Source: Thermococcus sp. 2319x1 (GTDB lineage: Archaea > Methanobacteriota_B > Thermococci > Thermococcales > Thermococcaceae). From it: a DNA stretch of 64,000 nucleotides. The position numbers were made by a program, and so were the translations under genes. Of the stretch, positions 1 through 64,000 are shown in pieces. Where the stretch lies: contig NZ_CP012200.1 of assembly GCF_001484685.1 (NCBI RefSeq), positions 1,668,321-1,732,320 of the forward strand, given 5' to 3'. The first letter of the stretch is position 1; each line of letters opens with the position of its first letter. Under the pieces are notes generated by a model that was not told the origin of the DNA, searched no databases, and saw only the letters and a program-made list of their open reading frames with translations.

Positions 1-259
1 TAAAGTGATTGTATGGGGTAAAGCGAAGCCAAAGGTGGATTACAAAGAAAGCCTCACCAAGAAAATCTGGAGCGCAAATATAACTTTACCATTTAAGTTC
101 GATAAAGTAGACGTCAAAGCCCCAGCCAGTTTAGGAATCAAGGACCAGAAAACAGATGGTAAAAGCGTTATTATCGTTGTAGAGCAGAAAAAAGGTATCT
201 GCGGCCCAGGATTTGTTTTGTTAATAGCTTTATTCCCTCTGTTAGCAAAGCGGAGGTGA
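1..259 (+). CDS. C-terminal end of a CGP-CTERM surface protein (partial)
   Basis: Only the last 85 or so residues are present; the reading frame is open from the window edge. The end reads CGPGFVLLIALFPLLAKRR: a Cys-Gly-Pro motif, a hydrophobic stretch and a short basic tail. This is the CGP-CTERM signature known from Thermococcaceae, thought to mark exported proteins for processing or anchoring at the membrane. The preceding part is hydrophilic and gives no fold assignment. The stop overlaps the ribosome site of the next gene, so co-transcription is possible. Confidence 0.75.
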   Translation, partial: KVIVWGKAKPKVDYKESLTKKIWSANITLPFKFDKVDVKAPASLGIKDQKTDGKSVIIVVEQKKGICGPGFVLLIALFPLLAKRR

Positions 260-263
260 CCCG

Positions 264-1604
264 ATGGACTTTTTCTTTTATCCTTCATCGGTAGCAGTTT
301 TCGGCTCTTTCAAGAAGGGCGCGATAGCTTACGAGATACTGAAGAATACAGTTGAAGGGGGCTTTAAGGGAGAGATTATCCCCGTGAATCCCAAAGGGGG
401 AGAAGTCGAAGTGGCTGGGAGGAAACTTAGAATTGCAGAAAAGCTTGAAAAAGATGTTGACGTTGCTATAATAGCGATTCCCGCAAAGCTCGTCCCCTCT
501 CTAATTGAGGAAATCGGAGGTAGGATTAAAGGGGCGGTGGTTATAAGTGCTGGATTTAGTGAGACAGGCAATGTTGAGCTTGAGAGGGAACTCGTTGAAA
601 AGGCTCGAGAGAAGGGAGTAAGAATCATTGGGCCCAACTGTGCCGGAATTTTTGGAGTTCATGCGGAGTTCTTCGGTTCCTTTGAGGTCAGGGTCAGGAA
701 GGGGGGCCTGGCCTTAATCTCCCAAAGCGGAGCCTTCGGCGGTGCAGCCCTGGCTATGGGAAATGAGGAAGGCATAGGATTCTCTGCCTTTGTTTCTTAC
801 GGCAATGCGGCAGATTTAACGGAGAGCGACTTCTTGAGGTACTTTGCCGACGATGAGAACACCAAAGTAATAGCCCTCTACATTGAAGGGGTAAAAGATG
901 GGAAGAAGTTTGTAGAAGCTTTGAAATACGCCACTTCCAAAAAACCCGTGATAATTCTCAAGGCTGGAAAAAGTAAAAGCGGCAGCAAAGCAGCCCAAAG
1001 CCATACCGGAAGTTTGGCAGGCAGTTACGAAATTTACAAAGGTGTTTTTATGCAGTTCGGGGCAATAGAAGTTGAAGAGATGGAGGAGCTCTTTGATGCG
1101 GCAAAAATCTTTGAGATGTACGAGAGTGGGGGGAAGAGGATAGCCATAATAACAAATTCCGGCGGTCCCGGGGTTTTGGCCACTGACAAGGCCGAGAAGC
1201 TGGGGTTGGAGATTGCAAAGCTTGAAGAGGAAACCATAGGGGAGCTCAAAAAATTCCTGCCTCCACAGTGCTCAACAAAAAATCCAGTTGACCTAATAGC
1301 AGATGCAGACTACGAGAGGTACAAAAAAGCGATAGAGGTGGTTTGTAAAGATAAGAACGTTGACAGCTTACTCGTTATCTGCGTTCCGCCGATATTTATG
1401 CCGAGTGAGGAGATAGCAAAAGCCATCATAGATGCCAAGTGCAACAAGCCGATTGTGGTTAACTTCATGGCAGGAGAACTCGTGAGGGAAGGGGTGAAGA
1501 TTTTAAATGCCCACGGATTCAAAAACTTCTCAACGCCAGAAAGGGCAGCCAAAGCCCTCTACTGGCTCAGCTTAAGAAGGGCTTTTAAAGAACAAAGGGA
1601 ATAG
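264..1604 (+). CDS. ADP-forming acetyl/acyl-CoA synthetase, alpha subunit
   Basis: A 446-residue protein close in length to the alpha subunits of archaeal NDP-forming acyl-CoA synthetases, which make ATP from acyl-CoA, ADP and phosphate at the end of peptide or sugar fermentation. The N-terminal CoA-binding domain (about 1-130) includes PNCAGIFG. Two succinyl-CoA-ligase-like domains follow. SQSGA (153-157) and SHTGS with H247, the expected phosphorylated histidine, are intact. The matching beta subunit is not in the window, as is usual where subunits are scattered. Acyl specificity (acetyl, branched-chain, aryl, succinyl) cannot be read from sequence. The ribosome site GGAGGTGA overlaps the previous stop. 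Confidence 0.92.
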   Translation: MDFFFYPSSVAVFGSFKKGAIAYEILKNTVEGGFKGEIIPVNPKGGEVEVAGRKLRIAEKLEKDVDVAIIAIPAKLVPSLIEEIGGRIKGAVVISAGFSETGNVELERELVEKAREKGVRIIGPNCAGIFGVHAEFFGSFEVRVRKGGLALISQSGAFGGAALAMGNEEGIGFSAFVSYGNAADLTESDFLRYFADDENTKVIALYIEGVKDGKKFVEALKYATSKKPVIILKAGKSKSGSKAAQSHTGSLAGSYEIYKGVFMQFGAIEVEEMEELFDAAKIFEMYESGGKRIAIITNSGGPGVLATDKAEKLGLEIAKLEEETIGELKKFLPPQCSTKNPVDLIADADYERYKKAIEVVCKDKNVDSLLVICVPPIFMPSEEIAKAIIDAKCNKPIVVNFMAGELVREGVKILNAHGFKNFSTPERAAKALYWLSLRRAFKEQRE

Positions 1605-1610
1605 AGATAG

Positions 1611-2138
<528 letters not shown>

Positions 2139-2623
2139 TCTTCGAATATCATTATATCACGATGTAAACTGATATTTTTGAATTTTTCAGCTTTTTCCGT
2201 TCGTATTTTGATTTTTAGCCTCCAAGGTTGCTTTGGGTGTTTTTAGTAACTGAAGGTTATTATCGAACAAGGAGTTATGATATTTTGAGGTTTTTGTAAC
2301 GAAATTTTTTCGAGTTTTTGAGCGAAGGCTTCTCAGGAATTATTTAATGTCCTCTCCTCGCGGGAATTCGACCATTTTTAATTTAAAGTGTTTTTATTAG
2401 CCTATTTTTAATTTTAGCCTTCGTTCTGTCTCTGGAAGTCTCGTGGACAAGACTGGACATGGGAGAAAAAGAGTAAGTTCAGGCGAGCGAGTGTTTCGGA
2501 GTCTTTTCTGAGGGCCCGGATTCGAGCTTTTTGAGGGGAGTTTTATCAACCCTTTGACGAAAAGCTTATAAGATTCAAGCCATCTAATTACTTTGTAAGG
2601 AATTTCAAGGAAAATTCACCCCT
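2139..2623 (+). promoter_or_regulatory. CRISPR leader region
   Basis: A 485-base AT-rich stretch without a credible gene before the first repeat. A BRE/TATA-like element GAAAAGCTTATAAG ends near 2572, which would start transcription around 2597, just before the array. The repeats are in sense orientation (their 3' end ATTGAAAG is the 5' tag of Pyrococcus crRNAs), so the leader belongs on this side. Confidence 0.7.
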
Positions 2624-3338
2624 GTTCCAATAAGACTTCAAAAGAATTGAAAGTCTCTCACATATAATGTAACTTCTGACAATGCATTTTCAAGTTCCAA
2701 TAAGACTTCAAAAGAATTGAAAGACGGAGCAGTGCATGTAAAGAACGTGGCCGGGACTGGTTCCAATAAGACTTCAAAAGAATTGAAAGCTTTTGCTCCG
2801 GCAAAAGCTTGTGGGCAGTCAAGTTGGTTCCAATAAGACTTCAAAAGAATTGAAAGAGGACTGCTACTGTCTGTGGGACTTTTAGGTTAAGGGTGTTCCA
2901 ATAAGACTTCAAAAGAATTGAAAGTAGGGCATGTCGAATGTCGTCCCTTACTGCGTAATCTAGTTCCAATAAGACTTCAAAAGAATTGAAAGACTGTCAC
3001 GACTACGGGTATCAACTTTGTTGACATAACGTTCCAATAAGACTTCAAAAGAATTGAAAGGACGGCTTTAGCCTCCCCGCCCAGCACACATATGAGCTCT
3101 AGTTCCAATAAGACTTCAAAAGAATTGAAAGGGCAATGGGTATACTGTCTCAGTTGCGTATATTTCGTGTTCCAATAAGACTTCAAAAGAATTGAAAGTC
3201 CCCGGCTTGCGGATGACAATTCTGTCCGGGTAGACCTCCGTTCCAATAAGACTTCAAAAGAATTGAAAGCCCTGTAGCCTTCCTGTTCACACTATCCCAA
3301 CTCTCAATGTTCCAATAAGACTTCAAAAGAATTGAAAG
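2624..3338 (+). CRISPR. CRISPR array, 11 repeats and 10 spacers
   Basis: Eleven identical 30-base repeats begin GTTCCAATAAGACTTC and end AAAAGAATTGAAAG. They start at 2624, 2694, 2760, 2827, 2895, 2963, 3031, 3102, 3169, 3240 and 3309. Spacers are 36 to 41 bases and all differ. The repeat type is that of Thermococcales arrays. The final repeat is not degenerate. No cas genes lie in the window, so processing must rely on Cas6 and effectors made elsewhere. I cannot assign spacer targets without a search. Confidence 0.99.
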
Positions 3339-3348
3339 CTCTTTAATG

Positions 3349-4360
<1,012 letters not shown>

Positions 4361-4361
4361 C

Positions 4362-5192
4362 TTAAAACTTCTTCTTTATCTTCAACGTGTATTTTGGGTA
4401 GATTCTTTTCGAGAACCTCACGAACCTTGTTTTTCTCGGGGACTTCTCAATTCTTATTCTCGAATGGGGTGGAAGTTGGGTATAGAACTGTCCATCAACG
4501 GTGAGGATAATTTCCCTTTCCGTCAATACCTCTATCTCAATTGATGAAGAGTCCGGGACAACAAGGGGTCTTGCGGTAAGGGCGACTGGAGCTAGGGGGA
4601 CTAGGAGAATAGCATGCAACCGAGGATCAACTAAAGGGCCTCCAGCTGAAAGGGCGTAAGCCGTTGAGCCTGTAGGAGTTGATATTATCAACCCATCGGC
4701 CCTTATCTCCTCGGCAAGCTCCCCGTCGATGTAGTATTTGAGGTGGGTTATCTTACCCGGAATTCCGGTTAAAACCACAACGTCGTTAAGCGCATCGGGG
4801 ATTTTCAACCCCTCAACAAAAGTTCTGATTTTCATCCTCTCATCTATAAAATAGTCCCCCTCAAGAACTCTGGAAATAGCGAAAAAAGTTTCTGCAGGTT
4901 CAACCTCTGCCAAAAATCCCAAAGTCCCCATGTTTATTGCCAAAATGGGGATATCCTTAGGAATTTTGTGCTCGACCCTTAGAACACTTCCATCTCCTCC
5001 AATGACTATCATCATGTCAACGTCCATTCTCTCAAGGGGGATTACATCGTCGGGAGAAAAATGTGGAAAATTCTCATGGGCCTCTTCATCAACGTAAACA
5101 TCATAACCACTTACCTTGAGAAAGTCGTATACCCTATATGCAAGCTTCAAAGCCTCCTCACGATCTCTTCGAGCGGCGATTCCAAACTTCAT
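4362..5192 (-). CDS. NAD kinase
   Basis: A 276-residue ATP- or polyphosphate-dependent NAD kinase that makes NADP. The diagnostic GGDGSVL lies near residue 66, followed by [12 protein letters not shown] and the NAD-binding SAGGPLV and PTGSTAYAL segments. Length is typical of archaeal enzymes. Its start lies 4 bases downstream of the preceding flippase-like gene's stop, and it is the last gene of a minus-strand cluster with the NSUN6-like methylase. It is convergent with kae1, with one base between the two stops. Confidence 0.95.
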
Positions 5193-5196
5193 GATC

Positions 5197-6210
5197 TCAC
5201 GCTCTGTCCTTGCCTAGCTTTGTGCCGAGATAAGCGCTCAATCCTCCCCCAATAATTGTTGGGAGCCAGAAGGATATAAACCTATCTAAGATGGTTGCAG
5301 TGACTGCTAAACTCTTATTGATCCTCAAGCTGAGATAGAGGGCAGAGTTAACTGCCTCCGTTATTCCCACTCCTCCGGGGAGGATACTTATCATTCCCAG
5401 GGCAATGCCGGCCATTTGAACAATTAAGATTTTTTGGAGCTCAAGATGGTATCCGATGCTCTCAAAGACAAAATAGGTTCTGAGCAGCATGAAAACCCAG
5501 AGGGCTAAAGAATAGAACAACGTCTTGCCCAGCACAACGGGGTCTTTGGAAAGCTCCACGAAAGTTTTCCTGAAATCTATTATAGATTTTTTGAGCTTTT
5601 CTTCAAGCGTCTCCTCTACCCCCGCAAATTTTTCTGGGAATATACGCTTTATAACCCCTGCTATTTTATTAAGCACCCTAAAAGCCAGAGTCTCATTCAA
5701 AGAAATCATAAGGCTTATAATCACTATCAAAAGGAGCACCAGTGTTGAGATGGAAAGAACAGACAGCAAGAGCTTTATCCTTAATGAGAGAGCATATTTG
5801 AATGCGACAAGGGTGAAAAGCAGAACGGGAATGACATCCAGAATCCTATCGGCCATTATGGTTGCAAAAACCTGGCCATAACCGCTGTTGGACTTTTTGG
5901 TTATCACGTACATTCTAGCCGGCTCTCCTCCGGCTCTAGCACCGGGGGTTAGATTGTTTGCAAATATTCCCACTATGGTGGCAATTATAACGTCCCTTAT
6001 CCGAACCTTCACTCCGGCTCTTTTTAGAAATATTCCCCACCTAAAAGCCCATGCAAGGGTTGCAAGAATTTGCATAAGCAATGCCAAGAGAAAGTATTCG
6101 GGCTTGGCTTCCATCACAAGCTTCAACGTCTCCTCTATTCCGGCCCACCATATAAGTGCCATTATAACCCCAATCCCAACAAAGATCATGAGGGAGTTCC
6201 TTTTCTTCAT
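5197..6210 (-). CDS. flippase-like integral membrane protein (UPF0104/LPG-synthase TM family)
   Basis: A 337-residue polytopic membrane protein of the lysylphosphatidylglycerol synthase TM-region/UPF0104 type. Family marks are [18 protein letters not shown] and the [16 protein letters not shown] loop (PGGxGxxE). Related archaeal proteins include AglD/AglR neighbours and proposed lipid-linked sugar flippases, so a role in moving polyisoprenoid-linked glycans is an inference. The ATG overlaps the upstream methylase stop (TGATG), pointing to translational coupling. Confidence 0.85.
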
Positions 6211-7361
6211 CAGCTCACCTTCCTTAGCTTTGCAATGAAGAAGCCTTGGGTGAGGTGCTTATGGGGATAAAAGCGTTGTACCTCCTTTATCCCCAATCCG
6301 GGTGAGCCTATAAAAATTTTCTGCTCCTCAAGTTTTAGCCCCTTCTTTAGCATATACTGCACATTTCCCTCATTTTCCTCGTAGCTTAAGGTGCATGTGG
6401 AGTAAACAAGTATCCCCCCTCTTCTAAGGCTATTTATTGCGGCGTTTATGAAATGCCTCTGGTACCTTGCCGTCGCTTCAATTTCCTTTGGCGTTTTGCC
6501 TTCCCAGAGCTTTGGCCTCACTCCCAGAGCCGTGCACGGAGCATCCAGAAGGATTTTGTCGGCCTTAATCCCAAGATCCGGCAGATTTCTTGAGTCCATT
6601 TGAAGGAGCTTAACATTTTTTACCCCGAGTCTCTTGAGCTCTTTCTCCATTTTGGCAAGTCTGTTTTTTGATTTGTCTATTGCTATTATCTCCCCCCTGT
6701 TTTCAAGGAGCTGTGCTATGTGAGAAGTTTTTCCACCCGGGGCAGCTGCCATATCAATTATAAGGTCTTCTTCCTGTGGTTCCAGAATATGGGCAACAAC
6801 CATGGAAGGAAGGCTTTGCGCATAGAAATAGCCCTTCTCATAGGCCTTCAACTCATTCAGACTCGGTAGTTTGAATTTGGGGAGGGTTACTTCAACGGCT
6901 ATTCCCCTTGTGGCAACCACCATCTCCTTGGCGCTCATCCGTGCAATCCCTATGCCCACGAGAAGTCCTTTTGGATCCCTGATCTGGACTTCATCTCCCT
7001 CTTTTATCCCTTTATCGGCCTTTAATACGCCGGGAGCATAGAGCTGAGCCCCCTGGTAAACGCTCTCCGCTGCAAATTTATTTGCAATGACTTCTGGCAA
7101 CTTAGGTTCATAGTCGTCGGAAAAATTCGGACCTTCCCTTTCAAAATAGATGCCTTCCTCAAGATATGGACTTCTTTTTGGTTTTAGCCCTTCTTTTCTA
7201 AGCTCTTCCATGAGCTTCTGCCTGCTTATCTTGAGTGTGTTGACCCTTATGTAGTACTTCTCTACCGGCTCCCTTAGCTTTTTCATTATCTCCTCCGCTT
7301 CACTCCCAAAAAGGTTGTAGTAGTACCTCTGTAACTCTTCTGGAAAAGCTTCCTTGTACAT
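6210..7361 (-). CDS. NSUN6-like RNA m5C methyltransferase with PUA domain
   Basis: A 383-residue NOL1/NOP2/Sun family methylase. An N-terminal segment is followed by an inserted PUA RNA-binding domain (about 95-165, GAQLYAPGVLKADKGIKEGD onward) and a Rossmann methyltransferase domain with the SAM motif AAPGGKTSHIAQLL. DAPCTALG carries the motif IV Pro-Cys and STCTLSYEENE the motif VI Cys, both needed for C5 methylation. This architecture matches human NSUN6 and its Pyrococcus horikoshii homologue, which modify C72 of certain tRNAs; that target is inferred from family. It is tightly linked to the flippase-like and NAD kinase genes. Confidence 0.9.
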   Translation of the reverse strand: MYKEAFPEELQRYYYNLFGSEAEEIMKKLREPVEKYYIRVNTLKISRQKLMEELRKEGLKPKRSPYLEEGIYFEREGPNFSDDYEPKLPEVIANKFAAESVYQGAQLYAPGVLKADKGIKEGDEVQIRDPKGLLVGIGIARMSAKEMVVATRGIAVEVTLPKFKLPSLNELKAYEKGYFYAQSLPSMVVAHILEPQEEDLIIDMAAAPGGKTSHIAQLLENRGEIIAIDKSKNRLAKMEKELKRLGVKNVKLLQMDSRNLPDLGIKADKILLDAPCTALGVRPKLWEGKTPKEIEATARYQRHFINAAINSLRRGGILVYSTCTLSYEENEGNVQYMLKKGLKLEEQKIFIGSPGLGIKEVQRFYPHKHLTQGFFIAKLRKVS

Positions 7362-7369
7362 GAAATCAC

Positions 7370-7876
7370 CTAAATCTCAAGGGTCTCATATCGTTTTGCC
7401 AGTTCTATAAATTCGAGGAGCTTGTTTTCAATATCTTGGCTATCTTTGGCCTCGACCTCAAACTGAAAAACCTGTTCTTGACTTTTTTCTATTTCTCCAT
7501 AAACTTCATCGGGGTTTCTGGGGGTGTTGTGATTGTAGATGTCCTCCAAAAAGTTTTCCGTCCCGTAAATATAGCTTTGCGGGAATTTCTTGAGAAACTC
7601 AACGACAAATTCTTTGGTTATTTTTTCCTTAGGAATCGCAAACACGAAGTAAAAGCTCTGAATCGTTGCCCCCACTTCTCCCTGGGGTTTTATCTCAAAG
7701 GCGGGATGAGGATAGAGCATTTCCCTCCACTCGCCCTCAAGAAAAATGTAGGCATTGAAAACTTCCTCCACAGGCTCAACCTTAAAGCCAAGGGGCCTAA
7801 GCTTTTCCCTCAGCACCTCGTTTAACTCAAAAATCTCGCCCCAGATTTTGTTTAGATGATTGTGAATTTCGATCAT
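7370..7876 (-). CDS. conserved hypothetical protein (possibly DUF3201)
   Basis: A 168-residue soluble acidic protein without a motif I can tie to a reaction. It resembles a Thermococcales-restricted family I tentatively recall as DUF3201. A hydrophobic core (QSFYFVFAIPKEKIT) and a glutamine- and glutamate-rich C-terminus are visible. ATG at 7876 is chosen over 7882 because GGTGGGAGG would abut the earlier ATG. It precedes the NSUN6-like methylase by 8 bases, so it probably shares its message. Confidence 0.6.
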   Translation of the reverse strand: MIEIHNHLNKIWGEIFELNEVLREKLRPLGFKVEPVEEVFNAYIFLEGEWREMLYPHPAFEIKPQGEVGATIQSFYFVFAIPKEKITKEFVVEFLKKFPQSYIYGTENFLEDIYNHNTPRNPDEVYGEIEKSQEQVFQFEVEAKDSQDIENKLLEFIELAKRYETLEI

Positions 7877-7928
7877 TCTCATCCTCCCACCTCAAGGAAA
7901 AATAGAAGGGAAAATTTAAAGGTTTAGG

Positions 7929-8816
7929 TCAACCCAAAGCCAGGTTCAGCTGTTCAATTATGTTCGTCTCAACTCTCTTCTTGATTTCTGGGAGCGGCAT
8001 CTCCATTTCCTGGTTGAGCACCTTCACACTTAGAGTGAGCTTCAGCGTTACCTCGCTCCTCTCCCCTCTCTTTATGTGCTCTGCAATTACCTCTGGAAGA
8101 ACGTTCGTGTCAACTACCGTTCTTATTTTTGCCGTGCCCCTGCCGTTTGCTGGGATTATGACTTTCTCAAGGAGCTCTCCCTGTGCTACTTGGTACCCAT
8201 TGGCATCTATGTAATATTTAACCCCAAAAAGGGGCAGGGGGAAAGGATTGGGGTTGTAAAGCTTTAGATCGCTTAGAATCTCAATGCTATTCTCGTTTAT
8301 TTCTCCCCATTTAGATGGCATTCCCTCTATTGCGGGAGTTTTGATTAAGTCCCCGGAGCTTTCTATCGTTATATTGCCAATGTAGGAGAGCAGGTCAGTC
8401 TTGAGTGGCTGTGAAAAACTTCCCCCAATGATTGGAATGCCAAATATTGAACCTCTCACCTCTATCTTGATATCACTCTGCTCCCCGTTTCTTATGTGCT
8501 CCTTTAGGGCTTCAACTATCTCTCTGTTTTTAAGAACAAGCACTCCCCTCGCACTGTCCTTTAAGAATCCAATTTTCAGGTCTTTTAGCGTGCCCACCTT
8601 TATTCCTGCCCAGTATAAATCCGCTTCCTTAATATTTATCGAAATCGGGAGGGATTTCCCAAAATATACTGCTGCGTCAAGTTCAATAGTGTTCTCATCA
8701 ACATATCCCCACTCGGCTCTTATTTGGGGGGTTAGAGTAATTAGCGTATAGCCCAAGTAAGCTACCCAAAGAAACACGATGAGTCCTATAACCCCAAGTA
8801 TCTTGCCTATGCCCAT
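7929..8816 (-). CDS. LEA14-like (LEA_2/WHy) membrane-anchored protein
   Basis: About 295 residues: an N-terminal transmembrane anchor (about 7-29, GVIGLIVFLWVAYLGYTLI) followed by two repeats of the LEA_2 type. The second has the family mark LYNPNPFPLPLFGVKYYIDANG. Such beta-sandwich domains occur in plant LEA14 and archaeal membrane proteins. The C-terminal part would face the outside of the cell. It follows the CARDB-type protein by 33 bases and the RND transporter further upstream, suggesting one envelope operon. ATG at 8816 has AGGTGA at good spacing. Confidence 0.8.
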   Translation of the reverse strand: MGIGKILGVIGLIVFLWVAYLGYTLITLTPQIRAEWGYVDENTIELDAAVYFGKSLPISINIKEADLYWAGIKVGTLKDLKIGFLKDSARGVLVLKNREIVEALKEHIRNGEQSDIKIEVRGSIFGIPIIGGSFSQPLKTDLLSYIGNITIESSGDLIKTPAIEGMPSKWGEINENSIEILSDLKLYNPNPFPLPLFGVKYYIDANGYQVAQGELLEKVIIPANGRGTAKIRTVVDTNVLPEVIAEHIKRGERSEVTLKLTLSVKVLNQEMEMPLPEIKKRVETNIIEQLNLALG

Positions 8817-8849
8817 AGCTTTCACCTAAAAATTGAAAAAATTGAAAGC

Positions 8850-11552
8850 TTAAAAGGGTTTGCCACCTTTTTTCCCTCTCCAGTACGTCCATAAGATTAC
8901 TACCAGAGCTAGAATCCCGACAAACACCCCAACGGTTCTCAGATTCCTTTTTGTCTTTATATTTTCCTTAACGGGAATTGTAATTGATTCCTCGAAGACG
9001 TACACGTTGTCGTCTCCGCTCTCTTTATCACCAACTGCCCTGATCCTTACCTGAATCGTGTAATCTTTGGGAATGGCGTTGTTTGCAATGCTCAGCTCCA
9101 AAACACCTTCCCCTTCTTTGCCCGGGTCAAGAGTTCCAATGTAATCGGATCTCTTTGAGAGTGTGAAGGGCTGATCGGCTTTCACAACGCCTTCTATTAT
9201 CACGTTTTCGGCCTGCTCTCCACCGATGTTTTTGACCCTTATGTACACAAGCACCTCCTCACCCTGCGTGGGTGTTTTGTCAAAACTGACCTTCTCAACG
9301 GTTATCTTTGGTTTTTCATTCACTATTACTGGTATCTTGATTGTGTCCTCTCTAACATTGCCCGATGAGTCTTTGTATTCCATCTTTATCGGGATTTCGT
9401 AGGTTCCGCCTTTTGCCCCCTCTCTAACGTTTACTTTGAAGCTAGCTTTTGCTGAGTCCCCTTGTCTTAGAGTGCCTATGTTTATTATCTGCTCGCTCGT
9501 CTCACTTAATTCGAATGGATCCTCGGGCATTGGTTTTAGGATTACGTAACGAGCACCTCCACTGCCTATGTTCTCCACTTCAAAGTTTATCTCCACGTTG
9601 TTTGTTCCAGCCAAAACCCTGCTCGGAGACGTTGAAACCTTTGAAATTATTATATGCTCCCTGCCGAGAATTGGTATGCCAATTAACCTGTCTTCCGTTA
9701 GTTTTTCGTCATTTGGTGTGCTAAGATACTCCAGCGAAACCTTTAGGGGATAAATACCGTTTTCGAGCCTTTCATTTGCCTTTAAGTGAAACTCCAGAAT
9801 CTTCTCTTCTCCCGGAACTAACTCGGGTAAGTACTTTACGTTATCCTCTCCAATGGGCAGGAAAGCATCGATGTTCTCCCTAGCGAGCTGCTCCATTATT
9901 TGGTTTATGGCAACTTGAAGGTTTTCGCTCATACTCTGGCTTCCCTGTATCGGAAGGTTCTGGAGGAAAGAGAGATCGACTTTTGTAACATCTCCGGGCA
10001 CACTCACTTCGCTCGGCTCTATTCTGAAGGAAAAAGCCCTTGCCCTCTCTTCGCCTACGTTTTTCACCTTTACCTTGAGCACAAACTCATCTCCAGGCTC
10101 TATTGCCTTTGGATCCATTTCAACACTCTCAATCTCGATAAAGGCTTGATTTCTTCTCACAACTTGAATTGAAAAGTCAAAGGTCTGCTCCCTCTGCTCT
10201 TTTGAATCACCGCTGTAGTAGGTAACCTTCAGCCTCATCGGATAGCTTCCTGTGGAGGCATCTTCACTCACGTGCAGCCTGAACTTATACTCCATGACCT
10301 TGTTGGTTCCCACTATGTAGGTAAAGTGCTGCTTTGTTGTGTTATCGATTAATATCGCCCCATTTTGGAATTCCAAAGAGGGAGAGAGATCAACAAGCAC
10401 CTCTTTTGCCGGCTCGAAACCAAGGTTTCTAAGACCAATGGTTACCTCAAAATCCTCTCCCGGGTGAACTGCTTCGGGTTTTTCGATGTTCTCTATCTCA
10501 AAAGTTGCTTCCCCCTCTCGAATTACGGTTATGGAGAAATAATCAAAACCTTGCAACATTTGCAAATTCTCTCCTCTCTGCACGTAATATGCAAGTGAAA
10601 TGTAGAGGGGATAAATACCGGGAGCGATGTTTTCATTTACCTTGAATTTGAACTCAATTACTTTCTCCTCTTTTCCGTCAAGATATTCTACGTACTTCAC
10701 CGCGCTATCAACCGGCAAAAGAACACTCTGCACAACTCCGCTCTGGGATGCAACTTGGGCTATTACCTCACCTGCCCCTCCACCGGAAGGAGCCAATGAA
10801 ACCGGTGTCGGGGACACAACCACCGTGATAAACCTTGCCTTTAACGCCCCTTCATTCTTTATGTGCACTTTAACGGTTATTTCATCACCCGGCCTAACTT
10901 TCTTCGGAGTTTCAGCCCACGCCGTAAGGTATGCCGGTATCATCGAGGCTTTCCATTCAGAAGGGCCGCTTATGCTTATTCTTGCACCGTTTGGATAAAT
11001 CTGAAGGGCTGTAATAGCCACTTTCTCCCCATCAACCTCAACTTCTATGGTCTCGTTTTCACCTATGAGGCTTATATTGGGATAAGTGACCGTCATAAGA
11101 AGGTCTTCTTTCGAGATACCCAGTTCGGGATGCTCTTCGACGGTTTTGAACACCGCATCCACAATCTCCTCTTGGGAGGCACTGCTGAGCCACAGATAGA
11201 ATTGAGCTAACTCTATGAGATTTGTTGTGTTGTAGCCGAGAGTTTCTGCCATTGCGTAGAGGAAGGTAGTATTTGTGAGAAGCTTTTGTATTTTTTCTGG
11301 GTTGGGGACTTTAAACGAGGTATAGTTCATGTTGAGTACCTTGTTGTCCTTTATGATGAGTATCATGGCCTTGTACCCGTTCTCTACGTAGTCCTTCTGG
11401 ACATCCTGGAGGACAACCACAAGCGGTCCTACGAGTATTGAGTCGCCTTTGTTGAGATAACCCTCAAAGAGAAGCTCTTCCTCAGCCATAACAAGATTAA
11501 AACCCCCCATGACAATCAGCAGCACCAGTATAGGTCCGAGGTATTTTCTCAT
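8850..11552 (-). CDS. large cell-surface protein with CARDB/COG1361-like repeats
   Basis: A 900-residue exported protein: N-terminal signal (LGPILVLLIVMGGFNLVMA), a unique N-terminal region to about residue 200, then five or so immunoglobulin-like repeats, each opening with a phrase such as RPGDEITVKVHIKNEGALKA or EPGDEFVLKVKVKNVGEERA. A C-terminal transmembrane helix (VGVFVGILALVVILWTYW) and basic tail anchor it. This is the COG1361/CARDB adhesion or scaffold type. It overlaps the RND transporter stop by 4 bases (ATGA), so the two are coupled; it may be an accessory envelope subunit of the transporter. Confidence 0.85.
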   Translation of the reverse strand: MRKYLGPILVLLIVMGGFNLVMAEEELLFEGYLNKGDSILVGPLVVVLQDVQKDYVENGYKAMILIIKDNKVLNMNYTSFKVPNPEKIQKLLTNTTFLYAMAETLGYNTTNLIELAQFYLWLSSASQEEIVDAVFKTVEEHPELGISKEDLLMTVTYPNISLIGENETIEVEVDGEKVAITALQIYPNGARISISGPSEWKASMIPAYLTAWAETPKKVRPGDEITVKVHIKNEGALKARFITVVVSPTPVSLAPSGGGAGEVIAQVASQSGVVQSVLLPVDSAVKYVEYLDGKEEKVIEFKFKVNENIAPGIYPLYISLAYYVQRGENLQMLQGFDYFSITVIREGEATFEIENIEKPEAVHPGEDFEVTIGLRNLGFEPAKEVLVDLSPSLEFQNGAILIDNTTKQHFTYIVGTNKVMEYKFRLHVSEDASTGSYPMRLKVTYYSGDSKEQREQTFDFSIQVVRRNQAFIEIESVEMDPKAIEPGDEFVLKVKVKNVGEERARAFSFRIEPSEVSVPGDVTKVDLSFLQNLPIQGSQSMSENLQVAINQIMEQLARENIDAFLPIGEDNVKYLPELVPGEEKILEFHLKANERLENGIYPLKVSLEYLSTPNDEKLTEDRLIGIPILGREHIIISKVSTSPSRVLAGTNNVEINFEVENIGSGGARYVILKPMPEDPFELSETSEQIINIGTLRQGDSAKASFKVNVREGAKGGTYEIPIKMEYKDSSGNVREDTIKIPVIVNEKPKITVEKVSFDKTPTQGEEVLVYIRVKNIGGEQAENVIIEGVVKADQPFTLSKRSDYIGTLDPGKEGEGVLELSIANNAIPKDYTIQVRIRAVGDKESGDDNVYVFEESITIPVKENIKTKRNLRTVGVFVGILALVVILWTYWRGKKGGKPF

Positions 11553-13795
11553 TTTTCCTCACCCCTTATCTTTTTTCCATAAAACAGCTGGAGCAAAGCA
11601 GGTGTTACCGTAAAAGCGGCAAACATTGAAGCGAAGATTCCAACCGCTAGAGTTTTTCCAAAGTCGTGTATTGCGGTGAGCTCTCCACTAAGCAAAGCTA
11701 AAAATCCTCCAGCCGTAGTTAAAGCCCCAACCAAGATCCCGGGGCCAACTCCTTCGACAGCAGAGATTAAGGGATACGGATTGCCCTCCCTAAGTTCTTC
11801 CAAAAACCTGTGGGTGAGGTGCATTCCGTAGTCAACTCCAAGACCAACTATCATCGAGATAACCCCAGCTAAAGTTTGAGTGAAAGGTATGCCCGCGAGC
11901 CCCATGTAGCCAACGGTCCAAAGGGCACCAAGGAACATGGGGAGTATCATCGCAATCGAAACTAACGGCCTTCTGAAGAGCAGTATAACTACCAGCACAA
12001 CAAGAACGCTACCATAGGTGGATATTTTGCCGAGCTCTTGATTTGTAAGGCCATCTAAAACGTAGTTTAGGTACAAATCTCCAGCGGGTCTTATCTCAAC
12101 TCCCGGGGGAAAATCAGCGTTTTTTGCCTGCTCTTCAAAGTAGCGCATAATAGCCCTAAAGTCATCCGGCCTAACTCCACCGAAGTTACCCCTTAGCTGA
12201 ATCAGAGTCATCGAGTAGTCCTCATTTATGGGAGCTCTACCCTCTTTTATGGCCTCCTTTATTTTTTCCTTGTCTTCGGGAATGTAACCGTATTTTCTGA
12301 CAACTACATCCGCTATGCTGTTGGTCTCAAAGACATTGTTGTAATGAGAATCTGCAAGTATCTCCTGCTCAAAGCGGTATATGTCCCTCACTATTGTTGG
12401 GTCCCTTACATCGTCTGCCTTCACTATTAAATCCAGCTCGTCCTGGCCTCCGAATTCATATCTAACATTCTTCATGGCCTCAATTTCTGGTATGCCTTCG
12501 GGAATCATTTTCTCAAGTCTGACCTCCGTTGTCACCTGAGTTAAACCATAGAGAAACACGAGGGTAATCAGAGATACAATAAGCAGAGTTGTTTTTGGAT
12601 GTCCCTTAATGATCCTGCCAAGGGTGTTAAAGGACTTAGCAATAAAACCCGAATGAGCCCTTATCTCCGGAACTTCGTGTTTGCCTGTGATTTTCTTCAT
12701 AATATCCTCGTAGAGGATTATAAGTGAGGGGGTTATTACAACCGCATTTATTGCTGCTAAGCTGAGGCCCATTATCAAGACAAAGCTTAGCCTTTGAAGA
12801 GAGGGGAGGAGAGAAAAGGCCAGTGCAAAAAATCCCGCTATAGTCGTTAGAGCTGCTCCCAATAGGGCCTTCCCCGTCTCTGCCACGGCTTCTTCTGCAG
12901 CCTCTTCAATACCTCTACCCTTTTTCCTTTCCTCAAAATAACGGTTGGTTACGTGAACTCCATAATCAATCCCCATTCCAACTATCATTGCCCCAACTAC
13001 GGTAGTTACCATGTCTATTGGAATCCCAAGCAGTCCCATAAAACCAAGGGTCATTGTTACGCCAAATACCAGAGGTATAAGGGGAAGCATTGCCCTAAAA
13101 ACGGATTTGTAAAAATAGATCAGCAGAAACGCCACGAAGAGGAAGGCAATTGCCATTGTCCTGTTTAGATCACCTTGAAGCATTGCCAAGATTCTATACG
13201 TGATTCCAATTGTTCCGGTTTGAATAACCTCCACATTTTTTGGGAAGCGTACCTCATTTATATCCCTCTCAATGTCCTCATAAACCCTCTGCACCGCTTG
13301 AGATCCAGAGCCCGCAGTAAGAGCGGCTATTACAATGGTCGTTCTGTAATCGGAGCTTATCAACCCCTGCAGGGCTTCTGGGGGGAGAGTATTCAAAACA
13401 AATCTAACTTCTTCTTCGTTCTCAGGCAATCTGCCAAGAATTTGAATAAAAATATCAGCAATGCTTGTCGTGTCCGTTACATATTCGTGCTCCCTTAAAC
13501 GCTCCTCGAGCTCGTAGATTGACTTTATAACCTCGGGATCCCGAATATCGTAAACCCCTCCCTCTTCAATAGATGCCACCTTGACAATTATAAGAGCAGA
13601 ATCCCCACTTTGAAATTCATTTTGGAGTGTCAAATAATCTCTCACTGCCGGTAAATCTTGGGGAAGCTGTTTAGTGAGGTCACTTTCGAATTCCAGCAGC
13701 TGTACCCCGTATACGGAGAGAACTAGCAAGAATAGAGCTACCAATGAAAACGCCACCCTGTATCTCACTATTACCCTCGCGAGCCTCTTGAGCAT
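11549..13795 (-). CDS. RND-superfamily (MmpL/HpnN-like) transporter
   Basis: A 748-residue transporter with the internal duplication of the RND superfamily: TM1, a large extracytoplasmic loop, five helices, then the same again. Each half carries the sterol-sensing-type core, GMGIDYGVHVTNRYFE and GLGVDYGMHLTHRFLE, with the Asp-Tyr pair thought to relay protons. Homologues move lipids or hydrophobic compounds; the substrate here is unknown. The ATG has GAGGTGGGAGA upstream. It faces a GbsR-type regulator across a 90-base region with a palindrome. Confidence 0.92.
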   Translation of the reverse strand: MLKRLARVIVRYRVAFSLVALFLLVLSVYGVQLLEFESDLTKQLPQDLPAVRDYLTLQNEFQSGDSALIIVKVASIEEGGVYDIRDPEVIKSIYELEERLREHEYVTDTTSIADIFIQILGRLPENEEEVRFVLNTLPPEALQGLISSDYRTTIVIAALTAGSGSQAVQRVYEDIERDINEVRFPKNVEVIQTGTIGITYRILAMLQGDLNRTMAIAFLFVAFLLIYFYKSVFRAMLPLIPLVFGVTMTLGFMGLLGIPIDMVTTVVGAMIVGMGIDYGVHVTNRYFEERKKGRGIEEAAEEAVAETGKALLGAALTTIAGFFALAFSLLPSLQRLSFVLIMGLSLAAINAVVITPSLIILYEDIMKKITGKHEVPEIRAHSGFIAKSFNTLGRIIKGHPKTTLLIVSLITLVFLYGLTQVTTEVRLEKMIPEGIPEIEAMKNVRYEFGGQDELDLIVKADDVRDPTIVRDIYRFEQEILADSHYNNVFETNSIADVVVRKYGYIPEDKEKIKEAIKEGRAPINEDYSMTLIQLRGNFGGVRPDDFRAIMRYFEEQAKNADFPPGVEIRPAGDLYLNYVLDGLTNQELGKISTYGSVLVVLVVILLFRRPLVSIAMILPMFLGALWTVGYMGLAGIPFTQTLAGVISMIVGLGVDYGMHLTHRFLEELREGNPYPLISAVEGVGPGILVGALTTAGGFLALLSGELTAIHDFGKTLAVGIFASMFAAFTVTPALLQLFYGKKIRGEEK

Positions 13796-13818
13796 TCTCC
13801 CACCTCTGAACTTTTGAA

Positions 13819-13838
13819 CTTTCGGAATTTTCCGAAAG
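13819..13838. promoter_or_regulatory. palindromic operator between RND operon and regulator
   Basis: Arms CTTTCGGAA and TTCCGAAAG are perfect inverted repeats of 9 bases separated by TT. The element sits in the divergent promoter region, directly next to a TATA-like GATTTATAG at 13839-13847 for the rightward regulator gene. Position and symmetry fit a dimeric winged-helix repressor site, probably for the adjacent GbsR-like protein (inference). Confidence 0.65.
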
Positions 13839-13888
13839 ATTTATAGCCTTCAAATTTTAAAAACATTGTGGAGATAGGAGGTGAAGGC

Positions 13889-14419
13889 ATGGGTGTTGAG
13901 GAGGCTAAGAGGATCATGATGGAGCATTTCGCAAATACCGCAAGGAAATTTGGATTGAGCGAGCTCTACGGATATATCTATGGAGTTCTCTTCTTTGAAG
14001 ACGAGCCTTTAAGCCTGGGAGAGATTGCGGAGAGAACGGGATACTCGCTTTCTCATGTGAGCACTGCATTAAAGTTGCTGGAAAACATCGGGCTTGTAAA
14101 AAGGCTCAAAAAGCCAAGGGACAAGAGGGCATATTATAAGGCAATAAACAATATTCGGGAGTGGAGGAAAGAGGCCTACTATAAAAAAATAGAAGAAGAC
14201 GTAAGGCAGACCAGAGAAAACCTTTTGAAGGCTTTGAAGGAAGTGGAAAACGATAAAAGCGAGGAGGCAGAAAAAATACGGCAGAGGATAGAATTTGCCC
14301 TTCAAAGAAACGCGATTACGGAAAAAATCTTAAACATATTTCTGAAACATGAGGATGAAAAAGCCCTTAAAGCCCTTCTTGAGTGCCTCGAAGAAAAGCT
14401 AAATAGTGAAAACCCTTAA
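13889..14419 (+). CDS. GbsR/MarR-family transcriptional regulator
   Basis: A 176-residue winged-helix protein. The DNA-binding segment lies near 30-85 (LSLGEIAERTGYSLSHVSTALKLLENIGLVKRLKKPRDKRAYY, with the wing basic), followed by a long helical, charged C-terminal half likely for dimerisation. This is the GbsR-type arrangement seen beside envelope transporters. Start at 13889 has GGAGGTGA. It is transcribed away from the RND transporter operon, and a perfect palindrome lies between them, so autoregulation and control of the transporter are likely. Confidence 0.85.
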   Translation: MGVEEAKRIMMEHFANTARKFGLSELYGYIYGVLFFEDEPLSLGEIAERTGYSLSHVSTALKLLENIGLVKRLKKPRDKRAYYKAINNIREWRKEAYYKKIEEDVRQTRENLLKALKEVENDKSEEAEKIRQRIEFALQRNAITEKILNIFLKHEDEKALKALLECLEEKLNSENP

Positions 14420-14452
14420 AAACAAGCCCAAGTTAATTAGGCCGGTGGTTAA

Positions 14453-14959
14453 ATGAATGAACTGCTCGAGGCTTTTTGGTACATTCTCCCAGCGTATTTT
14501 GCAAATGCCTCCCCGGTAATCTTCAAAGGCAAAATACCAATGGACTTTGGAAAGAGTTTTGTCGATGGAAGAAGAATTCTTGGCGATGGGAAAACCTGGA
14601 GGGGCTTTTTCGGAGGACTTTTTACGGGAGTTTTAATAGGGATTATTCAGTATCAAATCCGGCCCGATTTTTATGGCTCGTTTCCGATTGCCTTAAAACT
14701 TGCTTTTGCACTCTCCTTTGGGGCTCTTCTCGGAGATCTGATCGGGAGCTTTGTTAAGAGGAGAATAGGTATGGAAAGAGGTTATCCGGCAGTTGGTCTC
14801 GACCAATGGGGCTTTTTAGTCTCTGCACTGGTTTTAGCCTATCCAGTAAAAACTCTCACGACTGGGCAGGTGTTGTTCCTTTTCCTTGTAACTCCCTTCA
14901 TCCATTGGGGGGCCAACGTTTTGGCGTATAAGCTGAAGTGGAAAAGCGTTCCGTGGTAG
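14453..14959 (+). CDS. carS: CDP-archaeol synthase
   Basis: A 168-residue membrane protein of the CarS family, which activates 2,3-bis-geranylgeranylglycerol phosphate with CTP to CDP-archaeol, the branch point of archaeal phospholipid synthesis. DGRRILGDGKTWRGFFGGL and LGDLIGSFVKRRIGMERG are the conserved cytidylyltransferase segments shared with CdsA. Four to five transmembrane helices are visible. It follows the regulator gene by 33 bases on the same strand. Confidence 0.93.
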   Translation: MNELLEAFWYILPAYFANASPVIFKGKIPMDFGKSFVDGRRILGDGKTWRGFFGGLFTGVLIGIIQYQIRPDFYGSFPIALKLAFALSFGALLGDLIGSFVKRRIGMERGYPAVGLDQWGFLVSALVLAYPVKTLTTGQVLFLFLVTPFIHWGANVLAYKLKWKSVPW

Positions 14960-15020
14960 GCACTTTTGTTTTATGACAAACCTTTTATAAACCACGCTGG
15001 TAATTTTGGATGGTGAGAGG

Positions 15021-15290
15021 ATGAAGGTGAAAGTAAGGTATTTTGCCCGCTTTAGGGAGCTAGCTGGAAAGGGAGAGGAGGAAATTGATCTTCCGGACGG
15101 AAGTAAGATAAGAGACCTTGTTGAGAAGATAAAAGAACTCCATCCTGAGTTTAAAGGGGAGGTTTTCGGCGAGGACTACGATGACAGCGCAGATGTGAAC
15201 ATCTCAAGAAACGGCAGATACGCTTCTTTCGATGAGGAACTAAAAGATGGTGACATTGTAGCTTTATTCCCACCCACGAGTGGTGGATAA
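15021..15290 (+). CDS. MoaD-like sulfur-carrier protein
   Basis: An 89-residue ubiquitin-like small protein ending in Gly-Gly (PPTSGG), the C-terminus that is adenylated and thiocarboxylated. KVRYFARFRELAGKGEE at the N-terminus is typical MoaD, the small subunit of molybdopterin synthase. It stands before an E1-like gene and MoaE, so a tungsto- or molybdopterin role is likely; archaeal SAMP-like use in tRNA thiolation or protein modification is possible. Start at 15021 follows GGTGAGAGG. Confidence 0.9.
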   Translation: MKVKVRYFARFRELAGKGEEEIDLPDGSKIRDLVEKIKELHPEFKGEVFGEDYDDSADVNISRNGRYASFDEELKDGDIVALFPPTSGG

Positions 15291-15291
15291 C

Positions 15292-15990
15292 ATGCTAACG
15301 GAAAAAGAAATGGAAAGATACGACAGACAGATCAGGATTTTCGGGGTTGAAGGGCAGGAAAAGCTCAAGAAGAGCAAGGTGGCCGTTGTAGGTGTGGGAG
15401 GGCTTGGAAGCCCCGTCGCTTATTATTTGGCGGCTGCGGGAGTAAACCTCCTGCTCATAGATGAGCAACTCCCAGAACTGAGCAACTTAAACAGGCAGAT
15501 TCTTCACTGGGAAGAAGACTTGGGGAAGAACCCAAAGCCACTATCAGCTAAATGGAAGCTTGAGCGCTTTAATTCCAGTGTGAAAATAGAGACCTTTGCT
15601 GGAAAGCTCACAAGAGAGAACGTAAAAGAGGTTCTCAAAAACGTCGATGTTATTGTTGATTGCCTGGACAACTTCGAGACGAGATACCTTCTGGATGAGT
15701 TTGCCCATAAAAGTGGAATTCCCCTTGTTCATGGAGCCGTTGAGGGCCTTTACGGGCAGGTAACCACCATTATTCCGGGAAAAACAAAAAGTCTCAGGGA
15801 TATTTTTCCCACTCCTCCAAAAAAGAAAGAAAAGTTCCCAATTTTGGGGGCAACAGCTGGAGTTATAGGAACCATACAAGCGGCGGAGGTTGTAAAGCTC
15901 ATAACCGGGAAGGGTGAAGTACTGGCAAATAAACTGCTTATCGTTGATTTAATGCACAATTCCTTTGAGGTGATAGACCTTGAAGATTAA
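15292..15990 (+). CDS. MoeB/ThiF/UbaA-like E1 adenylyltransferase
   Basis: A 232-residue E1-like enzyme that adenylates the MoaD-type C-terminus. The N-terminal RYDRQIRIFGVEGQEKL, Rossmann VGVGGLGSPVAYYLAAAG and DCLDNFETRYLLDEFA segments are all present. The paired CxxC zinc motifs of classical MoeB are absent; only one cysteine (in DCLDNF) is seen. It starts 2 bases after the moaD stop and overlaps the next gene by 11 bases, forming a compact moaD-moeB-moaE operon. Confidence 0.9.
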   Translation: MLTEKEMERYDRQIRIFGVEGQEKLKKSKVAVVGVGGLGSPVAYYLAAAGVNLLLIDEQLPELSNLNRQILHWEEDLGKNPKPLSAKWKLERFNSSVKIETFAGKLTRENVKEVLKNVDVIVDCLDNFETRYLLDEFAHKSGIPLVHGAVEGLYGQVTTIIPGKTKSLRDIFPTPPKKKEKFPILGATAGVIGTIQAAEVVKLITGKGEVLANKLLIVDLMHNSFEVIDLED

Positions 15991-16423
15991 ACTCTTTAAA
16001 AAACCCGAGGATTTTGACATTGCTGAAGCCATTGAGCTGGTTTCGTCTCCAAAAAGTGGAGGAATCGCGATATTTCTCGGAAGAGTTAGAGACGAAAGCC
16101 ACGGTAGGAGGGTTAAAAAGCTCATTTATGAAGCCTACGAAGAGATGGCGATAGAAGAGATGAAGAGAATTCGAGAGGAGGCACTGAAAAAATTCCCAAT
16201 ACTGGATATGCTCATATGGCACCGGTATGGAGAGCTTGAAGTTGGAGAGAACACGATTCTTATAGTGGCCGCTGGAAAGCACAGAAAAGAAGCTTTTGAA
16301 GCCTGCATGTGGGCGGTGGATGAAGTAAAGAAGAGGGTTCCGATATGGAAAAAAGAAGTGACCGATGAAGGTGTGTTTTGGATTGAAGGAGAGAAAGCAA
16401 TACCCGACAAAAAGGTGCATTAG
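15980..16423 (+). CDS. moaE: molybdopterin synthase large subunit
   Basis: A 147-residue MoaE protein that uses thiocarboxylated MoaD to insert dithiolene sulfurs into precursor Z. The core SGGIAIFLGRVRDESHGRRVKKLIYEAYEEMA, WHRYGELEVGENTILI and VPIWKKEV motifs are intact, including the catalytic lysine region. Translation starts at TTG with GAGGTGATAGACC just before it, inside the end of the moeB-like gene. The product serves tungsten cofactor supply in Thermococcales (known for the group, inferred here). Confidence 0.93.
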   Translation: MKIKLFKKPEDFDIAEAIELVSSPKSGGIAIFLGRVRDESHGRRVKKLIYEAYEEMAIEEMKRIREEALKKFPILDMLIWHRYGELEVGENTILIVAAGKHRKEAFEACMWAVDEVKKRVPIWKKEVTDEGVFWIEGEKAIPDKKVH

Positions 16424-16733
16424 GCTCCTTTTTAACTGTTGTTTATTGTAATTAAGAGACAATGAATAACAGTAAATTAATAAAACACCGTTACCTTCGT
16501 AAAAAGACCCCGGGAGGATATCACCAACAAATGTTAGGCCTATTGGGGAATTCTATAGTTGAGAGTGCAGAGATTCTGGAAAGTGGGAAAGGAAAACATA
16601 GAAGGCTGCAAACTCTGTCCATTTATATCCACGGGTCATTACTGAAGAGCGCTGTCCACTGGATCATCCTTTAGGAGATAATGCCCAAAAAAGTTTTATG
16701 TGATGAAAAATTAAGTAGTAGATGGTGATGGGA
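16424..16733. other. 310-base intergenic region, no recognised gene
   Basis: AT-rich at both ends with a G+C richer middle (about 16510-16680). A 70-codon open frame at 16462-16674 has no ribosome site and no recognisable product. Near the start, GTTTATTGTAATTAA and GAATAACAGTAAATTAAT look partly repetitive. TATA-like GTTTTATG at 16693 may drive the adenosine-kinase-like gene. The middle could hide a non-coding RNA or a gene remnant; I cannot decide. Confidence 0.4.
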
Positions 16734-17222
16734 ATGGTCAAAATAGAGGTTGTAGAGGTAGAAAAGCCCGAAGGAGTAGAGTGCATAATCGGTCAGGGAA
16801 ACTTCTCAATCTTCACAGTTGACGACTTGGCAAGGGCTCTTCTCACTGCAGTCCCCGGAATAAAGTTTGGAATTGCAATGAACGAGGCAAAACCACAGCT
16901 AACGAGATACACCGGGAACGATAAAGAACTCGAAGAACTGGCTGCAAAAAATGCTTTGAAGATTGGAGCGGGCCACGTTTTTGTAATACTCATGAAAAAT
17001 GCCTTCCCAATAAACGTGCTCAACACCATCAAAAATCATCCGGCAGTGGCCATGGTCTACGGTGCCAGTGAAAACCCCATGCAGGTCATAATAGCTGAAA
17101 CAGAACTCGGGCGCTCCGTTCTCGGAATAGTGGATGGAAAAGCCGCAACTAAGATTGAGACCAGCGAACAGAAGAAAGAAAGAAGGGAACTTGTCGAAAA
17201 AATTGGCTACACTATAGATTAG
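16734..17222 (+). CDS. adenosine-specific kinase-like protein (PF04008)
   Basis: A 162-residue protein with strong resemblance to the small archaeal family annotated as adenosine-specific kinase: VIIGQ-like [43 protein letters not shown] and [24 protein letters not shown]. The biochemical role of the family is thinly documented, so the name is from family annotation. ATG at 16734 has GGTGATGGGA upstream; an ATG at 16722 is possible. The next gene also concerns nucleotides (XTP pyrophosphatase). Confidence 0.85.
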
Positions 17223-17262
17223 CTTTTTAATATTTCACCTCTTTTCTCTTTGGGTGAAAACA

Positions 17263-17823
17263 ATGCGACTGGTTTTTGTAACGTCCAACAAGGGGAAAGT
17301 CGAGGAGGTTAGAAAATACCTTTCCCCCCTGGGCGTAGAGGTTGTGCAGAAGAATGTAAAATACCCGGAGATACAGGCAAACACCCTTGAAGATGTTGTC
17401 GCTTTTGGAGTAGAGTGGTTAAAGGATCACATAACAGAGCCGTTCTTCATAGATGACTCCGGCCTTTTTATCGAGAGTTTAAAGGGGTTTCCCGGAGTCT
17501 ACTCGGCCTACGTTTACAAAACCTTAGGGAACGAAGGAATTCTCAAGCTTATGGAGGGAATTAAAGACAGAAGAGCATACTTTAAAAGCGTGATAGGGTA
17601 TTACGATGGGGAGCTCCATATGTTTACGGGAATTGTGCACGGAAAAATAATCAACGAGAAACGCGGCAGTAAGGGATTTGGGTTCGACCCAATATTCATG
17701 CCGGAAGGCCACAGCAAAACATTCGCCGAGATGGAAATAGAGGAAAAAAATGAAATCTCCCACAGGGGGCTTGCTCTGAGGGAGTTCGCACGATGGCTAA
17801 AAGAAAACCTTAAAAAGGATTGA
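17263..17823 (+). CDS. XTP/dITP pyrophosphatase
   Basis: A 186-residue Ham1/RdgB-family house-cleaning enzyme that hydrolyses XTP and dITP to monophosphates. The signature runs [45 protein letters not shown] and [12 protein letters not shown], all intact. ATG at 17263 is favoured since GGGTGAAAAC precedes it. It lies 40 bases after the adenosine-kinase-like gene. Confidence 0.95.
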
Positions 17824-17877
17824 ATGACAATAAAAACCGATGTTTTATTGAAAATTTGACAATTATGGGGGATTTGC

Positions 17878-18330
17878 ATGAGTGAGGTGTTGGACACAAT
17901 CGATTTAAAACTGTTAAAAGAGCTTAAGGAGAATTCGAGGGAAAATATAGCCACCCTAAGCAAAAATCTGGGCATCCCAAGGACAACGGTTCACTACAGG
18001 ATAAAAAAGCTCGTAAGTGAGGGCATCATAGAGAAGTTCACTATCAAACCCAATTATAAGAAGCTCAATCTAGGAACTACAGCATTCGTCCTTGCCAGGT
18101 ATGAACCCGATTCAGGGTTAACACAGAGGGAAGTTGCCAAAAGGATCGCCCAAATTGAAGAAGTTTATGAAGTTCACATAATTGCTGGAGAATGGGATCT
18201 CTTGATAAAGGTTAGGGCCCCTTCAGCTGAGGACATTGGAAAGGTTGTTATTGATAAGCTTAGAGAAATAAAAGGCGTTGGACAAACCGTAACTATGGTC
18301 TCCTTCGTTACCGTGAAAGAAGAACCCTAA
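17878..18330 (+). CDS. Lrp/AsnC-family transcriptional regulator
   Basis: A 150-residue Lrp/AsnC regulator: N-terminal helix-turn-helix (LDTIDLKLLKELKENSREN, then LSKNLGIPRTTVHYRIKKL) and a C-terminal RAM ligand-binding/oligomerisation domain from about residue 65 (LGTTAFVLARYEPDSGL, EVHIIAGEWDLLIKVRA). Its effector and targets cannot be told. It is the last protein gene before the tRNA-Trp locus and island. Confidence 0.93.
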   Translation: MSEVLDTIDLKLLKELKENSRENIATLSKNLGIPRTTVHYRIKKLVSEGIIEKFTIKPNYKKLNLGTTAFVLARYEPDSGLTQREVAKRIAQIEEVYEVHIIAGEWDLLIKVRAPSAEDIGKVVIDKLREIKGVGQTVTMVSFVTVKEEP

Positions 18331-18331
18331 A

Positions 18332-18394
18332 GCGGGCGATGATTGACGTTCTCCTTTCTGATTTTTATGATGAAGTAGCAAGAAATGAGCCTGC
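18332..18394 (+). ncRNA. candidate C/D box guide RNA
   Basis: Right after the Lrp stop lie elements ordered as in archaeal C/D sRNAs. A terminal stem GCGGGC (18332-18337) can pair with GCCTGC (18389-18394). Box C core GATGA lies at 18338, box D' CTGA at 18358, perfect box C' ATGATGA at 18367, and a box-D-like ATGA at 18385. The two guide stretches are 15 and 11 bases. Box D departs from CTGA, so this is a candidate only. It precedes a tRNA whose intron also carries C/D boxes but on the opposite strand. Confidence 0.4.
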
Positions 18395-18421
18395 AAAATC
18401 GTTTTTATTTTCAAAACAAAT

Positions 18422-18561
18422 TGGTGGGGGCGCGGGGATTTGAACCCCGGTCCGCGGGTTTCTCCGGGTCAGAGCTCCAAAGGCTCATCCCCTATCAGCA
18501 AACCCGCTCGTCTTCACACCTCTGGAGCCCGCGATGATGGACCAGGCTACACCACGCCCCC
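18422..18561 (-). tRNA. tRNA-Trp (CCA anticodon) with a 62-base intron carrying C/D boxes
   Basis: Read on the minus strand: acceptor GGGGGCG pairs with CGCCCCC, followed by discriminator A and encoded CCA. Anticodon stem GCGGG/CCCGC encloses CU-CCA-GA. The intron (18460-18521) interrupts between positions 37 and 38, the usual euryarchaeal site in tRNA-Trp. It contains C-like GTGAAGA, D' CTGA, C'-like GGATGAG and D CTGA. The fifth bases before D and D' pair with C34 and C39, so it should guide 2'-O-methylation of these residues, as known for Haloferax pre-tRNA-Trp. Confidence 0.95.
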
Positions 18562-18615
18562 GTCAATAACACTAAAGCCAACACCAATTTATAAACTTTA
18601 CGACATACTGTTAGA

Positions 18616-19383
18616 TACTGTTAGGATAAGCAGAGGGGGCGTTAGGTTTAAGTTTCTGATACTTCTTCAGAAAAAGGGGGAGAGATGAGAGCTGAAATCA
18701 TCCTATACTGCTTGTTTTCAGCCTTAAAACCTTTTCGCCGGAACAAAATCCCAGCAGAAAAGAAAATCTGGGCAGTAGAATTATTGCAGGGCCTCAGTTA
18801 CCGGCAAGTTGGAAGAATACTGGAAATCAGCCACACAAGAGCCGAAACAGTTCAAAAACTAGCGGAAGCAATTTACAAGCCAAAAATCCTCGCAGTGAGG
18901 AAACAGAGGAATTTTATCGCAGTTGATGAGACTGTAATAAAAATCAATGGACAGAAAAGATTTCTCTGGGCTGCGATTGATGTTGAAAGCAAAGAAATCC
19001 TCGCAGTCTGGATTACAGCCACCAGAAACTGGTGGGTTGCTAGAGATTTTATTCTGGTTGTTTTAAAGTCCTGCGAGGGTCAGCCTGTTTTTCTGATTGA
19101 TAATGCTAGGGTACAAGTCTGCTTTTAAATCCCTTGGGCTGGCTTATGTTCACGTAACTTTCGGGCCAAGGAATAGTATTGAGCGTTGGTTTAGGACTGT
19201 GAAGGAGCGGACAAAGCGTTTCTGGAATAATTTCAGAGCTGAGAACTGGAGGAGGGTTCAGTGGTTTATTTTTCTGTTTGCCTTCTGGTATAATTTTGTC
19301 AGGATTCATTCTCGGTTTAATGCTCCGCCTTGAAACATCGCTGAATGGGTTCAGGAGGTGATACCCAAGTTATCCTAACAGTA
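18616..19383 (+). mobile_element. IS6-like insertion sequence (broken)
   Basis: About 768 bases bounded by a 14-base inverted repeat, TACTGTTAGGATAA at the left and its complement at 19370-19383. It carries a single DDE transposase gene with a frameshift. Size, terminal repeats and the transposase type fit the IS6-related elements common in Pyrococcus and Thermococcus. A second copy of ATACTGTTAG lies just outside the left end at 18605. No clear target duplication could be found, so later rearrangement is likely. Confidence 0.85.
18685..19333 (+). pseudogene. frameshifted IS6-like transposase
   Basis: The N-terminal part (18685-19128) has a helix-turn-helix (LSYRQVGRILEISHTRAETVQ) and the catalytic core VDETVIKINGQKRFLWAAIDVESKEILA and FLIDN. 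The C-terminal part (19097-19333) continues in the next frame with GLAYVHVTFGPRNSIERWFRTVKERTKRF, holding the final Glu. The shift falls near 19108-19114, where two bases appear lost (or one gained) in the stretch that normally reads Asp-x-x-x-Trp-Tyr. The enzyme should be inactive unless frameshifting rescues it. Confidence 0.88.
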
Positions 19384-19394
19384 GAGACTGTCAA

Positions 19395-20012
19395 AATAAG
19401 AATCTTCAAAGCAAAATAGAAAAAGATTCAGACTAAAAGTCTCGGCCACAATCCTGTATTATCTCGGAATCTCCCCAGAAAAATAAGCAGCTTTATGACA
19501 GTATTCCAGATAATGAGTCACAAGGCTATCTTTCGTTTGGATTGTCGTTGACATGGATACTCGAGAAGTCCTACTGTTTACATTTCTGGGAGAGAAACAG
19601 TTTAGACACTTACTTGTTCTTGACTCAAGCTCTCAAGTATTGTGAGGGTGAGCCCGAGTTCGTGGTTGATAAGGGCCCATGGTATCCGTGGGCTTTTCAG
19701 AGGTTGAGGTTTAGACAAGAGGGGTTTGGTGAGCAGAGTGTTGTTGAATCTGTTCTCTCTTTGCTGATATTCACGTGCAATCCACACGAAAACTTGAGGA
19801 CTCGAGCCAAGAACAAGTATAGTGTCTAAACTGCTCTACCTCCGAGAAACGCGGACAGCCAAGACTTTTCGAAAGAGAAGAACCGAGAGATTTTGGAACA
19901 TTTTCCATACAGGTTCTCCTTTGCCTCTGTTTGGAGCTGGCTGGAAAGTTTCTTTACAGTCCCAGATTATTTTGATAATCCCAACAAAGTTAAGCAAAAT
20001 CTTTAAATGCTT
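19395..20012 (+). pseudogene. relic of a second, distinct transposase
   Basis: Degraded coding traces remain. VDMDTREVLL-type and SLDTYLFLTQALKYCEGEPEF lead to VVDKGPWYPWAFQRLRF (about 19650-19710), a mark of IS6-like transposases of another subgroup. Near 19870-20000, frames give RTERFWN and FASVWSWLESFF, the usual C-terminal end. Stops and frame changes interrupt it throughout. Inverted repeats could not be found. It abuts the promoter of the large ATPase gene. Confidence 0.75.
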
Positions 20013-20064
20013 TTCAAGTCCTATAAAATCTGTCTGAATACAAAAGCTATGGAGGAAGGGGGTT
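20013..20064 (+). promoter_or_regulatory. promoter and ribosome site of the large ATPase gene
   Basis: TATA-like CTTTAAATG (near 19999) and CCTATAAAATC (20020-20030) precede the gene. GGAGGAAGGGGG at 20051-20062 is the ribosome site and selects the GTG start at 20065. The promoter lies at the very edge of the transposase relic, so the gene may have kept its own promoter during transfer. Confidence 0.5.
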
Positions 20065-23000
20065 GTGGGAAACATTAACCCCCAAAGCAAATCAATGATG
20101 GAACCAAAGGATGTAATTAGGAAAATTCGAGAGGAACTATTTGGAATTGGTATCGACTCCAGTGGATTACCTGAGAATGTAAAAAATTACATTCGACGCA
20201 ATGATGAGTTTAAAAGGGATGCCGCAAAACTTGCCGAAGATATTCATACTAAAAAGCCCCATTTTATTTTTGAATTGATTCAAAATGCAGAAGACAATGA
20301 ATATGAAAAGGACGTGATTCCAAAAATCAAATTTGTTCTAACCTCAGATTATTTAATAATTCAAAATAATGAGACTGGGTTTAAAGAGGAGAATGTCTGG
20401 GCTTTGTGTAAAATTGGAGGTTCTACAAAAACAAACAAATCTCTTGGGTACATTGGTGAAAAGGGAATAGGATTTAAGTCCGTTTTTATGGTAGCAAACG
20501 AAGTTCAGATATTCTCAAATAGCTTTCAGTTTAGGTTTAAATACGACAAAAAGGATCCGCTAACAATGCTAATTCCAGAGTGGATCGAGCAGGTTCCTGA
20601 TTTTGTTGATCTCACTCAGACAAACATTATATTGGTGCTAAATGACGAATCAAAGGCAGAAGCTCCTAAATATTTAGATGATATTCATCCTAATTTGCTA
20701 TTATTCCTCCGAAAGTTAAGGATAATTGAAATTGAAGACCAGACGAGAGGTATATACAGAAGATTCGAACGTTTTGAAAAAGACAACGTGGTTGAGATTA
20801 AAATAGTGGAAAAGGTAGGCAAATTAAACAAAATCTCCATACTGAGGTGGTTTGTTGTCAAAAAACTTCTAACAGTGCCTCCTGAAATTTCTGAAGACAA
20901 ACGAAAGGGTGTGAAAGAAACAGAAATAATCTTGGCATTCCCATTAAAAGAAGATGGCTCGCCAGATGATTCAAAGGAGCAACATGTTTTTGCCTTTTTA
21001 CCTGTCAGAAAATATGGATTTAAATTCATCATCCAAGCTGATTTTATCCTTTCCATAACTCGGGAAGATATAAAAGAAGATAATATGTGGAATCTCTGGC
21101 TCAGAAATTCCATTATAGATGTTTTTATGGACGCTGTTAGGGAATTTAAGAAAGATGAAAAATTAAAATACAGCTTTTATGAATATCTTCCCCTCAATGA
21201 AGTTAAAGATGAGTTCTTTTTGCCAATAGTGGATGGGATATATAAACGACTTAAAGATGAAGAGTGCGTCTTAACAGAGGCCAACACATGGAAGAAGCCT
21301 TCAGAAGTTTTAATAGGTGATAAAGAAATAAAGAGAATAGTAACCAATGAAGATTTGCAGAAGTTCTTTGGAAGAGAATACGTATCAAACAAAATAAAAG
21401 CAAAAAAGGAGATTTTACGCAGATTAGGAGTTGAAGATTTTTCAATTGACTATCTGATTAGATGTTTAGAAAACACTGAGTGGCTTAAAAAACAGAGCGA
21501 CGAATGGTTTGTCTTTCTTTTTAAGTATTTAAGCAATAAAAATCTCTCTAAGGAGCAATTAGAGAATCTAAGGAGTTTGAACATTATCAGATTGGAGAAC
21601 GGGGGGTTAACTTCCATAAACAAAGGCATCGTGTTCTTCCCGATAGAAAAAGAGATAGAAAAAGAGAAAACTTATGGATTTGAGAGTGAACTTAGGATAA
21701 TTAAGAGGGGTATCATCAATACTATTTTAAAATATAAGGAAGAGAGAGGTAAAATTTTTGAGTTCCTTGAAAAATTGGGAGTTCGGCATGCAACACCCTA
21801 CGAGATTATTGAGAGCCATATCTTACCTGTCTATGAGAACGGTATGTGGAGAGGAAAGGACCCCGACATTCTAACGGGGTATGTAATGTTCATTAAATAC
21901 CACTTAAACGAATACTACGAAGAAAGTGACAGGAGACTAAACGGAAATAGAAAGTGGTTGGAATCAAAGAAAGATCCATTAGAACGGCTTAAAAAGTCGC
22001 TTCTTATCCGCACTAATAGGAACAGTTATGACCATCCAGAAAACATATACCTACCCAAGAGTTACGGGAACGAGAATGACTTGGAGAGGTTATTTGAGGG
22101 TCTTAATGTAAGTTTTGTGCATCCGTGTTATCTTGAACAGGATATTAAGCATATCAATGATGAAATTGCTGAGTTAGAGAATAAACTGAAAGATAAGAGC
22201 AAAACATGGAAGAAAAAGCACAGAAAAGAAGTGAAGAAAATAGAAAAGAGGATTAAAGAGCTGGAAGAGAAAAGAAAGGAGAAAATTAGGGAATGGAAGG
22301 AGTTCTTTTTAAAAATAGGGATTCATGAGGTCCCGAGGGTTGAGGATTACGAAGGAAGTTGTGGATTAGTGGGGAATCCCCATACACGGTGTGCTTTCCA
22401 AATGGAACATGGAATACCAGAAGAGGAAATGGAGTATTCAACTAGAGGGCATACAATTAGAGACTGGATGCTCTCCCCAGAGTTTAGGAGTGTATTGGAA
22501 AAAGAAAATGCAGAAAACATGAAAATTTTATTGGCTATACTGGACAAATACTGGGACAAAGAATATTCAAAATACTTGAATATGAGTTACTACTGGTTCT
22601 ATTATTACGAGCATCATAAGACAGTTCCTTCCTCGTTTATTAGGGAGTTAAAAGAAAGGATTAAGCTTCCTACAATACAAAATACCTTGGCGAGACCCTC
22701 AGAGGTATTCTTGGATAAACCAGAAATTCGGGAACTTTTAGGTGATACTGTTCCATATTTAGCAGTGGAGATTAAAAATGAAGAGCTTATTAAAGCCTTG
22801 GGTATCAACACGCGAGCTAACGTAAGGGGTGTGCTGAATTACTTAAAAGCTCTTGTTGAGCAGGGGGACACGGATAAGGAAAAATTTGAGAAACTGTATG
22901 AGTTCTTGGATAAGCATTTTGAGGAAGATGCAACTAATATTAGGAAGGAGTTTTCTGAAAACCCCCTGATTTTTGTCCCAAATGCAGAGAAAAAGTATTA

Positions 23001-24795
23001 CAGTACTAAGGAAGTTATATGGAGGGACGTAAGCAATATTTTCGGCAAAAATAGAATATATTTGGAGAGATACTATCCCAAGCTCAAAAAGCTCTTTGTT
23101 GAGAAATTGGGCATAAGTGAAAGACCCACTCCTAAAGATTACGCTAATGTTTTGCTCTCTATATCCAGAAAAATTGAACTCTCGGATGAAGATAAAAAGA
23201 CAATAGTAAAGATATATGAAGAATTGAACCGCAACTTGAATCCCGATAAAGTTGAGAACCCCATATCTCAGGAAGATTGGTGGAAGAACTTTATTCAGGA
23301 AGCAATTTTCCTAACGGATAAAGGCGAATTTAGGAGAAATCTTGGGGATATCTTCATAAATGATGATAATGAACTTTATGAACTGTTTAAAGACGAAGAA
23401 AACATACATTTCCTATGGTTGCCTAAGGACTATCACATAGACAAGATCAAATTTTTCATTGGAGCATGTGGTCTTCGCTATATATCTAAAAGCACCAAAG
23501 TTGAACCGCTGCTTGAAGAAGGCAAATATTCAAAAGATTATGAACTCACAGATCGCATTCGGGCTATCATACCCTATGTTTTGCGGTACCTTTATTGGAG
23601 AGAAAATGCAATCTATGAAAAACTCAAAAAAGAGGGAGTATTTGAGAAAATTAGAACGATTAAAGTCTATGCCGTAGAGACTCTAAAAGTTAAATATTCG
23701 ACAGGTATTAGTGGAGGAGAAACGATAGATAAAGTTACCGAGAGAAAGTGTATTTACCATGATGGGAACTTGTATATTGAAAGAAACAATGCCAGCCTTA
23801 ACGATCTTGCAGTAGAATTTTCCAAAGTGTTCGGTGAAGTTAAGGGTCTTGATTCATTCTTGTTGCTTATTATAAATACATCGGAAATATCGGAAATAGA
23901 AGAAATTATAAAGATACAAAAAATAGGGAAATTACCTGAGAATGATGCCGAGTTTCTAAGAAATGTTCTCAACACTGAAAAGATAGAAGAAAAGAAAGAA
24001 GAACTATTATCTGAAAAGAAACCAGAAAAAACGTTTTCTAAAGAAGAGGGTGAAGGTAGCGAAGAAACACCGCCTTCAATATCGACAGAAATTACCTCTC
24101 AACTGCTAACAGAACCAACAGGAGGAGAGAGTGTTATCGAAAGTAATAAAGGTATTCCAGATAAAACAAGAGAGAAAGAATGGACTCCAGAATTTTCTCC
24201 AGAGGAAGTTCCAGTTATGGTAGAAGAATACGATGTCCAAAAACAAAGCCAACTAAAGGAGGAAGGAGAAGAGCATAACAAAAAGTCTTCTATGGAAGAA
24301 ATTCATCTTTTATCACCTCTTGGAACTACTGCTTCACCTGCAGAAACCTTGAGCAGAAAAACAAGAGAGGATATTGGACGATGGGGAGAAGAATATGCTT
24401 TAAGATGCATTAAATATGAATTAATGGAAAAATATCCAGATGCTATTGTGGTAGATACTGAACAAGGCTTTAGATTAGAAAGGGACGGTAATGTAGTTAT
24501 GGAGGTGATATGGGAAAATAAAAAATGCGAAAGCGGCAAGCCTTATGATATTAAAATAATCGAGGAAGAGAGGGAAATTTTTGTCGAGGTGAAAGCTACC
24601 CCCTCAGCCACTAAGGGAACATTCCAGCTATCAGAGAATGAATGGAGTTTCATGAAAGAAAAAGGTGATAGATACTGTATCTATAGGGTATACAGGGCAG
24701 GAAGTGGCAATCCCAAAGTAACTAAGATTCAGAATCCAATAAAGCTTATATATAAAGGAAAAATCAAAGTGAAAAATGCAACTATAGAAATATAG
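20065..24795 (+). CDS. giant HSP90-like (GHKL/sacsin-type) ATPase with C-terminal DUF3883-type nuclease domain
   Basis: A 1576-residue protein. Residues 55-330 form a GHKL ATPase of the sacsin/NOV type: N-box ELIQNAEDNEY (E70, N74), NNETGF (101-106) in place of DxGxG, and GEKGIGFKSVF (131-141). A long helical middle includes a lysine-rich coiled coil near 690-750. A low-complexity Pro/Glu/Ser linker (about 1310-1425) leads to a C-terminal domain (1430-1576) like DUF3883. It has E1442, D1495 and E1508-V-K1510, the D...ExK arrangement of PD-(D/E)xK nucleases. Related ATPase-nuclease proteins occur in prokaryotic defence and restriction loci and plant NO VEIN. AT-rich composition and flanking IS relics indicate acquisition. 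It stands alone with no partner gene. Confidence 0.85.
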   Translation: MGNINPQSKSMMEPKDVIRKIREELFGIGIDSSGLPENVKNYIRRNDEFKRDAAKLAEDIHTKKPHFIFELIQNAEDNEYEKDVIPKIKFVLTSDYLIIQNNETGFKEENVWALCKIGGSTKTNKSLGYIGEKGIGFKSVFMVANEVQIFSNSFQFRFKYDKKDPLTMLIPEWIEQVPDFVDLTQTNIILVLNDESKAEAPKYLDDIHPNLLLFLRKLRIIEIEDQTRGIYRRFERFEKDNVVEIKIVEKVGKLNKISILRWFVVKKLLTVPPEISEDKRKGVKETEIILAFPLKEDGSPDDSKEQHVFAFLPVRKYGFKFIIQADFILSITREDIKEDNMWNLWLRNSIIDVFMDAVREFKKDEKLKYSFYEYLPLNEVKDEFFLPIVDGIYKRLKDEECVLTEANTWKKPSEVLIGDKEIKRIVTNEDLQKFFGREYVSNKIKAKKEILRRLGVEDFSIDYLIRCLENTEWLKKQSDEWFVFLFKYLSNKNLSKEQLENLRSLNIIRLENGGLTSINKGIVFFPIEKEIEKEKTYGFESELRIIKRGIINTILKYKEERGKIFEFLEKLGVRHATPYEIIESHILPVYENGMWRGKDPDILTGYVMFIKYHLNEYYEESDRRLNGNRKWLESKKDPLERLKKSLLIRTNRNSYDHPENIYLPKSYGNENDLERLFEGLNVSFVHPCYLEQDIKHINDEIAELENKLKDKSKTWKKKHRKEVKKIEKRIKELEEKRKEKIREWKEFFLKIGIHEVPRVEDYEGSCGLVGNPHTRCAFQMEHGIPEEEMEYSTRGHTIRDWMLSPEFRSVLEKENAENMKILLAILDKYWDKEYSKYLNMSYYWFYYYEHHKTVPSSFIRELKERIKLPTIQNTLARPSEVFLDKPEIRELLGDTVPYLAVEIKNEELIKALGINTRANVRGVLNYLKALVEQGDTDKEKFEKLYEFLDKHFEEDATNIRKEFSENPLIFVPNAEKKYYSTKEVIWRDVSNIFGKNRIYLERYYPKLKKLFVEKLGISERPTPKDYANVLLSISRKIELSDEDKKTIVKIYEELNRNLNPDKVENPISQEDWWKNFIQEAIFLTDKGEFRRNLGDIFINDDNELYELFKDEENIHFLWLPKDYHIDKIKFFIGACGLRYISKSTKVEPLLEEGKYSKDYELTDRIRAIIPYVLRYLYWRENAIYEKLKKEGVFEKIRTIKVYAVETLKVKYSTGISGGETIDKVTERKCIYHDGNLYIERNNASLNDLAVEFSKVFGEVKGLDSFLLLIINTSEISEIEEIIKIQKIGKLPENDAEFLRNVLNTEKIEEKKEELLSEKKPEKTFSKEEGEGSEETPPSISTEITSQLLTEPTGGESVIESNKGIPDKTREKEWTPEFSPEEVPVMVEEYDVQKQSQLKEEGEEHNKKSSMEEIHLLSPLGTTASPAETLSRKTREDIGRWGEEYALRCIKYELMEKYPDAIVVDTEQGFRLERDGNVVMEVIWENKKCESGKPYDIKIIEEEREIFVEVKATPSATKGTFQLSENEWSFMKEKGDRYCIYRVYRAGSGNPKVTKIQNPIKLIYKGKIKVKNATIEI

Positions 24796-24884
24796 AGGCC
24801 CATCTCTTCTTCTTACAATACTGTCAAAGCAAGTAGTTGAATGTCGGATTTGTTTTAGATTTAATTTTCTACCCCTTACTTTAG
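24796..24884. other. short AT-rich spacer after the ATPase gene
   Basis: No gene seen. A T-rich run TTTGTTTTAGATTTAATTTTC near 24850 may end transcription of the large gene. The next recognisable material is an IS remnant. Confidence 0.4.
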
Positions 24885-25117
24885 AAAAAGTCACGTAATA
24901 TTCAGGCCAAGGGACAGTATTACTAACTCAAAACTATTAAAGAGCAAACAAAACGCTTCTAGAATAACTCCAAGAGTAGCAACTGGCAAAAAGTTCACTA
25001 GTTCTTGTATCTCTCTCCTTTCAGGTATAATTAGGGTTCATTCTCAGTTTGATGGACACTAGGCAATATTACTCAATGGCTCCAAGATGTGACATACCAA
25101 AGTTACCCTAACAGTAG
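24885..25117 (+). mobile_element. 3' remnant of the same IS type as at 18616
   Basis: The sequence follows 19144-19383 closely: CACGTAATATTCAGGCCAAG matches CACGTAACTTTCGGGCCAAG, AACAAAACGCTTCTAGAATAA matches the KERTKRFWNN region, and it ends in TTACCCTAACAGTAGCG, a variant of the right terminal repeat. Many point changes and small deletions mark it as old. It has the same orientation as the left copy, and the left two thirds of this copy are missing. Confidence 0.8.
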
Positions 25118-25757
25118 CGTCAAAGGAACAGTAACGGTAAAAGACCTCATTGGAAGAGAAGTCAAAGTTCTGGCAATGTTGAGCGAATAACGCCAGTGAC
25201 AAAATCGTTGGAGTTGAGGATTTTGAAAAACTTCACAGATACGGCAGAGCATACATTCCAGCACATCCAGAACTTGGAGAACTTCCCAGTATTGGGCCCG
25301 GGGGTCCAGGAAAGCTTCCTAACTTAGAAGCGTTGGTTAATCTAAGGCCAGATGTAATTTTCACGACCTATGTAGATGCTAAGACAGCTCAAGATATCCA
25401 AGAAAAAACGGGAATACCCGTTGTTGTATTAAGCTATGGACAAGTGACAACTGCTCTTTAAATCTTTACAGCTCGCAGGTAAAATCCTTGGAAAAGAAAA
25501 AAGAGCTCAGGAGGTTATCACCTTCATTAAATCTCTCCAAGAGGACTTATTAAAACGTACAGAGCTACGCAACCAGCATAGGAACTGCCCTTGCAGATGC
25601 CTACTTCATCGGAAAGGTCCTTTATCCAGAGAGCTTTAAAGATGTAGACCCCATAAAGACGGCAAACGATATTTATGAATTTTTAGTGGGCAAACCAGTA
25701 TACGAAACACTTGCCGAACAGTTTGGAGGATTCGGAAGAATCAATCTTTCGACTGGA
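25118..25757 (+). pseudogene. iron-siderophore ABC binding protein remnant (FecB/BtuF type)
   Basis: Conserved pieces of a periplasmic-binding-protein type II subunit lie in order but in different frames. They are [86 protein letters not shown] and [24 protein letters not shown]. The intervals between them are shorter than in intact homologues and contain stops near 25190 and 25460. Several internal deletions are the simplest account. The gene cannot give a working protein. Confidence 0.82.
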
Positions 25758-25850
25758 AGTCTTGTCCAGTACTTTGCGGACGAACTCCAACTGGCGGCGA
25801 TGGTCTACTGGGGCTTTGGGGATTTAGGAGGGGCAACATGGAGAGAGAAC
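25758..25850 (+). pseudogene. fragment of an iron ABC permease (FecC type)
   Basis: SLVQYFADELQLAAMVYWGFGDLGGATW resembles the cytoplasmic loop region of FecCD-family permeases (ADxxxLxAxxxWxxGSL-like). It is fused directly to the end of the binding-protein remnant; most of the roughly 330-residue permease is gone. Confidence 0.6.
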
Positions 25851-25868
25851 ACAATACTCATGATTCTT

Positions 25869-26352
25869 AGGGTATGTTCCACAGAGCGTAAATCCCGGAT
25901 TTATGAGGGTTTTTGATATCGTTCTTTTGGGCAGGAGGCTATATATGGGCTTTAATCCTTCAGAAAAGGACATTAGAATCGTTAATGAAATCCTCAAGAA
26001 GAGTGGAGGAGAGCTGCAAAAGGTAAGCATCGCCAGAGCCCTAGCACAAGAACCAGAGATACTACTCATGGACGAACCAACAAACAATCTTGACCCAAAG
26101 AACCAGCTTAAAGTTATGGAGATAGCCAAAGACTTCGCAAAAGTGGGCAAAGTCCCGATAGCGGTTATGCACGATGTTAACTTAGCTCTACGTTTTGCTG
26201 ATAGGTTTATTTTCATGAAAAATGGTAGAATAATAGCGGATGGAGGGAGGGAAATTCTAAGGTCTGAAATTTTTGAGAAAGTTTATGGAATCAGAGGGCT
26301 TGTCGGCGAAGTCTCTGGAGTCCCAGTGTTCATAGCTAGCTCAGAGAGTTGA
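25869..26352 (+). pseudogene. iron ABC transporter ATPase remnant (FecE type)
   Basis: The fragment opens with LGYVPQSVNPGFMRVFDIVLLGR, the Q-loop region, so the Walker A half is absent. The segment between VNEILKK and SGGELQKVSIARALAQ is also shortened. Walker B (EILLMDEPTNNLDP), the D-loop and AVMHDVNLALRFADR (H-loop) are intact to the natural C-terminus. Without Walker A it cannot bind ATP normally. It is the tail of a decayed iron-uptake operon and overlaps the convergent VIT-type gene by 12 bases. Confidence 0.85.
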
Positions 26353-27429
26353 AATGTGGAAAAGGTTTTCCATTAGCCTTCCAAAAATATAACTCAGGAA
26401 AGCGGCCCCCAATCCGGTAGAGACCATCTCAAGGACTTTCTTCTTTATTGAAATTCCCGAAAGTACGGAGATTACGCTTGCAACTATGGCCAAAGCAGTT
26501 CCAGCCAAGAGAATCGAGAAAGGTAGGGCTAATAAAGAAGAGGAAGCCATGAAATATGGCAATACCGGAAAAGCCACCCCGGTTAGATAAGCCAAGCCAG
26601 TATAAAGGGCCGAACGGAGTTCATTTTCATTGCTTTCTTGCACAAGAAGATTTATCATTGCGTTTTCATTGGAAGAGAGCTTTTCCGCAACTTCTTTAGC
26701 AACCTCCCCCGGCATACCGCTCTCCAAAAGCCTCTCTATAAGCTCTTCCTTTGCTCTCTCCGGAGAAACTTTGAAAAGCACTTCCATTCTCTGCTTTACA
26801 CTCTCATTCACCTGCCTCTGAGACCTGACGGATATAAACGCCCCTATCCCCATTGAAAGTGCTCCTGCGACTCCAACTATCAAGCCGCTAATTCCCACTA
26901 TTTTCGGATTGTGGATGTAAACTGCCGAAAGTCCCGTAACTGCCCCCAAAAGCTCTACGAGACCATCGTTCATTCCAAGGACAAAATCCCTTATGTTTTC
27001 TACATGAAGGCGCTTCTTGCTCTCATAGAAAAAGCGCTCATGCTCAAGTTCATCCAAGATTATTTTAGAAATTGCCTCCCTCTCTTCATCGCTAAGCTTG
27101 TATTTTGTCAGAAAGCTGGAATACTTTTTAATAGCCGAGTTTTCCCCCATTTCAAGCAGAGAAACAACGGTTCCCGGCCCCAAAAGCTTTCTAAGCAGTT
27201 TTACAGAAAAGAAACCAAGCCTGCCTATCTTTATTTTCTCAGGTTTTTTGCCCCTTTTGGCCAAAAAGTCGTGCCAGAATTTTGCGTGATTGGATTCTAT
27301 ATGAGATAGCCTTAAAAATTCTTCTTTCAGCTTTGGGTCTTTTTCCCCTCTACTCAAGGAAGCATAGAGAACCGAATCTCTGTATTCGTCCTCGTAAAAT
27401 TGACCCGCCAGTTTGAGCATTTCCTCCAT
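26341..27429 (-). CDS. rubrerythrin-like domain fused to a VIT1/CCC1-type metal transporter
   Basis: A 362-residue protein. Residues 1-130 are a ferritin-like diiron four-helix domain (EDEYRDSVLYASLSRGEKD, HIESNHAKFWHDFL, EMGENSAIKKY, DELEHERFFYESKK). Residues 140-362 are a VIT1/CCC1 membrane domain with GMNDGLVELLGAVTGLSAVY and GALSMGIGAFISVRSQRQ. Fusions of this kind are thought to couple iron binding or oxidation to transport across the membrane. ATG at 27429 follows GGTGGGCAAG. It heads a block rich in ferritin-like genes. Confidence 0.9.
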   Translation of the reverse strand: MEEMLKLAGQFYEDEYRDSVLYASLSRGEKDPKLKEEFLRLSHIESNHAKFWHDFLAKRGKKPEKIKIGRLGFFSVKLLRKLLGPGTVVSLLEMGENSAIKKYSSFLTKYKLSDEEREAISKIILDELEHERFFYESKKRLHVENIRDFVLGMNDGLVELLGAVTGLSAVYIHNPKIVGISGLIVGVAGALSMGIGAFISVRSQRQVNESVKQRMEVLFKVSPERAKEELIERLLESGMPGEVAKEVAEKLSSNENAMINLLVQESNENELRSALYTGLAYLTGVAFPVLPYFMASSSLLALPFSILLAGTALAIVASVISVLSGISIKKKVLEMVSTGLGAAFLSYIFGRLMENLFHISTL

Positions 27430-27479
27430 CTTGCCCACCAAAAATGTAAAAGCTTAGGGGTTAATAAAATAAACGGAAA

Positions 27480-27656
27480 TCACTCGGCGGGAGCATAATA
27501 GCATCTCTTCGGAGAAATTATTTTTCCTTCCTTTTTGAGCTTTTTAATGACTTTATCTACCTCTTTCTTGTCAATTCCAGCCAGTTCAGCTATTTCAGCG
27601 CTTTTTAAGGGTCTTCCTGCTTCTTTTAAAACTTTGAAAACCAACTCCTCGCTCAT
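27480..27656 (-). CDS. small winged-helix DNA-binding protein
   Basis: A 58-residue protein that is almost only a winged helix: EELVFKVLKEAGRPLKSAEIAELAGIDKKEVDKVIKKLKKEG with a short basic wing. It may be a regulator or nucleoid-type factor; targets are unknown. Start at 27656 has AAGGTGATGGCC. Upstream on its strand is a TATA box (TTTATAAG), and a GTTTTGAAC motif (GTTn3AAC, the SurR half-site) lies near 27710, so redox control is conceivable. Confidence 0.8.
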   Translation of the reverse strand: MSEELVFKVLKEAGRPLKSAEIAELAGIDKKEVDKVIKKLKKEGKIISPKRCYYAPAE

Positions 27657-27739
27657 GGCCATCACCTTAAAATTTGCATTAAAGGATTAAATCTTCGAAC
27701 TTATAAAGTTTTCAGTTCAAAACAAAAGAGGGGAGAAAA

Positions 27740-29260
27740 TCAAAGGTACTCCCAGACACCGTAGCCCTTGAAGTTGTGGACTATCGTTTTTGTCGTCGTA
27801 AGCTGCTCGACAGAGTAGCCTATGCCCTCTCTTCCCACACCGCTGTCCTTCATGCCTCCAAAGGGGTAGTAGCCTATGCCATGCCTCGGGTACTCGTTGA
27901 TGAAGACGCTCCCAACTTCAAGCTTTCTCGCGACCTTCCTTGCCCTCCTCTCGCACTCGCTGAAAACAGAGGCATCCAGTCCAAAGCGGGAAGAATTAGC
28001 TATGGCAACTGCCTCGTCTTCATCCTTGACCTTGATAAGTAGGGTGAGGGGACCAAAGACGTCCTCCTGAAAAGCCCTAAGCTCTTTAACCTTCTCTTTG
28101 TCCACTTCAAGGAGTACTGGCCACACATAGTTGCCCTCCCTTTTGAATCCGGTCAAAGGCTTCGCTCCCTTCTCTATGGCGTCTTTGTAAATCTCTTCAA
28201 TATAATCCGCAGAATGTTTGTCAATAAGGGGTCCCATTACAGCGTTTTCATCCTCTAAGGGGTTTTTGGGTTCTATCTCTTTCAGCTTTTCGAGAATCTT
28301 TGCTTTTAACTCTTCATAGATTTCTTCCTGAGCTAAGATGAGCCTTATTGCATCGCATCTCTGACCGGAGTAGCTCACCATGCCCTTAATGATTTTTTCA
28401 CTCGCAAGCTCTAAATCCGCATCATCCAAAACTATCGCAGGGTCTTTGCCGCCAAGCTCAAGGTGGTAGGCTTTTATGCCGCCGGTTTTTATTATGTGCT
28501 CCCCAACCTCTGTGCTTCCGGTGAAGGTTATGGCCCTTATACGATTGTCCTTTACCACATCATCCATGAATCTTCCGGGTATTGTTAGGAGGGCAAAGCT
28601 CTCCTTAGGGAAGCCCGCAAGTTCTAAGACCCTGATGAAGAGAAGTGCCGCAAGAGGATCTGCAGATGCAGGTTTTAACAGCACTGCATTTCCACTGAGA
28701 AGGGCGGGTATTACCTTTGTGGCAGAGATGAACAGCGGATAATTGAAGGGACTTATTGCCAAGATAACTCCATACGGTTCCCTCTTGACTATTCCCTCAC
28801 TCTCGAGGGTCTCTTCACTCCAGTCTCCGGGGATGTAATCGCCAAGCATTCTCCTTGACTCAAAGGTAGTTTTTTCGAGCCTTTCAATGGTGGCTTTTGT
28901 TTCCCCAGTTGCATTGCTCTTTGGCTTGCCGGCATCGAGGATTAGAACTCTTACGAAGTCGTCAAAGGCCCCCCTCATTAATTGTGCTGCTTTTAAGAAG
29001 CTTTCTATTCTCTTTTCTCCGGGATAGTTCCTTATTTCTTCTCTTCCTTTTTCATAAACTGTGGAAAGAATTTCCTCGATTTGTTCCTTGCTGAGCCTTG
29101 AAACCCTTGCTATAATGCTGCCATCTATAGGGCTCCTAATATCGGAAAAACTTTCTCCAAAGACCCACTCCCCAGCGGCGTAGGTCTTAAATTCGGGGAC
29201 ACCATCTTCGCCAATCCTGTATATCTCATCAAAAATTTTGTCATGGACAAGTTTGTCCAT
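27740..29260 (-). CDS. gapN: non-phosphorylating NADP-dependent glyceraldehyde-3-phosphate dehydrogenase (GAPN)
   Basis: A 506-residue aldehyde-dehydrogenase-superfamily enzyme with the length and N-terminus typical of Thermococcales GAPN, which oxidises glyceraldehyde 3-phosphate to 3-phosphoglycerate and yields NADPH. FTGSTEVGEHI is the cofactor loop, LELGGKDP holds the general base Glu, and GQRCDAIRL the catalytic Cys. FINEYPRHGIGYYPFGGMKDSG is intact at the C-terminus. ATG at 29260 follows GGTGATTACA. In this group it works beside the ferredoxin-linked GAPOR. Confidence 0.9.
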   Translation of the reverse strand: MDKLVHDKIFDEIYRIGEDGVPEFKTYAAGEWVFGESFSDIRSPIDGSIIARVSRLSKEQIEEILSTVYEKGREEIRNYPGEKRIESFLKAAQLMRGAFDDFVRVLILDAGKPKSNATGETKATIERLEKTTFESRRMLGDYIPGDWSEETLESEGIVKREPYGVILAISPFNYPLFISATKVIPALLSGNAVLLKPASADPLAALLFIRVLELAGFPKESFALLTIPGRFMDDVVKDNRIRAITFTGSTEVGEHIIKTGGIKAYHLELGGKDPAIVLDDADLELASEKIIKGMVSYSGQRCDAIRLILAQEEIYEELKAKILEKLKEIEPKNPLEDENAVMGPLIDKHSADYIEEIYKDAIEKGAKPLTGFKREGNYVWPVLLEVDKEKVKELRAFQEDVFGPLTLLIKVKDEDEAVAIANSSRFGLDASVFSECERRARKVARKLEVGSVFINEYPRHGIGYYPFGGMKDSGVGREGIGYSVEQLTTTKTIVHNFKGYGVWEYL

Positions 29261-29413
29261 TTGTAATCACCAATATATACTATTGCACATACATATAAAA
29301 GGTTTTATCTAACCAAACTGAAATTTTACCTTCCAAAAACTTTCCAAAGAACGAATCACCAAAGTTCCGAAAACGTTAATAACTTTAACGAGAATATATA
29401 ACCGGTGGTTTCT

Positions 29414-29938
29414 ATGAAGATAACGGATAAGGAAGTTTTTGAAATTGCCGTAAATGCCGAAATAAAAGCAAAAGAGGCATATGAAAAGATGGCTTCGCTT
29501 GTAAAGAGCGATATTATTAGAGACGAGCTCCTGTTTCTGGCTAAGGAAGAAGACAAGCACAGACAGATAGTGGAGAAAATGGCCGAGAAGTTTAAGGGGA
29601 GCGAAGAAGAACCAAAACAGATCGAAATTGAAATAATGGGAGAGTTCAAAGTTATTGCAGAAAAAATGAGTGAAGCCATTAAAAAACCAGATATCAACCT
29701 TGACGAAATTTACGAGATAGCCATGGAAGCTGAGCTTGTGAGTGAAAAGCTCTACAACGAGCTTGCAAAGTATGCAACAAATGAAAAAACCAAAGTTCTG
29801 CTCAACATGCTTGCCGATATGGAGAGGCAACACTTTAACATCCTTAAGAAGCACTACGACTACATGATGCAGTACCCCGATGTCTATAAAGAGGAACTCT
29901 ACGACCAGCTCATGAAGGACATAAACTTCAACTTCTGA
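29414..29938 (+). CDS. rubrerythrin-like ferritin-fold protein
   Basis: A 174-residue, all-helical protein with two four-helix-bundle halves of the rubrerythrin-like family: EIAVNAEIKAKEAYEKM, LAKEEDKHRQIVEKM, then EIAMEAELVSEKLYNELA and LADMERQHFNILKKHY. The Glu and ExxH ligands needed for a diiron centre are kept. There is no rubredoxin domain. ATG at 29414 is preceded by GGTGG and a TATA-like AATATATAA. One of a set of related proteins in this window, probably handling iron or peroxide. Confidence 0.85.
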   Translation: MKITDKEVFEIAVNAEIKAKEAYEKMASLVKSDIIRDELLFLAKEEDKHRQIVEKMAEKFKGSEEEPKQIEIEIMGEFKVIAEKMSEAIKKPDINLDEIYEIAMEAELVSEKLYNELAKYATNEKTKVLLNMLADMERQHFNILKKHYDYMMQYPDVYKEELYDQLMKDINFNF

Positions 29939-29962
29939 TTTTTTAACCTTCTTTTCTTATTG
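29939..29962 (+). terminator. T-rich terminator after ferritin-like gene
   Basis: TTTTTTAACCTTCTTTTCTT follows the stop codon within a few bases, the usual oligo-T archaeal termination signal. Confidence 0.5.
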
Positions 29963-30091
29963 TAGAGCTTCCTTCAATCCCTCACATCCTTGAAACTGAG
30001 TACAGTTTAACCTTCTCAAAGGGCCCGCAACTTCCTTCTCAAATCCCATACTTGCCCTCTGGACTATGGAGACGAAGGAGACTCCAAAGAG

Positions 30092-30300
30092 CCTCATACC
30101 TGTCCTTTTAGGTCGTTTACCTGCTTTTCATAGTCATTTATTTGTCCCTTGAGGTCGCTTATCTGCCCTTCGTACTGGTTAACTTTCCCCTGAAGGTCAC
30201 TGACCTGATTTTCGAGGCTTTTCGCCTGCTTTTGGAGGGCGTTGTACTCTTCTTGGCTCACGCCCTTAGGCGCAAGCAGTATCCGGCGAGGGCCCCTATG
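30092..30300 (-). pseudogene. remnant of a membrane-anchored coiled-coil protein
   Basis: On the minus strand, IGALAGYCL (end of a membrane helix) is followed, after a frame change near 30275, by LLAPKGVSQEEYNALQKQ and a heptad-rich coiled coil. The coil has repeated units QVSDLQGKVNQYEGQ, QISDLKGQINDYEKQ and QVNDLKGQV ending at a TGA near 30095. The N-terminal part and any downstream domain are missing. The rest of 29963-30356 shows only the promoter of the DOMON gene. Confidence 0.6.
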
Positions 30301-30356
30301 AGAAGTCTCAAAAAATCTTAAAACAACTTAGACAAAATACAATCAGGTGACACTGC

Positions 30357-30983
30357 ATGAAAGATTTGAAAAAACTCGGTTTTGTTGTTTTGTTCCTTGT
30401 TGGAATAGTGCTTCTAAGCGGTTGCACCGGGGGCAACGGAAGCCCTTCCACAACCCAAACAGCTCAAAGTGGAACTCCTATTCAGCTCGGAGAATGGAGG
30501 GCCAATGGCATCATCGATGAGAACGAGTACGCCCATGAGCTCTCACTCGCCGGAGGAAAACTCACCGTTTACTGGAGAAACGACGGCACTTACCTTTACA
30601 TGGCCCTTAAGGGGCAGACTAGTGGTTGGGTGGCTATAGGATTTGAACCCACTGACAAGATGAAGGATGCGGATATGGTTTTTGGATGGGTTCAAGACGG
30701 CAACACCGTTGTGATCGATGCTTATTCCACCGGAACTTATGGCCCGCATCCACCCGATGAGAAGCTTGGCGGAAGTAGTGATATCCTTGAGTATGCCGGA
30801 AAAGAGGAGAACGGGGTTACGATAATAGAATTCAAAAGGAAACTCAACACGGGCGACCAGTACGATAAAGCCTTTACTCCCGGGCAGAAAATAAGCTTCA
30901 TCTTTGCTCTCGCTGACGTGGATGACTTCACGACCAAGCACAACATAGCGAGAGGTTATGGGGAGCTACAGCTCGACGGGTGA
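30357..30983 (+). CDS. secreted DOMON-domain lipoprotein
   Basis: A 208-residue exported protein. The signal peptide LVGIVLLSGC forms a lipobox with Cys24-like attachment, followed by a Thr/Ser-rich linker. The rest is a DOMON domain (WRANGIIDENEYAHEL, LTVYWRNDGTYLYMALKGQTSGWVAIGF, MKDADMVFGWV, DAYSTGTYGPHPPDE). DOMON domains bind haem or sugars; the methionines here could serve as haem ligands. It overlaps the next gene (a four-helix membrane protein), a pairing that recalls cytochrome b561/DOMON electron-transfer systems. Confidence 0.85.
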   Translation: MKDLKKLGFVVLFLVGIVLLSGCTGGNGSPSTTQTAQSGTPIQLGEWRANGIIDENEYAHELSLAGGKLTVYWRNDGTYLYMALKGQTSGWVAIGFEPTDKMKDADMVFGWVQDGNTVVIDAYSTGTYGPHPPDEKLGGSSDILEYAGKEENGVTIIEFKRKLNTGDQYDKAFTPGQKISFIFALADVDDFTTKHNIARGYGELQLDG

Positions 30984-31342
30984 TTCCAGTGGAGCCATTC
31001 CAGATACACGCAGTGATGCAGATTATCTCACTCCTTTTCTTTCTCTTGGGAATTTACTACGCCAGAAAGCATAAACGAAGGTGGCATCATTTCTTTGTGT
31101 ATTCCGCTGTGGGATTGCTGACAATTGGTGTAGCTTACATGCTATACATCGCCGGAGGCGTGCCCTCAATCCATGGAAGATTTGGGCTTTTTGTATACTC
31201 ATACGTCCTCTTTGCGGCTATGAGCGGGAGGCTGTTCTGGAGGAGGAAGATAAAGAGAAATACACACAAGCTAATAGCGCTCTCTGCAGTTTTACTCTTA
31301 TCCCTTCAAATACTGCTTGCACTTTATCTCTACGTCCTTTAA
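30980..31342 (+). CDS. four-helix membrane protein, possible b561-like partner of the DOMON protein
   Basis: A 120-residue protein with four transmembrane helices (about 7-24, 37-58, 68-86, 97-118). Histidines lie at positions suited to haem ligation: H9, H32/H33, H64 and H91. GTG start overlaps the previous stop (GTGA), so the two genes are translationally coupled. The layout suggests a small quinone- or haem-linked membrane partner, but I do not recognise the family with certainty. Confidence 0.65.
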   Translation: MIPVEPFQIHAVMQIISLLFFLLGIYYARKHKRRWHHFFVYSAVGLLTIGVAYMLYIAGGVPSIHGRFGLFVYSYVLFAAMSGRLFWRRKIKRNTHKLIALSAVLLLSLQILLALYLYVL

Positions 31343-31869
31343 CTCTCTTTTTTCAGCACAACGAACTCTTTGTAATCCATGAGCTTTTTGAAGCCCTTTT
31401 TAAGGTAGTATGAGTAAGCCTCAAGATGCGGAAAGGTTATCACATATGCTTCTTTTCCGAGCTCCCTAAGCCTTTCAACTGCAAATTCCAAAAGCTTTGA
31501 GCCATAGCCTTTTCCTTTGTATGTTGGATCAACCATAAAGAACTCTATGAGGCCTGTCTTTTCATCCTTTATCTCCTCGGGCACCCACCATGCTTCTTTG
31601 CCATCAAGATTGTACACCAAAGCAACAGTGCCTATTAGTTTTCCATCCTCGTCGCGAAGGGCATAGAGCTCATCAAACTCTTTCTTAAGCCTAAATTCAA
31701 GAAAAGGCCCATAAACTCTTTTAAAGCCTTCAAAATCATCAGGGGATGGTTTGTTTTTCACCCACTCCAATGCGGGATAAGCTCCATTTGTTCCTTGGTA
31801 GACTCTGAAGACAAATCTGAGGAGTTCTTCCTTGAAGAAGGGCGGATTTTCAATTTTTACAATCTTCAT
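31339..31869 (-). CDS. GNAT-family N-acetyltransferase
   Basis: A 176-residue GNAT protein. The acetyl-CoA binding core is IEFFMVDPTYKGKGYGSKLLEFAVERLRELG, with the QxxGxG/A-like motif KGKGYGS, and the fold ends with HLEAYSYYLKKGFKKL. The acceptor (amino acid, peptide or small amine) is unknown. Convergent with the DOMON pair by 4 bases and divergent from the Bcp-type peroxiredoxin. Confidence 0.88.
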   Translation of the reverse strand: MKIVKIENPPFFKEELLRFVFRVYQGTNGAYPALEWVKNKPSPDDFEGFKRVYGPFLEFRLKKEFDELYALRDEDGKLIGTVALVYNLDGKEAWWVPEEIKDEKTGLIEFFMVDPTYKGKGYGSKLLEFAVERLRELGKEAYVITFPHLEAYSYYLKKGFKKLMDYKEFVVLKKES

Positions 31870-31932
31870 GGCATATCCCCGGAAATTTTTACCCGGCTTT
31901 CCTTAAAAAGCCTTGTGAGAAAAGTTTATGAA

Positions 31933-31946
31933 TTAGGATGCCCTAA
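31933..31946. promoter_or_regulatory. DtxR-like palindrome TTAGG-ATGC-CCTAA
   Basis: A perfect 5+4+5 inverted repeat 16 bases before the ATG of the Bcp-type peroxiredoxin and downstream of a TATA-like TTAAAAAG near 31903. The same motif occurs exactly at 41428, 51745 and 53156. It matches the half-site of DtxR/IdeR-type iron-dependent repressors. Position near the transcription start suggests repression. Confidence 0.65.
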
Positions 31947-31962
31947 TAATTTTGGTGATCGC

Positions 31963-32433
31963 ATGAGCTATCTCGATATTAAAGTTATAGATGAAGGAGG
32001 AAAAGAAGCTCCTCTGATGGAGTTTGTGAAAGGAAAATACACTGTGCTGTATTTTTATCCGAAAGATAACACTCCTGGCTGTACAACAGAGGCAAAGGAG
32101 TTCACTGAGCTTATTGAAGAATTCGAAAGACTTGGAGTTCAAGTTATAGGAGTTTCCCGAGATCCCCCAGAAACTCACAGAAAATTCAAAGAGAAGCATG
32201 GACTTAAAGTTAAGCTTCTCAGCGACCCAAATGGCGAGCTCCACAAAGCTCTTGGAGCCTGGGGAAAGAAGAAACTTTACGGTAAGGAATATGAGGGAGC
32301 AATAAGGAGCACCTTCATACTTAACCCAGAGGGAGAGATAGTCTGGAAGAAGATAAAAGTTAGAGCCAAAGGGCACGCGAAAGAAGTGCTTGAAGAGATC
32401 AAAAAGTTAATATCCCCAGAAAACCAAATTTAA
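31963..32433 (+). CDS. Bcp/PrxQ-type peroxiredoxin
   Basis: A 156-residue thioredoxin-fold peroxidase. YPKDNTPGCTTEAKEF is the PxxxTxxC active site with the peroxidatic Cys. The resolving Cys five residues later in classical PrxQ is absent, so this is a 1-Cys form. RSTFILNPEGEIVWKKIKV is typical. ATG at 31963 with GGTGATCGC is chosen over longer in-frame starts. The metal-type palindrome overlapping its leader ties it to the iron/oxidative regulon. Confidence 0.92.
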   Translation: MSYLDIKVIDEGGKEAPLMEFVKGKYTVLYFYPKDNTPGCTTEAKEFTELIEEFERLGVQVIGVSRDPPETHRKFKEKHGLKVKLLSDPNGELHKALGAWGKKKLYGKEYEGAIRSTFILNPEGEIVWKKIKVRAKGHAKEVLEEIKKLISPENQI

Positions 32434-32445
32434 ACAGGTGATGGG

Positions 32446-32922
32446 ATGAAGGAAATCAATGCTCTCGCACTCGCTTTGGAGGTTGAAAAAGCGGAGCTAA
32501 GATTTTACATAGAGATGGCCAAAAAGGCAAGGGATGAGAGGGCAAAAAAGATGTTCCTCTTTTTGGCGGGGGAAGAGGCTGAACACTGGGATGTTTTTGA
32601 GAAGAAGTTTGTAGAAAAGCTCCTTCAAAAACCAGAAATGCCTCAGGTTGACGAGGAACTTTTGGAAAAGCTTACCCCGAAGTATGAGGGAGAGCTTAGC
32701 GAGGTTAAAGCTGTAGAACTGGGGATGGAGCAGGAAAAGCTTACGTGGGAGTTCTATGAAAAAGCGGCGGAAGGAGCTGAGGATGAAAACGTTAGGAAAA
32801 TCTTTAACGAGCTGGCAAAAGTTGAAAAGGCACACTATGAGCTTTTGAAGGCACAGTACGACTCCCTCATGAAGACGGGCATATGGATGGATTACCAAGA
32901 TTTCAGCCTTGAGGTTGATTGA
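32446..32922 (+). CDS. rubrerythrin-like ferritin-fold protein
   Basis: A 158-residue two-repeat ferritin-like protein: ALEVEKAELRFYIEMAKKA with LAGEEAEHWDVFEKKF, then ELGMEQEKLTWEFYEKAAEGA with LAKVEKAHYELLKAQY. Diiron Glu and His residues are conserved. It begins 12 bases after the peroxiredoxin stop with GGTGATGGG, so it should be in the same message and under the same operator. Confidence 0.86.
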   Translation: MKEINALALALEVEKAELRFYIEMAKKARDERAKKMFLFLAGEEAEHWDVFEKKFVEKLLQKPEMPQVDEELLEKLTPKYEGELSEVKAVELGMEQEKLTWEFYEKAAEGAEDENVRKIFNELAKVEKAHYELLKAQYDSLMKTGIWMDYQDFSLEVD

Positions 32923-32928
32923 AGAGGT

Positions 32929-33090
32929 TCATCCGCCCTTAATTAGAACGTTAACAAGCTTTACTTCTTTTCTTAGCTTTTCTTTGATCAGTTCGATAAT
33001 CTCCGGGTCGGTAAGATCGACTATTTCACCATTTTCAATCAAATTCACATGAGGTTCTGTGTTGATCTCAACCCTCGTTTCCCCCTCAAC
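32929..33090 (-). pseudogene. C-terminal stub of an unknown minus-strand gene
   Basis: A readable minus-strand segment, [40 protein letters not shown] and on to a stop at 32929, looks like a natural protein end. Upstream of about 33090 on that strand the frame runs into the antisense of the Dps-like fragment. So its N-terminal half seems to have been lost by deletion. The family is not recognised. A short intact gene starting at 33153 is the alternative. Confidence 0.4.
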
Positions 33091-33273
33091 GGAAAAAACT
33101 ACACACTCGGAAAGGATCCAAGAACCTATGACCTTGCACTTGCTATCCTGCATGAGGAAATAGAACATGAAGCATGGTTCGAGGAGCTCTTAACCGGAAA
33201 GCCGAGCGGCCATTTCAGGAGAAGCAGACCGGGGGAAAGCCCCTACGTCTCAAAGTTTTTGAAAACGAAGTGA
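33091..33273 (+). pseudogene. 5'-truncated Dps-like (DpsL) gene
   Basis: From about 33105 the plus strand reads [28 protein letters not shown] and ends [20 protein letters not shown], the C-terminus of archaeal Dps-like ferritins including the last ExxH ligand. The first two thirds of the gene, its start and promoter are missing. The stub sits directly upstream of encapsulin, the same order as DpsL and PfV encapsulin in Pyrococcus furiosus (recalled gene order). It should be non-functional. Confidence 0.72.
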
Positions 33274-33351
33274 GTTTTGAATTAACATCCCTTTTATTTT
33301 CTTTGGAAAACCTTATTAACATGAAAGTCGAACATTAAAACGGTGGTTTAA

Positions 33352-34392
33352 ATGCTGGCAATAAATCCGACCCTGATAAATAGGGATAGGCCCTATTCTA
33401 AGGAAGAACTTATGGAAGCCCTAAGGTTGGCAACAATAGCTGAACTTGATGCCATAAACCTCTATGAACAGATGGCAAGGTTTACGGAGGATGAAAGGTT
33501 CAAAAAGGTATTCTTGGATGTTGCAAGGGAAGAAAAAGCCCATGTTGGAGAATTTATGGCTCTTCTGTTAAGCTTAGACCCAGAGCAGATCAACGAACTC
33601 AAAGGTGGATTTGGGGAGGTTGAGGAGTTAACAGGAATTAAAACCGAACTCGACCCATTGGAGGAGAATGAAACGGAAGAAAATGGGTATCTCAAGATTT
33701 TGAGGGAGGCCCTTCTAGATGCAATTGAAAAGGGGAGAACACTTCTCCACTCACTTCCAAAAACAAAGATAAGCGGTCAGTCATTCAGGGTGGACATTAT
33801 AAGCTTTAGAGACGGAGTAAAGGTAGTTAAGCAGGAGTACAAGCCAATTCCGATGCTCACAAAGAAGTTCTACGTTGGACTGAGAGAACTAAGCGATAAA
33901 ACCTACGATCCTGCAATAGCGGTAAAAGCGGGCGAACTGCTCGTTAAGGACGAAGAGGCCCTTGTAATAAAGGAGATACTCTCAAACGAAGGTGTAAAGA
34001 AGCTGAAGCTTGGTTCTTGGGATAATACAGAAGAAGCTCTGAGCGATCTTATGAACGCTCTCCAAGAAGCATCAAAGGCCTCTGCAGGGCCATTTGGAGT
34101 AATAATACATCCAAAGAGATATGCCAAGCTGTTAAGGGTTCACGAGAAAGGTGGAAGAATGCTCATAGAGGTTTTGAAGGAAGTTTTCAAGGGTGGCATA
34201 CTGGTAACTCCAAGCATTGACGAAAACAAAGTAATCGTGTTCGCAAACACCCCGGCAGTTCTTGACGTTGTCATTGGCCAAGATGCAGACCTAAAAGAGC
34301 TCGGACCAGAAGGGGAAGAAGTAGCGTTTTTAGCAAGTGAAGCCCTCGCAGTAAGAATAAAGAGCCCGGAGGCAATTGTAGTCCTCGAATGA
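33352..34392 (+). CDS. encapsulin with fused ferritin-like domain (PfV type)
   Basis: A 346-residue protein matching the P. furiosus virus-like particle subunit. Residues 1-95 are an encapsulated-ferritin-like domain (LRLATIAELDAINLYEQMARF, VAREEKAHVGEFMALLL) that oxidises iron inside the shell. A linker (LDPLEENETEENG) leads to an HK97-fold shell domain (ILREALLDAIEKGRTLL through FGVIIHPKRYAKLLRV and VLDVVIGQDADLKEL). Such shells hold thousands of irons. GGTGG precedes the ATG. A Dps stub lies upstream and more ferritin-like genes follow. Confidence 0.95.
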   Translation: MLAINPTLINRDRPYSKEELMEALRLATIAELDAINLYEQMARFTEDERFKKVFLDVAREEKAHVGEFMALLLSLDPEQINELKGGFGEVEELTGIKTELDPLEENETEENGYLKILREALLDAIEKGRTLLHSLPKTKISGQSFRVDIISFRDGVKVVKQEYKPIPMLTKKFYVGLRELSDKTYDPAIAVKAGELLVKDEEALVIKEILSNEGVKKLKLGSWDNTEEALSDLMNALQEASKASAGPFGVIIHPKRYAKLLRVHEKGGRMLIEVLKEVFKGGILVTPSIDENKVIVFANTPAVLDVVIGQDADLKELGPEGEEVAFLASEALAVRIKSPEAIVVLE

Positions 34393-34413
34393 TCTTCTTT
34401 CTTATTTTTTTGG
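34393..34413 (+). terminator. T-rich run after encapsulin
   Basis: TCTTCTTTCTTATTTTTTT follows the stop and could end transcription, although the next gene's ribosome site (GGAGG) starts immediately afterwards. Confidence 0.4.
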
Positions 34414-34423
34414 AGGAAAACTA

Positions 34424-34933
34424 ATGGAAAAGAACATCCAAAAAGATATCGGAGAACTAAAGAACAACTTCAGGAGACTCTTAGAAGAATTACCAACGGA
34501 GGAACTTTTATCACTTTATTTTGATCTTGTCCTTCAAGAAAAATTGTTAAAAGAGCTCCCTAAAGCAGAAATGGAAATAGAGAGAGTTTTGGAAAAATTC
34601 TGGAAAGAGAGTGTTGTGGAGAACGTTGAGGTGTACAATCTGGGGGGAATGTGTTATAAGGAAAAGGTTCCAGCAGTCAGAATGGGAAGAGAGGAGCTTG
34701 CAGAGTGGAAGGCCCTTTTTTATGCGGAACCCTTTCCAGAGAACCTTCCCGAAGAAAAGAAAGCTACCGTTAAAGGGATAGTGTTCAGGTTGATTGAGGT
34801 CAACAACGCGGAACTTGAAGTTTTTGAAAAATTAAAACCAAAAACTCCCTTAGAAGACATGATTTTCAAACTAATTGGGGAAAGTTTACTTCAGCATTCG
34901 AGACTTTTAAAGGAGCTACTGGCACTTCTCTGA
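34424..34933 (+). CDS. hypothetical protein downstream of encapsulin
   Basis: A 169-residue acidic, helical protein I do not recognise. The N-terminal half is amphipathic helices (LPTEELLSLYFDLVLQEKLLKELP) and the C-terminal half contains RLIEVNNAELEVFEKL and LIGESLLQHSRLLKELL, a spacing like the last two helices of a rubrerythrin-like bundle with one retained ExxxQH. It could be a degenerate ferritin-fold protein or an encapsulin cargo or accessory protein. GGAGG lies 8 bases before the ATG. It lies 31 bases after encapsulin. Confidence 0.65.
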   Translation: MEKNIQKDIGELKNNFRRLLEELPTEELLSLYFDLVLQEKLLKELPKAEMEIERVLEKFWKESVVENVEVYNLGGMCYKEKVPAVRMGREELAEWKALFYAEPFPENLPEEKKATVKGIVFRLIEVNNAELEVFEKLKPKTPLEDMIFKLIGESLLQHSRLLKELLALL

Positions 34934-34991
34934 CGCTATAATGGGAAAGGTATATAACTTTCAAATACCATATTATAAACTGGTGATTCCT

Positions 34992-35438
34992 ATGGTAGAT
35001 CCTCTTGTTAAAAAGGCTGCCGAAGTTGAGGACAAGGCGGCCAAGAGTTATACCGAAGGATTGGCAAAGATTAGGGGTCAGGGGCTGAAGTATACCGCCG
35101 CGGAGGCGGTTATAACGCGGATAGCCGTTGATACAATAATCCACAAACACCTGATGAAGGCCATTCTCGAGGCTCAAAAGGAGCTTGAGAAATTTAGAAA
35201 AGGTTATGAACATGTAAAAGAGCCGATGGAAATAGAACCCACTAAGGAACAGGCTCTTCTTGTGAAAAGGTTTGCCGAGATGCACCTTGAAATTGAAAAG
35301 GACATGATAGAAACATACAAAAAGATGGCCGAGAAGATGACGCATCCTCTCTTCAAGGGAATAGCGGAAGCACTCGTTAAAAACGAAGAAGAACACCACA
35401 GGCTCTTAGCGGAGCTCATAGCCAAGTACAAGGAGTGA
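34992..35438 (+). CDS. ferritin-like four-helix protein
   Basis: About 148 residues, all helical: AAEVEDKAAKSYTEGLAKI, TIIHKHLMKAILEAQKELE, FAEMHLEIEKDMIETYKKMAEKM and ALVKNEEEHHRLLAELIAKY. Glu and EEHH positions suit a diiron or metal site, though the pattern departs from true rubrerythrin. ATG at 34992 is chosen because GGTGATTCCT precedes it and a TATA-like CATATTATAAAC lies near 34968. Convergent with the next ferritin-like gene, overlapping by 33 bases. Confidence 0.75.
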   Translation: MVDPLVKKAAEVEDKAAKSYTEGLAKIRGQGLKYTAAEAVITRIAVDTIIHKHLMKAILEAQKELEKFRKGYEHVKEPMEIEPTKEQALLVKRFAEMHLEIEKDMIETYKKMAEKMTHPLFKGIAEALVKNEEEHHRLLAELIAKYKE

Positions 35439-35966
35439 GCCCATGGGATTTTTCCTTCTCTTTAGCTTTTTAAGTATTTCAAACTCGCCCTTTAGCCTCT
35501 CGTAGTGGGAACTTTCCACCGCCGCGAGGATCAGGTAGATTTTTTTGAACTCTTCCCTTTTCTCGTTCTCGGCAAGGTGCGTGTATAGTTTCTTCGCCAG
35601 CAGTTCACTCTCCATTGCAAGTTTAAGCACCTCAAAAACGTCCTCGGCCCTTTCGAATTTATCCAGAAGTGGTGCAACCTCGATAGGGGGTAAATCAGGT
35701 GGAATGGGCTCTTCTCCGTAATTCCGGAGGAATATATTTCTTAGTGTGTCTCCGTGCTCCTTCGACTCCTTTGAGAGGATGATGAAGGTCTCCACCAGGG
35801 ATTCGGGAAGGCCGAGTTCCTTTGCCCTCTGAGCCAGCTTTTCGTAGAATTCAGCCTCATCGTGCTCTCCTTTGATCCAGTAGGCTAACAGGGACTTTTC
35901 GTCCAGCTTTTTGAGTTTATCGAGTATTACCTCAAGGTCCTCAGGGGTAAAACTCCCGCTCTCCAA
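35406..35966 (-). CDS. rubrerythrin-like ferritin-fold protein
   Basis: A 186-residue two-repeat ferritin-like protein: LLAYWIKGEHDEAEFYEKLA with LSKESKEHGDTLRNIFL, then LAMESELLAKKLYTHLA with LAAVESSHYERLKGEF. Ligands for a diiron centre are present. The apparent start is TTG at 35966 without a good ribosome site; an ATG at 35996 lies in another frame, so a small frame error at the N-terminus cannot be excluded. A 13-base palindrome AGTTCGAAGAACT (36016-36028) is upstream. Confidence 0.78.
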   Translation of the reverse strand: MESGSFTPEDLEVILDKLKKLDEKSLLAYWIKGEHDEAEFYEKLAQRAKELGLPESLVETFIILSKESKEHGDTLRNIFLRNYGEEPIPPDLPPIEVAPLLDKFERAEDVFEVLKLAMESELLAKKLYTHLAENEKREEFKKIYLILAAVESSHYERLKGEFEILKKLKRRKNPMGSLLVLGYELR

Positions 35967-36015
35967 TGATATCCCTTTGAGAGTTCGTTCCTCATGATTT
36001 TAACTTTTTCGTCTT

Positions 36016-36034
36016 AGTTCGAAGAACTGACTAA
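36016..36034. promoter_or_regulatory. palindrome and 18-base repeat upstream of mscS-like and ferritin-like genes
   Basis: AGTTC-GAA-GAACT is a perfect inverted repeat. The 18 bases GTTCGAAGAACTGACTAA (36017-36034) recur with one mismatch at 41445-41462 in front of the PEF-motif secreted protein. Both copies lie 50-65 bases before a plus-strand start, next to TATA-like sequence, so a shared operator is likely. Confidence 0.5.
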
Positions 36035-36099
36035 CAATGCTTTAAGCAGAAGCAAGTGTTAAATATAACAAACGCAAATTGCTAAGGGGGTGATTGAAG

Positions 36100-36912
36100 G
36101 TGGCAGCTCTTGATAAACCGCTCCCCTACGTGGGAGTTACCCCGATGCAGGTGATAACCGCGATAGCAATACTTACAGTGGGCTACATCGTGGCAAAGGT
36201 CATCACGGCCTCCTTCAAGAGGGGTCTGAAGAAGACGAAGCTCCCGGAGCTCGTCGTCGAGTTCCTCGGAAGGTTTCTCAGCGCCCTCCTCTACGTGGCG
36301 GTGCTACTGCTCGCGGTGAGGGCCTTAGGCATTGAGGTTGGCTCGGTTGTGCTCGGCCTGTCAGCAGTTATAGGCTTAATCCTGGGCTTTGGCATGCAGG
36401 ACACGCTAACGAACCTCGCAGCCGGCGTGTGGATAGCCGCTCTAAGGCCTATTGACATGGGTGAGGTCGTTGAGGTAGCGGGAAAGACCGGAACAGTTAG
36501 GGCCGTGGGCATAATGAGCACCGAGCTCTTAACGGCCGACAACACGCTCATAACAATCCCCAACAAGCTCGTGTGGGGGAGCGTAATAACCAACTACACC
36601 AGGATGCCCACGAGGAGAGTTGACGTCAACGTCGGCGTCGCCTACGGAACTGACCTCGATAGAGCGATAAAGATAGCGATGGAGCTTATGGAGAACCACC
36701 CGAAGGTTCTCAAAGACCCGGCTCCGAGTGTTGTGATAACTGGGCTTGCGGACTCGTCAATAAACCTCCAGCTGAGGGCTTGGGTTAAAACAGAGGACTT
36801 CTGGGGGGTCAAGGGAGACCTCACCAGGGGCATCTACGAGGCCTACGTGAGGGAGGGAATAGAGATACCCTTCCCGCAGCTGGATGTCCACATCAAGGAG
36901 ATGCCAAAGTGA
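36100..36912 (+). CDS. MscS-type small-conductance mechanosensitive channel
   Basis: A 270-residue channel: three transmembrane helices (about 10-30, 55-75, 83-105) followed by the MscS beta and alpha-beta domains. LGFGMQDTLTNLAAGVWIAALRPIDMGEVVEV matches the pore helix TM3b and beta domain, and TRMPTRRVDVNVGVAYGTDLDRA the cytoplasmic vestibule. It releases solutes under hypo-osmotic stress. GTG at 36100 is preferred over TTG at 36094 because of spacing to GGGGGTGA. The codons here are visibly richer in G and C than in the ferritin block. Confidence 0.92.
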   Translation: MAALDKPLPYVGVTPMQVITAIAILTVGYIVAKVITASFKRGLKKTKLPELVVEFLGRFLSALLYVAVLLLAVRALGIEVGSVVLGLSAVIGLILGFGMQDTLTNLAAGVWIAALRPIDMGEVVEVAGKTGTVRAVGIMSTELLTADNTLITIPNKLVWGSVITNYTRMPTRRVDVNVGVAYGTDLDRAIKIAMELMENHPKVLKDPAPSVVITGLADSSINLQLRAWVKTEDFWGVKGDLTRGIYEAYVREGIEIPFPQLDVHIKEMPK

Positions 36913-36935
36913 GCTTTTAATTAGTTTTTTCTTCA
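36913..36935 (+). terminator. T-rich run after the MscS gene
   Basis: GCTTTTAATTAGTTTTTTC directly follows the stop, consistent with an archaeal oligo-T terminator. Confidence 0.45.
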
Positions 36936-37003
36936 AACTTTGGCGAAGCTCTTGAAGGTTATCCATTTAAAGGGCACAAGTAAAATTGGACAGGGGATGA
37001 TGG

Positions 37004-38323
37004 TTGAACCTGAAAATCACTATGACAATAACGCTGGTAATCTTGCTTATTTCTGCTGGCCCGGTTACCTCAAACTCCCCTCAGAATCAGAACCCTAAAA
37101 TTCTGTTTGTGTGCAGCGACTTGGAAGACGTTACACTGGCGAATTCTTTCGGGGATGACGTTGACATCCTTTACCTCGGCAAAGACCTTCCAGATGATCG
37201 CTCTCTCCTATCCGATATTCTGTATCTTTCCAAATACGATGAAATATGGATTCTCGACCTCAACGTCCAGTGGACAGAGGGTGGAAGGCTGAATGAAGGG
37301 GAGATAGAGACGCTGGCGGAGTACGTTGGGAGCGGCGGTGTCCTCGTTGTTGGCCTCAACACCTACTCCCAGAGCTGGAGCAGAAAGCTGGACAATGTCT
37401 TTGGGGTCAAGATACTGCGTGTGGAGAGACCAGTTGAGGACGGGGAGGATTGGGACATAGTGTTTGGCGGTAAGGTTTACCCCTATAACGACACCTACCA
37501 AGAAGTAGTTGTCAGAACAGCGGGCGCAAAGGTTATTGCAGCTTATAAGAACGGAAACCCCGCCGTAACGATGAACCACTATGGTTCTGGTGTTGCCGTC
37601 CTGATGACATTTAACCCGATAAAAGCCTATGTTGAGGTAGACCATTCTTTCCTCGAGGTTTATCTGGCGATTTCTAGCGAAGCCTTGAAAGAGAGAAAGA
37701 ATCCTCCCACTGTGGGTACTGCTAAGAAGACGTTGATCCTTTTGAAGAGAGTTCTGCTTCATCCGCTTACCCTTGGGCTAATTGCCTTTATCTTCCTCGA
37801 ACTTCCTGCGTATCTTGGCTTCCTGCCCGTAGATCTTACAGTTTTCTTTGTGGCTCCACTGGTGCCCTTCTGGGGCCGCATTAAGAAAAGAAAAAGGTGT
37901 AAACACCTCCTTGAAGCTATCTCCGTGATGAGAGGGGTTACCATATCCAAACTGGCAGAAGAGATGGGGGAGAAAGCCCGTCGCTTAAAGTTCTGTGTGG
38001 CCGTCCTTAAGCTGAAGAGAACGATCAGCATGCTGGATATCTCCCGGCTTGGCGAGAAGGACTATCTTATAACCCTCCACGGTCTTGAGGCCGAGGGCGT
38101 TGCGGCATGGATGATAAAGCGGTATCCACGCCTCATGGAGAAAATAGCCTCTCATCCAGGGATTACCATACTTGACCTAGCTCGCACCTCAAACATGCCT
38201 CCCTACGAAGTCCTTGAGCTGCTCAGGGAGATGTCTAGGTATGGAGTTGTTGAGATACGAAAAATGCCCTTCGACTACGAAGTATACCCCACCAGAGCCC
38301 TTTCGAGGTGGTTTGAGGAATGA
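37004..38323 (+). CDS. membrane-bound winged-helix regulator with extracellular domain
   Basis: A 439-residue protein. A signal peptide (about 1-23) precedes an extracytoplasmic Rossmann-like domain (30-230; IETLAEYVGSGGVLVVGLNTYSQSW, MNHYGSGVAVLMTFNP). Two transmembrane helices follow (about 247-290, LGLIAFIFLELPAYLG and LTVFFVAPLVPFWG). The cytoplasmic part contains winged-helix segments (VTISKLAEEMGEKARRLKFCVAVLKLKR; ITILDLARTSNMPPYEVLELLREMSRYGVVEI). The layout suggests direct signal transduction from outside to DNA. The start is TTG with GGGGATGATGG upstream. It overlaps the GT2 gene by 4 bases. A related protein is encoded at 39672. Confidence 0.75.
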   Translation: MNLKITMTITLVILLISAGPVTSNSPQNQNPKILFVCSDLEDVTLANSFGDDVDILYLGKDLPDDRSLLSDILYLSKYDEIWILDLNVQWTEGGRLNEGEIETLAEYVGSGGVLVVGLNTYSQSWSRKLDNVFGVKILRVERPVEDGEDWDIVFGGKVYPYNDTYQEVVVRTAGAKVIAAYKNGNPAVTMNHYGSGVAVLMTFNPIKAYVEVDHSFLEVYLAISSEALKERKNPPTVGTAKKTLILLKRVLLHPLTLGLIAFIFLELPAYLGFLPVDLTVFFVAPLVPFWGRIKKRKRCKHLLEAISVMRGVTISKLAEEMGEKARRLKFCVAVLKLKRTISMLDISRLGEKDYLITLHGLEAEGVAAWMIKRYPRLMEKIASHPGITILDLARTSNMPPYEVLELLREMSRYGVVEIRKMPFDYEVYPTRALSRWFEE

Positions 38324-39678
38324 GGAGAAAGGTTTTTTCGTATCTCTCTGCTTATATAGTCTCCGCGTATGTGGTCTATCTGGAATATTCCTTTCTCCAG
38401 TGGGCCAGCTGGAAGTCAGTTCTCGTAGTTTTCGGGTCTGAAGTCGACAGATACTCTGTTTACTCCTTCGTCCGCTACCTTTTCTACCTCACCGGGGCTT
38501 TTATCATACTCTTTTACAGTGCTTATTTCATCTTCTACCTTTACTACCGGTCGAATGAGGGGCTTATCAAACTCCCCCGCTTCTATCCTACAGTGTCGAT
38601 TGTGGTGCCCGCCCACAACGAGGCGATGAATATAGAGAGGTTCATCGAGAGTGTTGAGTATCAGGATTACCCTCGTGAACTCGTTGAAGTCATAATCGTT
38701 GATGACGGAAGCCAGGATGAAACATCTGAGATAGCATCGAAATACGGGGTGAAGATAATCCGACACGAAAAAAACCTTGGAAAAGCTCAATCTCTGGAGG
38801 ATGGAATAAAATCTGCGAATGGAGAGGTTGTACTAACGATGGATGCCGATTCGTATTTTGGGAACGGGTACTCCTTGAGGAGGATCGTCGAGAGCCTGTA
38901 TGAACGCCCCTTCATTGGGATTTCAACTGGGGTGATAAGGATAGAGCAGCGGTTTGGAAGCCTGCTCGAGAAATTCCAAGAGATAGAGTTCCTGCATTCA
39001 TTTGAAGTGGGGAGAAGAGTCCAGGGTTACCTTGGCTGGTTACTCGTTGTTTCCGGCGCTTTCTCAGCTTTTAAGAGCTATTTTATAAAATCCCTACCCG
39101 CACTTCCAAAGGATACTCTGGCTGAAGACTTTGACCTCACGGTTATAGCCTTCAGGGTAGGGCTTGACTCAAATTTTGAGCCCGGAGCCATCGTATACAC
39201 CGAGCCGGAAATGAGCTGGAAAAGGCTGTACCGTCAGAGGATACGGTGGTACTACGGCGGTCTTCAGGTTTTGAGTAAGCACCATGACCTTATTTTGAAT
39301 AGGAAATACGGGGAGAAGGGCCTCTTCATGTTTCTTCACCTAATTCTGCTGGAGTACGTTCTGGCGGTTCTTCAGATCATAGGGATGATTCTCCTACCCC
39401 TTATCGTCCTCTCCAGGCACTTTCTGGGAATTGCCATAACCGACATAAACCTGCCTCCGGACGTTATGGCGTTTCTGTTCCTCGTTGTCATCTCTACCCA
39501 GTATCTGCCGGCCATATTTATGAGCACCGTTGTGGTGGCCATTGAAAGAAGTCCAAGGAGAGCTTTGAGAAACTTCCCTGCGATCTTTCTATACTACCTC
39601 CTCTACAACCCTCTGCTCTCCCTGGCAAAACTAGATGCAACGTTGAGGTTTCTCAGGGGGGTGGATCAGGAATGGTGA
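38320..39678 (+). CDS. processive GT2 glycosyltransferase
   Basis: A 452-residue membrane glycosyltransferase of family 2, like cellulose, chitin and hyaluronan synthases. Two N-terminal helices precede a GT-A domain with SIVVPAHNEAMNIERFIES, VDDGSQDETSEIA, MDADS (DxD) and EDFDLTV. QRIRWYYGG is the Q/RxxRW motif of processive enzymes, followed by C-terminal membrane helices. It likely polymerises and exports a polysaccharide or builds a surface glycan. The genes on both sides overlap it, so it is in one operon with the membrane regulators and archaeosortase. Confidence 0.9.
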   Translation: MRRKVFSYLSAYIVSAYVVYLEYSFLQWASWKSVLVVFGSEVDRYSVYSFVRYLFYLTGAFIILFYSAYFIFYLYYRSNEGLIKLPRFYPTVSIVVPAHNEAMNIERFIESVEYQDYPRELVEVIIVDDGSQDETSEIASKYGVKIIRHEKNLGKAQSLEDGIKSANGEVVLTMDADSYFGNGYSLRRIVESLYERPFIGISTGVIRIEQRFGSLLEKFQEIEFLHSFEVGRRVQGYLGWLLVVSGAFSAFKSYFIKSLPALPKDTLAEDFDLTVIAFRVGLDSNFEPGAIVYTEPEMSWKRLYRQRIRWYYGGLQVLSKHHDLILNRKYGEKGLFMFLHLILLEYVLAVLQIIGMILLPLIVLSRHFLGIAITDINLPPDVMAFLFLVVISTQYLPAIFMSTVVVAIERSPRRALRNFPAIFLYYLLYNPLLSLAKLDATLRFLRGVDQEW

Positions 39679-40967
39679 GGGCATCACACTTCTTCGCGCT
39701 TATTGTGGTTGCACTCTTCACTCTTTTACCACCTGTTGTTGCCTTTACGGTGGTTTACGTTGCTTCCGATCCGGGGGACATTCCGCTTTACAACGCCATT
39801 TCGAACCGTACTGGAGTCCTCCTCAGCAAGGAACCATCGGGAAACCTGATAGTTGCACTCGACGTAAACTATGCTTTTCTGAACGGGAGTGACAAAGACC
39901 TTCCAGTGAATCTTATTGGTGAGGCTAAGAAAGGAAAAACGGTTATAGTCGGGCTGAACACACTGAGGGCAGTCGAAAAGGTAAATCCAAGGATTCTGGA
40001 ATTCGCCGGGATACAGCTGAACTATACAACTGTGGGAATACTCCCGATTGAACCTAACGGCCTTCTTAAGTTTGAAAAGTTTGGGTACGATTCCGACAGA
40101 TATGGGCTCGTTATTGTACGTGCAAGAAACTCGAAGGTTCTCCTTGATTCGGGGGGAATGCAGATAGTTACTGAGATTTCCCTCGGAAAGGGAAAGCTTG
40201 TTGTGGTAGGAATCAATCCAACGGCCTACTATCTGGACACCAGCAATCCTGGGGTGGTGGAGTTTGTTGTTTCCCTGATAGACCACTACTCTCGCCCCGG
40301 TTCTTCACGGGCCCTTCTGGTGGGTGGCGCCCTTGGAGCGGCAGTTTTGGCTGGATACGCGGCGACTTCGAACAATCCGCATGTACAAAGGTTTAGAGAG
40401 CTGATCAAGTCATTTCCCGTAATCGTTATCGGCCGCTTCCTCACGCCCCCCGCGGAGGTTCTGCAGAACAGTACAAGACGGGGAATATACGAGTACATAA
40501 AAGCCAAGGGATACTCAACTCTCATCGACGTGGTTTCGACCTTTGGGATATCAAGAACAAACGCAAAGTGGCACTTACGTGTCCTTACCAGGGCAAAGCT
40601 CCTTGAGGAGACGAATGTCGGCAATACAATCGTATTTCACCCAATCGGGAAAAAGGAAGAAGCCATCAAGCTCTTCCTGCTCGAGAACAAGACACGGAAA
40701 AGGATTTATGAACTCATAATTGAGAGACCGATGGGGGTGAGTGAGCTCTCCCGGTTACTCGGTGTGAGCAAGTCGACGGTTCATCACAACCTCACCACAA
40801 TGGAGGAGTACGGTCTCGTAAGGAAACGGGAGGATGGGGTGTATGAGGCGATTAAATCTGTCTCAGGAGAGAAAGAACATTCTGGTACTGATAGTCTATC
40901 TCACGGTGTTTCCGGTAGTAACATTGTTGATTGGCTTCGCGGTGGGGAAGCCCCTCACGAGGATTGA
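39672..40967 (+). CDS. second membrane-bound winged-helix regulator
   Basis: A 431-residue protein with the same plan as the gene at 37004: signal peptide (about 1-24), extracytoplasmic domain with LIGEAKKGKTVIVGLNTLRA and LGKGKLVVVGINPTAYYLDT, a membrane segment near 210-227 (ALLVGGALGAAVLAGYA), and two cytoplasmic winged helices (YIKAKGYSTLIDVVSTFGISRTNAKWHLRVL and IIERPMGVSELSRLLGVSKSTVHHNLTTM). The last 40 or so residues read through the start of the archaeosortase gene and look unlike natural protein. So the C-terminus may be altered by a late frameshift or lost stop. Confidence 0.75.
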   Translation: MVRASHFFALIVVALFTLLPPVVAFTVVYVASDPGDIPLYNAISNRTGVLLSKEPSGNLIVALDVNYAFLNGSDKDLPVNLIGEAKKGKTVIVGLNTLRAVEKVNPRILEFAGIQLNYTTVGILPIEPNGLLKFEKFGYDSDRYGLVIVRARNSKVLLDSGGMQIVTEISLGKGKLVVVGINPTAYYLDTSNPGVVEFVVSLIDHYSRPGSSRALLVGGALGAAVLAGYAATSNNPHVQRFRELIKSFPVIVIGRFLTPPAEVLQNSTRRGIYEYIKAKGYSTLIDVVSTFGISRTNAKWHLRVLTRAKLLEETNVGNTIVFHPIGKKEEAIKLFLLENKTRKRIYELIIERPMGVSELSRLLGVSKSTVHHNLTTMEEYGLVRKREDGVYEAIKSVSGEKEHSGTDSLSHGVSGSNIVDWLRGGEAPHED

Positions 40968-41361
40968 GGCATCTAATATCCATCTCTTGCTCGGAACTTT
41001 TGGGATAGACAACTACCTCATTGGAAAGCAGGTATATCTCCCCACGGACAGGATATCCTTTGAAATAACCTGGCAGTGTAGCGGAACCTTTAGCATGACG
41101 CTTTACACCCTGATTTACCTCTTCCTCCCCGGACTTAAGAAGAAACCCCTTGAGTGGCTCTTTGGAGTTTCAACCTTATACATCGCAAACATCTTCCGTG
41201 TGTTCTTTTCTATCTATCTCTACCACCGATTTGGGAAGGGTGCCTTCAATACGTTTCATTATACAATTGGGCCAATCCTGCTGTTCCTACTTGTTGTCTT
41301 CCTCATAGCCAATGCATTTTTGCTTGGTTTGAGGTCTTCCGGGAAATCCCCCAAATTTTGA
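40843..41361 (+). CDS. archaeosortase/exosortase-family transpeptidase
   Basis: About 172 residues with five to six transmembrane helices. The catalytic triad of the exosortase/archaeosortase family is visible: Cys in EITWQCSGTFSMTLYTL, Arg in ANIFRVFFSIYLYHRFG, and His in FNTFHYTIG. These enzymes cut C-terminal sorting signals of exported proteins and join them to lipid or other anchors. ATG at 40843 (GGGGTGT before it) is used; ATG at 40834 is possible. It overlaps the preceding gene by about 125 bases in another frame. A likely substrate is the next gene. Confidence 0.88.
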   Translation: MRRLNLSQERKNILVLIVYLTVFPVVTLLIGFAVGKPLTRIEASNIHLLLGTFGIDNYLIGKQVYLPTDRISFEITWQCSGTFSMTLYTLIYLFLPGLKKKPLEWLFGVSTLYIANIFRVFFSIYLYHRFGKGAFNTFHYTIGPILLFLLVVFLIANAFLLGLRSSGKSPKF

Positions 41362-41387
41362 GAATTTTTACCTATTTTTGGGGAGAA

Positions 41388-41398
41388 AGATTTAAATA
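41388..41398 (+). promoter_or_regulatory. TATA box upstream of PEF protein gene
   Basis: GATTTAAATAT lies about 30 bases before the DtxR-like palindrome at 41428, which would then cover the transcription start. A second TATA-like GTTATAAAAG at 41467-41476 is closer to the gene. Confidence 0.45.
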
Positions 41399-41427
41399 TT
41401 TTAGCTTGGTACTATCCAATTAGGGGA

Positions 41428-41441
41428 TTAGGGAAACCTAA
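41428..41441. promoter_or_regulatory. DtxR-like palindrome TTAGG-GAAA-CCTAA
   Basis: An exact copy of the TTAGG-N4-CCTAA motif, preceded 8 bases earlier by another TTAGG half-site (41420). It lies 70 bases before the start of the PEF-motif secreted protein and just before the 18-base repeat at 41445. Confidence 0.6.
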
Positions 41442-41444
41442 CCC

Positions 41445-41462
41445 GTTTGAAGAACTGACTAA
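41445..41462 (+). repeat. second copy of the 18-base promoter repeat
   Basis: GTTTGAAGAACTGACTAA differs in one base from the copy at 36017-36034. It lies 50 bases before the start of the secreted PEF protein. Confidence 0.6.
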
Positions 41463-41511
41463 ATATGTTATAAAAGCGAAAGTCGAATAATTTTTGGAGG
41501 CGATGGTGAGG

Positions 41512-42249
41512 ATGAAGTTTGCGAGACCGGGTATCATTGGAGTCACCCTCATCCTCGTTCTCGCAGGGTTAAACAACGTTAGCGGTGCCCAGATAAGTGG
41601 GAAGATGCTCCACGTCTGGGACCACAGTTTGGAGAGCTCCTACTATGTGTATAGATATGTCGGAAATGACAAACCTCTAAATATCCAGTGGGATGCCATA
41701 GTGACCAATTATAATACGGGAGACCAATACGTAGCTATCATGGCAGTGATTGATGACAGTGGATATGCATGGGGCTTTTTCTGGAGAAACGGGACGGTGG
41801 TTATCTTCTCCAACACGGGTGATCCCTCCTCGGACACTCCGGTCAAAGATACTAACGTCGATGGGTCATCCCTACATACTTACAGGATTGAGGTCGTCTA
41901 TAACAAACGGGGGAAGGTAAAAAAGCTGGTGTACTACATAGATGACAATAAGGTATACACGGAGCCTGATGCACCTCCCGGGAACATACGCTACATCGCT
42001 GCGGCGGGAATTTTCCGTGGGGGAAAGGAGTTCGACATGTTTATAGACAACGTTGAGTACACCTATTCGGAGGGAACGATAAGCGAAGACTTTGAAGACG
42101 GTCAGGACGACTTCTTTGTCTGGGGACTCGCCGGTACCGATGACGGCAAGAGTGGAGCAGAAGTTGTTGACAGCGCGCAGGTTCCTGAGTTCCCCTTCCT
42201 TGAGCCAATCTTTGACTATCTCTCTTCAATAGTTGGATTAAACTGGTGA
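41512..42249 (+). CDS. secreted protein with C-terminal PEF motif, likely archaeosortase substrate
   Basis: About 245 residues. A signal peptide (GIIGVTLILVLAGLNNVSGA) leads to a beta-rich domain resembling LamG/jelly-roll or polysaccharide-binding folds (MLHVWDHSLESSYYVYRYVG, HTYRIEVVYNKRGKVKKLVYYIDD, FDMFIDNVEYTYSEGTISEDFEDG). The C-terminus has VPEFPFLEPIFDYLSS, a Pro-Glu-Phe motif as in PEF-CTERM proteins. However, the following stretch is short and lacks the usual basic tail. The archaeosortase gene lies just upstream. ATG at 41512 follows GGTGAGG. Confidence 0.7.
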   Translation: MKFARPGIIGVTLILVLAGLNNVSGAQISGKMLHVWDHSLESSYYVYRYVGNDKPLNIQWDAIVTNYNTGDQYVAIMAVIDDSGYAWGFFWRNGTVVIFSNTGDPSSDTPVKDTNVDGSSLHTYRIEVVYNKRGKVKKLVYYIDDNKVYTEPDAPPGNIRYIAAAGIFRGGKEFDMFIDNVEYTYSEGTISEDFEDGQDDFFVWGLAGTDDGKSGAEVVDSAQVPEFPFLEPIFDYLSSIVGLNW

Positions 42250-42253
42250 GCAT

Positions 42254-44755
42254 ATGCTTAAAATCAGGAGCACTAAACTTCGAGAGATTCCTTTTATACT
42301 GTCTGTTTTTCTCCTCTCCTTGGTGGTGTTAAGGGGCTTCCTCTCCCCCGGCTATCCTCCCTCATGGGGCGGCGATTCTTATGGTCACCTCTTCAAAATC
42401 TGGAAGCTCATACATGGCTACAAGCCCTGGATTGCGGACTGGTACGGTGGTTATCCGTTCCTCCGGTTTTACCCGCCGCTTGCATACTTCATCGGTGTAT
42501 TTTTTGGAAAAATAACTTCGTCTACAGTTCTCGGGTACAAGTTCACCGTGCTGTTCTCGATCCTCCTTGGGGCAATCTCCGCGAGGCTTCTCCTCAGGGA
42601 GCTTGGTTTTTCTGACGCTTCATCTTATCTGGCTGGAATCGTCTATGCGTTCTCTATCTACCACCTGAGGGTTCTCGCGCCTGAGGGGAACTTTCCAAGA
42701 TTCGTTGCCCTGAACGTTGCACCCCTGTTCCTTTTGGCGTTCCTCTATGTAACCCGCAGAAACTGGAAATACTCCATACTCTCCGGACTGTTCCTGGCCA
42801 TTGTGGGACTTACACACCATACGCTCTTCGTGAGCTTTGGCCTGCCCGCGCTCTTCATGATACCCTACCTCTGGATAACGCGAAAGGAGAATATCAGGGG
42901 GATAGCCATCAAAACCGCCATAGCTAGTACCGTCGCTTTCTCAATTTCGGCCTTTTGGGTTGTTCCGTTTTTGCTGGAAAAGAACAACGCTCATTTTCTG
43001 AATGAGAATAGCATTGAGTACCTCTTTAAGTTCCAGAGCGTTAAGCTGGAAGACTTTCTATTTCCCACCTCCCCATGGTCGTTCTACCAGGGAGTGGCTT
43101 TCTATCTGGGAATTGCTGGTGTTGTACTTCTCCTACTGAAGCGGGAGAAGCCTGAGAAAGCGCTTGGAGCGGGCCTGCTTGGGGCTTCTCTTACAGCCCT
43201 ACTGCTTTCGCTTGGCTATTACGGCCCCACGCCTTTTCTAAACAGGCTTCCCCTTCTCAACATGATTCCTCCGTACAGATGGCTCGACAGCCTTTCGCTC
43301 GTCGGTGCAATTGGAATGGGGGTTCTCTTCGAGGTTCTTGGTGAGTCCCTCTCTCAGAAAATCGAAATCAATGCGGCTAGAAAAAGCATAGTGGTGGGGA
43401 TTTTCCTCGTGTTTCTCGTTATCCTATCCCTATCAGACGTCAGGCTTCAAACCGATTCATTAAAGGCCGAGGACTTTCCCGGTGATTACCTTGCGGTTCT
43501 TAACTATATGGGAAACGACAACTCGACAGGCTGGAGGTTCTACCAAGCGGGCCTTGAAATAACCCAGGGCTCGAGGGTGTCCTGGGCACCTGCTCTTGCT
43601 GGTAAACCCGCCCTCGAAGGGTGGTACCGGCAGGGAGACCCAGCCTATCCCCAGCACAGCTACCTCAACTATGCCATCGAAAATGAACCCGGCTTCGCTG
43701 AGAAGGCCCTCAGAGCATATTCCATAAAGTACATCCTAACGGACGAACACTACAAGGGTTACAGCGCCATAGTGAAGAACCTGAAGGACTTCGGCTTTGA
43801 GGAGGTCTATTCCTCCGGTTCGTTCCACCTCTACCGCTGGAGCAACTTCACCTTCCTCCAGCCAAAATCAAGCGTCCTCGTTGTTGGAAGCTGGCCCTTT
43901 GATCTGGGAGTTTCTTATGAAAAGGCCGAATACGTGGACGACTACGCAGACAGGCTGAACGAGTACTCCGTAGTAATCCTCAACGCTTACAAGTACCGCG
44001 ATCCTCTGGTCTGGGTCGATCTTGAGGAATACGTTAAAAACGGTGGAACTCTCGTGCTGAACACTTTTCTAAGTCCAGACGCCGAGGCAACCCGCTTCGG
44101 TGTGAAGTCGGTTATAGTCAGGATTCTCGGAAGGGCAAACTTAAGCTCTTCTATCTACAACGTCTCTGCCTTCTCGAATTTCACCTACGAAGGCCAGCCG
44201 TGGACCGCCACAGCCTACGAAGGCGATCTAATCTCCCTGATAAAGCTCGGGAACTATGCCATGCTCGGGTATAAAGATTACGGCTCCGGTAGAGTTTACT
44301 TCATCGGCCTAAACCTGCCATACCACTCGGCTTATACCGGCAACGAGTATGAGGCAGAGATCATTAGGGAGCTTTTAAAGGACTACATCAAGCCGCCGAA
44401 GGTTTCCTACGCCATTATTGAGATGGAGGATTGTTACATAAAGCTGGGCTTCAACCTCTCGCGCTCCTCTACAGTCATCGTTAGCGAGAACTACTATCCA
44501 CACTGGAAGGCATACGTTGATGGAAAAGAAGTCGAAATAAAGAAAAACGAGGAGTTCGGCCTTATTGAAGTCGCACTTACCGCCGGAAACCACGTTCTTG
44601 AGCTTAAATTTGAGGACCCGTTCCTTCTCCTCAGGTATGTGAGCGTTGTGGCATTGATCGTGGTGGTTCTAATTCTGGGCATTCCTGAACGATGGATCAA
44701 AGCCAGTAAAAAAGCGAAAAATGAAGGCACACAAATCAAGGAGATGCCGAAGTGA
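42254..44755 (+). CDS. large polytopic membrane protein, PTPS-related/GT-C-like
   Basis: An 833-residue membrane protein with about a dozen N-terminal helices and a final C-terminal one. GGDSYGHLFKIWKLIHGYKPWIADWYGGYPFLRFYPPLAY near the N-terminus and VGLTHHTLFVSFG match the 6-pyruvoyl-tetrahydropterin-synthase-related membrane family, which looks like GT-C glycosyltransferases or YfhO. A soluble extracytoplasmic domain (about 480-800) ends before the last helix (VSVVALIVVVLILG). It starts 4 bases after the PEF protein, so glycan transfer to surface proteins is a reasonable inference. Confidence 0.8.
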   Translation: MLKIRSTKLREIPFILSVFLLSLVVLRGFLSPGYPPSWGGDSYGHLFKIWKLIHGYKPWIADWYGGYPFLRFYPPLAYFIGVFFGKITSSTVLGYKFTVLFSILLGAISARLLLRELGFSDASSYLAGIVYAFSIYHLRVLAPEGNFPRFVALNVAPLFLLAFLYVTRRNWKYSILSGLFLAIVGLTHHTLFVSFGLPALFMIPYLWITRKENIRGIAIKTAIASTVAFSISAFWVVPFLLEKNNAHFLNENSIEYLFKFQSVKLEDFLFPTSPWSFYQGVAFYLGIAGVVLLLLKREKPEKALGAGLLGASLTALLLSLGYYGPTPFLNRLPLLNMIPPYRWLDSLSLVGAIGMGVLFEVLGESLSQKIEINAARKSIVVGIFLVFLVILSLSDVRLQTDSLKAEDFPGDYLAVLNYMGNDNSTGWRFYQAGLEITQGSRVSWAPALAGKPALEGWYRQGDPAYPQHSYLNYAIENEPGFAEKALRAYSIKYILTDEHYKGYSAIVKNLKDFGFEEVYSSGSFHLYRWSNFTFLQPKSSVLVVGSWPFDLGVSYEKAEYVDDYADRLNEYSVVILNAYKYRDPLVWVDLEEYVKNGGTLVLNTFLSPDAEATRFGVKSVIVRILGRANLSSSIYNVSAFSNFTYEGQPWTATAYEGDLISLIKLGNYAMLGYKDYGSGRVYFIGLNLPYHSAYTGNEYEAEIIRELLKDYIKPPKVSYAIIEMEDCYIKLGFNLSRSSTVIVSENYYPHWKAYVDGKEVEIKKNEEFGLIEVALTAGNHVLELKFEDPFLLLRYVSVVALIVVVLILGIPERWIKASKKAKNEGTQIKEMPK

Positions 44756-44774
44756 GGTTTCTCCTTTCCCATTT

Positions 44775-45144
44775 CTCCACTCCGCCTTCGGCCTGGAAGA
44801 ACACGGCGCGAAAAACGCCACCACCCTCGTCCCATCGCTTATGTGGTTCTGCCAGACGTTTGGGAATATGAACTCAAGATAGCCACACCATGCCGGCTTT
44901 TTCGGCAACGTGGTAGGTCTTGACCCTGAACTTTTCGGGAACTTTGTAGTTCCTTCCGAGCGCCGGGATGAGCCTTACCAAACCACCTTTCCTGCAGAAA
45001 GCCCCCCCTCCTGTGCACGCAGAAGTCCTCAAGGGCGTGAACTTTCCCTTTGCTGTCCCTCCAGAAAACTATGTCTTTACCGAGCCTTCTAACACCTACG
45101 GGCTTTTTCCCAACTTCCTTTGACGAAAGGACCGCGAACCACAT
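44775..45144 (-). pseudogene. wrecked Rieske-type oxygenase
   Basis: The N-terminus MWFAVLSSKEVGKKPVGVRRLGKDIVFWRD and ALEDFCVHR (first CxH of a Rieske [2Fe-2S] site) are clear. The second CxxH is gone. In other frames come LIPALGRNYKVPEKFRVKTYHVAEKAGMVWL and EFIFPNVWQNHISDGTRVVAFFAP, pieces of a vanillate-demethylase-like oxygenase. Internal deletions removed most of the roughly 330-residue protein. Its start (AAGGTGATAGC ATG) lies 46 bases after the heliorhodopsin stop, so it once formed the end of that operon. Confidence 0.82.
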
Positions 45145-45190
45145 GCTATCACCTTGGAATAAGCAAAAACCCAAATTCAAAAATAAAACC

Positions 45191-45934
45191 TCAAGGCTGG
45201 AGAGTTCCAGCGTAGACCTGCCACACGAGTATGGTCTTCGAGACGAGGCTCAGTATTATGTATACCTTCTCGCCGTGGAGATAGTCCGCCCATTTGCCCC
45301 ACTTCTTGTACTGGAGTACCATGTTGAGCGGGAAGAGGTTGAAGAACACCGCTATGCTGACGAATATCCATATCACGAAGCCCGGCGGGTTTGAGCGGAG
45401 AATTGTCATGAATATCACTACCCACGGCATTATCCCCGTGAAGGAACCGAAGATGAAGGGACTCCAGTTAACCTTCTCGGTGTACTGGTTGAGGAGCTCC
45501 ATGAGGTAGCCGAAGAATATCATGGCCGCGTTGATTGAGAAGATGAGAATCAAAGCTCCTATGTCCGAGATGCCGACGAGGAGGGCTATGATGACCACCA
45601 TGATTGAGGAGGTCACCGAGTACTCGGCCCAGCGGTAGGGGTTGATGCCCTTCGAGAGGTTCCTCCTGTAGGAATCAAAGAGCACCGTTGAAACCGCGAG
45701 ATGGGCCAAAGCCGTTAGGAACGGGAAGAGGGCTATGAGATACACCAGCTTGACCTCAAAGAGGTTCTCCGTTACCGTTAGGAGGTTCCTAGTGGCCTCG
45801 TCAAACTTAAGGTAGTTTCGGGTTACGGTAACGGCGAAATCGCTGGAAAGCAGGAGTATGAGAACACCCTGTATCAGGTGAAACACTCCCGCTATCATGT
45901 TGAGCCTTTTCAGCGACCTAAACTTGTCATCCAT
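45191..45934 (-). CDS. heliorhodopsin
   Basis: A 247-residue seven-helix protein matching heliorhodopsins, the inverted-topology retinal proteins. Diagnostic segments are IAGVFHLIQGVLILLLSS, NPYRWAEYSVTSSIMVVIIA (E104, counterpart of counterion E107 in HeR 48C12), FGYLMELLNQ, NWSPFIFGSFTGIMPWV, and LSLVSKTILVWQVYAGTL with K233, the expected retinal Schiff-base lysine. Numbering uses ATG at 45934 (AGGTGATGTAC upstream). Heliorhodopsins are proposed light sensors or regulators rather than pumps. It lies between an SDR gene and a broken Rieske oxygenase on the same strand. No carotenoid or retinal synthesis gene is obvious here. Confidence 0.93.
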   Translation of the reverse strand: MDDKFRSLKRLNMIAGVFHLIQGVLILLLSSDFAVTVTRNYLKFDEATRNLLTVTENLFEVKLVYLIALFPFLTALAHLAVSTVLFDSYRRNLSKGINPYRWAEYSVTSSIMVVIIALLVGISDIGALILIFSINAAMIFFGYLMELLNQYTEKVNWSPFIFGSFTGIMPWVVIFMTILRSNPPGFVIWIFVSIAVFFNLFPLNMVLQYKKWGKWADYLHGEKVYIILSLVSKTILVWQVYAGTLQP

Positions 45935-45990
45935 GTACATCACCTAACTATCTGGTACGACAATGGTGTATTTATAGTTTTTCCAGCTTA

Positions 45991-46773
45991 TCACTCCGCG
46001 TAGATCATCTTGACCGTCATTCCGCCGTCAACGACGAAGTTAACGCCCGTTATAAAGCCGGCCTTTTCATTATCGGCCAAAAAAGCACATATGTGGGCTA
46101 TGTCCATTGGCTCTCCAACCCTTCCAGCCGGGTGCTGCTCGTGGTCTATGGGTCTAAGATTTGGCTCGGAGCGCAGTTTTGACTTCTTCCAGCGCGACGT
46201 CTCTATCCAGCCCGGGCTTACGGCCACCACCCTGATTCGATACTTCGCGAGGCTTATAGCTAAGGAGTGCGTTAATGCCAGAAGGCCACCTTTGGAAGCG
46301 GAATATGGCTCCGTGTCCGGCTCGGACATTAAAGCCCTTGTGCTCGCGATGTTGATGATAACTCCCCCTCCGCGCTTTATCATCTCCTCTGCTGCATAGC
46401 GCGAGCATATGTATGGCCCGGTAAGGTTCACCCTTATTACCCTCTCCCACTCTTCGAGCGTTCTTTCAAAAATACTCTTGACGGACATTATCGCTGCATT
46501 GTTGACGAGTATGTCAACTCCCCCGTAGAGCTCGACGGTTTTTTTGATCATGTTCTTTACCGACTCCTCGTCGGCAACATCTGTCTTTATGAAGGTCACC
46601 TCAAGGCCCCTCTCGCGGAGCATTGCCTCCCTTTCCTTTCCGGCTTCTTCGTCTATCTCCGCTATCACCACTTTCGCCCCGTTTTCGGCGAAAAGCTGGG
46701 CTATTGCCGCACCGATGCCCTGCCCCCCACCTGTAACGATTGCAACTTTATCCCTAAGGTTGTAGGTTGTCAT
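45991..46773 (-). CDS. short-chain dehydrogenase/reductase
   Basis: A 260-residue classical SDR. TGGGQGIGAAIAQLF is the NAD(P)-binding glycine motif, NNAA the structural motif, and S143-type Ser, YSASKGG (Tyr/Lys) the catalytic residues; AISLAKYRIRVVAVSPGWIET and VDGG follow. Acidic residue after strand 2 (VVIAEIDEEAG) favours NAD. Substrate unknown; sugar, alcohol or retinoid-type substrates are all seen in the family. It lies 18 bases after the second betaine-type binding protein and 56 before heliorhodopsin, so all may share one message. Confidence 0.9.
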   Translation of the reverse strand: MTTYNLRDKVAIVTGGGQGIGAAIAQLFAENGAKVVIAEIDEEAGKEREAMLRERGLEVTFIKTDVADEESVKNMIKKTVELYGGVDILVNNAAIMSVKSIFERTLEEWERVIRVNLTGPYICSRYAAEEMIKRGGGVIINIASTRALMSEPDTEPYSASKGGLLALTHSLAISLAKYRIRVVAVSPGWIETSRWKKSKLRSEPNLRPIDHEQHPAGRVGEPMDIAHICAFLADNEKAGFITGVNFVVDGGMTVKMIYAE

Positions 46774-46791
46774 TACAAATCCCCCCAGCGT

Positions 46792-47586
46792 TTAAACACC
46801 GAGACTGACCAGAAATTCCTCCGCTATGTCCTCTTCCTTCTTTCCTCCGAAGTCAAGCATGTGGTTGAGCCTCCTCATAGTTTCGGTGCTTATCCTGCCT
46901 TCCAGCGCCTTCAACGCCTTCACTGCTCCCTTGGGAAGCCCTCTGGCTATTATGATGGCCTCGTAGGGCGGTATGGCCTTTTTATCGTCCTCAAGGAGAG
47001 CAAGCCTGTAGGCGTCAACCCTCGCATCGGTTGTGAAGGCCGTGATCACATCTACTTCGCCCTTCGATATGGCTTCATACATCTCCCGGGGCATAAGGGG
47101 CTTTATCTTCCCGAACTCAAGGCCGTAAACTTCTCTAAGCCTCGGCAAACCATCGGGCCTCTCGATGTAGGGGGCGGGACAGGCGAAGGTGAGGCTTTTC
47201 GATATCCTCGCGAGGTCGCTTATCCTCTTCAGCCCTTCACCCTCCGCCAGCTCTTTCTTTACCGCGAGCGCAAAGTCGTTCCTGAAGCCGAGCCTCGCGA
47301 TTACCTCTATTCCCCTCTCTCTGAAGCCCTCTCTCACGGCTTCAAAGACTCTTTCCTCGTCCCACTCCTCCATTGGCGGGAGCTTAAGAAGGGCGTTGTA
47401 AGCCGTTCCTGTGTATTCCACATAGATGTTTATCTCCCCCTTTTCAAGCGCCTCGATGTTTGCCTCCAGCCTCGGTTCGCTCACCCTCACCTCGTACTCA
47501 AAGCCTTCCCTTTTCAGGAGCTTTCCGATCACATGGGCGAGGATTCTCTGCTCGTTGAAGGGCTTTGCCCCTATAACAATCCTCAC
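46792..47586 (-). CDS. OpuAC/ProX-type binding protein lacking a signal peptide
   Basis: About 264 residues of a glycine betaine/choline/carnitine-type substrate-binding protein: [60 protein letters not shown]-like region and VITAFTTDARVDAYRLALLEDD. It closely parallels the lipoprotein at 49951 but begins directly at the mature domain with no signal or lipobox. GTG at 47586 follows GGAGGTG; GTG at 47595 adds nine polar residues only. It could be a cytoplasmic ligand sensor or a truncated paralogue. Confidence 0.85.
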   Translation of the reverse strand: MRIVIGAKPFNEQRILAHVIGKLLKREGFEYEVRVSEPRLEANIEALEKGEINIYVEYTGTAYNALLKLPPMEEWDEERVFEAVREGFRERGIEVIARLGFRNDFALAVKKELAEGEGLKRISDLARISKSLTFACPAPYIERPDGLPRLREVYGLEFGKIKPLMPREMYEAISKGEVDVITAFTTDARVDAYRLALLEDDKKAIPPYEAIIIARGLPKGAVKALKALEGRISTETMRRLNHMLDFGGKKEEDIAEEFLVSLGV

Positions 47587-47587
47587 A

Positions 47588-48205
47588 TCACCCACCTCCT
47601 ATTCCCTTTGGAGTAACCCTCTTTTCGAGGTAGGAAAAGCTGATATCAATAAACACCGCCATCATTATGGCCGGGATCGAGCCGGCAAGGATTTTGTCCG
47701 TGTTGAAGCTGGCCAAGCCCTCAAAGACCAGACTCCCCAGCCCCCCTGAGCCGATTATAGCCGTCAATATCGCTATCGAGTTGGCCAGAACAGCGGCGAA
47801 CTTTATCCCCGCGAACATCGCTGGATAAGCATGTGGAAAGCGGACGTACCTTATGATCTCCCACTCAGTGAGCCCAATTCCCCGGGCAGCGTCTATCATC
47901 GCTTCATCCACTTCACTAAGCCCCACGTAGGTGTTCTTGACTATGGGGAGAAGTGCCCGGAGGAATATTGCGAAAACCGCGGGAGTGAAGCCTATCCCGA
48001 GGAGGGGAACCACTATGGCAACAACGGCAAAGCTCGGTATAGCCTGGACAAGGTTGGCGAAGCCGGTTATAAATGAGGCTAACCTTTTGCTCTTGAGTGA
48101 GAGTATAGCTAAGGGTATCCCAACCGCTATGCTCAGGAAGAGGGAAGCATAAGTCAAAACGAGGTGCTCCCCAAAGGCCCCAAGAACCCTTTCAACGCCT
48201 ACCAT
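47588..48205 (-). CDS. betaine/choline-type ABC permease
   Basis: A 205-residue inner-membrane permease of the OpuB/ProW class with five or six helices. The EAA-type loop LPIVKNTYVGLSEVDEAMIDAARGIGLTEWEIIRYVRFPHA contacts the ATPase. It overlaps the upstream permease by 14 bases. Two different permeases suggest a heterodimeric channel. Confidence 0.92.
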   Translation of the reverse strand: MVGVERVLGAFGEHLVLTYASLFLSIAVGIPLAILSLKSKRLASFITGFANLVQAIPSFAVVAIVVPLLGIGFTPAVFAIFLRALLPIVKNTYVGLSEVDEAMIDAARGIGLTEWEIIRYVRFPHAYPAMFAGIKFAAVLANSIAILTAIIGSGGLGSLVFEGLASFNTDKILAGSIPAIMMAVFIDISFSYLEKRVTPKGIGGG

Positions 48206-48821
48206 AGCGATCCCTCAGATAGCGTTCTATCAATGCAGCAACCCCATCCAGTATTAATGCAAGAATCCCAACCCACAAACCGGTGACTATGATTATGTTC
48301 CTATCATAGAGATGTATGCCCGTCTGTATCGGCGCCCCAAGGCCGCCGGCCGCTATAAGGCCACCGAGTGTAACGACGCCCATGGTAAAAACAACCGCTA
48401 TCCTTATTCCTGCGGCTATGAGCGGTAAAGCCAGGGGAAAGCGGACCTTAAGGAGTATCTCCATCTCACTCAGCCCTATCGCTTCGGCCACCTCGATGTA
48501 GCTCCTCTCAACGCTCGTCAGCCCGGTATAGGTGTTCCTCGCTATGGGGAGGATGGAATAGAGAACGGAAGCCGCTATGGTGGGCTTCTCCCCGAGGCCG
48601 AGGAGGGGAAGGAGAAGGACGAGGAGTGCGAGCGTTGGCACCGTCTCAAGGATGTTCAGGACGTTGAACGCTATTGGAGCCAGCTTCGGCCGCCTGTAGA
48701 GCACAAAACCTAAAGAGATGCCAATAACGAGGGCCAGACCCAGCGCTATTCCGAACATGCGGAGGTGCTCAAGCGTTCTTTGGGTGAGGTTCTGGCTCTC
48801 CCATACCCATCTAATGTCCAT
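48192..48821 (-). CDS. betaine/choline-type ABC permease
   Basis: A 209-residue permease paralogous to the next gene: LPIARNTYTGLTSVERSYIEVAEAIGLSEMEILLKVRFPLALPLI is its EAA loop. Helices are clear at about 18-40, 50-75, 145-165 and 175-200. It starts 9 bases after the ATPase stop. Confidence 0.92.
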   Translation of the reverse strand: MDIRWVWESQNLTQRTLEHLRMFGIALGLALVIGISLGFVLYRRPKLAPIAFNVLNILETVPTLALLVLLLPLLGLGEKPTIAASVLYSILPIARNTYTGLTSVERSYIEVAEAIGLSEMEILLKVRFPLALPLIAAGIRIAVVFTMGVVTLGGLIAAGGLGAPIQTGIHLYDRNIIIVTGLWVGILALILDGVAALIERYLRDRYGRR

Positions 48822-48830
48822 TGGAGACCC

Positions 48831-49925
48831 TCACAAGAGCTTTAAAAGAACTTCATTAGCAAGTAAAATGCCAATGGGCTTTTCCCTCTCAACTACAACT
48901 CCAAGAAAGGCATTCCTGCGTTTCATCTCAGCCAGGGCGGAAGCGAGTGAATCACCGGGAGAAAATACAAGGGGCTCCATGAGAGCTTCCTCTAAATCCT
49001 GCGACTTTAATAGAGATTTTAAATCCGTAACCCCTTTAAGTGCCCCTTTTTCCACCATAACTGCAAATTCAAGGTTTCTATCTTTCATCCACTGGAGCAA
49101 CTCGTCCTTTCTCTGCACTTCCACCGTGTATTTCCCGGCATCCACCATGAGGTCTTTCACCTTCAGGGTGTCGAGATGCTTGAACTTCTTGTCCGCATTA
49201 ACTAACTTAGCGACGAACTCATCCGCTGGATTGAGGACGAGCTCATCAGGATAGCCGATCTGGATGAGCTTTCCGTCTCTCATTATCGCTATTCTATCCC
49301 CGAGCTTGAAGGCCTCCTCTATGTCGTGGGTTACGAAAACAATGGTCCTCCCGAGAACTTCTTTTATTCTCAAGAACTCTTCCTGAAGTTGTTTCCTCAA
49401 GATTGGATCTAAAGCGCCGAAGGGCTCATCCATCAACAGAAGAGGGGGGTTTAGAGCGAGGGCCCTCGCGAGGCCAACCCTCTGCTGTTGACCACCGCTT
49501 AGCTGGTGAGGATAACGAGTGGCGAAGTCTTCAGGAAGGGCCACAAGGTTCAAGAGCTCTTTAACCCTCTTATCAATCTCTTCCTCACTCCGGCCCTCCA
49601 GTTTCAAAAGAAGCCCTATGTTATCTCTCACGGTCATGTGGGGAAAGAGTCCTATCTGCTGGATAACGTAACCAATGCTCCTCCTGAGTTTTACAACATC
49701 AAACTCCCCAATGTTTCGCCCATTGATAAAAATCTCCCCCTCATCTGGCTCCACAAGGCGGTTTATAGTTCGCAGAAGAGTGGTTTTGCCGGAGCCGCTT
49801 GGCCCTATGAGTATTAAAAGCTCACCGCCTATGATCTCGAGATTGACATGATCGACAGCCGTGAAATCTCCGTATCTTTTTGTAACATCTCTGAGCTCGA
49901 CGGTTTCTATTCTTTCGAAGAGCAT
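48831..49925 (-). CDS. betaine/choline-type ABC transporter ATPase
   Basis: About 364 residues. Walker A GPSGSGKTTLLRTINRL, Q-loop VIQQIGLFPHMTV, signature LSGGQQQRVGLARALALNPPLLLMDEP with Walker B, and FVTHDIEEAFKLGDR H-loop are intact. The C-terminal part (about 245-364) has the CBS-type regulatory pair known from OpuA, which senses ionic strength. ATG at 49925 with GGTGATTGAA is preferred to upstream in-frame starts. Confidence 0.94.
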   Translation of the reverse strand: MLFERIETVELRDVTKRYGDFTAVDHVNLEIIGGELLILIGPSGSGKTTLLRTINRLVEPDEGEIFINGRNIGEFDVVKLRRSIGYVIQQIGLFPHMTVRDNIGLLLKLEGRSEEEIDKRVKELLNLVALPEDFATRYPHQLSGGQQQRVGLARALALNPPLLLMDEPFGALDPILRKQLQEEFLRIKEVLGRTIVFVTHDIEEAFKLGDRIAIMRDGKLIQIGYPDELVLNPADEFVAKLVNADKKFKHLDTLKVKDLMVDAGKYTVEVQRKDELLQWMKDRNLEFAVMVEKGALKGVTDLKSLLKSQDLEEALMEPLVFSPGDSLASALAEMKRRNAFLGVVVEREKPIGILLANEVLLKLL

Positions 49926-49950
49926 TTCAATCACCATAAAGAAAAAGGAA

Positions 49951-50853
49951 TCAGCCCTTAAGGAGGCCTTTCTCAATTAAAAACTCCCCCGCTATTTCCC
50001 TCGCATCCTTCTTTTCTACGTCGTACTGGTAGTTTAGAGCGCGCATGGTGTCGGTGTCAATGAGCCCCCCGAGCTTCTTGAGGACCTCCACTACTTCCGG
50101 ATATTTGTCGGCGAACTCCTTCTTTATTAAAATCACGGCATCGTAAGGGGGTAGAGCTCCTTTATCGTCCTCGAGGATTTTGAGGCCGAATAAGTCAACC
50201 CTCGCATCGGTCGTGTACGCTGAAATCGCATCAACCTGTCCGTTCTTTATTGCCTCGTACATAAGCGTTGGCTCCATCTGCTTTACTTCCCCAAAGGTGA
50301 AGCCGTAGACCTCCTTAATCCTCGGCAGGCCGTCCGGTCTCGTTGCGAACTCCGGGTCGGTTCCTAATGTCATCTCAGGTGCGTATGGAGCAAGATCACT
50401 GAGTTTTTCTAAGTTGTTCTTCTCTGCAAATTCTTTCTTAACGGCTATCGCGTAGTCATCCCTAAAGCCGAGCTTTACGAGGGTTAGAATACCATCGCGC
50501 TTTAACATCTCCTCCTTGCTCCTCTCATAGACGTAGTCGGGGTCCCACTTTTCAGGAGGCTCAAGCTTTAGGATGTTGTTGTAGGCTGTTCCGGTATATT
50601 CTACATAGACGTGAATCTGGCCCCGTTTTAACGCCTCGTAGTTGACGAGGGTTCCGCCGAGACCCTCCTTAACCTCTGCCTTGAAGCCGTTCTCCTGAAG
50701 GAGAAGAGCTATCATGTGGGCTAAGATGTACTGCTCGTTAAAGGGCTTGGAACCTATCACTATAGTGGGAACCTCCTCCTTCTGGCCGATGCAACCGCTT
50801 AAAAAAGCGACTACAATCAAACCAGCTAAAGCCAATGCACCAATTCTGTTCAT
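49951..50853 (-). CDS. betaine/choline-type substrate-binding lipoprotein
   Basis: A 300-residue binding protein with signal [15 protein letters not shown], a lipobox Cys that anchors it outside. The mature part has [58 protein letters not shown] and [22 protein letters not shown] as in OpuAC/ProX/OsmX. First gene of the transporter operon. Compatible solute or choline are likely ligands. Confidence 0.92.
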
Positions 50854-50932
50854 CCTTACACACCGATATTTAATTGTTCGGTCTCTCTAATAAAGTTTTC
50901 GAAAAATTAAAAACAAAAGTACAGAATTCGAA

Positions 50933-51742
50933 CTAACCGAGCATTGAGTCAAGGAAAAGCATTACATAAAAGCCCAAAAAGAAGCCTGCAGTTACCAAAA
51001 GTTCATTCTCTTCGTGTTTGTAAATCTCCGGAATCATCTCCTTCACGGTAACGTAGAGCATAGCTCCACCGGCAAGTCCGAGACCATAGGGGAGCAAACC
51101 ATGGAATATGGTGAAGAAAAACGCCCCCACAAGAACCATGACCCATTCCGCAACTCCACTTAGAGCACCCATCAGAATGGGCTGAAACCTTTTCTTTTGA
51201 AGGGTCGCAAGGGGCAATGAAACAACTGTCCCCTCGGGGAAGTCCTGTATACCAATGGCTATTGCCGTCACAACTCCTGTCTTTAGGTCAAACACAATGG
51301 AAGTCCCAACGGCCAGGCCTTCGGGAAGGTTGTGTATTATGACCGCCAATACTATCAGCCAAACGACCCTCAGCTTATCCTTAAGTTCTTCTGGTCCCTC
51401 GTAGCCCTTGACAAGGTGCTCATGAGGTACAAAGCGGTCGATAGCGTATATGAGGAGTATGCCGAGCAAAATCCCCACTCCAGCCGGTGTAAAGCCATCA
51501 GCAGCTTCAATCCCCGGGAGTATTAAACTCGTAAAGCTCGCAACGATCATTACTCCAGCGGCGAATGATAAGCTAAAGTCCATTCCCCAGTCAGGCATCC
51601 TATGGGATATTATCGCAAGTAGAGAGCCAAGAGTTGTCATTAAAGCCACAAAAAGACCCGCATAAAAAGCAACCATCATCAAGCTACCATTTGAAACCGC
51701 AAGAAGGTAAGTGCTCAGTGACGTTATGAAGTTCTCTAACAT
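50933..51742 (-). CDS. ZIP-family divalent metal transporter
   Basis: A 269-residue transporter with eight helices. The ZIP signature is complete: HNLPEGLAVGTSIVFDLK in helix IV and IGIQDFPEGTVVSLPLA in helix V. The His-rich loop of many ZIPs is reduced to VPHEH. It should import zinc, iron or manganese. A TTAGG-N4-CCTAA palindrome (51745-51758) abuts the ATG, so metal-dependent repression is very likely. Confidence 0.93.
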   Translation of the reverse strand: MLENFITSLSTYLLAVSNGSLMMVAFYAGLFVALMTTLGSLLAIISHRMPDWGMDFSLSFAAGVMIVASFTSLILPGIEAADGFTPAGVGILLGILLIYAIDRFVPHEHLVKGYEGPEELKDKLRVVWLIVLAVIIHNLPEGLAVGTSIVFDLKTGVVTAIAIGIQDFPEGTVVSLPLATLQKKRFQPILMGALSGVAEWVMVLVGAFFFTIFHGLLPYGLGLAGGAMLYVTVKEMIPEIYKHEENELLVTAGFFLGFYVMLFLDSMLG

Positions 51743-51744
51743 AA

Positions 51745-51758
51745 TTAGGTCACCCTAA
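51745..51758. promoter_or_regulatory. DtxR-like palindrome TTAGG-TCAC-CCTAA
   Basis: Exact motif placed between the TATA-like TTTATATATTTTC (minus strand, near 51775) and the ATG of the ZIP transporter, covering its ribosome site. A metal-loaded repressor here would block both transcription start and leader. Confidence 0.75.
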
Positions 51759-51800
51759 CTAAAAGTTAAGCGAAGAAAATATATAAAGTTTGTGGAAAAA

Positions 51801-53135
51801 TCAAACCGGGGTCACGTGACCCCACTTTTCTAATGCCCTTGCGAGCTCCTTGTGTGTCTTCGCGTACTCCTCCAAAGCAATTCCCTGCATTATGGCATCT
51901 ATAGCCTGCCTGACTGCCCTCGCTCCAGCGGCGGGTCCGTCAGGGTGACCGAGGGTTCCCCCGCCGAGCTGGAGGACAACGTCGGTTCCTAAAGCCTCTA
52001 TGACCGCTGGCAAGTTGCCCGGATGTAATCCACCGGAGCTGGTCGGGAATGCTGCTCTTATGCCGTAGAACTTCTGCTCAAGGTGGAAGACGTCGTTTTC
52101 ATCGGGCTTGTAATGGGTTTCCCTTAAGATTCTGGCGTTTTGAATAACGTCCCACTTGCCACCTTCGAGCTTTCCAGCACCAGCAGTTCCAACGTGGAGC
52201 TGGTCGATGCCTATTAACCTGTAGAGCTTAGCAAGGACGAACATTGAGATGCCGTGATATGGGTTCCTCGTGAAGGTAGCGTGCATCGCCCTGTGGCCGT
52301 GTATAGCGAGACCATAATCTTCAGCCAAATCCCTTATGTATTCCAGAGCACCCCAGCCGGTTATGACAACATCGACCATCGCGTGCTTGAGACCAAGGTC
52401 TGCAAGGAGCTCAAGTCTGGTTTCCATTTCCCTTATGTCCGCAGTAATGTTGGCGAACCACGTCTTCTTTTCCCCGGTTTCGTTCTCGACTTTTTCAATT
52501 ATTCTCGCCATTATCTCTGCTCTCTCCTCGAAGCGGTTGTACCACGGGCTTGTAAGATTTTCATCGTCCTTCATGTAGTCGGCACCGTTTGAAAGGAGCT
52601 CATAGGCAAGCTTCTCAAACTCCTCCGGTGAATAGCCGACCTTTGGCTTTGGAACCACACCGTAGAGGGGCCTATCTTTGATTTCAAGCATCTTTCTTAC
52701 TCCCTCTATACCAAAGGCAGGTCCGTTGAACTCTCTGATTATTTTCTCGGGCAGGTAGAGATCCTCAAGACGGAGCCCTTTCACTCTTTTCATTCCAAAG
52801 ACGTTTCCAGCAATGCTCGCAAGAAGTCCCGGTAAATTGGCTTCTTCAAAAGTGTGGAACGGATAGGCGATCTTAACTATCCAGCTGCCATCCCCCATGT
52901 CGTGGAAGTCGTAAGCTTTTGCAGATAGATCCGCCCACCTTTCCTCCTCATACCATGGATAGAGGGTAGTCCAGGTTCCGGTTGAGCTCTCCGCGGCAAC
53001 TCCTCCGGCCGCTTGCTCAATAGTGTATCCTTCAGCTGGAGTTATCCTAAAAACGGCTATGATATCCCTCTTCTTGCTGGGTTCATAGCCTTTGTCCACA
53101 TAGTAGTCATATATCTTGTCAAACTTTTCAGGCAT
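51801..53135 (-). CDS. rbcL: type III ribulose-bisphosphate carboxylase
   Basis: A 444-residue archaeal form III RuBisCO. GVVPKPKVGYSPEEF contains the catalytic lysine, GADYMKDDENLTSPWYNRF the carbamylated lysine with Asp-Asp-Glu metal ligands, and the GLHPGNLPAVIEALGTDVVLQLGGGTLGHPDG loop binds phosphate. In Thermococcales it works with AMP phosphorylase and ribose-1,5-bisphosphate isomerase to recycle AMP into 3-phosphoglycerate; these partners are not in the window. ATG at 53135 follows GGAGGTG. A metal-type palindrome lies 20 bases upstream. Confidence 0.97.
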   Translation of the reverse strand: MPEKFDKIYDYYVDKGYEPSKKRDIIAVFRITPAEGYTIEQAAGGVAAESSTGTWTTLYPWYEEERWADLSAKAYDFHDMGDGSWIVKIAYPFHTFEEANLPGLLASIAGNVFGMKRVKGLRLEDLYLPEKIIREFNGPAFGIEGVRKMLEIKDRPLYGVVPKPKVGYSPEEFEKLAYELLSNGADYMKDDENLTSPWYNRFEERAEIMARIIEKVENETGEKKTWFANITADIREMETRLELLADLGLKHAMVDVVITGWGALEYIRDLAEDYGLAIHGHRAMHATFTRNPYHGISMFVLAKLYRLIGIDQLHVGTAGAGKLEGGKWDVIQNARILRETHYKPDENDVFHLEQKFYGIRAAFPTSSGGLHPGNLPAVIEALGTDVVLQLGGGTLGHPDGPAAGARAVRQAIDAIMQGIALEEYAKTHKELARALEKWGHVTPV

Positions 53136-53155
53136 TTTTCGCACCTCCTTGTTCG

Positions 53156-53169
53156 TTAGGTTTTCCTAA
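53156..53169. promoter_or_regulatory. DtxR-like palindrome TTAGG-TTTT-CCTAA
   Basis: The extended form GTTAGG-TTTT-CCTAAC (53155-53170) is perfectly symmetric apart from the spacer. It lies just before the RuBisCO ribosome site, where it could act as operator. Confidence 0.65.
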
Positions 53170-53271
53170 CTATTAAGCCTTTCGCTTGGTGGTATAGAAA
53201 TAGAAAAGCGAAGGCTATTAAGCTTTTCCTGACAGTGTAGAGGAAACCAAAAGGAAACTTAATGAAGGGCT

Positions 53272-53790
53272 TCACGGCCCAACATGCATCATCTGGCTGT
53301 ACATTTCCCAGTCTAATAGGAGCTCGTATTCTGTTCTCAGGATAAAGTAGTGTGTATTTTCCATTGAAGCCAGATACCTGAGAAGGCCTTTCTTTGCATT
53401 GTCCTCCGTCATCTCTTCAAGCTTAGAATAGAATTCTTTGGCAATCCTCTCAGCTTCCATAGCCCATCTAATCAACTCAAGAATATCCTGAACGTTTTTG
53501 ATTTTCTCTGCAACGGGCTTTAACTCTGGCCCCACATGTTCCTTGGGGAACACTATTTCCTCTCCAGGGAACCACTGGGCGTAAAGCTTCCTTAAAAATT
53601 CCTCGTGCTTTTCCTCCTCTCCGGCAAGAAACTCCAGCTTTTTCCTTAAAGTCTCTATATCAACGTTTGCGGCCATGCTTTTGTAAAACTCCCTTGCCCC
53701 TATTTCCGCCTTTATGGCCATTCCCAAGAGCTCCTTCAGAGAGAACTCATTCACCTTTTCAAGGGGAATCCCCATGTCAATCTCCACCAT
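53272..53790 (-). CDS. rubrerythrin-like ferritin-fold protein
   Basis: A 172-residue two-repeat ferritin-like protein: LGMAIKAEIGAREFYKSMAAN with LAGEEEKHEEFLRKLY, then RWAMEAERIAKEFYSKLEEM with LASMENTHYFILRTEY. The diiron ligands are conserved. ATG at 53790 (GGGGTGG upstream) is chosen. It lies downstream of a 300-base stretch without a recognised gene, and near the superoxide reductase cluster. Confidence 0.85.
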   Translation of the reverse strand: MVEIDMGIPLEKVNEFSLKELLGMAIKAEIGAREFYKSMAANVDIETLRKKLEFLAGEEEKHEEFLRKLYAQWFPGEEIVFPKEHVGPELKPVAEKIKNVQDILELIRWAMEAERIAKEFYSKLEEMTEDNAKKGLLRYLASMENTHYFILRTEYELLLDWEMYSQMMHVGP

Positions 53791-54107
53791 TTTTTCCACC
53801 CCATTTCAAAAACAAGACATTAATTAATAGGGCTTTTTCATACTAAAATCTTTCCATCAAATTGAGGTTCTGGTGACAAACCCCCTAACTCGAATATAAA
53901 AGTCTCATGTAGAGGGGTTCTAACGTAGCCCGAGATGGCATTGACGAGGAGCACAATAGCCACCGAAGAAGCCCGCTTAAACTTCGTGAAACAGAACTTC
54001 TTGATGGTAGATTTCATGTGGGGTGAGGCTTCAAAAATCCCACGCCGTAAGTAATTGCATACCAACAGAAAAAGTAGAAAAGTCATCAAAGAAAACTACG
54101 GAGAGAA
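53791..54107. other. 317-base region without a recognised gene
   Basis: An 83-codon minus-strand frame (53838-54089) includes KSTIKKFCFTKFKRASSV and VRTPLHETFIFELGGLSPEP, which look protein-like but match nothing I recognise and have no good ribosome site. It may be a gene fragment. CATTAATTAATAGGG near 53820 could be a promoter element. Confidence 0.35.
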
Positions 54108-54482
54108 TCACTCAAGCTGAACCTCGTTCTCCCAGAGGCCGTGGATGTTGCAGTAGCTCAAAGCATAGAGCTTGCCCTTCTTCTTGGTCTTGAGTACAAA
54201 GTAGGCTATGGGCTCCGTGTATACGTCGCTCGCGTTTGGACCGTTTACAGACTCCCCATGGGCTGTAAACTCAGCCCTTCCAACATGGTAAACAAAGTTC
54301 TCGCCCTCCGGCAGGAAGTAAAGCTCTATGTATCTGATGTGGTGCTCGGTGGTGTTTGGATGGGGGATTTCTTTACCAACTTGCACCTTAACTTTAACAA
54401 GCTCCCCCTCCCTTTCGTACTCTATAACGGGGACGTGCTTTTCTCCTTTCCAGTCTCCACTTCTTATGGTTTCGCTTATCAT
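54108..54482 (-). CDS. sorA: superoxide reductase
   Basis: A 124-residue neelaredoxin-type SOR that reduces superoxide to peroxide with electrons from rubredoxin. GEKH gives E14, K15 and H16 as in the P. furiosus enzyme; HHIRYIELYF holds two more His ligands, and SYCNIHGLW the Cys and last His of the square-pyramidal iron site. It lacks the desulforedoxin domain. ATG at 54482 has GAGGTGGTG. Just downstream of rubredoxin in one operon. Confidence 0.97.
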   Translation of the reverse strand: MISETIRSGDWKGEKHVPVIEYEREGELVKVKVQVGKEIPHPNTTEHHIRYIELYFLPEGENFVYHVGRAEFTAHGESVNGPNASDVYTEPIAYFVLKTKKKGKLYALSYCNIHGLWENEVQLE

Positions 54483-54492
54483 TTCCACCACC

Positions 54493-54654
54493 TCAATCTA
54501 TCTTCTCAAACATGTCTTTTGGAGCTCCACAGAGCGGGCATACCCAGTCATCCGGGAGCTCTTCAAACTTTGTCCCCGGGGCAATTCCACTGTCCGGGTC
54601 TCCGGCTTCCTCATCGTATATGTATCCACAAACTATGCACTTCCACTTCGCCAT
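54493..54654 (-). CDS. rubredoxin
   Basis: A 53-residue rubredoxin, too short to stand out as a long open frame: it begins [20 protein letters not shown] and ends [17 protein letters not shown]. The two CxxCG knuckles bind one iron. It passes electrons from NROR to superoxide reductase and rubrerythrin in Thermococcales. The gene starts after GGTGGTGGAAAC and ends 10 bases before the SOR start. A TATA box ACTTTATAAGG lies near 54690. Confidence 0.97.
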
Positions 54655-54732
54655 GTTTCCACCACCCTAATATTATTAGATTGACCTTATAAAGTTTGCG
54701 CTCCGAACTAAATGGAGCAAAAAACGAAAGAG

Positions 54733-55248
54733 CTACTCAAACACCACGAACTTATCCCTTGGGGCACCGCAAACTGGACAGTACTCCGGAGCCTCATCAA
54801 CTGCCGTGTATCCGCAAACTGGGCAGATGTAGACCCTCTTTATCTCTATGTCCTTTTTCTGCTCTGCGAACTCTTTTGCCTTCTTGTAAAGCTCGGCATG
54901 GATTTTTTCGGCCTCTAAAGCGTAGTGAGTGCTCCTAACAGCTTCCTTTTCTCCCTGGAACTCTGCAACTTTATTGAAAACAGGGTACATTTCTTCAACC
55001 TCATACGTCTCTCCATCAATAGCAACTTGAAGGTTGCTTGGGGTATCTTTAACGTTGCCCAGGGCTTCGTAGTGATTTCTTGCATGAACAAGTTCAGCAA
55101 AGGCTATAGCTCTGAAAAGCTTCGCTATGTTTGGAAATCCTTCCTTCTCGGCAACATCTGCAAAAATCATGTACCTCATATGGGCCATGCTTTCTCCGGC
55201 GTATGCTTCCTCAAGAAACTTTTTGGTCATTTTTCTTTCAACGACCAT
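54733..55248 (-). CDS. rubrerythrin
   Basis: A 171-residue classical rubrerythrin: N-terminal diiron four-helix domain (EEAYAGESMAHMRYMIFADVAEKEG, AELVHARNHYEAL, HYALEAEKIHAELYKKA) and a C-terminal rubredoxin-like domain with ICPVCGYTAVDEAPEYCPVCGAP. It reduces peroxide to water using rubredoxin electrons. ATG at 55248 follows GGTGATAGGT; TATA-like CTTTTATATT lies upstream near 55295, with TTCGAA above it. Confidence 0.96.
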   Translation of the reverse strand: MVVERKMTKKFLEEAYAGESMAHMRYMIFADVAEKEGFPNIAKLFRAIAFAELVHARNHYEALGNVKDTPSNLQVAIDGETYEVEEMYPVFNKVAEFQGEKEAVRSTHYALEAEKIHAELYKKAKEFAEQKKDIEIKRVYICPVCGYTAVDEAPEYCPVCGAPRDKFVVFE

Positions 55249-55335
55249 ACCTATCACCCCAGAGCGGCATTATTAATTTCGATAGAGAAATATAAAAGGT
55301 TTTCTCTTCGAAATTTAAAAGATGGGGAAAGGGCA

Positions 55336-56424
55336 TCACAGTTCCTCTACGCCAACTCCGGCTTTTATCTTTTTCTCCAGCATAATTGCCTTTCTTATGT
55401 CCTCCATAACGACCGCTCCAACTATCTTGCCTCCTTCAAGGAAAACTTTTGTCTTCTCATCCAGCCACTTACCCTCTCCCCTTGTTTTTCCAATCAGGGC
55501 TATTGGGAGATCACCGAATTTAAAAACTGTGGAACGGAATTCAAAGTCATACCTGTCTTCTCTACCTTTTAAAATGTTGGCAAGAACTCTCGCGTGCCCC
55601 ATGGCGGCTTTTGCGGTGCCGCAGACTATTCCATTGTACTCGGCACAGTCCCCAATCGCATACACATCCTTTGCCGAAGTTCTAAAGCGGTCATCAATCA
55701 ATATCCCTCTTCCAGCGTGAATACCGCTTTTAACGGCTATTTCCTTGTTGGGAACGATTCCAAAGGCGCATATCTTAACTTTTCCATTTACGTAACCCTT
55801 ATCCGTAAGAACTCCCCCTTCATCAGCTTTGAATGCATCTGCATTGAGATAAAACTCTACACCATTGCATTCGAGCTTTTCCATTATTATTTTCGTGAGC
55901 TCTTCATCAAGGCCAAGAAGATTATTCCTTCTGTGAACCAGCTTAACTTTGTAGCCTGCCTTTGCCAGATTCCCGGCAAGCTCAAGGCCGATGAATCCCC
56001 CACCAAGTATCAGGACGTCTTCATATCTTTCTATTTGCTCCTTAATCCTCTCGGCATCCTGGAGTGTTCTAAGGGTGTGTACAAACTCCTTGCCCTCAAG
56101 AGTCGGTTCTCTTGGCCTGGCACCGGTGGCTATAACTAAGACATCGTAGGATATCTCGCCTTCACTTGTTATCAGCCTTTTTCGAGCCCTGTCTATTAAC
56201 TCCGCCCTTACTCCCAGATTCAGGTCTATTCCTTTCTTTTCGTACCATTCAAGGGAATACGGGAAGAGCTTTTCCTTCTCAATGAACCCTGCTATGTAAT
56301 GGCTTAACATGGGTTTACTGTAATGGGGAACCTTCTCCTGCTCAACTATGCTTATCTCTTCTCCAGAAAGCTGATTGGCCAGCTCTACTCCTCCGGGTCC
56401 ATTTCCAACTATGACAATCTTCAT
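55336..56424 (-). CDS. NAD(P)H:rubredoxin oxidoreductase
   Basis: A 362-residue FAD enzyme of the pyridine-nucleotide-disulfide reductase fold without redox Cys pair. [13 protein letters not shown] (FAD Rossmann), [32 protein letters not shown] (NAD(P) Rossmann) and [11 protein letters not shown] are in order. Length and neighbourhood fit NROR, which feeds rubredoxin for SOR and rubrerythrin. ATG at 56424. Confidence 0.92.
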
Positions 56425-56434
56425 ATGCCTCCCT

Positions 56435-56974
56435 TCAGAGAACTCTTGGCTTGTAGTAGATTTCCACCTGATTGAATATCACATGGGCGGGAATATTGGC
56501 ATAATCCGGCTTTCCTCTCATCAGACCCTCAAGGTATTCCTTGTGGACTTCAATTGCTTTGTAATGGGCTCTCTCTTGTGTTGCCAAGAAGTCAAAAAGG
56601 GCCTTATGCTCAGGAAGCCTTTTGGCCAGAAGTTTGTAAACTCTCTCTGCTACCTTTTCGTTCATCAGTGCCGTTTTCATGGCCTCAACCATTGTCCCCA
56701 ATGTTACGGCATTGATAGTGCTCTCAAGGAAGGGAATTCCTTCTGGAACTGTGTAGTTTTCATCTCCGAAGAGTTTCCTGTACAGGTTCAGAAGAAGTGT
56801 TTTATGGGCTTCTTCCGCCTTTGCAAGGTCTTTAAAGAAGTTCTCTATAAGCTCGCCCTTTCCCTCAGCAAGTTTGAGATAAAAGGCTTTGGCATCTTCT
56901 TCAGAGGCTATTGCATAGCCCAAAATTTCCTTTTCAGAAAGGACTTCCAGTCTTTTAACAATGTCTTCTTCCAT
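56435..56974 (-). CDS. rubrerythrin-like ferritin-fold protein
   Basis: A 179-residue two-repeat ferritin-like protein: [21 protein letters not shown] with [16 protein letters not shown], then [20 protein letters not shown] with [15 protein letters not shown]. Ligand residues are kept. ATG at 56974 with GGGGGTGCATCT is better than the longer frame. It ends 10 bases before NROR begins, so the two are probably co-transcribed. Confidence 0.86.
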
Positions 56975-57090
56975 AGATGCACCCCCTACGTTAAAGACTT
57001 TCTCGCGGGTATATTTAATGTTTACCATTCCACTTCTTCTGAAGAATCAATAGGGGTTTGTCCCGGCTTATGATACTGTTCAGGGAATCT

Positions 57091-57720
57091 TCATATGAGT
57101 TCGTTTAGCGAATTTAAGAGCATCTGTCTCCTTTTTAGTGCCCCCAAAAGATATTCGTCCCTTGCTTCATCCCTATCAAAAAACTCTTCGAGTTCCTTCT
57201 TTATGTTCAAAAGATGAGCCCGTCTTTGCTCCTCGTTTAAAGGCTTTTCTGCCTGAAGTTTTTCTCCCCCTTCTTTAAAGCCCTCCGGAAAGTACCAGTC
57301 CTTGAACCACGTAAAGCCTAGGTTAAAAAGCTTAAAGCCGAGCCTTGTCGTTGGAGCCGGAGCCCCGAAATAGAGAGCCCTTTTGGTTTCAAGGTCCTCA
57401 ACATAACTGACAAAGACATGCTCTCCGGGTTTTAAATGACTCGCAAAAAGCTCCAGCAGGGTTTCTTCTACGGGTGAATCAAAGTACAGTAGCCCAACTT
57501 CTGGAGTCGGATTTATGGAAGATATTTCAACCCAAGAGCTGTAGTACTTCCTACCAAAATAAACCCTTGCGTAAAGGAGGTGGTCTCTTAAAGAACCTCT
57601 TTCAACGAAAATCTCAAGAAGAGTCTCGTTTGGGAATCTTCCGGGGTATTTTTCCGCATATATCTCAAATCCTTCAACTTTAATTCCACTTAGCAGTTTT
57701 TCAACGGCGTTTTCAATCAT
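57091..57720 (-). CDS. conserved hypothetical protein, DUF1122-like
   Basis: A 209-residue soluble protein that I place tentatively in the archaeal DUF1122 family (acetyltransferase-like fold). Conserved-looking stretches are LRDHLLYARVYFGRKYYSSWVEISS and YFGAPAPTTRLGFKLFNLGFTWFKDWYFPEGF. ATG at 57720 has AGAGGTG; the longer frame adds a hydrophobic but non-signal-like end. It starts about 35 bases after the flavodiiron gene's end in the same direction. Confidence 0.65.
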   Translation of the reverse strand: MIENAVEKLLSGIKVEGFEIYAEKYPGRFPNETLLEIFVERGSLRDHLLYARVYFGRKYYSSWVEISSINPTPEVGLLYFDSPVEETLLELFASHLKPGEHVFVSYVEDLETKRALYFGAPAPTTRLGFKLFNLGFTWFKDWYFPEGFKEGGEKLQAEKPLNEEQRRAHLLNIKKELEEFFDRDEARDEYLLGALKRRQMLLNSLNELI

Positions 57721-57755
57721 GAGGGCACCTCTAAAAATAATATTAAAGATGAGGC

Positions 57756-58982
57756 TCACCTTCTGAGCCTTTTAACGAGTTCTCTGACCCCTTCTCTGAT
57801 TCTCACTTCATCTTCTGGCGTAGTTCTGCCCTTAACCTCTATTGTATCCACGTGGTCAAACTTTGACCTCTTGATTAGTGCCTCTATCTCTCTTCCCGCT
57901 ACTCCCGCCCATCCGAATGTTCCTATTATAAGAACAGGCTTTTCATAGTTAGCCTTATCGAGCATCTCATAGAGGAGATACCTTATTCTCGGGTGTATGC
58001 CCGCTTCGTATGTTGAACTTCCAATGATAACGGCTTCACTGTCTGGAACTTCTCCAAGAATGTCGCTCACCGCTGGAGCCTCTTTGTCGGCATATCCGTA
58101 AACTACCGGAGTAAAGCCGAGCCTTTCTAGCTCGTTAACTGCCACTCTAACGCTCTCCTCAACGAAGCCGTACATCGAATCGTAAACCACCAAAACTTTG
58201 CCTTTCTTTGGAACTCCAGCGCCGACATTTGCATAGTGTTCAAAGATCTTCTGTGGGTTCTTACGCCATATCAATCCATGCCCCGGAAGAATCATTCTAA
58301 CGTCATCAACTATGCCGAGCTCTTTTATCTTCTCAATGTTCTCCACGATGTACTTGTGGTAGTGGCCGATAACGGTAACTATGTACTTGGTAACGTAGGG
58401 GAGGTACTTCTCAACGATCTCTTCGTCGCTGTCATCTATGGCTTCGGGGATAGAATAACCTCCTCCAGCATCGCAAGAGAAGATTATCCTGTCCTCAACT
58501 ACGTAAGTTATCATGGTATCGGGCCAGTGAAGCCATGGAACCGTTATGAACTTTAAAGTCCTGCTGCCAATCTTAAGCTCTTCTCCGTCTTCAATTGCAT
58601 GAACGTTCTCTTTGATACCATAAAACGTCTCCAAAAGCCTCTTTGCGAATGCGGTGCCTATAATTTTTGCCTTGTATCCGTTGGCCTCAAGAACTTTTGG
58701 TATTGCTCCGCTATGATCAGGCTCCGTATGATGAACAACTATGTGGGTTATCTCTTTAGGGTCAACTATACCCGAGAGTGCTTCAAGAAACTCATCAGCG
58801 TAGTCTCTTTTCCAGGCATCAAAAAGAATAACAGCGCTGTCCGTCTTCATAAGGTAAGCGTTGTATGTTATTCCTTCCGGAATGTCCCATGTTGCCTCGA
58901 AGTATTTTATTTTGTCGTCGTCAATCCTCAAAAGGTAGAGCTCTGGCGTATCAAGAAGTTTCTCTATCCAAACCTTTGGCAT
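57756..58982 (-). CDS. flavodiiron protein (oxygen reductase)
   Basis: A 408-residue A-type flavodiiron protein. The N-terminal metallo-beta-lactamase-like domain carries HHTEPDHSG, CDAGGGYS and GHYHKY/GHGLIW diiron ligands; the C-terminal flavodoxin domain (about 255-408) has VVYDSMYGFVEESVR and IGSSTYEAGIHPR. It reduces O2 to water (or NO) with rubredoxin electrons. It completes the oxygen-detoxification set with SOR, rubrerythrin and NROR. Confidence 0.96.
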   Translation of the reverse strand: MPKVWIEKLLDTPELYLLRIDDDKIKYFEATWDIPEGITYNAYLMKTDSAVILFDAWKRDYADEFLEALSGIVDPKEITHIVVHHTEPDHSGAIPKVLEANGYKAKIIGTAFAKRLLETFYGIKENVHAIEDGEELKIGSRTLKFITVPWLHWPDTMITYVVEDRIIFSCDAGGGYSIPEAIDDSDEEIVEKYLPYVTKYIVTVIGHYHKYIVENIEKIKELGIVDDVRMILPGHGLIWRKNPQKIFEHYANVGAGVPKKGKVLVVYDSMYGFVEESVRVAVNELERLGFTPVVYGYADKEAPAVSDILGEVPDSEAVIIGSSTYEAGIHPRIRYLLYEMLDKANYEKPVLIIGTFGWAGVAGREIEALIKRSKFDHVDTIEVKGRTTPEDEVRIREGVRELVKRLRR

Positions 58983-59030
58983 TTTTTCACCACCCCAATT
59001 CAGTTTAAAAATAGAAATATAAAAAGTTTT

Positions 59031-59477
59031 TCACCCTTCCAGAAACTCGAATATCTCATCTAAATCCGGCACCTCCCTTATTGGGTAAACTTTGTAGAAA
59101 ACTATCTTTCCCTCCTCATCCACCAAAACGTTTGCCCTTTCTGAAATCCCGTCCTTTTCTCTAAAAAGCCCGTATAGCCTTGCAACCTTACCGTGGGGCC
59201 AAAAGTCGCTCAGAATTCTAAGCTTCTTAAGCCCTATATGCTCAGCCCAGGCCTTTTTACTCGGCACGGGGTCAACGCTTATACCTACCGGAAAAACGTT
59301 TAGGTTTTCAAATTTTTCGTAATTTTCCTCCAGAGCTTTCATCTGTTTTTCGCAGATACCTGTCCATGCCAGCGGGTGGAAGGACAGGAGAACTTTCTTC
59401 CCTCTAAAATCCGAAAGCTTAAATTCCTCTCCGTTTTGGTCTTTCAACACAAAATCCGGTGCTTTTTCTCCAAGCAT
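59031..59477 (-). CDS. 1-Cys peroxiredoxin
   Basis: A 148-residue thioredoxin-fold peroxiredoxin. FHPLAWTGICEKQMKALE is the active site (PxxxTxxC) and the only cysteine, so resolving thiol must come from another protein. VGISVDPVPSKKAWAEHIGL and RANVLVDEEGKIVFYKVYP complete the fold. ATG at 59477 follows GAGGTGGAGG. It lies just downstream of the oxidoreductase beta subunit. Confidence 0.92.
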   Translation of the reverse strand: MLGEKAPDFVLKDQNGEEFKLSDFRGKKVLLSFHPLAWTGICEKQMKALEENYEKFENLNVFPVGISVDPVPSKKAWAEHIGLKKLRILSDFWPHGKVARLYGLFREKDGISERANVLVDEEGKIVFYKVYPIREVPDLDEIFEFLEG

Positions 59478-59503
59478 TTCCTCCACCTCAAAATTTATAA
59501 AAA

Positions 59504-60376
59504 TCAAAACGTTCTCTTAGCCTCCAAAATTTTTCCAATTTCTTCAAGCTTAGGCTTCCTCTGCCACAGCGGTGTCTTGTCCTTCTTATAAGCTGGAACC
59601 TGCTCTTCAAAGGTTGGCTTTTCGTGGATGTAGAACACTCCCAGCGGGAGGGGATCGCTCTCTATAGCTCTCCTAAATGCCTCCTCCCTATCGTACGGGT
59701 TGTGATCCTTCATCCAGTAAGTGTGCTCGCGGTACCACTCGTAGGTGTTCACCTTGTTGAAACTCACGCATGGGTGGAAGATGTCCACTATGGCTAATCC
59801 CTTATGCTGGATGGCCTTTTTGATTATCTCCACGCTCTCCTTAAAGTATCCCATAAAAGTCCTTGCTACAAAAGAAGCATCAAGGGCTATTGCTAAAGCT
59901 ATTGGGTTGAAAGGCTCTTCAAAGACTCCCCAAGGTTGAGTGGGGGTTTTCATCCCCAGCATTGTTGTTGGAGAAGCTTGGCCTTTAGTCAAACCATAAA
60001 TCTGGTTGTTATGGACTAAAACCGTTATGTCCGGGTTTCTTCTTATGGCGTGGAGTAGGTGGTTGCCTCCTTCAGCGTACATGTCTCCATCTCCACCCTC
60101 CGCTATTACCGTCAAAGACGGATTTGCGGCTTTAACAGCTGTGGCTATTGGAATTGAACGACCGTGAAGTGTATGATAACCGTTGGCGTTTATGTAGTGG
60201 GGCATCTTTGCAGCTTGGCCGATTCCGCTTATTATGACAACATCCTGCGGCCTTAGGTTGAGTTCAGCAAAAGCAGACTTCAAAATGTTCCTAATACCGA
60301 AGTTTCCACACCCCGGGCACCAGGCTATATCCTTGCTTCCGGGTCTTTTGGATTCAAAAATAAGCGGAGAAATCAT
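59504..60376 (-). CDS. 2-oxoacid:ferredoxin oxidoreductase, beta subunit
   Basis: A 290-residue thiamine-diphosphate subunit: [12 protein letters not shown] with Cys ligands for a [4Fe-4S] cluster, [14 protein letters not shown], and [21 protein letters not shown] plus [18 protein letters not shown] for TPP-Mg binding. It overlaps the alpha subunit by 4 bases. Substrate (2-oxoglutarate, pyruvate or branched-chain oxoacids) cannot be told; the KorB-like CPGCGNFG start favours oxoglutarate-type. Confidence 0.92.
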
Positions 60377-62085
60377 TCTAACACCCCCTTAAGAGCATCA
60401 AGAATCTCTTCAACGGAGAAGGGTCTTCCATCATACTTCAAAATCTTGTGATGCACTTCCACTCCAAACTCCTTCTTTAAAAGGTCTGCAAATTGAGCGG
60501 TAACGTTTTGCTCGATGTCTACTATCACTTTGCCCTCCAAGAGACCTTTGACCCTCTCGGGCAGAGGATACACCCACTTAAAGTGTAAAAACGCTACGTC
60601 TTCCCTGTTGAGAACTTCGAGGGCTTCTCTTATCACATGGTAGGTTGAACCCCATGCGACAATGACGTATTTCGCATCCTCTCTCCCCACAAGTTCCGGC
60701 ATCATGGCATTTTTCCTTATCGTTTCAAGCTTCTTTATTGCCCTTTTCTCCTGCATCAGCCTTGAAAGTTCTTCGTCTTCAGTTATGTCTCCCCACTCGT
60801 CGTGTTCGTTTCCATTAGCCACCACAACCCCCTTTCCGTATCCGGGAATGCTCCTTGGAGAGATGCCGTCTTCGGTGAGCTTGTACCTCTTGTAGTCCTC
60901 ATCGCTCTCGACAATGTATTTTTCCACTTTGATTTTGCTTAGATCAAGCTCTGGGAGGTTGTAGTAAGTGTCAACAAAATACTGATCCGTTAAGATTATA
61001 ACGGGCACTTGGTATTTGTCAGCTAAATTGAAAGCCTCTGCCGTAAGGTAAAAAGCCTCCTCAATGCTCCCCGGAGCTAAAACTATTCTTGGAAACTCGC
61101 CATGTCCAGAATAAAGAACAAGGTTCAGGTCGCCTTGCATTGTTCTTGTGGGTAATCCCGTTGCCGGACCGGGTCTTTGGGCGAGATGAATTACCACTGG
61201 ATTTTCCGCCATTCCAGCCAGACTTAGGGCTTCGCTCATCAAGGCAAAGCCGCCTCCCGAGGTTGTTACCATTCCCCTCGCACCGGCGAACCATGCTCCC
61301 AGAGCCATGTTTATTGCAGCTATCTCATCCTCCACCTGCTCCACTATTATCTCAAAGTCTTCAGCATGCTGGGCAGAGAAAACCGCAACACCTGTGGAGG
61401 GGCTCATGGGATAAAAGCTCAGGAAGTTCATCCCCCCAGCGACCGCACCCAAGGCTACGGCCTCGGTGCCGCTTAAAAGGAGCTCATTCTTAACGTTTTC
61501 ATCTCTTTTAACTTCAATTCCAATTGTTCCCTCTTCACAAAGCTTCACTCCAAGCTCATAACCTCTCTTGGCGGCTTCAATGTTTTTTAACACAACCCCT
61601 TCTCCTTTGCTGCCAAATCTTTTCCTCAGATATTCCTCAAAAACCTCAAAGTCCCCGTGGAAGAGTCCAATCACAACTCCCGCTGCTATTGTGTTTAAAT
61701 ACAGAGGACTGCCAACTCCTTTTGCCATTTCATTGAGAGGCACTTCAACGAAGTTCACCCTGCTGAGGTATTCCTCCTCAACGTTTTCTTTTTCGCCAAG
61801 AACCACTGTATTTTCTGTTAACCTTTTTTCCACCCAGGGAAGAACTCCACGCTTGAACGGGATTAGGATATCGATTCTCCTTACAAAAGCCCTTACCTTT
61901 TTTGATGATACTCTGATTTCGGTGGTGTTTATTCCACCCCTAACCCGTGACATGTACTCTTTGTTCGCATAGACGTTGTAGCCAGAAAGCTTCAAGACCC
62001 TTGTGAGGATTTCCTCAACTGTCTGAATCCCCTGACCTGCTGCACCGCCCAAAACGATAGAAACATCCTCCTTAAACTCGACCAT
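60373..62085 (-). CDS. 2-oxoacid:ferredoxin oxidoreductase, fused gamma-alpha subunit
   Basis: A 570-residue protein. Residues 1-185 are the gamma domain ([35 protein letters not shown]), then the alpha domain ([73 protein letters not shown]). This two-gene type lacks the delta ferredoxin subunit of four-subunit POR and KGOR. ATG at 62085 has GGAAGGGATGG. Product reduces ferredoxin for the cell's electron economy. Confidence 0.92.
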
Positions 62086-62222
62086 ATGCCATCCCTTCCA
62101 ATAAAGTTCGACTTTCGTCATAATAAGGTTTATGGATTAGGTTTATATAATTTTCTTCTAAAGCCCTAACGATGAAGAAAGCAAACAAACTCTGGGAAAA
62201 AGACAGAATTAAAGAGAAGAGA

Positions 62223-62873
62223 TCACTCAAGCTTCTTGTAGCAGAACCACCAGTCGTAGCACTCTATCTCGCCCTTGGCCTTCGCTTCCTCGCGTTCTTT
62301 AACTTGGTCAACTGTACTGGCCGGTGGGACAATGACTTTGTCACCTATAAGCTCATTGTTGGGCCACTTGTGGGGCAAAGCAACTCCCTTCTCGGTGCTT
62401 ATCTTCAGGGCCTTGACGAGCCTTAAAATCTCGTCCCAATCCCTACCAACTTCGGCTGGGTAATAGACTATTGCCCTGATAACGCCTTTGTCATCAACAA
62501 CAAAGACCGCTCTGGCAGTTATTGTGGCACCGCTTGGTATCATGCCGAGCCTATCGGCTAGGTCTCCTCTATCGTCTGCTATTACTGGGAAGGTTATCTC
62601 CTCCCCGAGGTTCTCCTTGATCCATTCCATCCATTTGATGTGGCTGAATACTTGGTCAACGCTCAGTCCAATTGGCTCAACACCGAGCTCTCTGAACTTA
62701 TCGATTCTCTTTTGTAGAGCGTAGAACTCAGTGGTGCAGACCGGGGTAAAGTCGGCCGGGTGGCTGAAAAGAAGGAACCACTTGCCCCTTTCTGCAAAGT
62801 AGTCCGGGAGCTTTATCACTCCATGGGTTGTTTTTACCTCAACCTCTGGAAACTTTTCACCGATAGCTACCAT
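62223..62873 (-). CDS. archaeal 2-Cys peroxiredoxin (Prx6-like)
   Basis: A 216-residue peroxidase like PH1217 and the Aeropyrum thioredoxin peroxidase. [20 protein letters not shown] has the peroxidatic Cys; the C-terminal [16 protein letters not shown] holds two more Cys spaced as in the decameric archaeal enzymes. [16 protein letters not shown] and [14 protein letters not shown] are typical. ATG at 62873 is preferred since GAGGTG abuts the ATG at 62879. A near-match metal-type palindrome lies upstream of its TATA box. Confidence 0.95.
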
Positions 62874-62929
62874 CTTCATCACCTCGCTTGTTTTCATATG
62901 AAACTTTTAAAGTTCGAATATATAAACCT

Positions 62930-62943
62930 TTCGGTTTTCCTAA
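62930..62943. promoter_or_regulatory. near-match DtxR-like palindrome TTCGG-TTTT-CCTAA
   Basis: One mismatch to the TTAGG-N4-CCTAA motif. On the minus strand it reads TTAGG-AAAA-CCGAA and stands just upstream of the TATA-like GGTTTATATATT of the 2-Cys peroxiredoxin. Both peroxiredoxins with thermal-type promoters thus carry the motif. Confidence 0.45.
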
Positions 62944-63004
62944 CAAAACTCAGAAACCCTAATTAGTTCAGCGACGTTTCCATTCCTAAGTTCGAAAGAA
63001 TAAC

Positions 63005-63745
63005 TCAAAGAGACACAAGTTGTAAAACCAGCCCGGATTTTTCACAGTGCTTCTTCAGTCTCTCAATGATCCTTCTATCTCCCCCGAGTACGGGCCAGAG
63101 GATGGAATCTATGTGGAGGGGAGGTATTCCAACTTCCCTCGAAATTTTCCTCCAGAATTTTACTGGCTCCTCGGATGTAAACCTTCTTGTATAATTTTCG
63201 ATTCTGAAGTCTTTTGGGATGTCGATTTCCATTGGATAGGGGATGAACTCTTTGAAAGCTATCCTTGAGGCATAGCCAAACATTTTTACAGCAAAAACAA
63301 TTGTTTTTGCATCTTCCTTTGAACTCATGACCCCTGCCAGACGATCCCGAAATCTCAGCATGTTGTGGTAGTAATTCCTTAAATCCTCCCCCGTTAGAGA
63401 GTTCAAAAAAGGCTCCAGCTTTTTAAGACGAGCCATCTTTGACTGAATTAATCTCCTGTTGGTTTTCGAGTTTGGTAAGAACTCGGAGTAAGCTGCTACG
63501 ATGCCTTTTGGAGGGTTTTTTGAGAAGTACTCCGAGAACTCCCACCACCAGTTCTCTCCTTTGGCAGAAAGCTGATAGCTAACGATTGAATTAGCCACCA
63601 CAAGCTTGAGAAAGAGCTCACCATCGTTAAGGTTTTTGTAAAGGTTCTCCAAAGCCGAAAACTGCAGGTCAACCTTCTCCTCGATTGTTCTTGCGCATTC
63701 AACACCGAGTTCCTTAAGAATGCTCTTGAGGGCTTCAACTTTCAA
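63005..63745 (-). CDS. archaeal 8-oxoguanine DNA glycosylase/lyase (AGOG)
   Basis: About 246 residues of the AGOG family, an HhH-superfamily N-glycosylase/AP lyase removing 8-oxoguanine. EDAKTIVFAVKMFGYASRIAF carries the catalytic lysine, and FKEFIPYPMEIDIPKDFRI the conserved aspartate. HIDSILWPVLG ends the fold. The likely start is TTG at 63745 after GGTGGGAAAA. It fits the oxidative-damage theme of this end of the window. Confidence 0.9.
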   Translation of the reverse strand: MKVEALKSILKELGVECARTIEEKVDLQFSALENLYKNLNDGELFLKLVVANSIVSYQLSAKGENWWWEFSEYFSKNPPKGIVAAYSEFLPNSKTNRRLIQSKMARLKKLEPFLNSLTGEDLRNYYHNMLRFRDRLAGVMSSKEDAKTIVFAVKMFGYASRIAFKEFIPYPMEIDIPKDFRIENYTRRFTSEEPVKFWRKISREVGIPPLHIDSILWPVLGGDRRIIERLKKHCEKSGLVLQLVSL

Positions 63746-63806
63746 TTTTCCCACCAAAAAGAAAAAGGGGGTAAAGCCTTATAGAATTTGCGAAAAATAA
63801 AAGAGG

Positions 63807-64000
63807 CTACTCGGCTTTCTTTTCTTCTTTAGCCTCTTTCTCCTCTGGTGGCTTGGGCTTTGCCGGTGGCTTTAGACCGTAGCCGAGAATCCTGAACTCT
63901 ATCGCTTCACCGTCCCTCAAGATGTATCTTACCCTACCATCTTCAAGGTGCTCTATCTTCGCTAAAGGATGCCTGTAGTCTTTGAACTTTCTAACCTTCT
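63807..64000 (-). CDS. unknown protein, C-terminal end (partial)
   Basis: The minus strand reads KVRKFKDYRHPLAKIEHLED, then RYILRDGEAIEFRILGYGLK, and ends in a Pro/Lys/Glu-rich tail (PPAKPKPPEEKEAKEEKKAE) before a stop at 63807. The start lies beyond the window. The tail suggests a flexible, charged C-terminus. Family not recognised. Confidence 0.7.
   Translation of the reverse strand, partial: KVRKFKDYRHPLAKIEHLEDGRVRYILRDGEAIEFRILGYGLKPPAKPKPPEEKEAKEEKKAE

Follow-up and report, generated by a model that had tools for sequence, protein, structure and literature searches.

A Tiamat (TmtA)-like candidate defence gene between IS6-type remnants in Thermococcus sp. 2319x1

The tmtA-like gene and its surroundings

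We analysed a stretch of 64,000 nucleotides of Thermococcus sp. 2319x1 (contig NZ_CP012200.1; hereafter the window), in which one intact open reading frame of 4,731 bp and 1,576 codons, free of internal stops, occupies positions 20065–24795 of the + strand. An earlier note on this DNA had read the frame as a GHKL ATPase joined to a DUF3883 domain, and profile searches identify both ends: NCBIfam NF047352 (sacsin ATP-binding-like domain) matches residues 66–149 (E=5.5e-20), and Pfam NOV_C (PF13020, DUF3883) matches residues 1477–1554 (E=8.7e-20). The longest start is a GTG (20065), and the homologues L056, L058 and L059 align with their starts level with Met11 of the window protein. The gene and its flanks are arranged as follows:

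18422–18561, − strand: tRNA-Trp(CCA) with a C/D-box-like intron, from an intron-allowing scan; conserved edge of the insertion site
18616–19383, + strand: IS6/IS240-type insertion sequence with a broken transposase frame (DDE_Tnp_IS240; terminal inverted repeats 14/14 bp)
20065–24795, + strand: tmtA-like gene, a single-gene Tiamat homologue of 1,576 aa (PADLOC TmtA, Pfam and NCBIfam matches)
24891–25116, + strand: decayed direct copy of the IS 3′ end on the other flank of the insert (68% identity)
25119–26352, + strand: what is left of a metal/siderophore ABC-transporter operon broken up by the insert (5′ end cut, internal deletions)

Nearly the whole protein and the whole profile are covered by the PADLOC TmtA model PDLC03966, which gives the fullest match (residues 12–1565 of 1576 against profile positions 1–1635 of 1655, E=9.3e-159), and model PDLC03972 gives the top score (1139.5 bits). 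The defence-model search of the window protein returned no comparable match to any family besides TmtA. TmtA is PADLOC's name for the Tiamat protein, and the Tiamat reference proteins are bacterial. The window copy shares with Tiamat its one-gene make-up, the full-length profile match and the common scaffold; it differs in being archaeal, in lying between IS6 relics and in being a candidate by sequence. No co-directional partner gene adjoins it in the window, in G027 or in G047, in keeping with single-gene encoding, and in some distant relatives a UvrD/NERD helicase gene overlaps or adjoins the tmtA-like gene. According to papers that cite it, Tiamat was described by Millman et al. 2022 (PMC13321033, PMC12926258). 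One of these papers gives its occurrence as 20 of 382 complete archaeal genomes (PMC13321033), and its mechanism has been called unknown or poorly understood (PMC12926258, PMC10740426). The suggestion in the earlier note of a new single-gene system thus falls, because Tiamat is already published and reported in archaea (PMC13321033) and the TmtA match runs end to end; what that note said about the domains and about a defence role is supported. Judged from its sequence, the window gene is a clear Tiamat relative and a further example of an already described one-gene anti-virus system. It is ordinary as a recognisable Tiamat, and useful since comparison gives a specific, testable mechanism.

The gene lies in an AT-rich island (35.7% GC against 44–47% in neighbouring genes; GC3 0.35 against 0.44–0.53), beside a tRNA and with IS relics on both sides, as had been noted before. 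The IS6/IS240-type element has 28 matches in the genome. The tRNA-Trp, 1.5 kb from the tmtA-like gene, appears once introns are permitted; its absence from default scans was an artefact of disallowing them. Homology with relatives stops on the left at ~18603, just past the tRNA-Trp, and restarts on the right inside the ABC-transporter operon, which is intact in G078, at least partly present in G074, G077 and G079, and absent from G075. Because homology breaks and resumes at these points, the tmtA-like segment came in as an insert, and genes close to it have decayed while its own frame has remained open. Insertion of the integrase type at the tRNA 3′ end was rejected, since the insert lies on the tRNA 5′ side, beside IS6 ends. 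By eye, neither end of the insert shows a matching 8-bp target duplication, so that single-step transposition is not proven. A further transposase-like remnant, without a Pfam match, was read by eye at ~19400–20040, and the intron region of the tRNA-Trp (18467–18521, − strand) gives box C/D guide RNA scores (sR3, sR40) below the gathering scores.

This setting raises the question of whether the gene is a recent passenger of an IS6 pseudo-composite element that does not function as defence in its host, as the flanking IS6 copies, the decaying neighbours and a GC content unlike that of the genome might indicate. We regard this as improbable. The 4.7-kb frame is intact amid the cut and deleted operon, which the earlier note had taken to imply selection, and comparison with a 74%-identical homologue gives a dN/dS of 0.15, a value that measures the family and not this host alone. 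The tmtA-like family is under purifying selection.

Sacsin-type ATPase end and helical middle

The protein is divided into the following segments ahead of its C-terminal domain:

20200–20919, + strand: GHKL (sacsin/Hsp90-type) ATP-binding domain, residues ~46–285 (motifs in 68/68; modelled fold; sacsin profile match)
20920–21444, + strand: Hsp90-middle/transducer-like domain, residues ~286–460, with invariant Arg333 and Asn343 (model alignments; 68/68 conservation)
21445–23964, + strand: long, mostly helical middle, residues ~461–1300, with a coiled-coil at ~690–750; putative sensor or clamp (model of residues 1–1195, pLDDT 82)
23965–24354, + strand: poorly ordered, fast-evolving linker, residues 1301–1430 (dN/dS 0.4–0.6)

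The ATPase end was assigned to the sacsin/HSP90 type in the earlier note on the strength of E70 and N74, and conservation, profiles and modelled fold all agree. E70, N74, D77, G131, G134, G136 and K138 are identical in 68/68 aligned ATPase domains, so that GHKL motif I (E-x3-N) and motif III (G-x2-G-x-G) are intact throughout. The ATPase end also gives a profile match to sacsin (E=4e-14), and Pfam SACS (PF25794) matches just below its cut-off (E=3.5e-7). Motif II (D-x-G-x-G) is absent and is replaced by N101-N-E-T-G-F, position 101 being Asn in 40 and His in 27 of the 68 domains. In sacsin, Asn160 replaces Asp79 of Hsp90, a change that can accommodate ATP according to modelling, and ATP hydrolysis by sacsin-type domains that lack the motif-II Asp is debated (PMC9880540). 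Because the same change is described in sacsin (PMC9880540), the exchange of Asp for Asn in motif II is usual for the sacsin subtype.

In the predicted structure of residues 1–1195 (mean pLDDT 82), a Bergerat fold is followed by a middle/transducer domain. Residues ~33–460 of the model align to Hsp90 N+M (Z 15.6; 278 aligned, 5.0 Å), to sacsin SR1 (Z 14.5; 177, 4.8 Å), to GyrB (43K; Z 13.9; 289, 7.1 Å) and to topo VI-B (Z 13.4). Arg333 and Asn343 are each present in 68/68 ATPase-bearing homologues, and the model places Arg333 between strand 322–324 and the long helix 341–363. Arg474 of sacsin and Arg380 of Hsp90 have been described at such a loop position between a strand and a long helix (PMC9880540). 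The likeness to sacsin SR1 and Hsp90 thus extends from the ATP-binding fold to a conserved arginine in the corresponding loop of the next domain, and with sacsin the window protein also shares the Asn where the adenine-binding Asp would stand and the Phe after it. Unlike the window protein, sacsin is a chaperone-like protein of eukaryotes; it contains DnaJ and HEPN domains but no nuclease. From the model, we infer that the ATPase site would be split in the manner of Hsp90, with Arg333 contributed by the following domain.

The part between the two ends had been described as long, helical and coiled-coil. It is mostly helical, but it includes mixed α/β parts, and the only strong coiled-coil is the one at ~690–750. 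Residue ~1298 is the conserved end point of effector swaps among relatives. Within the disordered linker, residues ~1371–1390 (24175–24234) form a conserved and confidently modelled motif, WTPEFSPEEVPVM, which is possibly a docking segment for the nuclease.

C-terminal domain and exchange of domains among relatives

The C-terminal end comprises:

24355–24777, + strand: NOV_C/DUF3883 PD-(D/E)xK nuclease domain, residues 1431–1571 (Pfam, conservation, model, fold search)
24547–24549, 24586–24588 and 24592–24594, + strand: catalytic codons of D1495, E1508 and K1510; E1442 lies in the first helix of the domain

The earlier note had called a nuclease from D1495 and E1508-V-K1510. All 35 NOV_C-bearing homologues retain the Acid-x(n)-E/D-x-K motif (D1495 35/35, E/D1508 35/35, K1510 35/35), and G1438 and E1442 are invariant in a 16-row alignment. 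Residues 1431–1571 are modelled mostly at pLDDT 85–97, with the α-β-β-β-α-β core of the PD-(D/E)xK fold present in the modelled secondary structure. In the VIA-align search, the closest matches include the SPARDA nuclease subunit (Z 8.5; 109 aligned, 3.7 Å) and Hjc (Z 7.2; 98, 3.1 Å), followed by I-Ssp6803I, RecU, HinP1I and EcoRV, and nearly every row has a PD-(D/E)xK fold. Foldseek returned similar families with weak E-values (best 0.05). A search of solved structures with the C-terminal sequence gave chance matches only, so that the fold search was required. The reading of the modelled C-terminus as a PD-(D/E)xK nuclease is well supported because the fold list is uniform and the motif is kept, where a Z of ~8 by itself would be moderate. 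In 2013, DUF3883 had already been described as a new REase domain (PMC3710099). The same C-terminal Pfam family occurs in NO VEIN of plants. That protein is a developmental one, linked to the window protein by family name only.

The fold list also bears on the substrate. With the Holliday-junction resolvases Hjc and RecU among the nearest folds, and tRNA splicing endonucleases among the matches, the NOV_C domain might act on RNA, or its cutting might be limited to DNA that is modified or has a structure, for example a junction. This seems rather unlikely to us: the domain keeps a D-E-x-K motif of the DNA type, and the conserved metal triad found here is missing from the branch of the splicing endonucleases.

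Relatives of the window protein carry other C-termini on a common ATPase-plus-middle scaffold. The Methanophagales protein L058 is 47% identical over residues 11–1298 and then continues into an HNH domain, as does L065; L132 carries NucS_C, and L107 SLFN_AlbA_2 and a caspase. All six proteins tested, one or two per effector type, score as TmtA. Bacterial and archaeal relatives are interleaved on the ATPase tree, on which, by a quick method, the effector type must have changed at least 10 times. Because one scaffold bears several C-termini and the type has changed this often on the tree, the C-terminus is an exchangeable effector, whether NOV_C, HNH, NucS-like or caspase-like. Caspase-like C-termini were seen in L107, L109, L115, L119, L121, L123 and L124 (Bacillota, Bacteroidota, Aliivibrio), with SLFN_AlbA_2 ahead of the caspase in L107.

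The opposite end has also been exchanged in one homologue:

L041 6894–11462 (G047): TmtA homologue with a swapped ATPase domain; residues 1–285 diverged, the rest ~70% identical to the window protein

Compared with the window protein, residues 1–285 of the G047 copy have a dN of 0.52 and saturated dS, and the remainder a dN of about 0.11–0.26, with a sharp step at ~286. Positive selection alone was rejected as the cause of this diverged N-terminus, since synonymous sites are saturated there too. The comparison indicates that the ATPase domain was replaced as a block by recombination at residue ~285, and it points to the ATPase as a replaceable input or motor. This natural replacement would separate recognition by the ATPase from the role of the rest of the protein. 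A broader reading, which we hold only tentatively, makes TmtA an ATP-driven platform for sensing in general, with both of its ends exchanged in evolution; the cue of infection would then be read by the Hsp90-like end or by the middle, and immunity would be triggered by a conformational cycle of the chaperone type.

Distribution and proposed working

A tmtA-like gene is present in 3 of the 94 genomes of the order, two of the three being in another genus. A scan of genome contigs with the single protein as query found no relatives; they were recovered once an ATPase-domain alignment served as query. The earlier note had proposed a defence gene, and on this point the neighbourhoods are divided. 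Some relatives lie beside defence systems: L063 is flanked by a type III R-M system and a JetC-like gene, L065 by BREX PglZ/BrxL, and Qat adjoins the Sulfuricurvum relative. A NERD-UvrD helicase gene follows L066, with a matching frame arrangement in L068 and L074. The two other copies of the order, however, stand alone among ordinary genes, and no defence island was found in the window, where the flanking large ORFs scanned in 1–14 kb are housekeeping or surface genes. The neighbourhoods favour a defence role as supporting evidence only. The defence assignment holds through the TmtA match, the nuclease fold and motif, the patchy occurrence and the defence neighbours of relatives, although a defence-island context is not universal. 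A CRISPR array of 11 CRISPR-DR6 repeats lies at 2624–3338 (+ strand), 17 kb from the tmtA-like gene; none of the eight large neighbouring ORFs scanned is a cas gene.

The ATPase and the middle-like domain would also suit a sacsin-like chaperone or protein-quality factor whose C-terminal domain binds nucleic acid without cutting. We consider this very improbable, given the catalytic triad in 35/35, a C-terminus that can be replaced by unrelated nucleases or a caspase, the restriction to 3/94 genomes and the defence neighbourhoods of relatives.

We think it likely that the gene encodes a Tiamat (TmtA) single-gene antiviral protein, horizontally acquired between IS6-type copies, that acts as an ATP-gated clamp licensing a DNase on infection. 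The N-terminal Hsp90-like ATPase would dimerise and close when ATP binds; N101 would touch the adenine, E70 would serve as the general base, and the middle-like domain would contribute Arg333. A clamp that senses an infection cue would be built by the long helical middle. The closed state would then free or dimerise the C-terminal PD-(D/E)xK domain on its flexible linker, and the released nuclease would cut DNA, most likely that of the invader. The estimates given for this reading and its rivals are not mutually exclusive, and the RNA or junction-substrate reading overlaps with the others.

The closest tested analogue is VcSduA, a GHKL-type Shedu (type I-D, paraMORC3), which likewise combines an N-terminal GHKL ATPase and a C-terminal PD-(D/E)xK nuclease in a single gene, and in which E27A or K557A each abolishes protection (PMC12137116). 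VcSduA needs both active sites, so by analogy the ATPase should gate the nuclease in TmtA, and the two proteins probably share the same working principle. They differ in that VcSduA has a DUF4263 nuclease and a paraMORC3-type GHKL domain, against NOV_C and a sacsin-type domain here. Membership of Shedu was rejected, as the window protein has NOV_C and no Pfam match to DUF4263.

The main rival to a clamp that licenses cutting of invader DNA is abortive infection, in which the same protein and trigger would direct the nuclease against the cell's own DNA, or indiscriminately, and the cell would die before virus release. It ranks first among the rivals on account of the caspase effectors in the family: relatives bear a caspase and SLFN_AlbA_2 in the effector position, a type linked to cell suicide, which suggests that some members kill the cell instead of cutting invader DNA. 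Moreover, no partner for sequence recognition is visible alongside NOV_C, and no methylase adjoins the gene. For the HNH or NucS nucleases of other relatives, however, no role in suicide is known, and VcSduA gives protection at every MOI, which is taken to mean that phage is restricted directly (PMC12137116). Overall, we judge abortive infection unlikely, if still the strongest of the rivals.

For the ATP-gated clamp, the comparison yields a testable model that combines split Hsp90-like catalysis through Arg333 with a swappable C-terminal effector, and the protein, coming from a thermophile, may prove stable enough for structural studies. Beyond the one-gene proteins, L048, L054 and L042 (Methanomethylovorans, Rhizobium and G107) are related GHKL-HNH proteins encoded directly 3′ of a helicase gene, and these pairs look like a two-gene variant.

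Follow-up and report, generated by a model that had tools for sequence, protein, structure and literature searches.

What does a heliorhodopsin (HeR) gene do in an anaerobic hyperthermophile, between an intact gene for an SDR-family dehydrogenase and the remains of a gene for a Rieske oxygenase? The locus raises two further questions, namely how a cell without a carotenoid pathway provides an opsin with its retinal, and why selection maintains an O2-dependent enzyme in an anaerobe, Rieske oxygenases requiring O2 and the hosts considered here being anaerobes. The roles of heliorhodopsins are largely open, and a partner found exclusively with HeR in one archaeal family is a clean, testable case, helped by small genomes and by one natural loss of the partner. 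The window, by which we mean the whole stretch of 64,000 nucleotides that was analysed, covers positions 1668321-1732320 of the single chromosome (1,961,221 bases) of Thermococcus sp. 2319x1. An earlier reading made from the letters alone (the sequence-only reading) had described the three minus-strand genes as one operon concerned with the chromophore, and profile searches recovered all three in place, with gaps of 56 bases between SDR and HeR and 46-48 bases between HeR and Rieske.

The HeR gene occupies 45191-45943 (minus strand) and starts either with an ATG at 45934, which gives 247 aa and the published numbering, or with a GTG at 45943. That its product is a true heliorhodopsin with E104 and K233, as had been claimed, is borne out by a full-length match to the Pfam profile Heliorhodopsin PF18761 (E=7e-98, 327 bits, cut-off 26.7), by the NCBIfam model NF038020 (335 bits, cut-off 100) and by the nearest solved structure, TaHeR (6is6, E=5e-76), alignment to which places the Schiff-base K233 in TM7 and the counterion E104 in TM3; equivalents of both residues are present in all six HeR relatives from Thermococcaceae. 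The homology search that had been named as a possible refutation thus places the protein inside the family. From the full-length agreement with the family profiles and with solved structures, its topology is assumed to be inverted, with a cytoplasmic N-terminus. A 2319x1 heliorhodopsin has been expressed and reported to bind retinal, with absorption at 530 nm (Kim et al. 2021, PMC7807009), and its FDEA 44-47, M145, M205 and S232 are discussed in that paper; numbered from the ATG at 45934, the protein of the window has the same residues at the published positions, next to E104 and K233, and, the strain being the same, it is almost certainly the protein expressed there (NTH/TcHeR). Retinal binding, which the sequence-only reading had called unexpected and had proposed to check together with the spectrum, had therefore already been reported in print; the paper differs from the present work in treating spectra only, and the operon, the neighbour and the Rieske remnant are absent from its text.

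The adjoining Rieske gene is a pseudogene. Its remnant (44805-45144, minus strand; PF00355 plus VanA_C type) matches PF00355 over its first 47 residues (E=1.6e-10), and three pieces of it are recovered in the window by protein search. The damage was read from a DNA alignment to the intact copy of a relative (locus L014 of G070), in which the gene after HeR encodes a Rieske oxygenase of 321 residues. A gap of 1 base and a deletion of 52 bases have cost the Rieske motif its C-x2-H half; a deletion of ~310 bases took the N-x2-D-x2-H-x4-H iron site, and a third deletion, of ~1360 bases, the C-terminal third together with the gene that follows, so that neither the [2Fe-2S] motif nor the catalytic iron site is complete. 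The third deletion is marked by a fused piece at 44741-44806 (minus strand), which aligns with L014 7488-7553 (97% over 66 bases) and whose counterpart in L014 lies ~1.36 kb further on, past both Rieske and the membrane-protein gene that follows it. The claims that the oxygenase gene is broken and that the opsin, here full-length, outlasted it are both upheld. Sequencing error was rejected as the cause, since deletions of 52, ~310 and ~1360 bases are not read errors, and the near identity of the surviving pieces to L014, gaps aside, indicates that the loss is recent.

Two observations concern the surroundings of the break. The gene directly after Rieske (L014 7911-8642 in G070; L015 8171-8614 in G069) encodes a membrane protein of ~240 residues without Pfam or NCBIfam match, deleted in the window and absent in G073. 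In the window, a plus-strand block at 37004-44755, missing from the corresponding site of G070 and G069, carries an archaeosortase-like gene (40834-41361, called from sequence) and encodes a large membrane protein (PTPS_related); the block abuts the broken gene, and the deletions may be connected with its acquisition.

The pairing itself extends beyond this strain. Among 94 Thermococcaceae genomes, profile searches find HeR (PF18761) in seven and a Rieske domain (PF00355) in four, the Rieske gene lying directly downstream of HeR in all four; co-occurrence alone, with adjacency uncounted and in genomes that are not fully independent, gives a hypergeometric p of 1.1e-5. The search for intact Rieske genes that had been proposed as a check is answered by three relatives (G069, G070 and G073), in whose intact pairs HeR and Rieske stand 48, 50 and 75 bases apart. 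In a tree of 76 HeR sequences, those of Thermococcaceae fall into two groups that are not clearly joined, one (A) with the window, G070, G069, G073 and G035, the other (B) with G079 and G081, and within the Thermococcaceae set Rieske is confined to group A. Three of the seven HeRs (G035, G079 and G081) have no Rieske partner, and the window has kept HeR without a working Rieske gene, which together imply that HeR does not need Rieske.

The pair occupies two unrelated chromosomal sites, one in G073 and the other in G069, G070 and the window, and between G073 and G070 its proteins have diverged in step (81% identity for HeR, 77% for Rieske). Pairwise dN/dS is 0.07-0.13 for HeR (well-diverged pairs of clade A) and 0.08-0.095 for Rieske (intact pairs), values of about 0.1 that indicate purifying selection on both genes, so that both proteins appear to be in use. 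These data bear on the proposal that one transfer joined HeR to an unrelated Rieske gene and that the two have merely travelled as one ever since without being linked in function. A single joining event could account for the pair, and the block in the window, nearly identical to that of G070 although the genus is different, evidently spreads by transfer; however, the genes have kept their order and tight spacing through ~20% protein divergence and a change of chromosomal site, and both are strongly constrained, and we regard mere hitchhiking as improbable.

Outside the family, no Rieske-like protein was found within 1.5 kb of HeR at ~60 sampled loci in Thermoplasmatota and Actinobacteriota, and a protein search found nothing matching this Rieske in six HeR genomes from the same class, on which grounds the pair was rejected as a general HeR feature. 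A plasmid or virus origin was likewise rejected, the two HeR plasmids having no Rieske neighbour and a viral scan yielding no relative. The pair looks like a Thermococcus invention, or an import whose donor was not found in the sampled genomes. We found no report of a heliorhodopsin paired with a Rieske protein in the literature, the sole match being a SAR202 pangenome paper; what looks new here is the pair and its exclusive linkage within Thermococcaceae, the HeR of the strain being already known. In one class relative (G111, L032 544-1944), a photolyase-like gene, called from sequence, lies directly upstream of HeR, an arrangement that agrees with the reported HeR-photolyase association.

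Does the SDR gene belong to the same unit? It is intact (45991-46773, minus strand; PF13561/PF00106) and is bordered on its far side from HeR by a glycine-betaine-type (OpuC/OsmF-like) ABC importer (46792-50853, minus strand; OpuAC PF04069 E=7e-50, ABC_tran, synteny), which comprises two binding proteins, two permeases and one ATPase. Only three loci, those of G069, G070 and the window, have SDR beside HeR, and they share the importer as well; orthologues of the SDR, at 90-92% identity, are found in G079, more than 1.2 Mb by coordinate from the HeR of that genome, and in the HeR-less G077. The SDR is thus a lineage-specific neighbour that is not tied to HeR, contrary to its earlier inclusion in the system, and an ancestral three-gene operon was rejected, G073 having HeR and Rieske only. 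It had also been said that relatives whose neighbours never include SDR and Rieske genes would speak against the arrangement: both are there in G069 and G070, and Rieske alone in G073. The window and G070, which belong to different genera, share ~90% DNA identity over a 6.8 kb block (window 44741-51664 against L014), most block proteins being 93-99% identical and several flanking ones 67-83%, a difference most simply read as a recent transfer between genera.

The promoter signals point the same way. A TATA-like element, TATAAATA, at 45966-45976 (minus strand), ~42 bases 5' of the HeR ATG, is the probable promoter of HeR itself; such elements stand 36-53 bases before the HeR start in most loci, comparable at G073, G035, G070 and G081 and weaker at G079 and G069, and no consistent promoter-like element precedes Rieske in the loci compared. 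HeR and Rieske would on this pattern probably form one transcript and SDR a separate transcription unit, so that of the operon proposed earlier the HeR-Rieske part probably holds and the SDR part is doubtful.

With regard to the retinal, phytoene synthase (PF00494) was found in none of the seven HeR genomes (controls positive in 7), the RPE65-type cleavage enzyme (PF03055) in none of 11 (controls positive in 2), and the Blh-type enzyme (PF15461) in none of the 94 Thermococcaceae genomes, a search that had no positive control. Neither phytoene synthase nor an enzyme that cleaves carotenoids, the two parts of an endogenous pathway, was thus detected among the genes that the sequence-only reading had suggested looking for; de novo retinal is unlikely, and the cell would be expected to scavenge it. 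The same reading had suggested that SDR and Rieske made or altered the chromophore. In its present form, Rieske, with or without SDR as a possible retinol dehydrogenase, would make or alter the chromophore from a scavenged carotenoid, retinol or apocarotenoid. Retinal must be obtained somehow by hosts that lack phytoene synthase and the RPE65-type enzyme, and the Rieske gene is linked exclusively to an opsin. Direct support and a pathway were nevertheless not found: the closest solved relatives of the Rieske protein are small-molecule oxygenases of the VanA/SxtT/NdmA type, with saxitoxin-type compounds, methylxanthines and dicamba as their substrates, and no Rieske protein is known to form retinal. 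The SDR, moreover, occurs without HeR, has the glucose 1-dehydrogenase subfamily NF005559 as its best named model above cut-off and dihydroanticapsin dehydrogenase and bacterial SDRs as its closest solved structures, and shows no specific similarity to retinol or retinal dehydrogenases, and Rieske-less HeRs persist. A part in making the chromophore is accordingly hard to credit.

As for the oxygenase, the intact copies of G069, G070 and G073 have C-x-H...C-x2-H, N-x2-D-x2-H-x4-H, the HQD motif and a third Asp ligand, and the two copies scanned match PF00355 and PF19112. In these domains, in both metal-site motifs and in their ~320 residues they resemble VanA/SxtT/NdmA/DMO-type oxygenases, from which they differ in their anaerobic hyperthermophile host, in their pairing with an opsin and in sequence (among the plasmid-encoded relatives listed, the best are 28-31% identical). 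A structure predicted from the single sequence had a mean pLDDT of 34 and was not used.

The habitat also needs correcting: strain 2319x1 comes from a tidal-zone, organic-rich hot vent (PMC4853606), so the earlier "presumably dark" is wrong. Heliorhodopsins have been reported to modulate a neighbour-encoded ABC transporter (PMC11109279), photolyase (PMC9769723) and, as cited in PMC11109279, glutamine synthetase. The present locus resembles these systems in that HeR stands beside a gene whose product it may modulate, and SDR is already among the ten reported neighbour classes; it differs in that a Rieske oxygenase is outside the ten and that the link is exclusive within an archaeal family.

The explanation we prefer, at a probability of roughly 0.4, is a two-gene cassette, with HeR first and a Rieske non-heme iron oxygenase second, that moved among Thermococcus genomes and in which HeR, loaded with scavenged retinal, modulates the neighbouring oxygenase by light. 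The retinal could come from the remains of algae or plants carried into tidal vents; HeR would sense light and act on the oxygenase through its cytoplasmic face, by analogy with the reported systems; and some small compound, hydrophobic or aromatic, would be oxidised by the enzyme with O2 brought in by surface water. Strain 2319x1 has lost the oxygenase, and its HeR may have been kept for another role, probably in photo-oxidative stress, in which it would resemble the Rieske-less HeRs of G035, G079 and G081. Several points count against this explanation: HeR persists where Rieske is broken or missing, the HeR loci sampled outside Thermococcus show no Rieske gene within 1.5 kb, and an O2-requiring enzyme sits oddly with anaerobic hosts. 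A stricter version, in which HeR with scavenged retinal switches a dedicated Rieske enzyme so that O2 chemistry runs only in lit, oxygenated surface water, seems unlikely to us. A role for light is weaker at least for the other HeR clade (B), one member of which, G079, we take to be perhaps T. sibiricus from an oil reservoir, a dark place.

The oxidative-stress genes around these loci fit a light-modulated oxygenase but also a different account, in which HeR and Rieske are co-transcribed in a response to O2 and light exposure without contact, Rieske clearing harmful compounds, aromatic or derived from O2, close to the vent surface. Near the window HeR they encode rubrerythrins, an NAD(P)H:rubredoxin reductase, a peroxiredoxin and an ODP protein of flavodiiron-like type; those near the G073 pair are peroxiredoxin-like, FMN reductase and SufBC-like genes (some called from sequence only). 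An association of HeR with redox genes has been reported in other phyla as well (PMC8612252), and HeR often lacks Rieske. However, adjacency within 48-75 bp at two unrelated sites is tighter than shared use in stress needs, and the HeR of G035 sits in a sugar-transport-like setting (called from sequence) rather than a stress one, and this account seems to us somewhat less likely than the light-modulated oxygenase.

Two further features of the window deserve mention. At 33352-34389 (plus strand), an encapsulin (Linocin_M18) shell domain follows a fused rubrerythrin-like ferritin domain, in a cluster with rubrerythrins at 32446, 35409, 53275 and 54736, the rubredoxin reductase at 55339 and the peroxiredoxin at 59034. 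Near the shared block, a RuBisCO large-chain gene lies at 51804-53144 (minus strand), at a place where G070 and G069 lack it.
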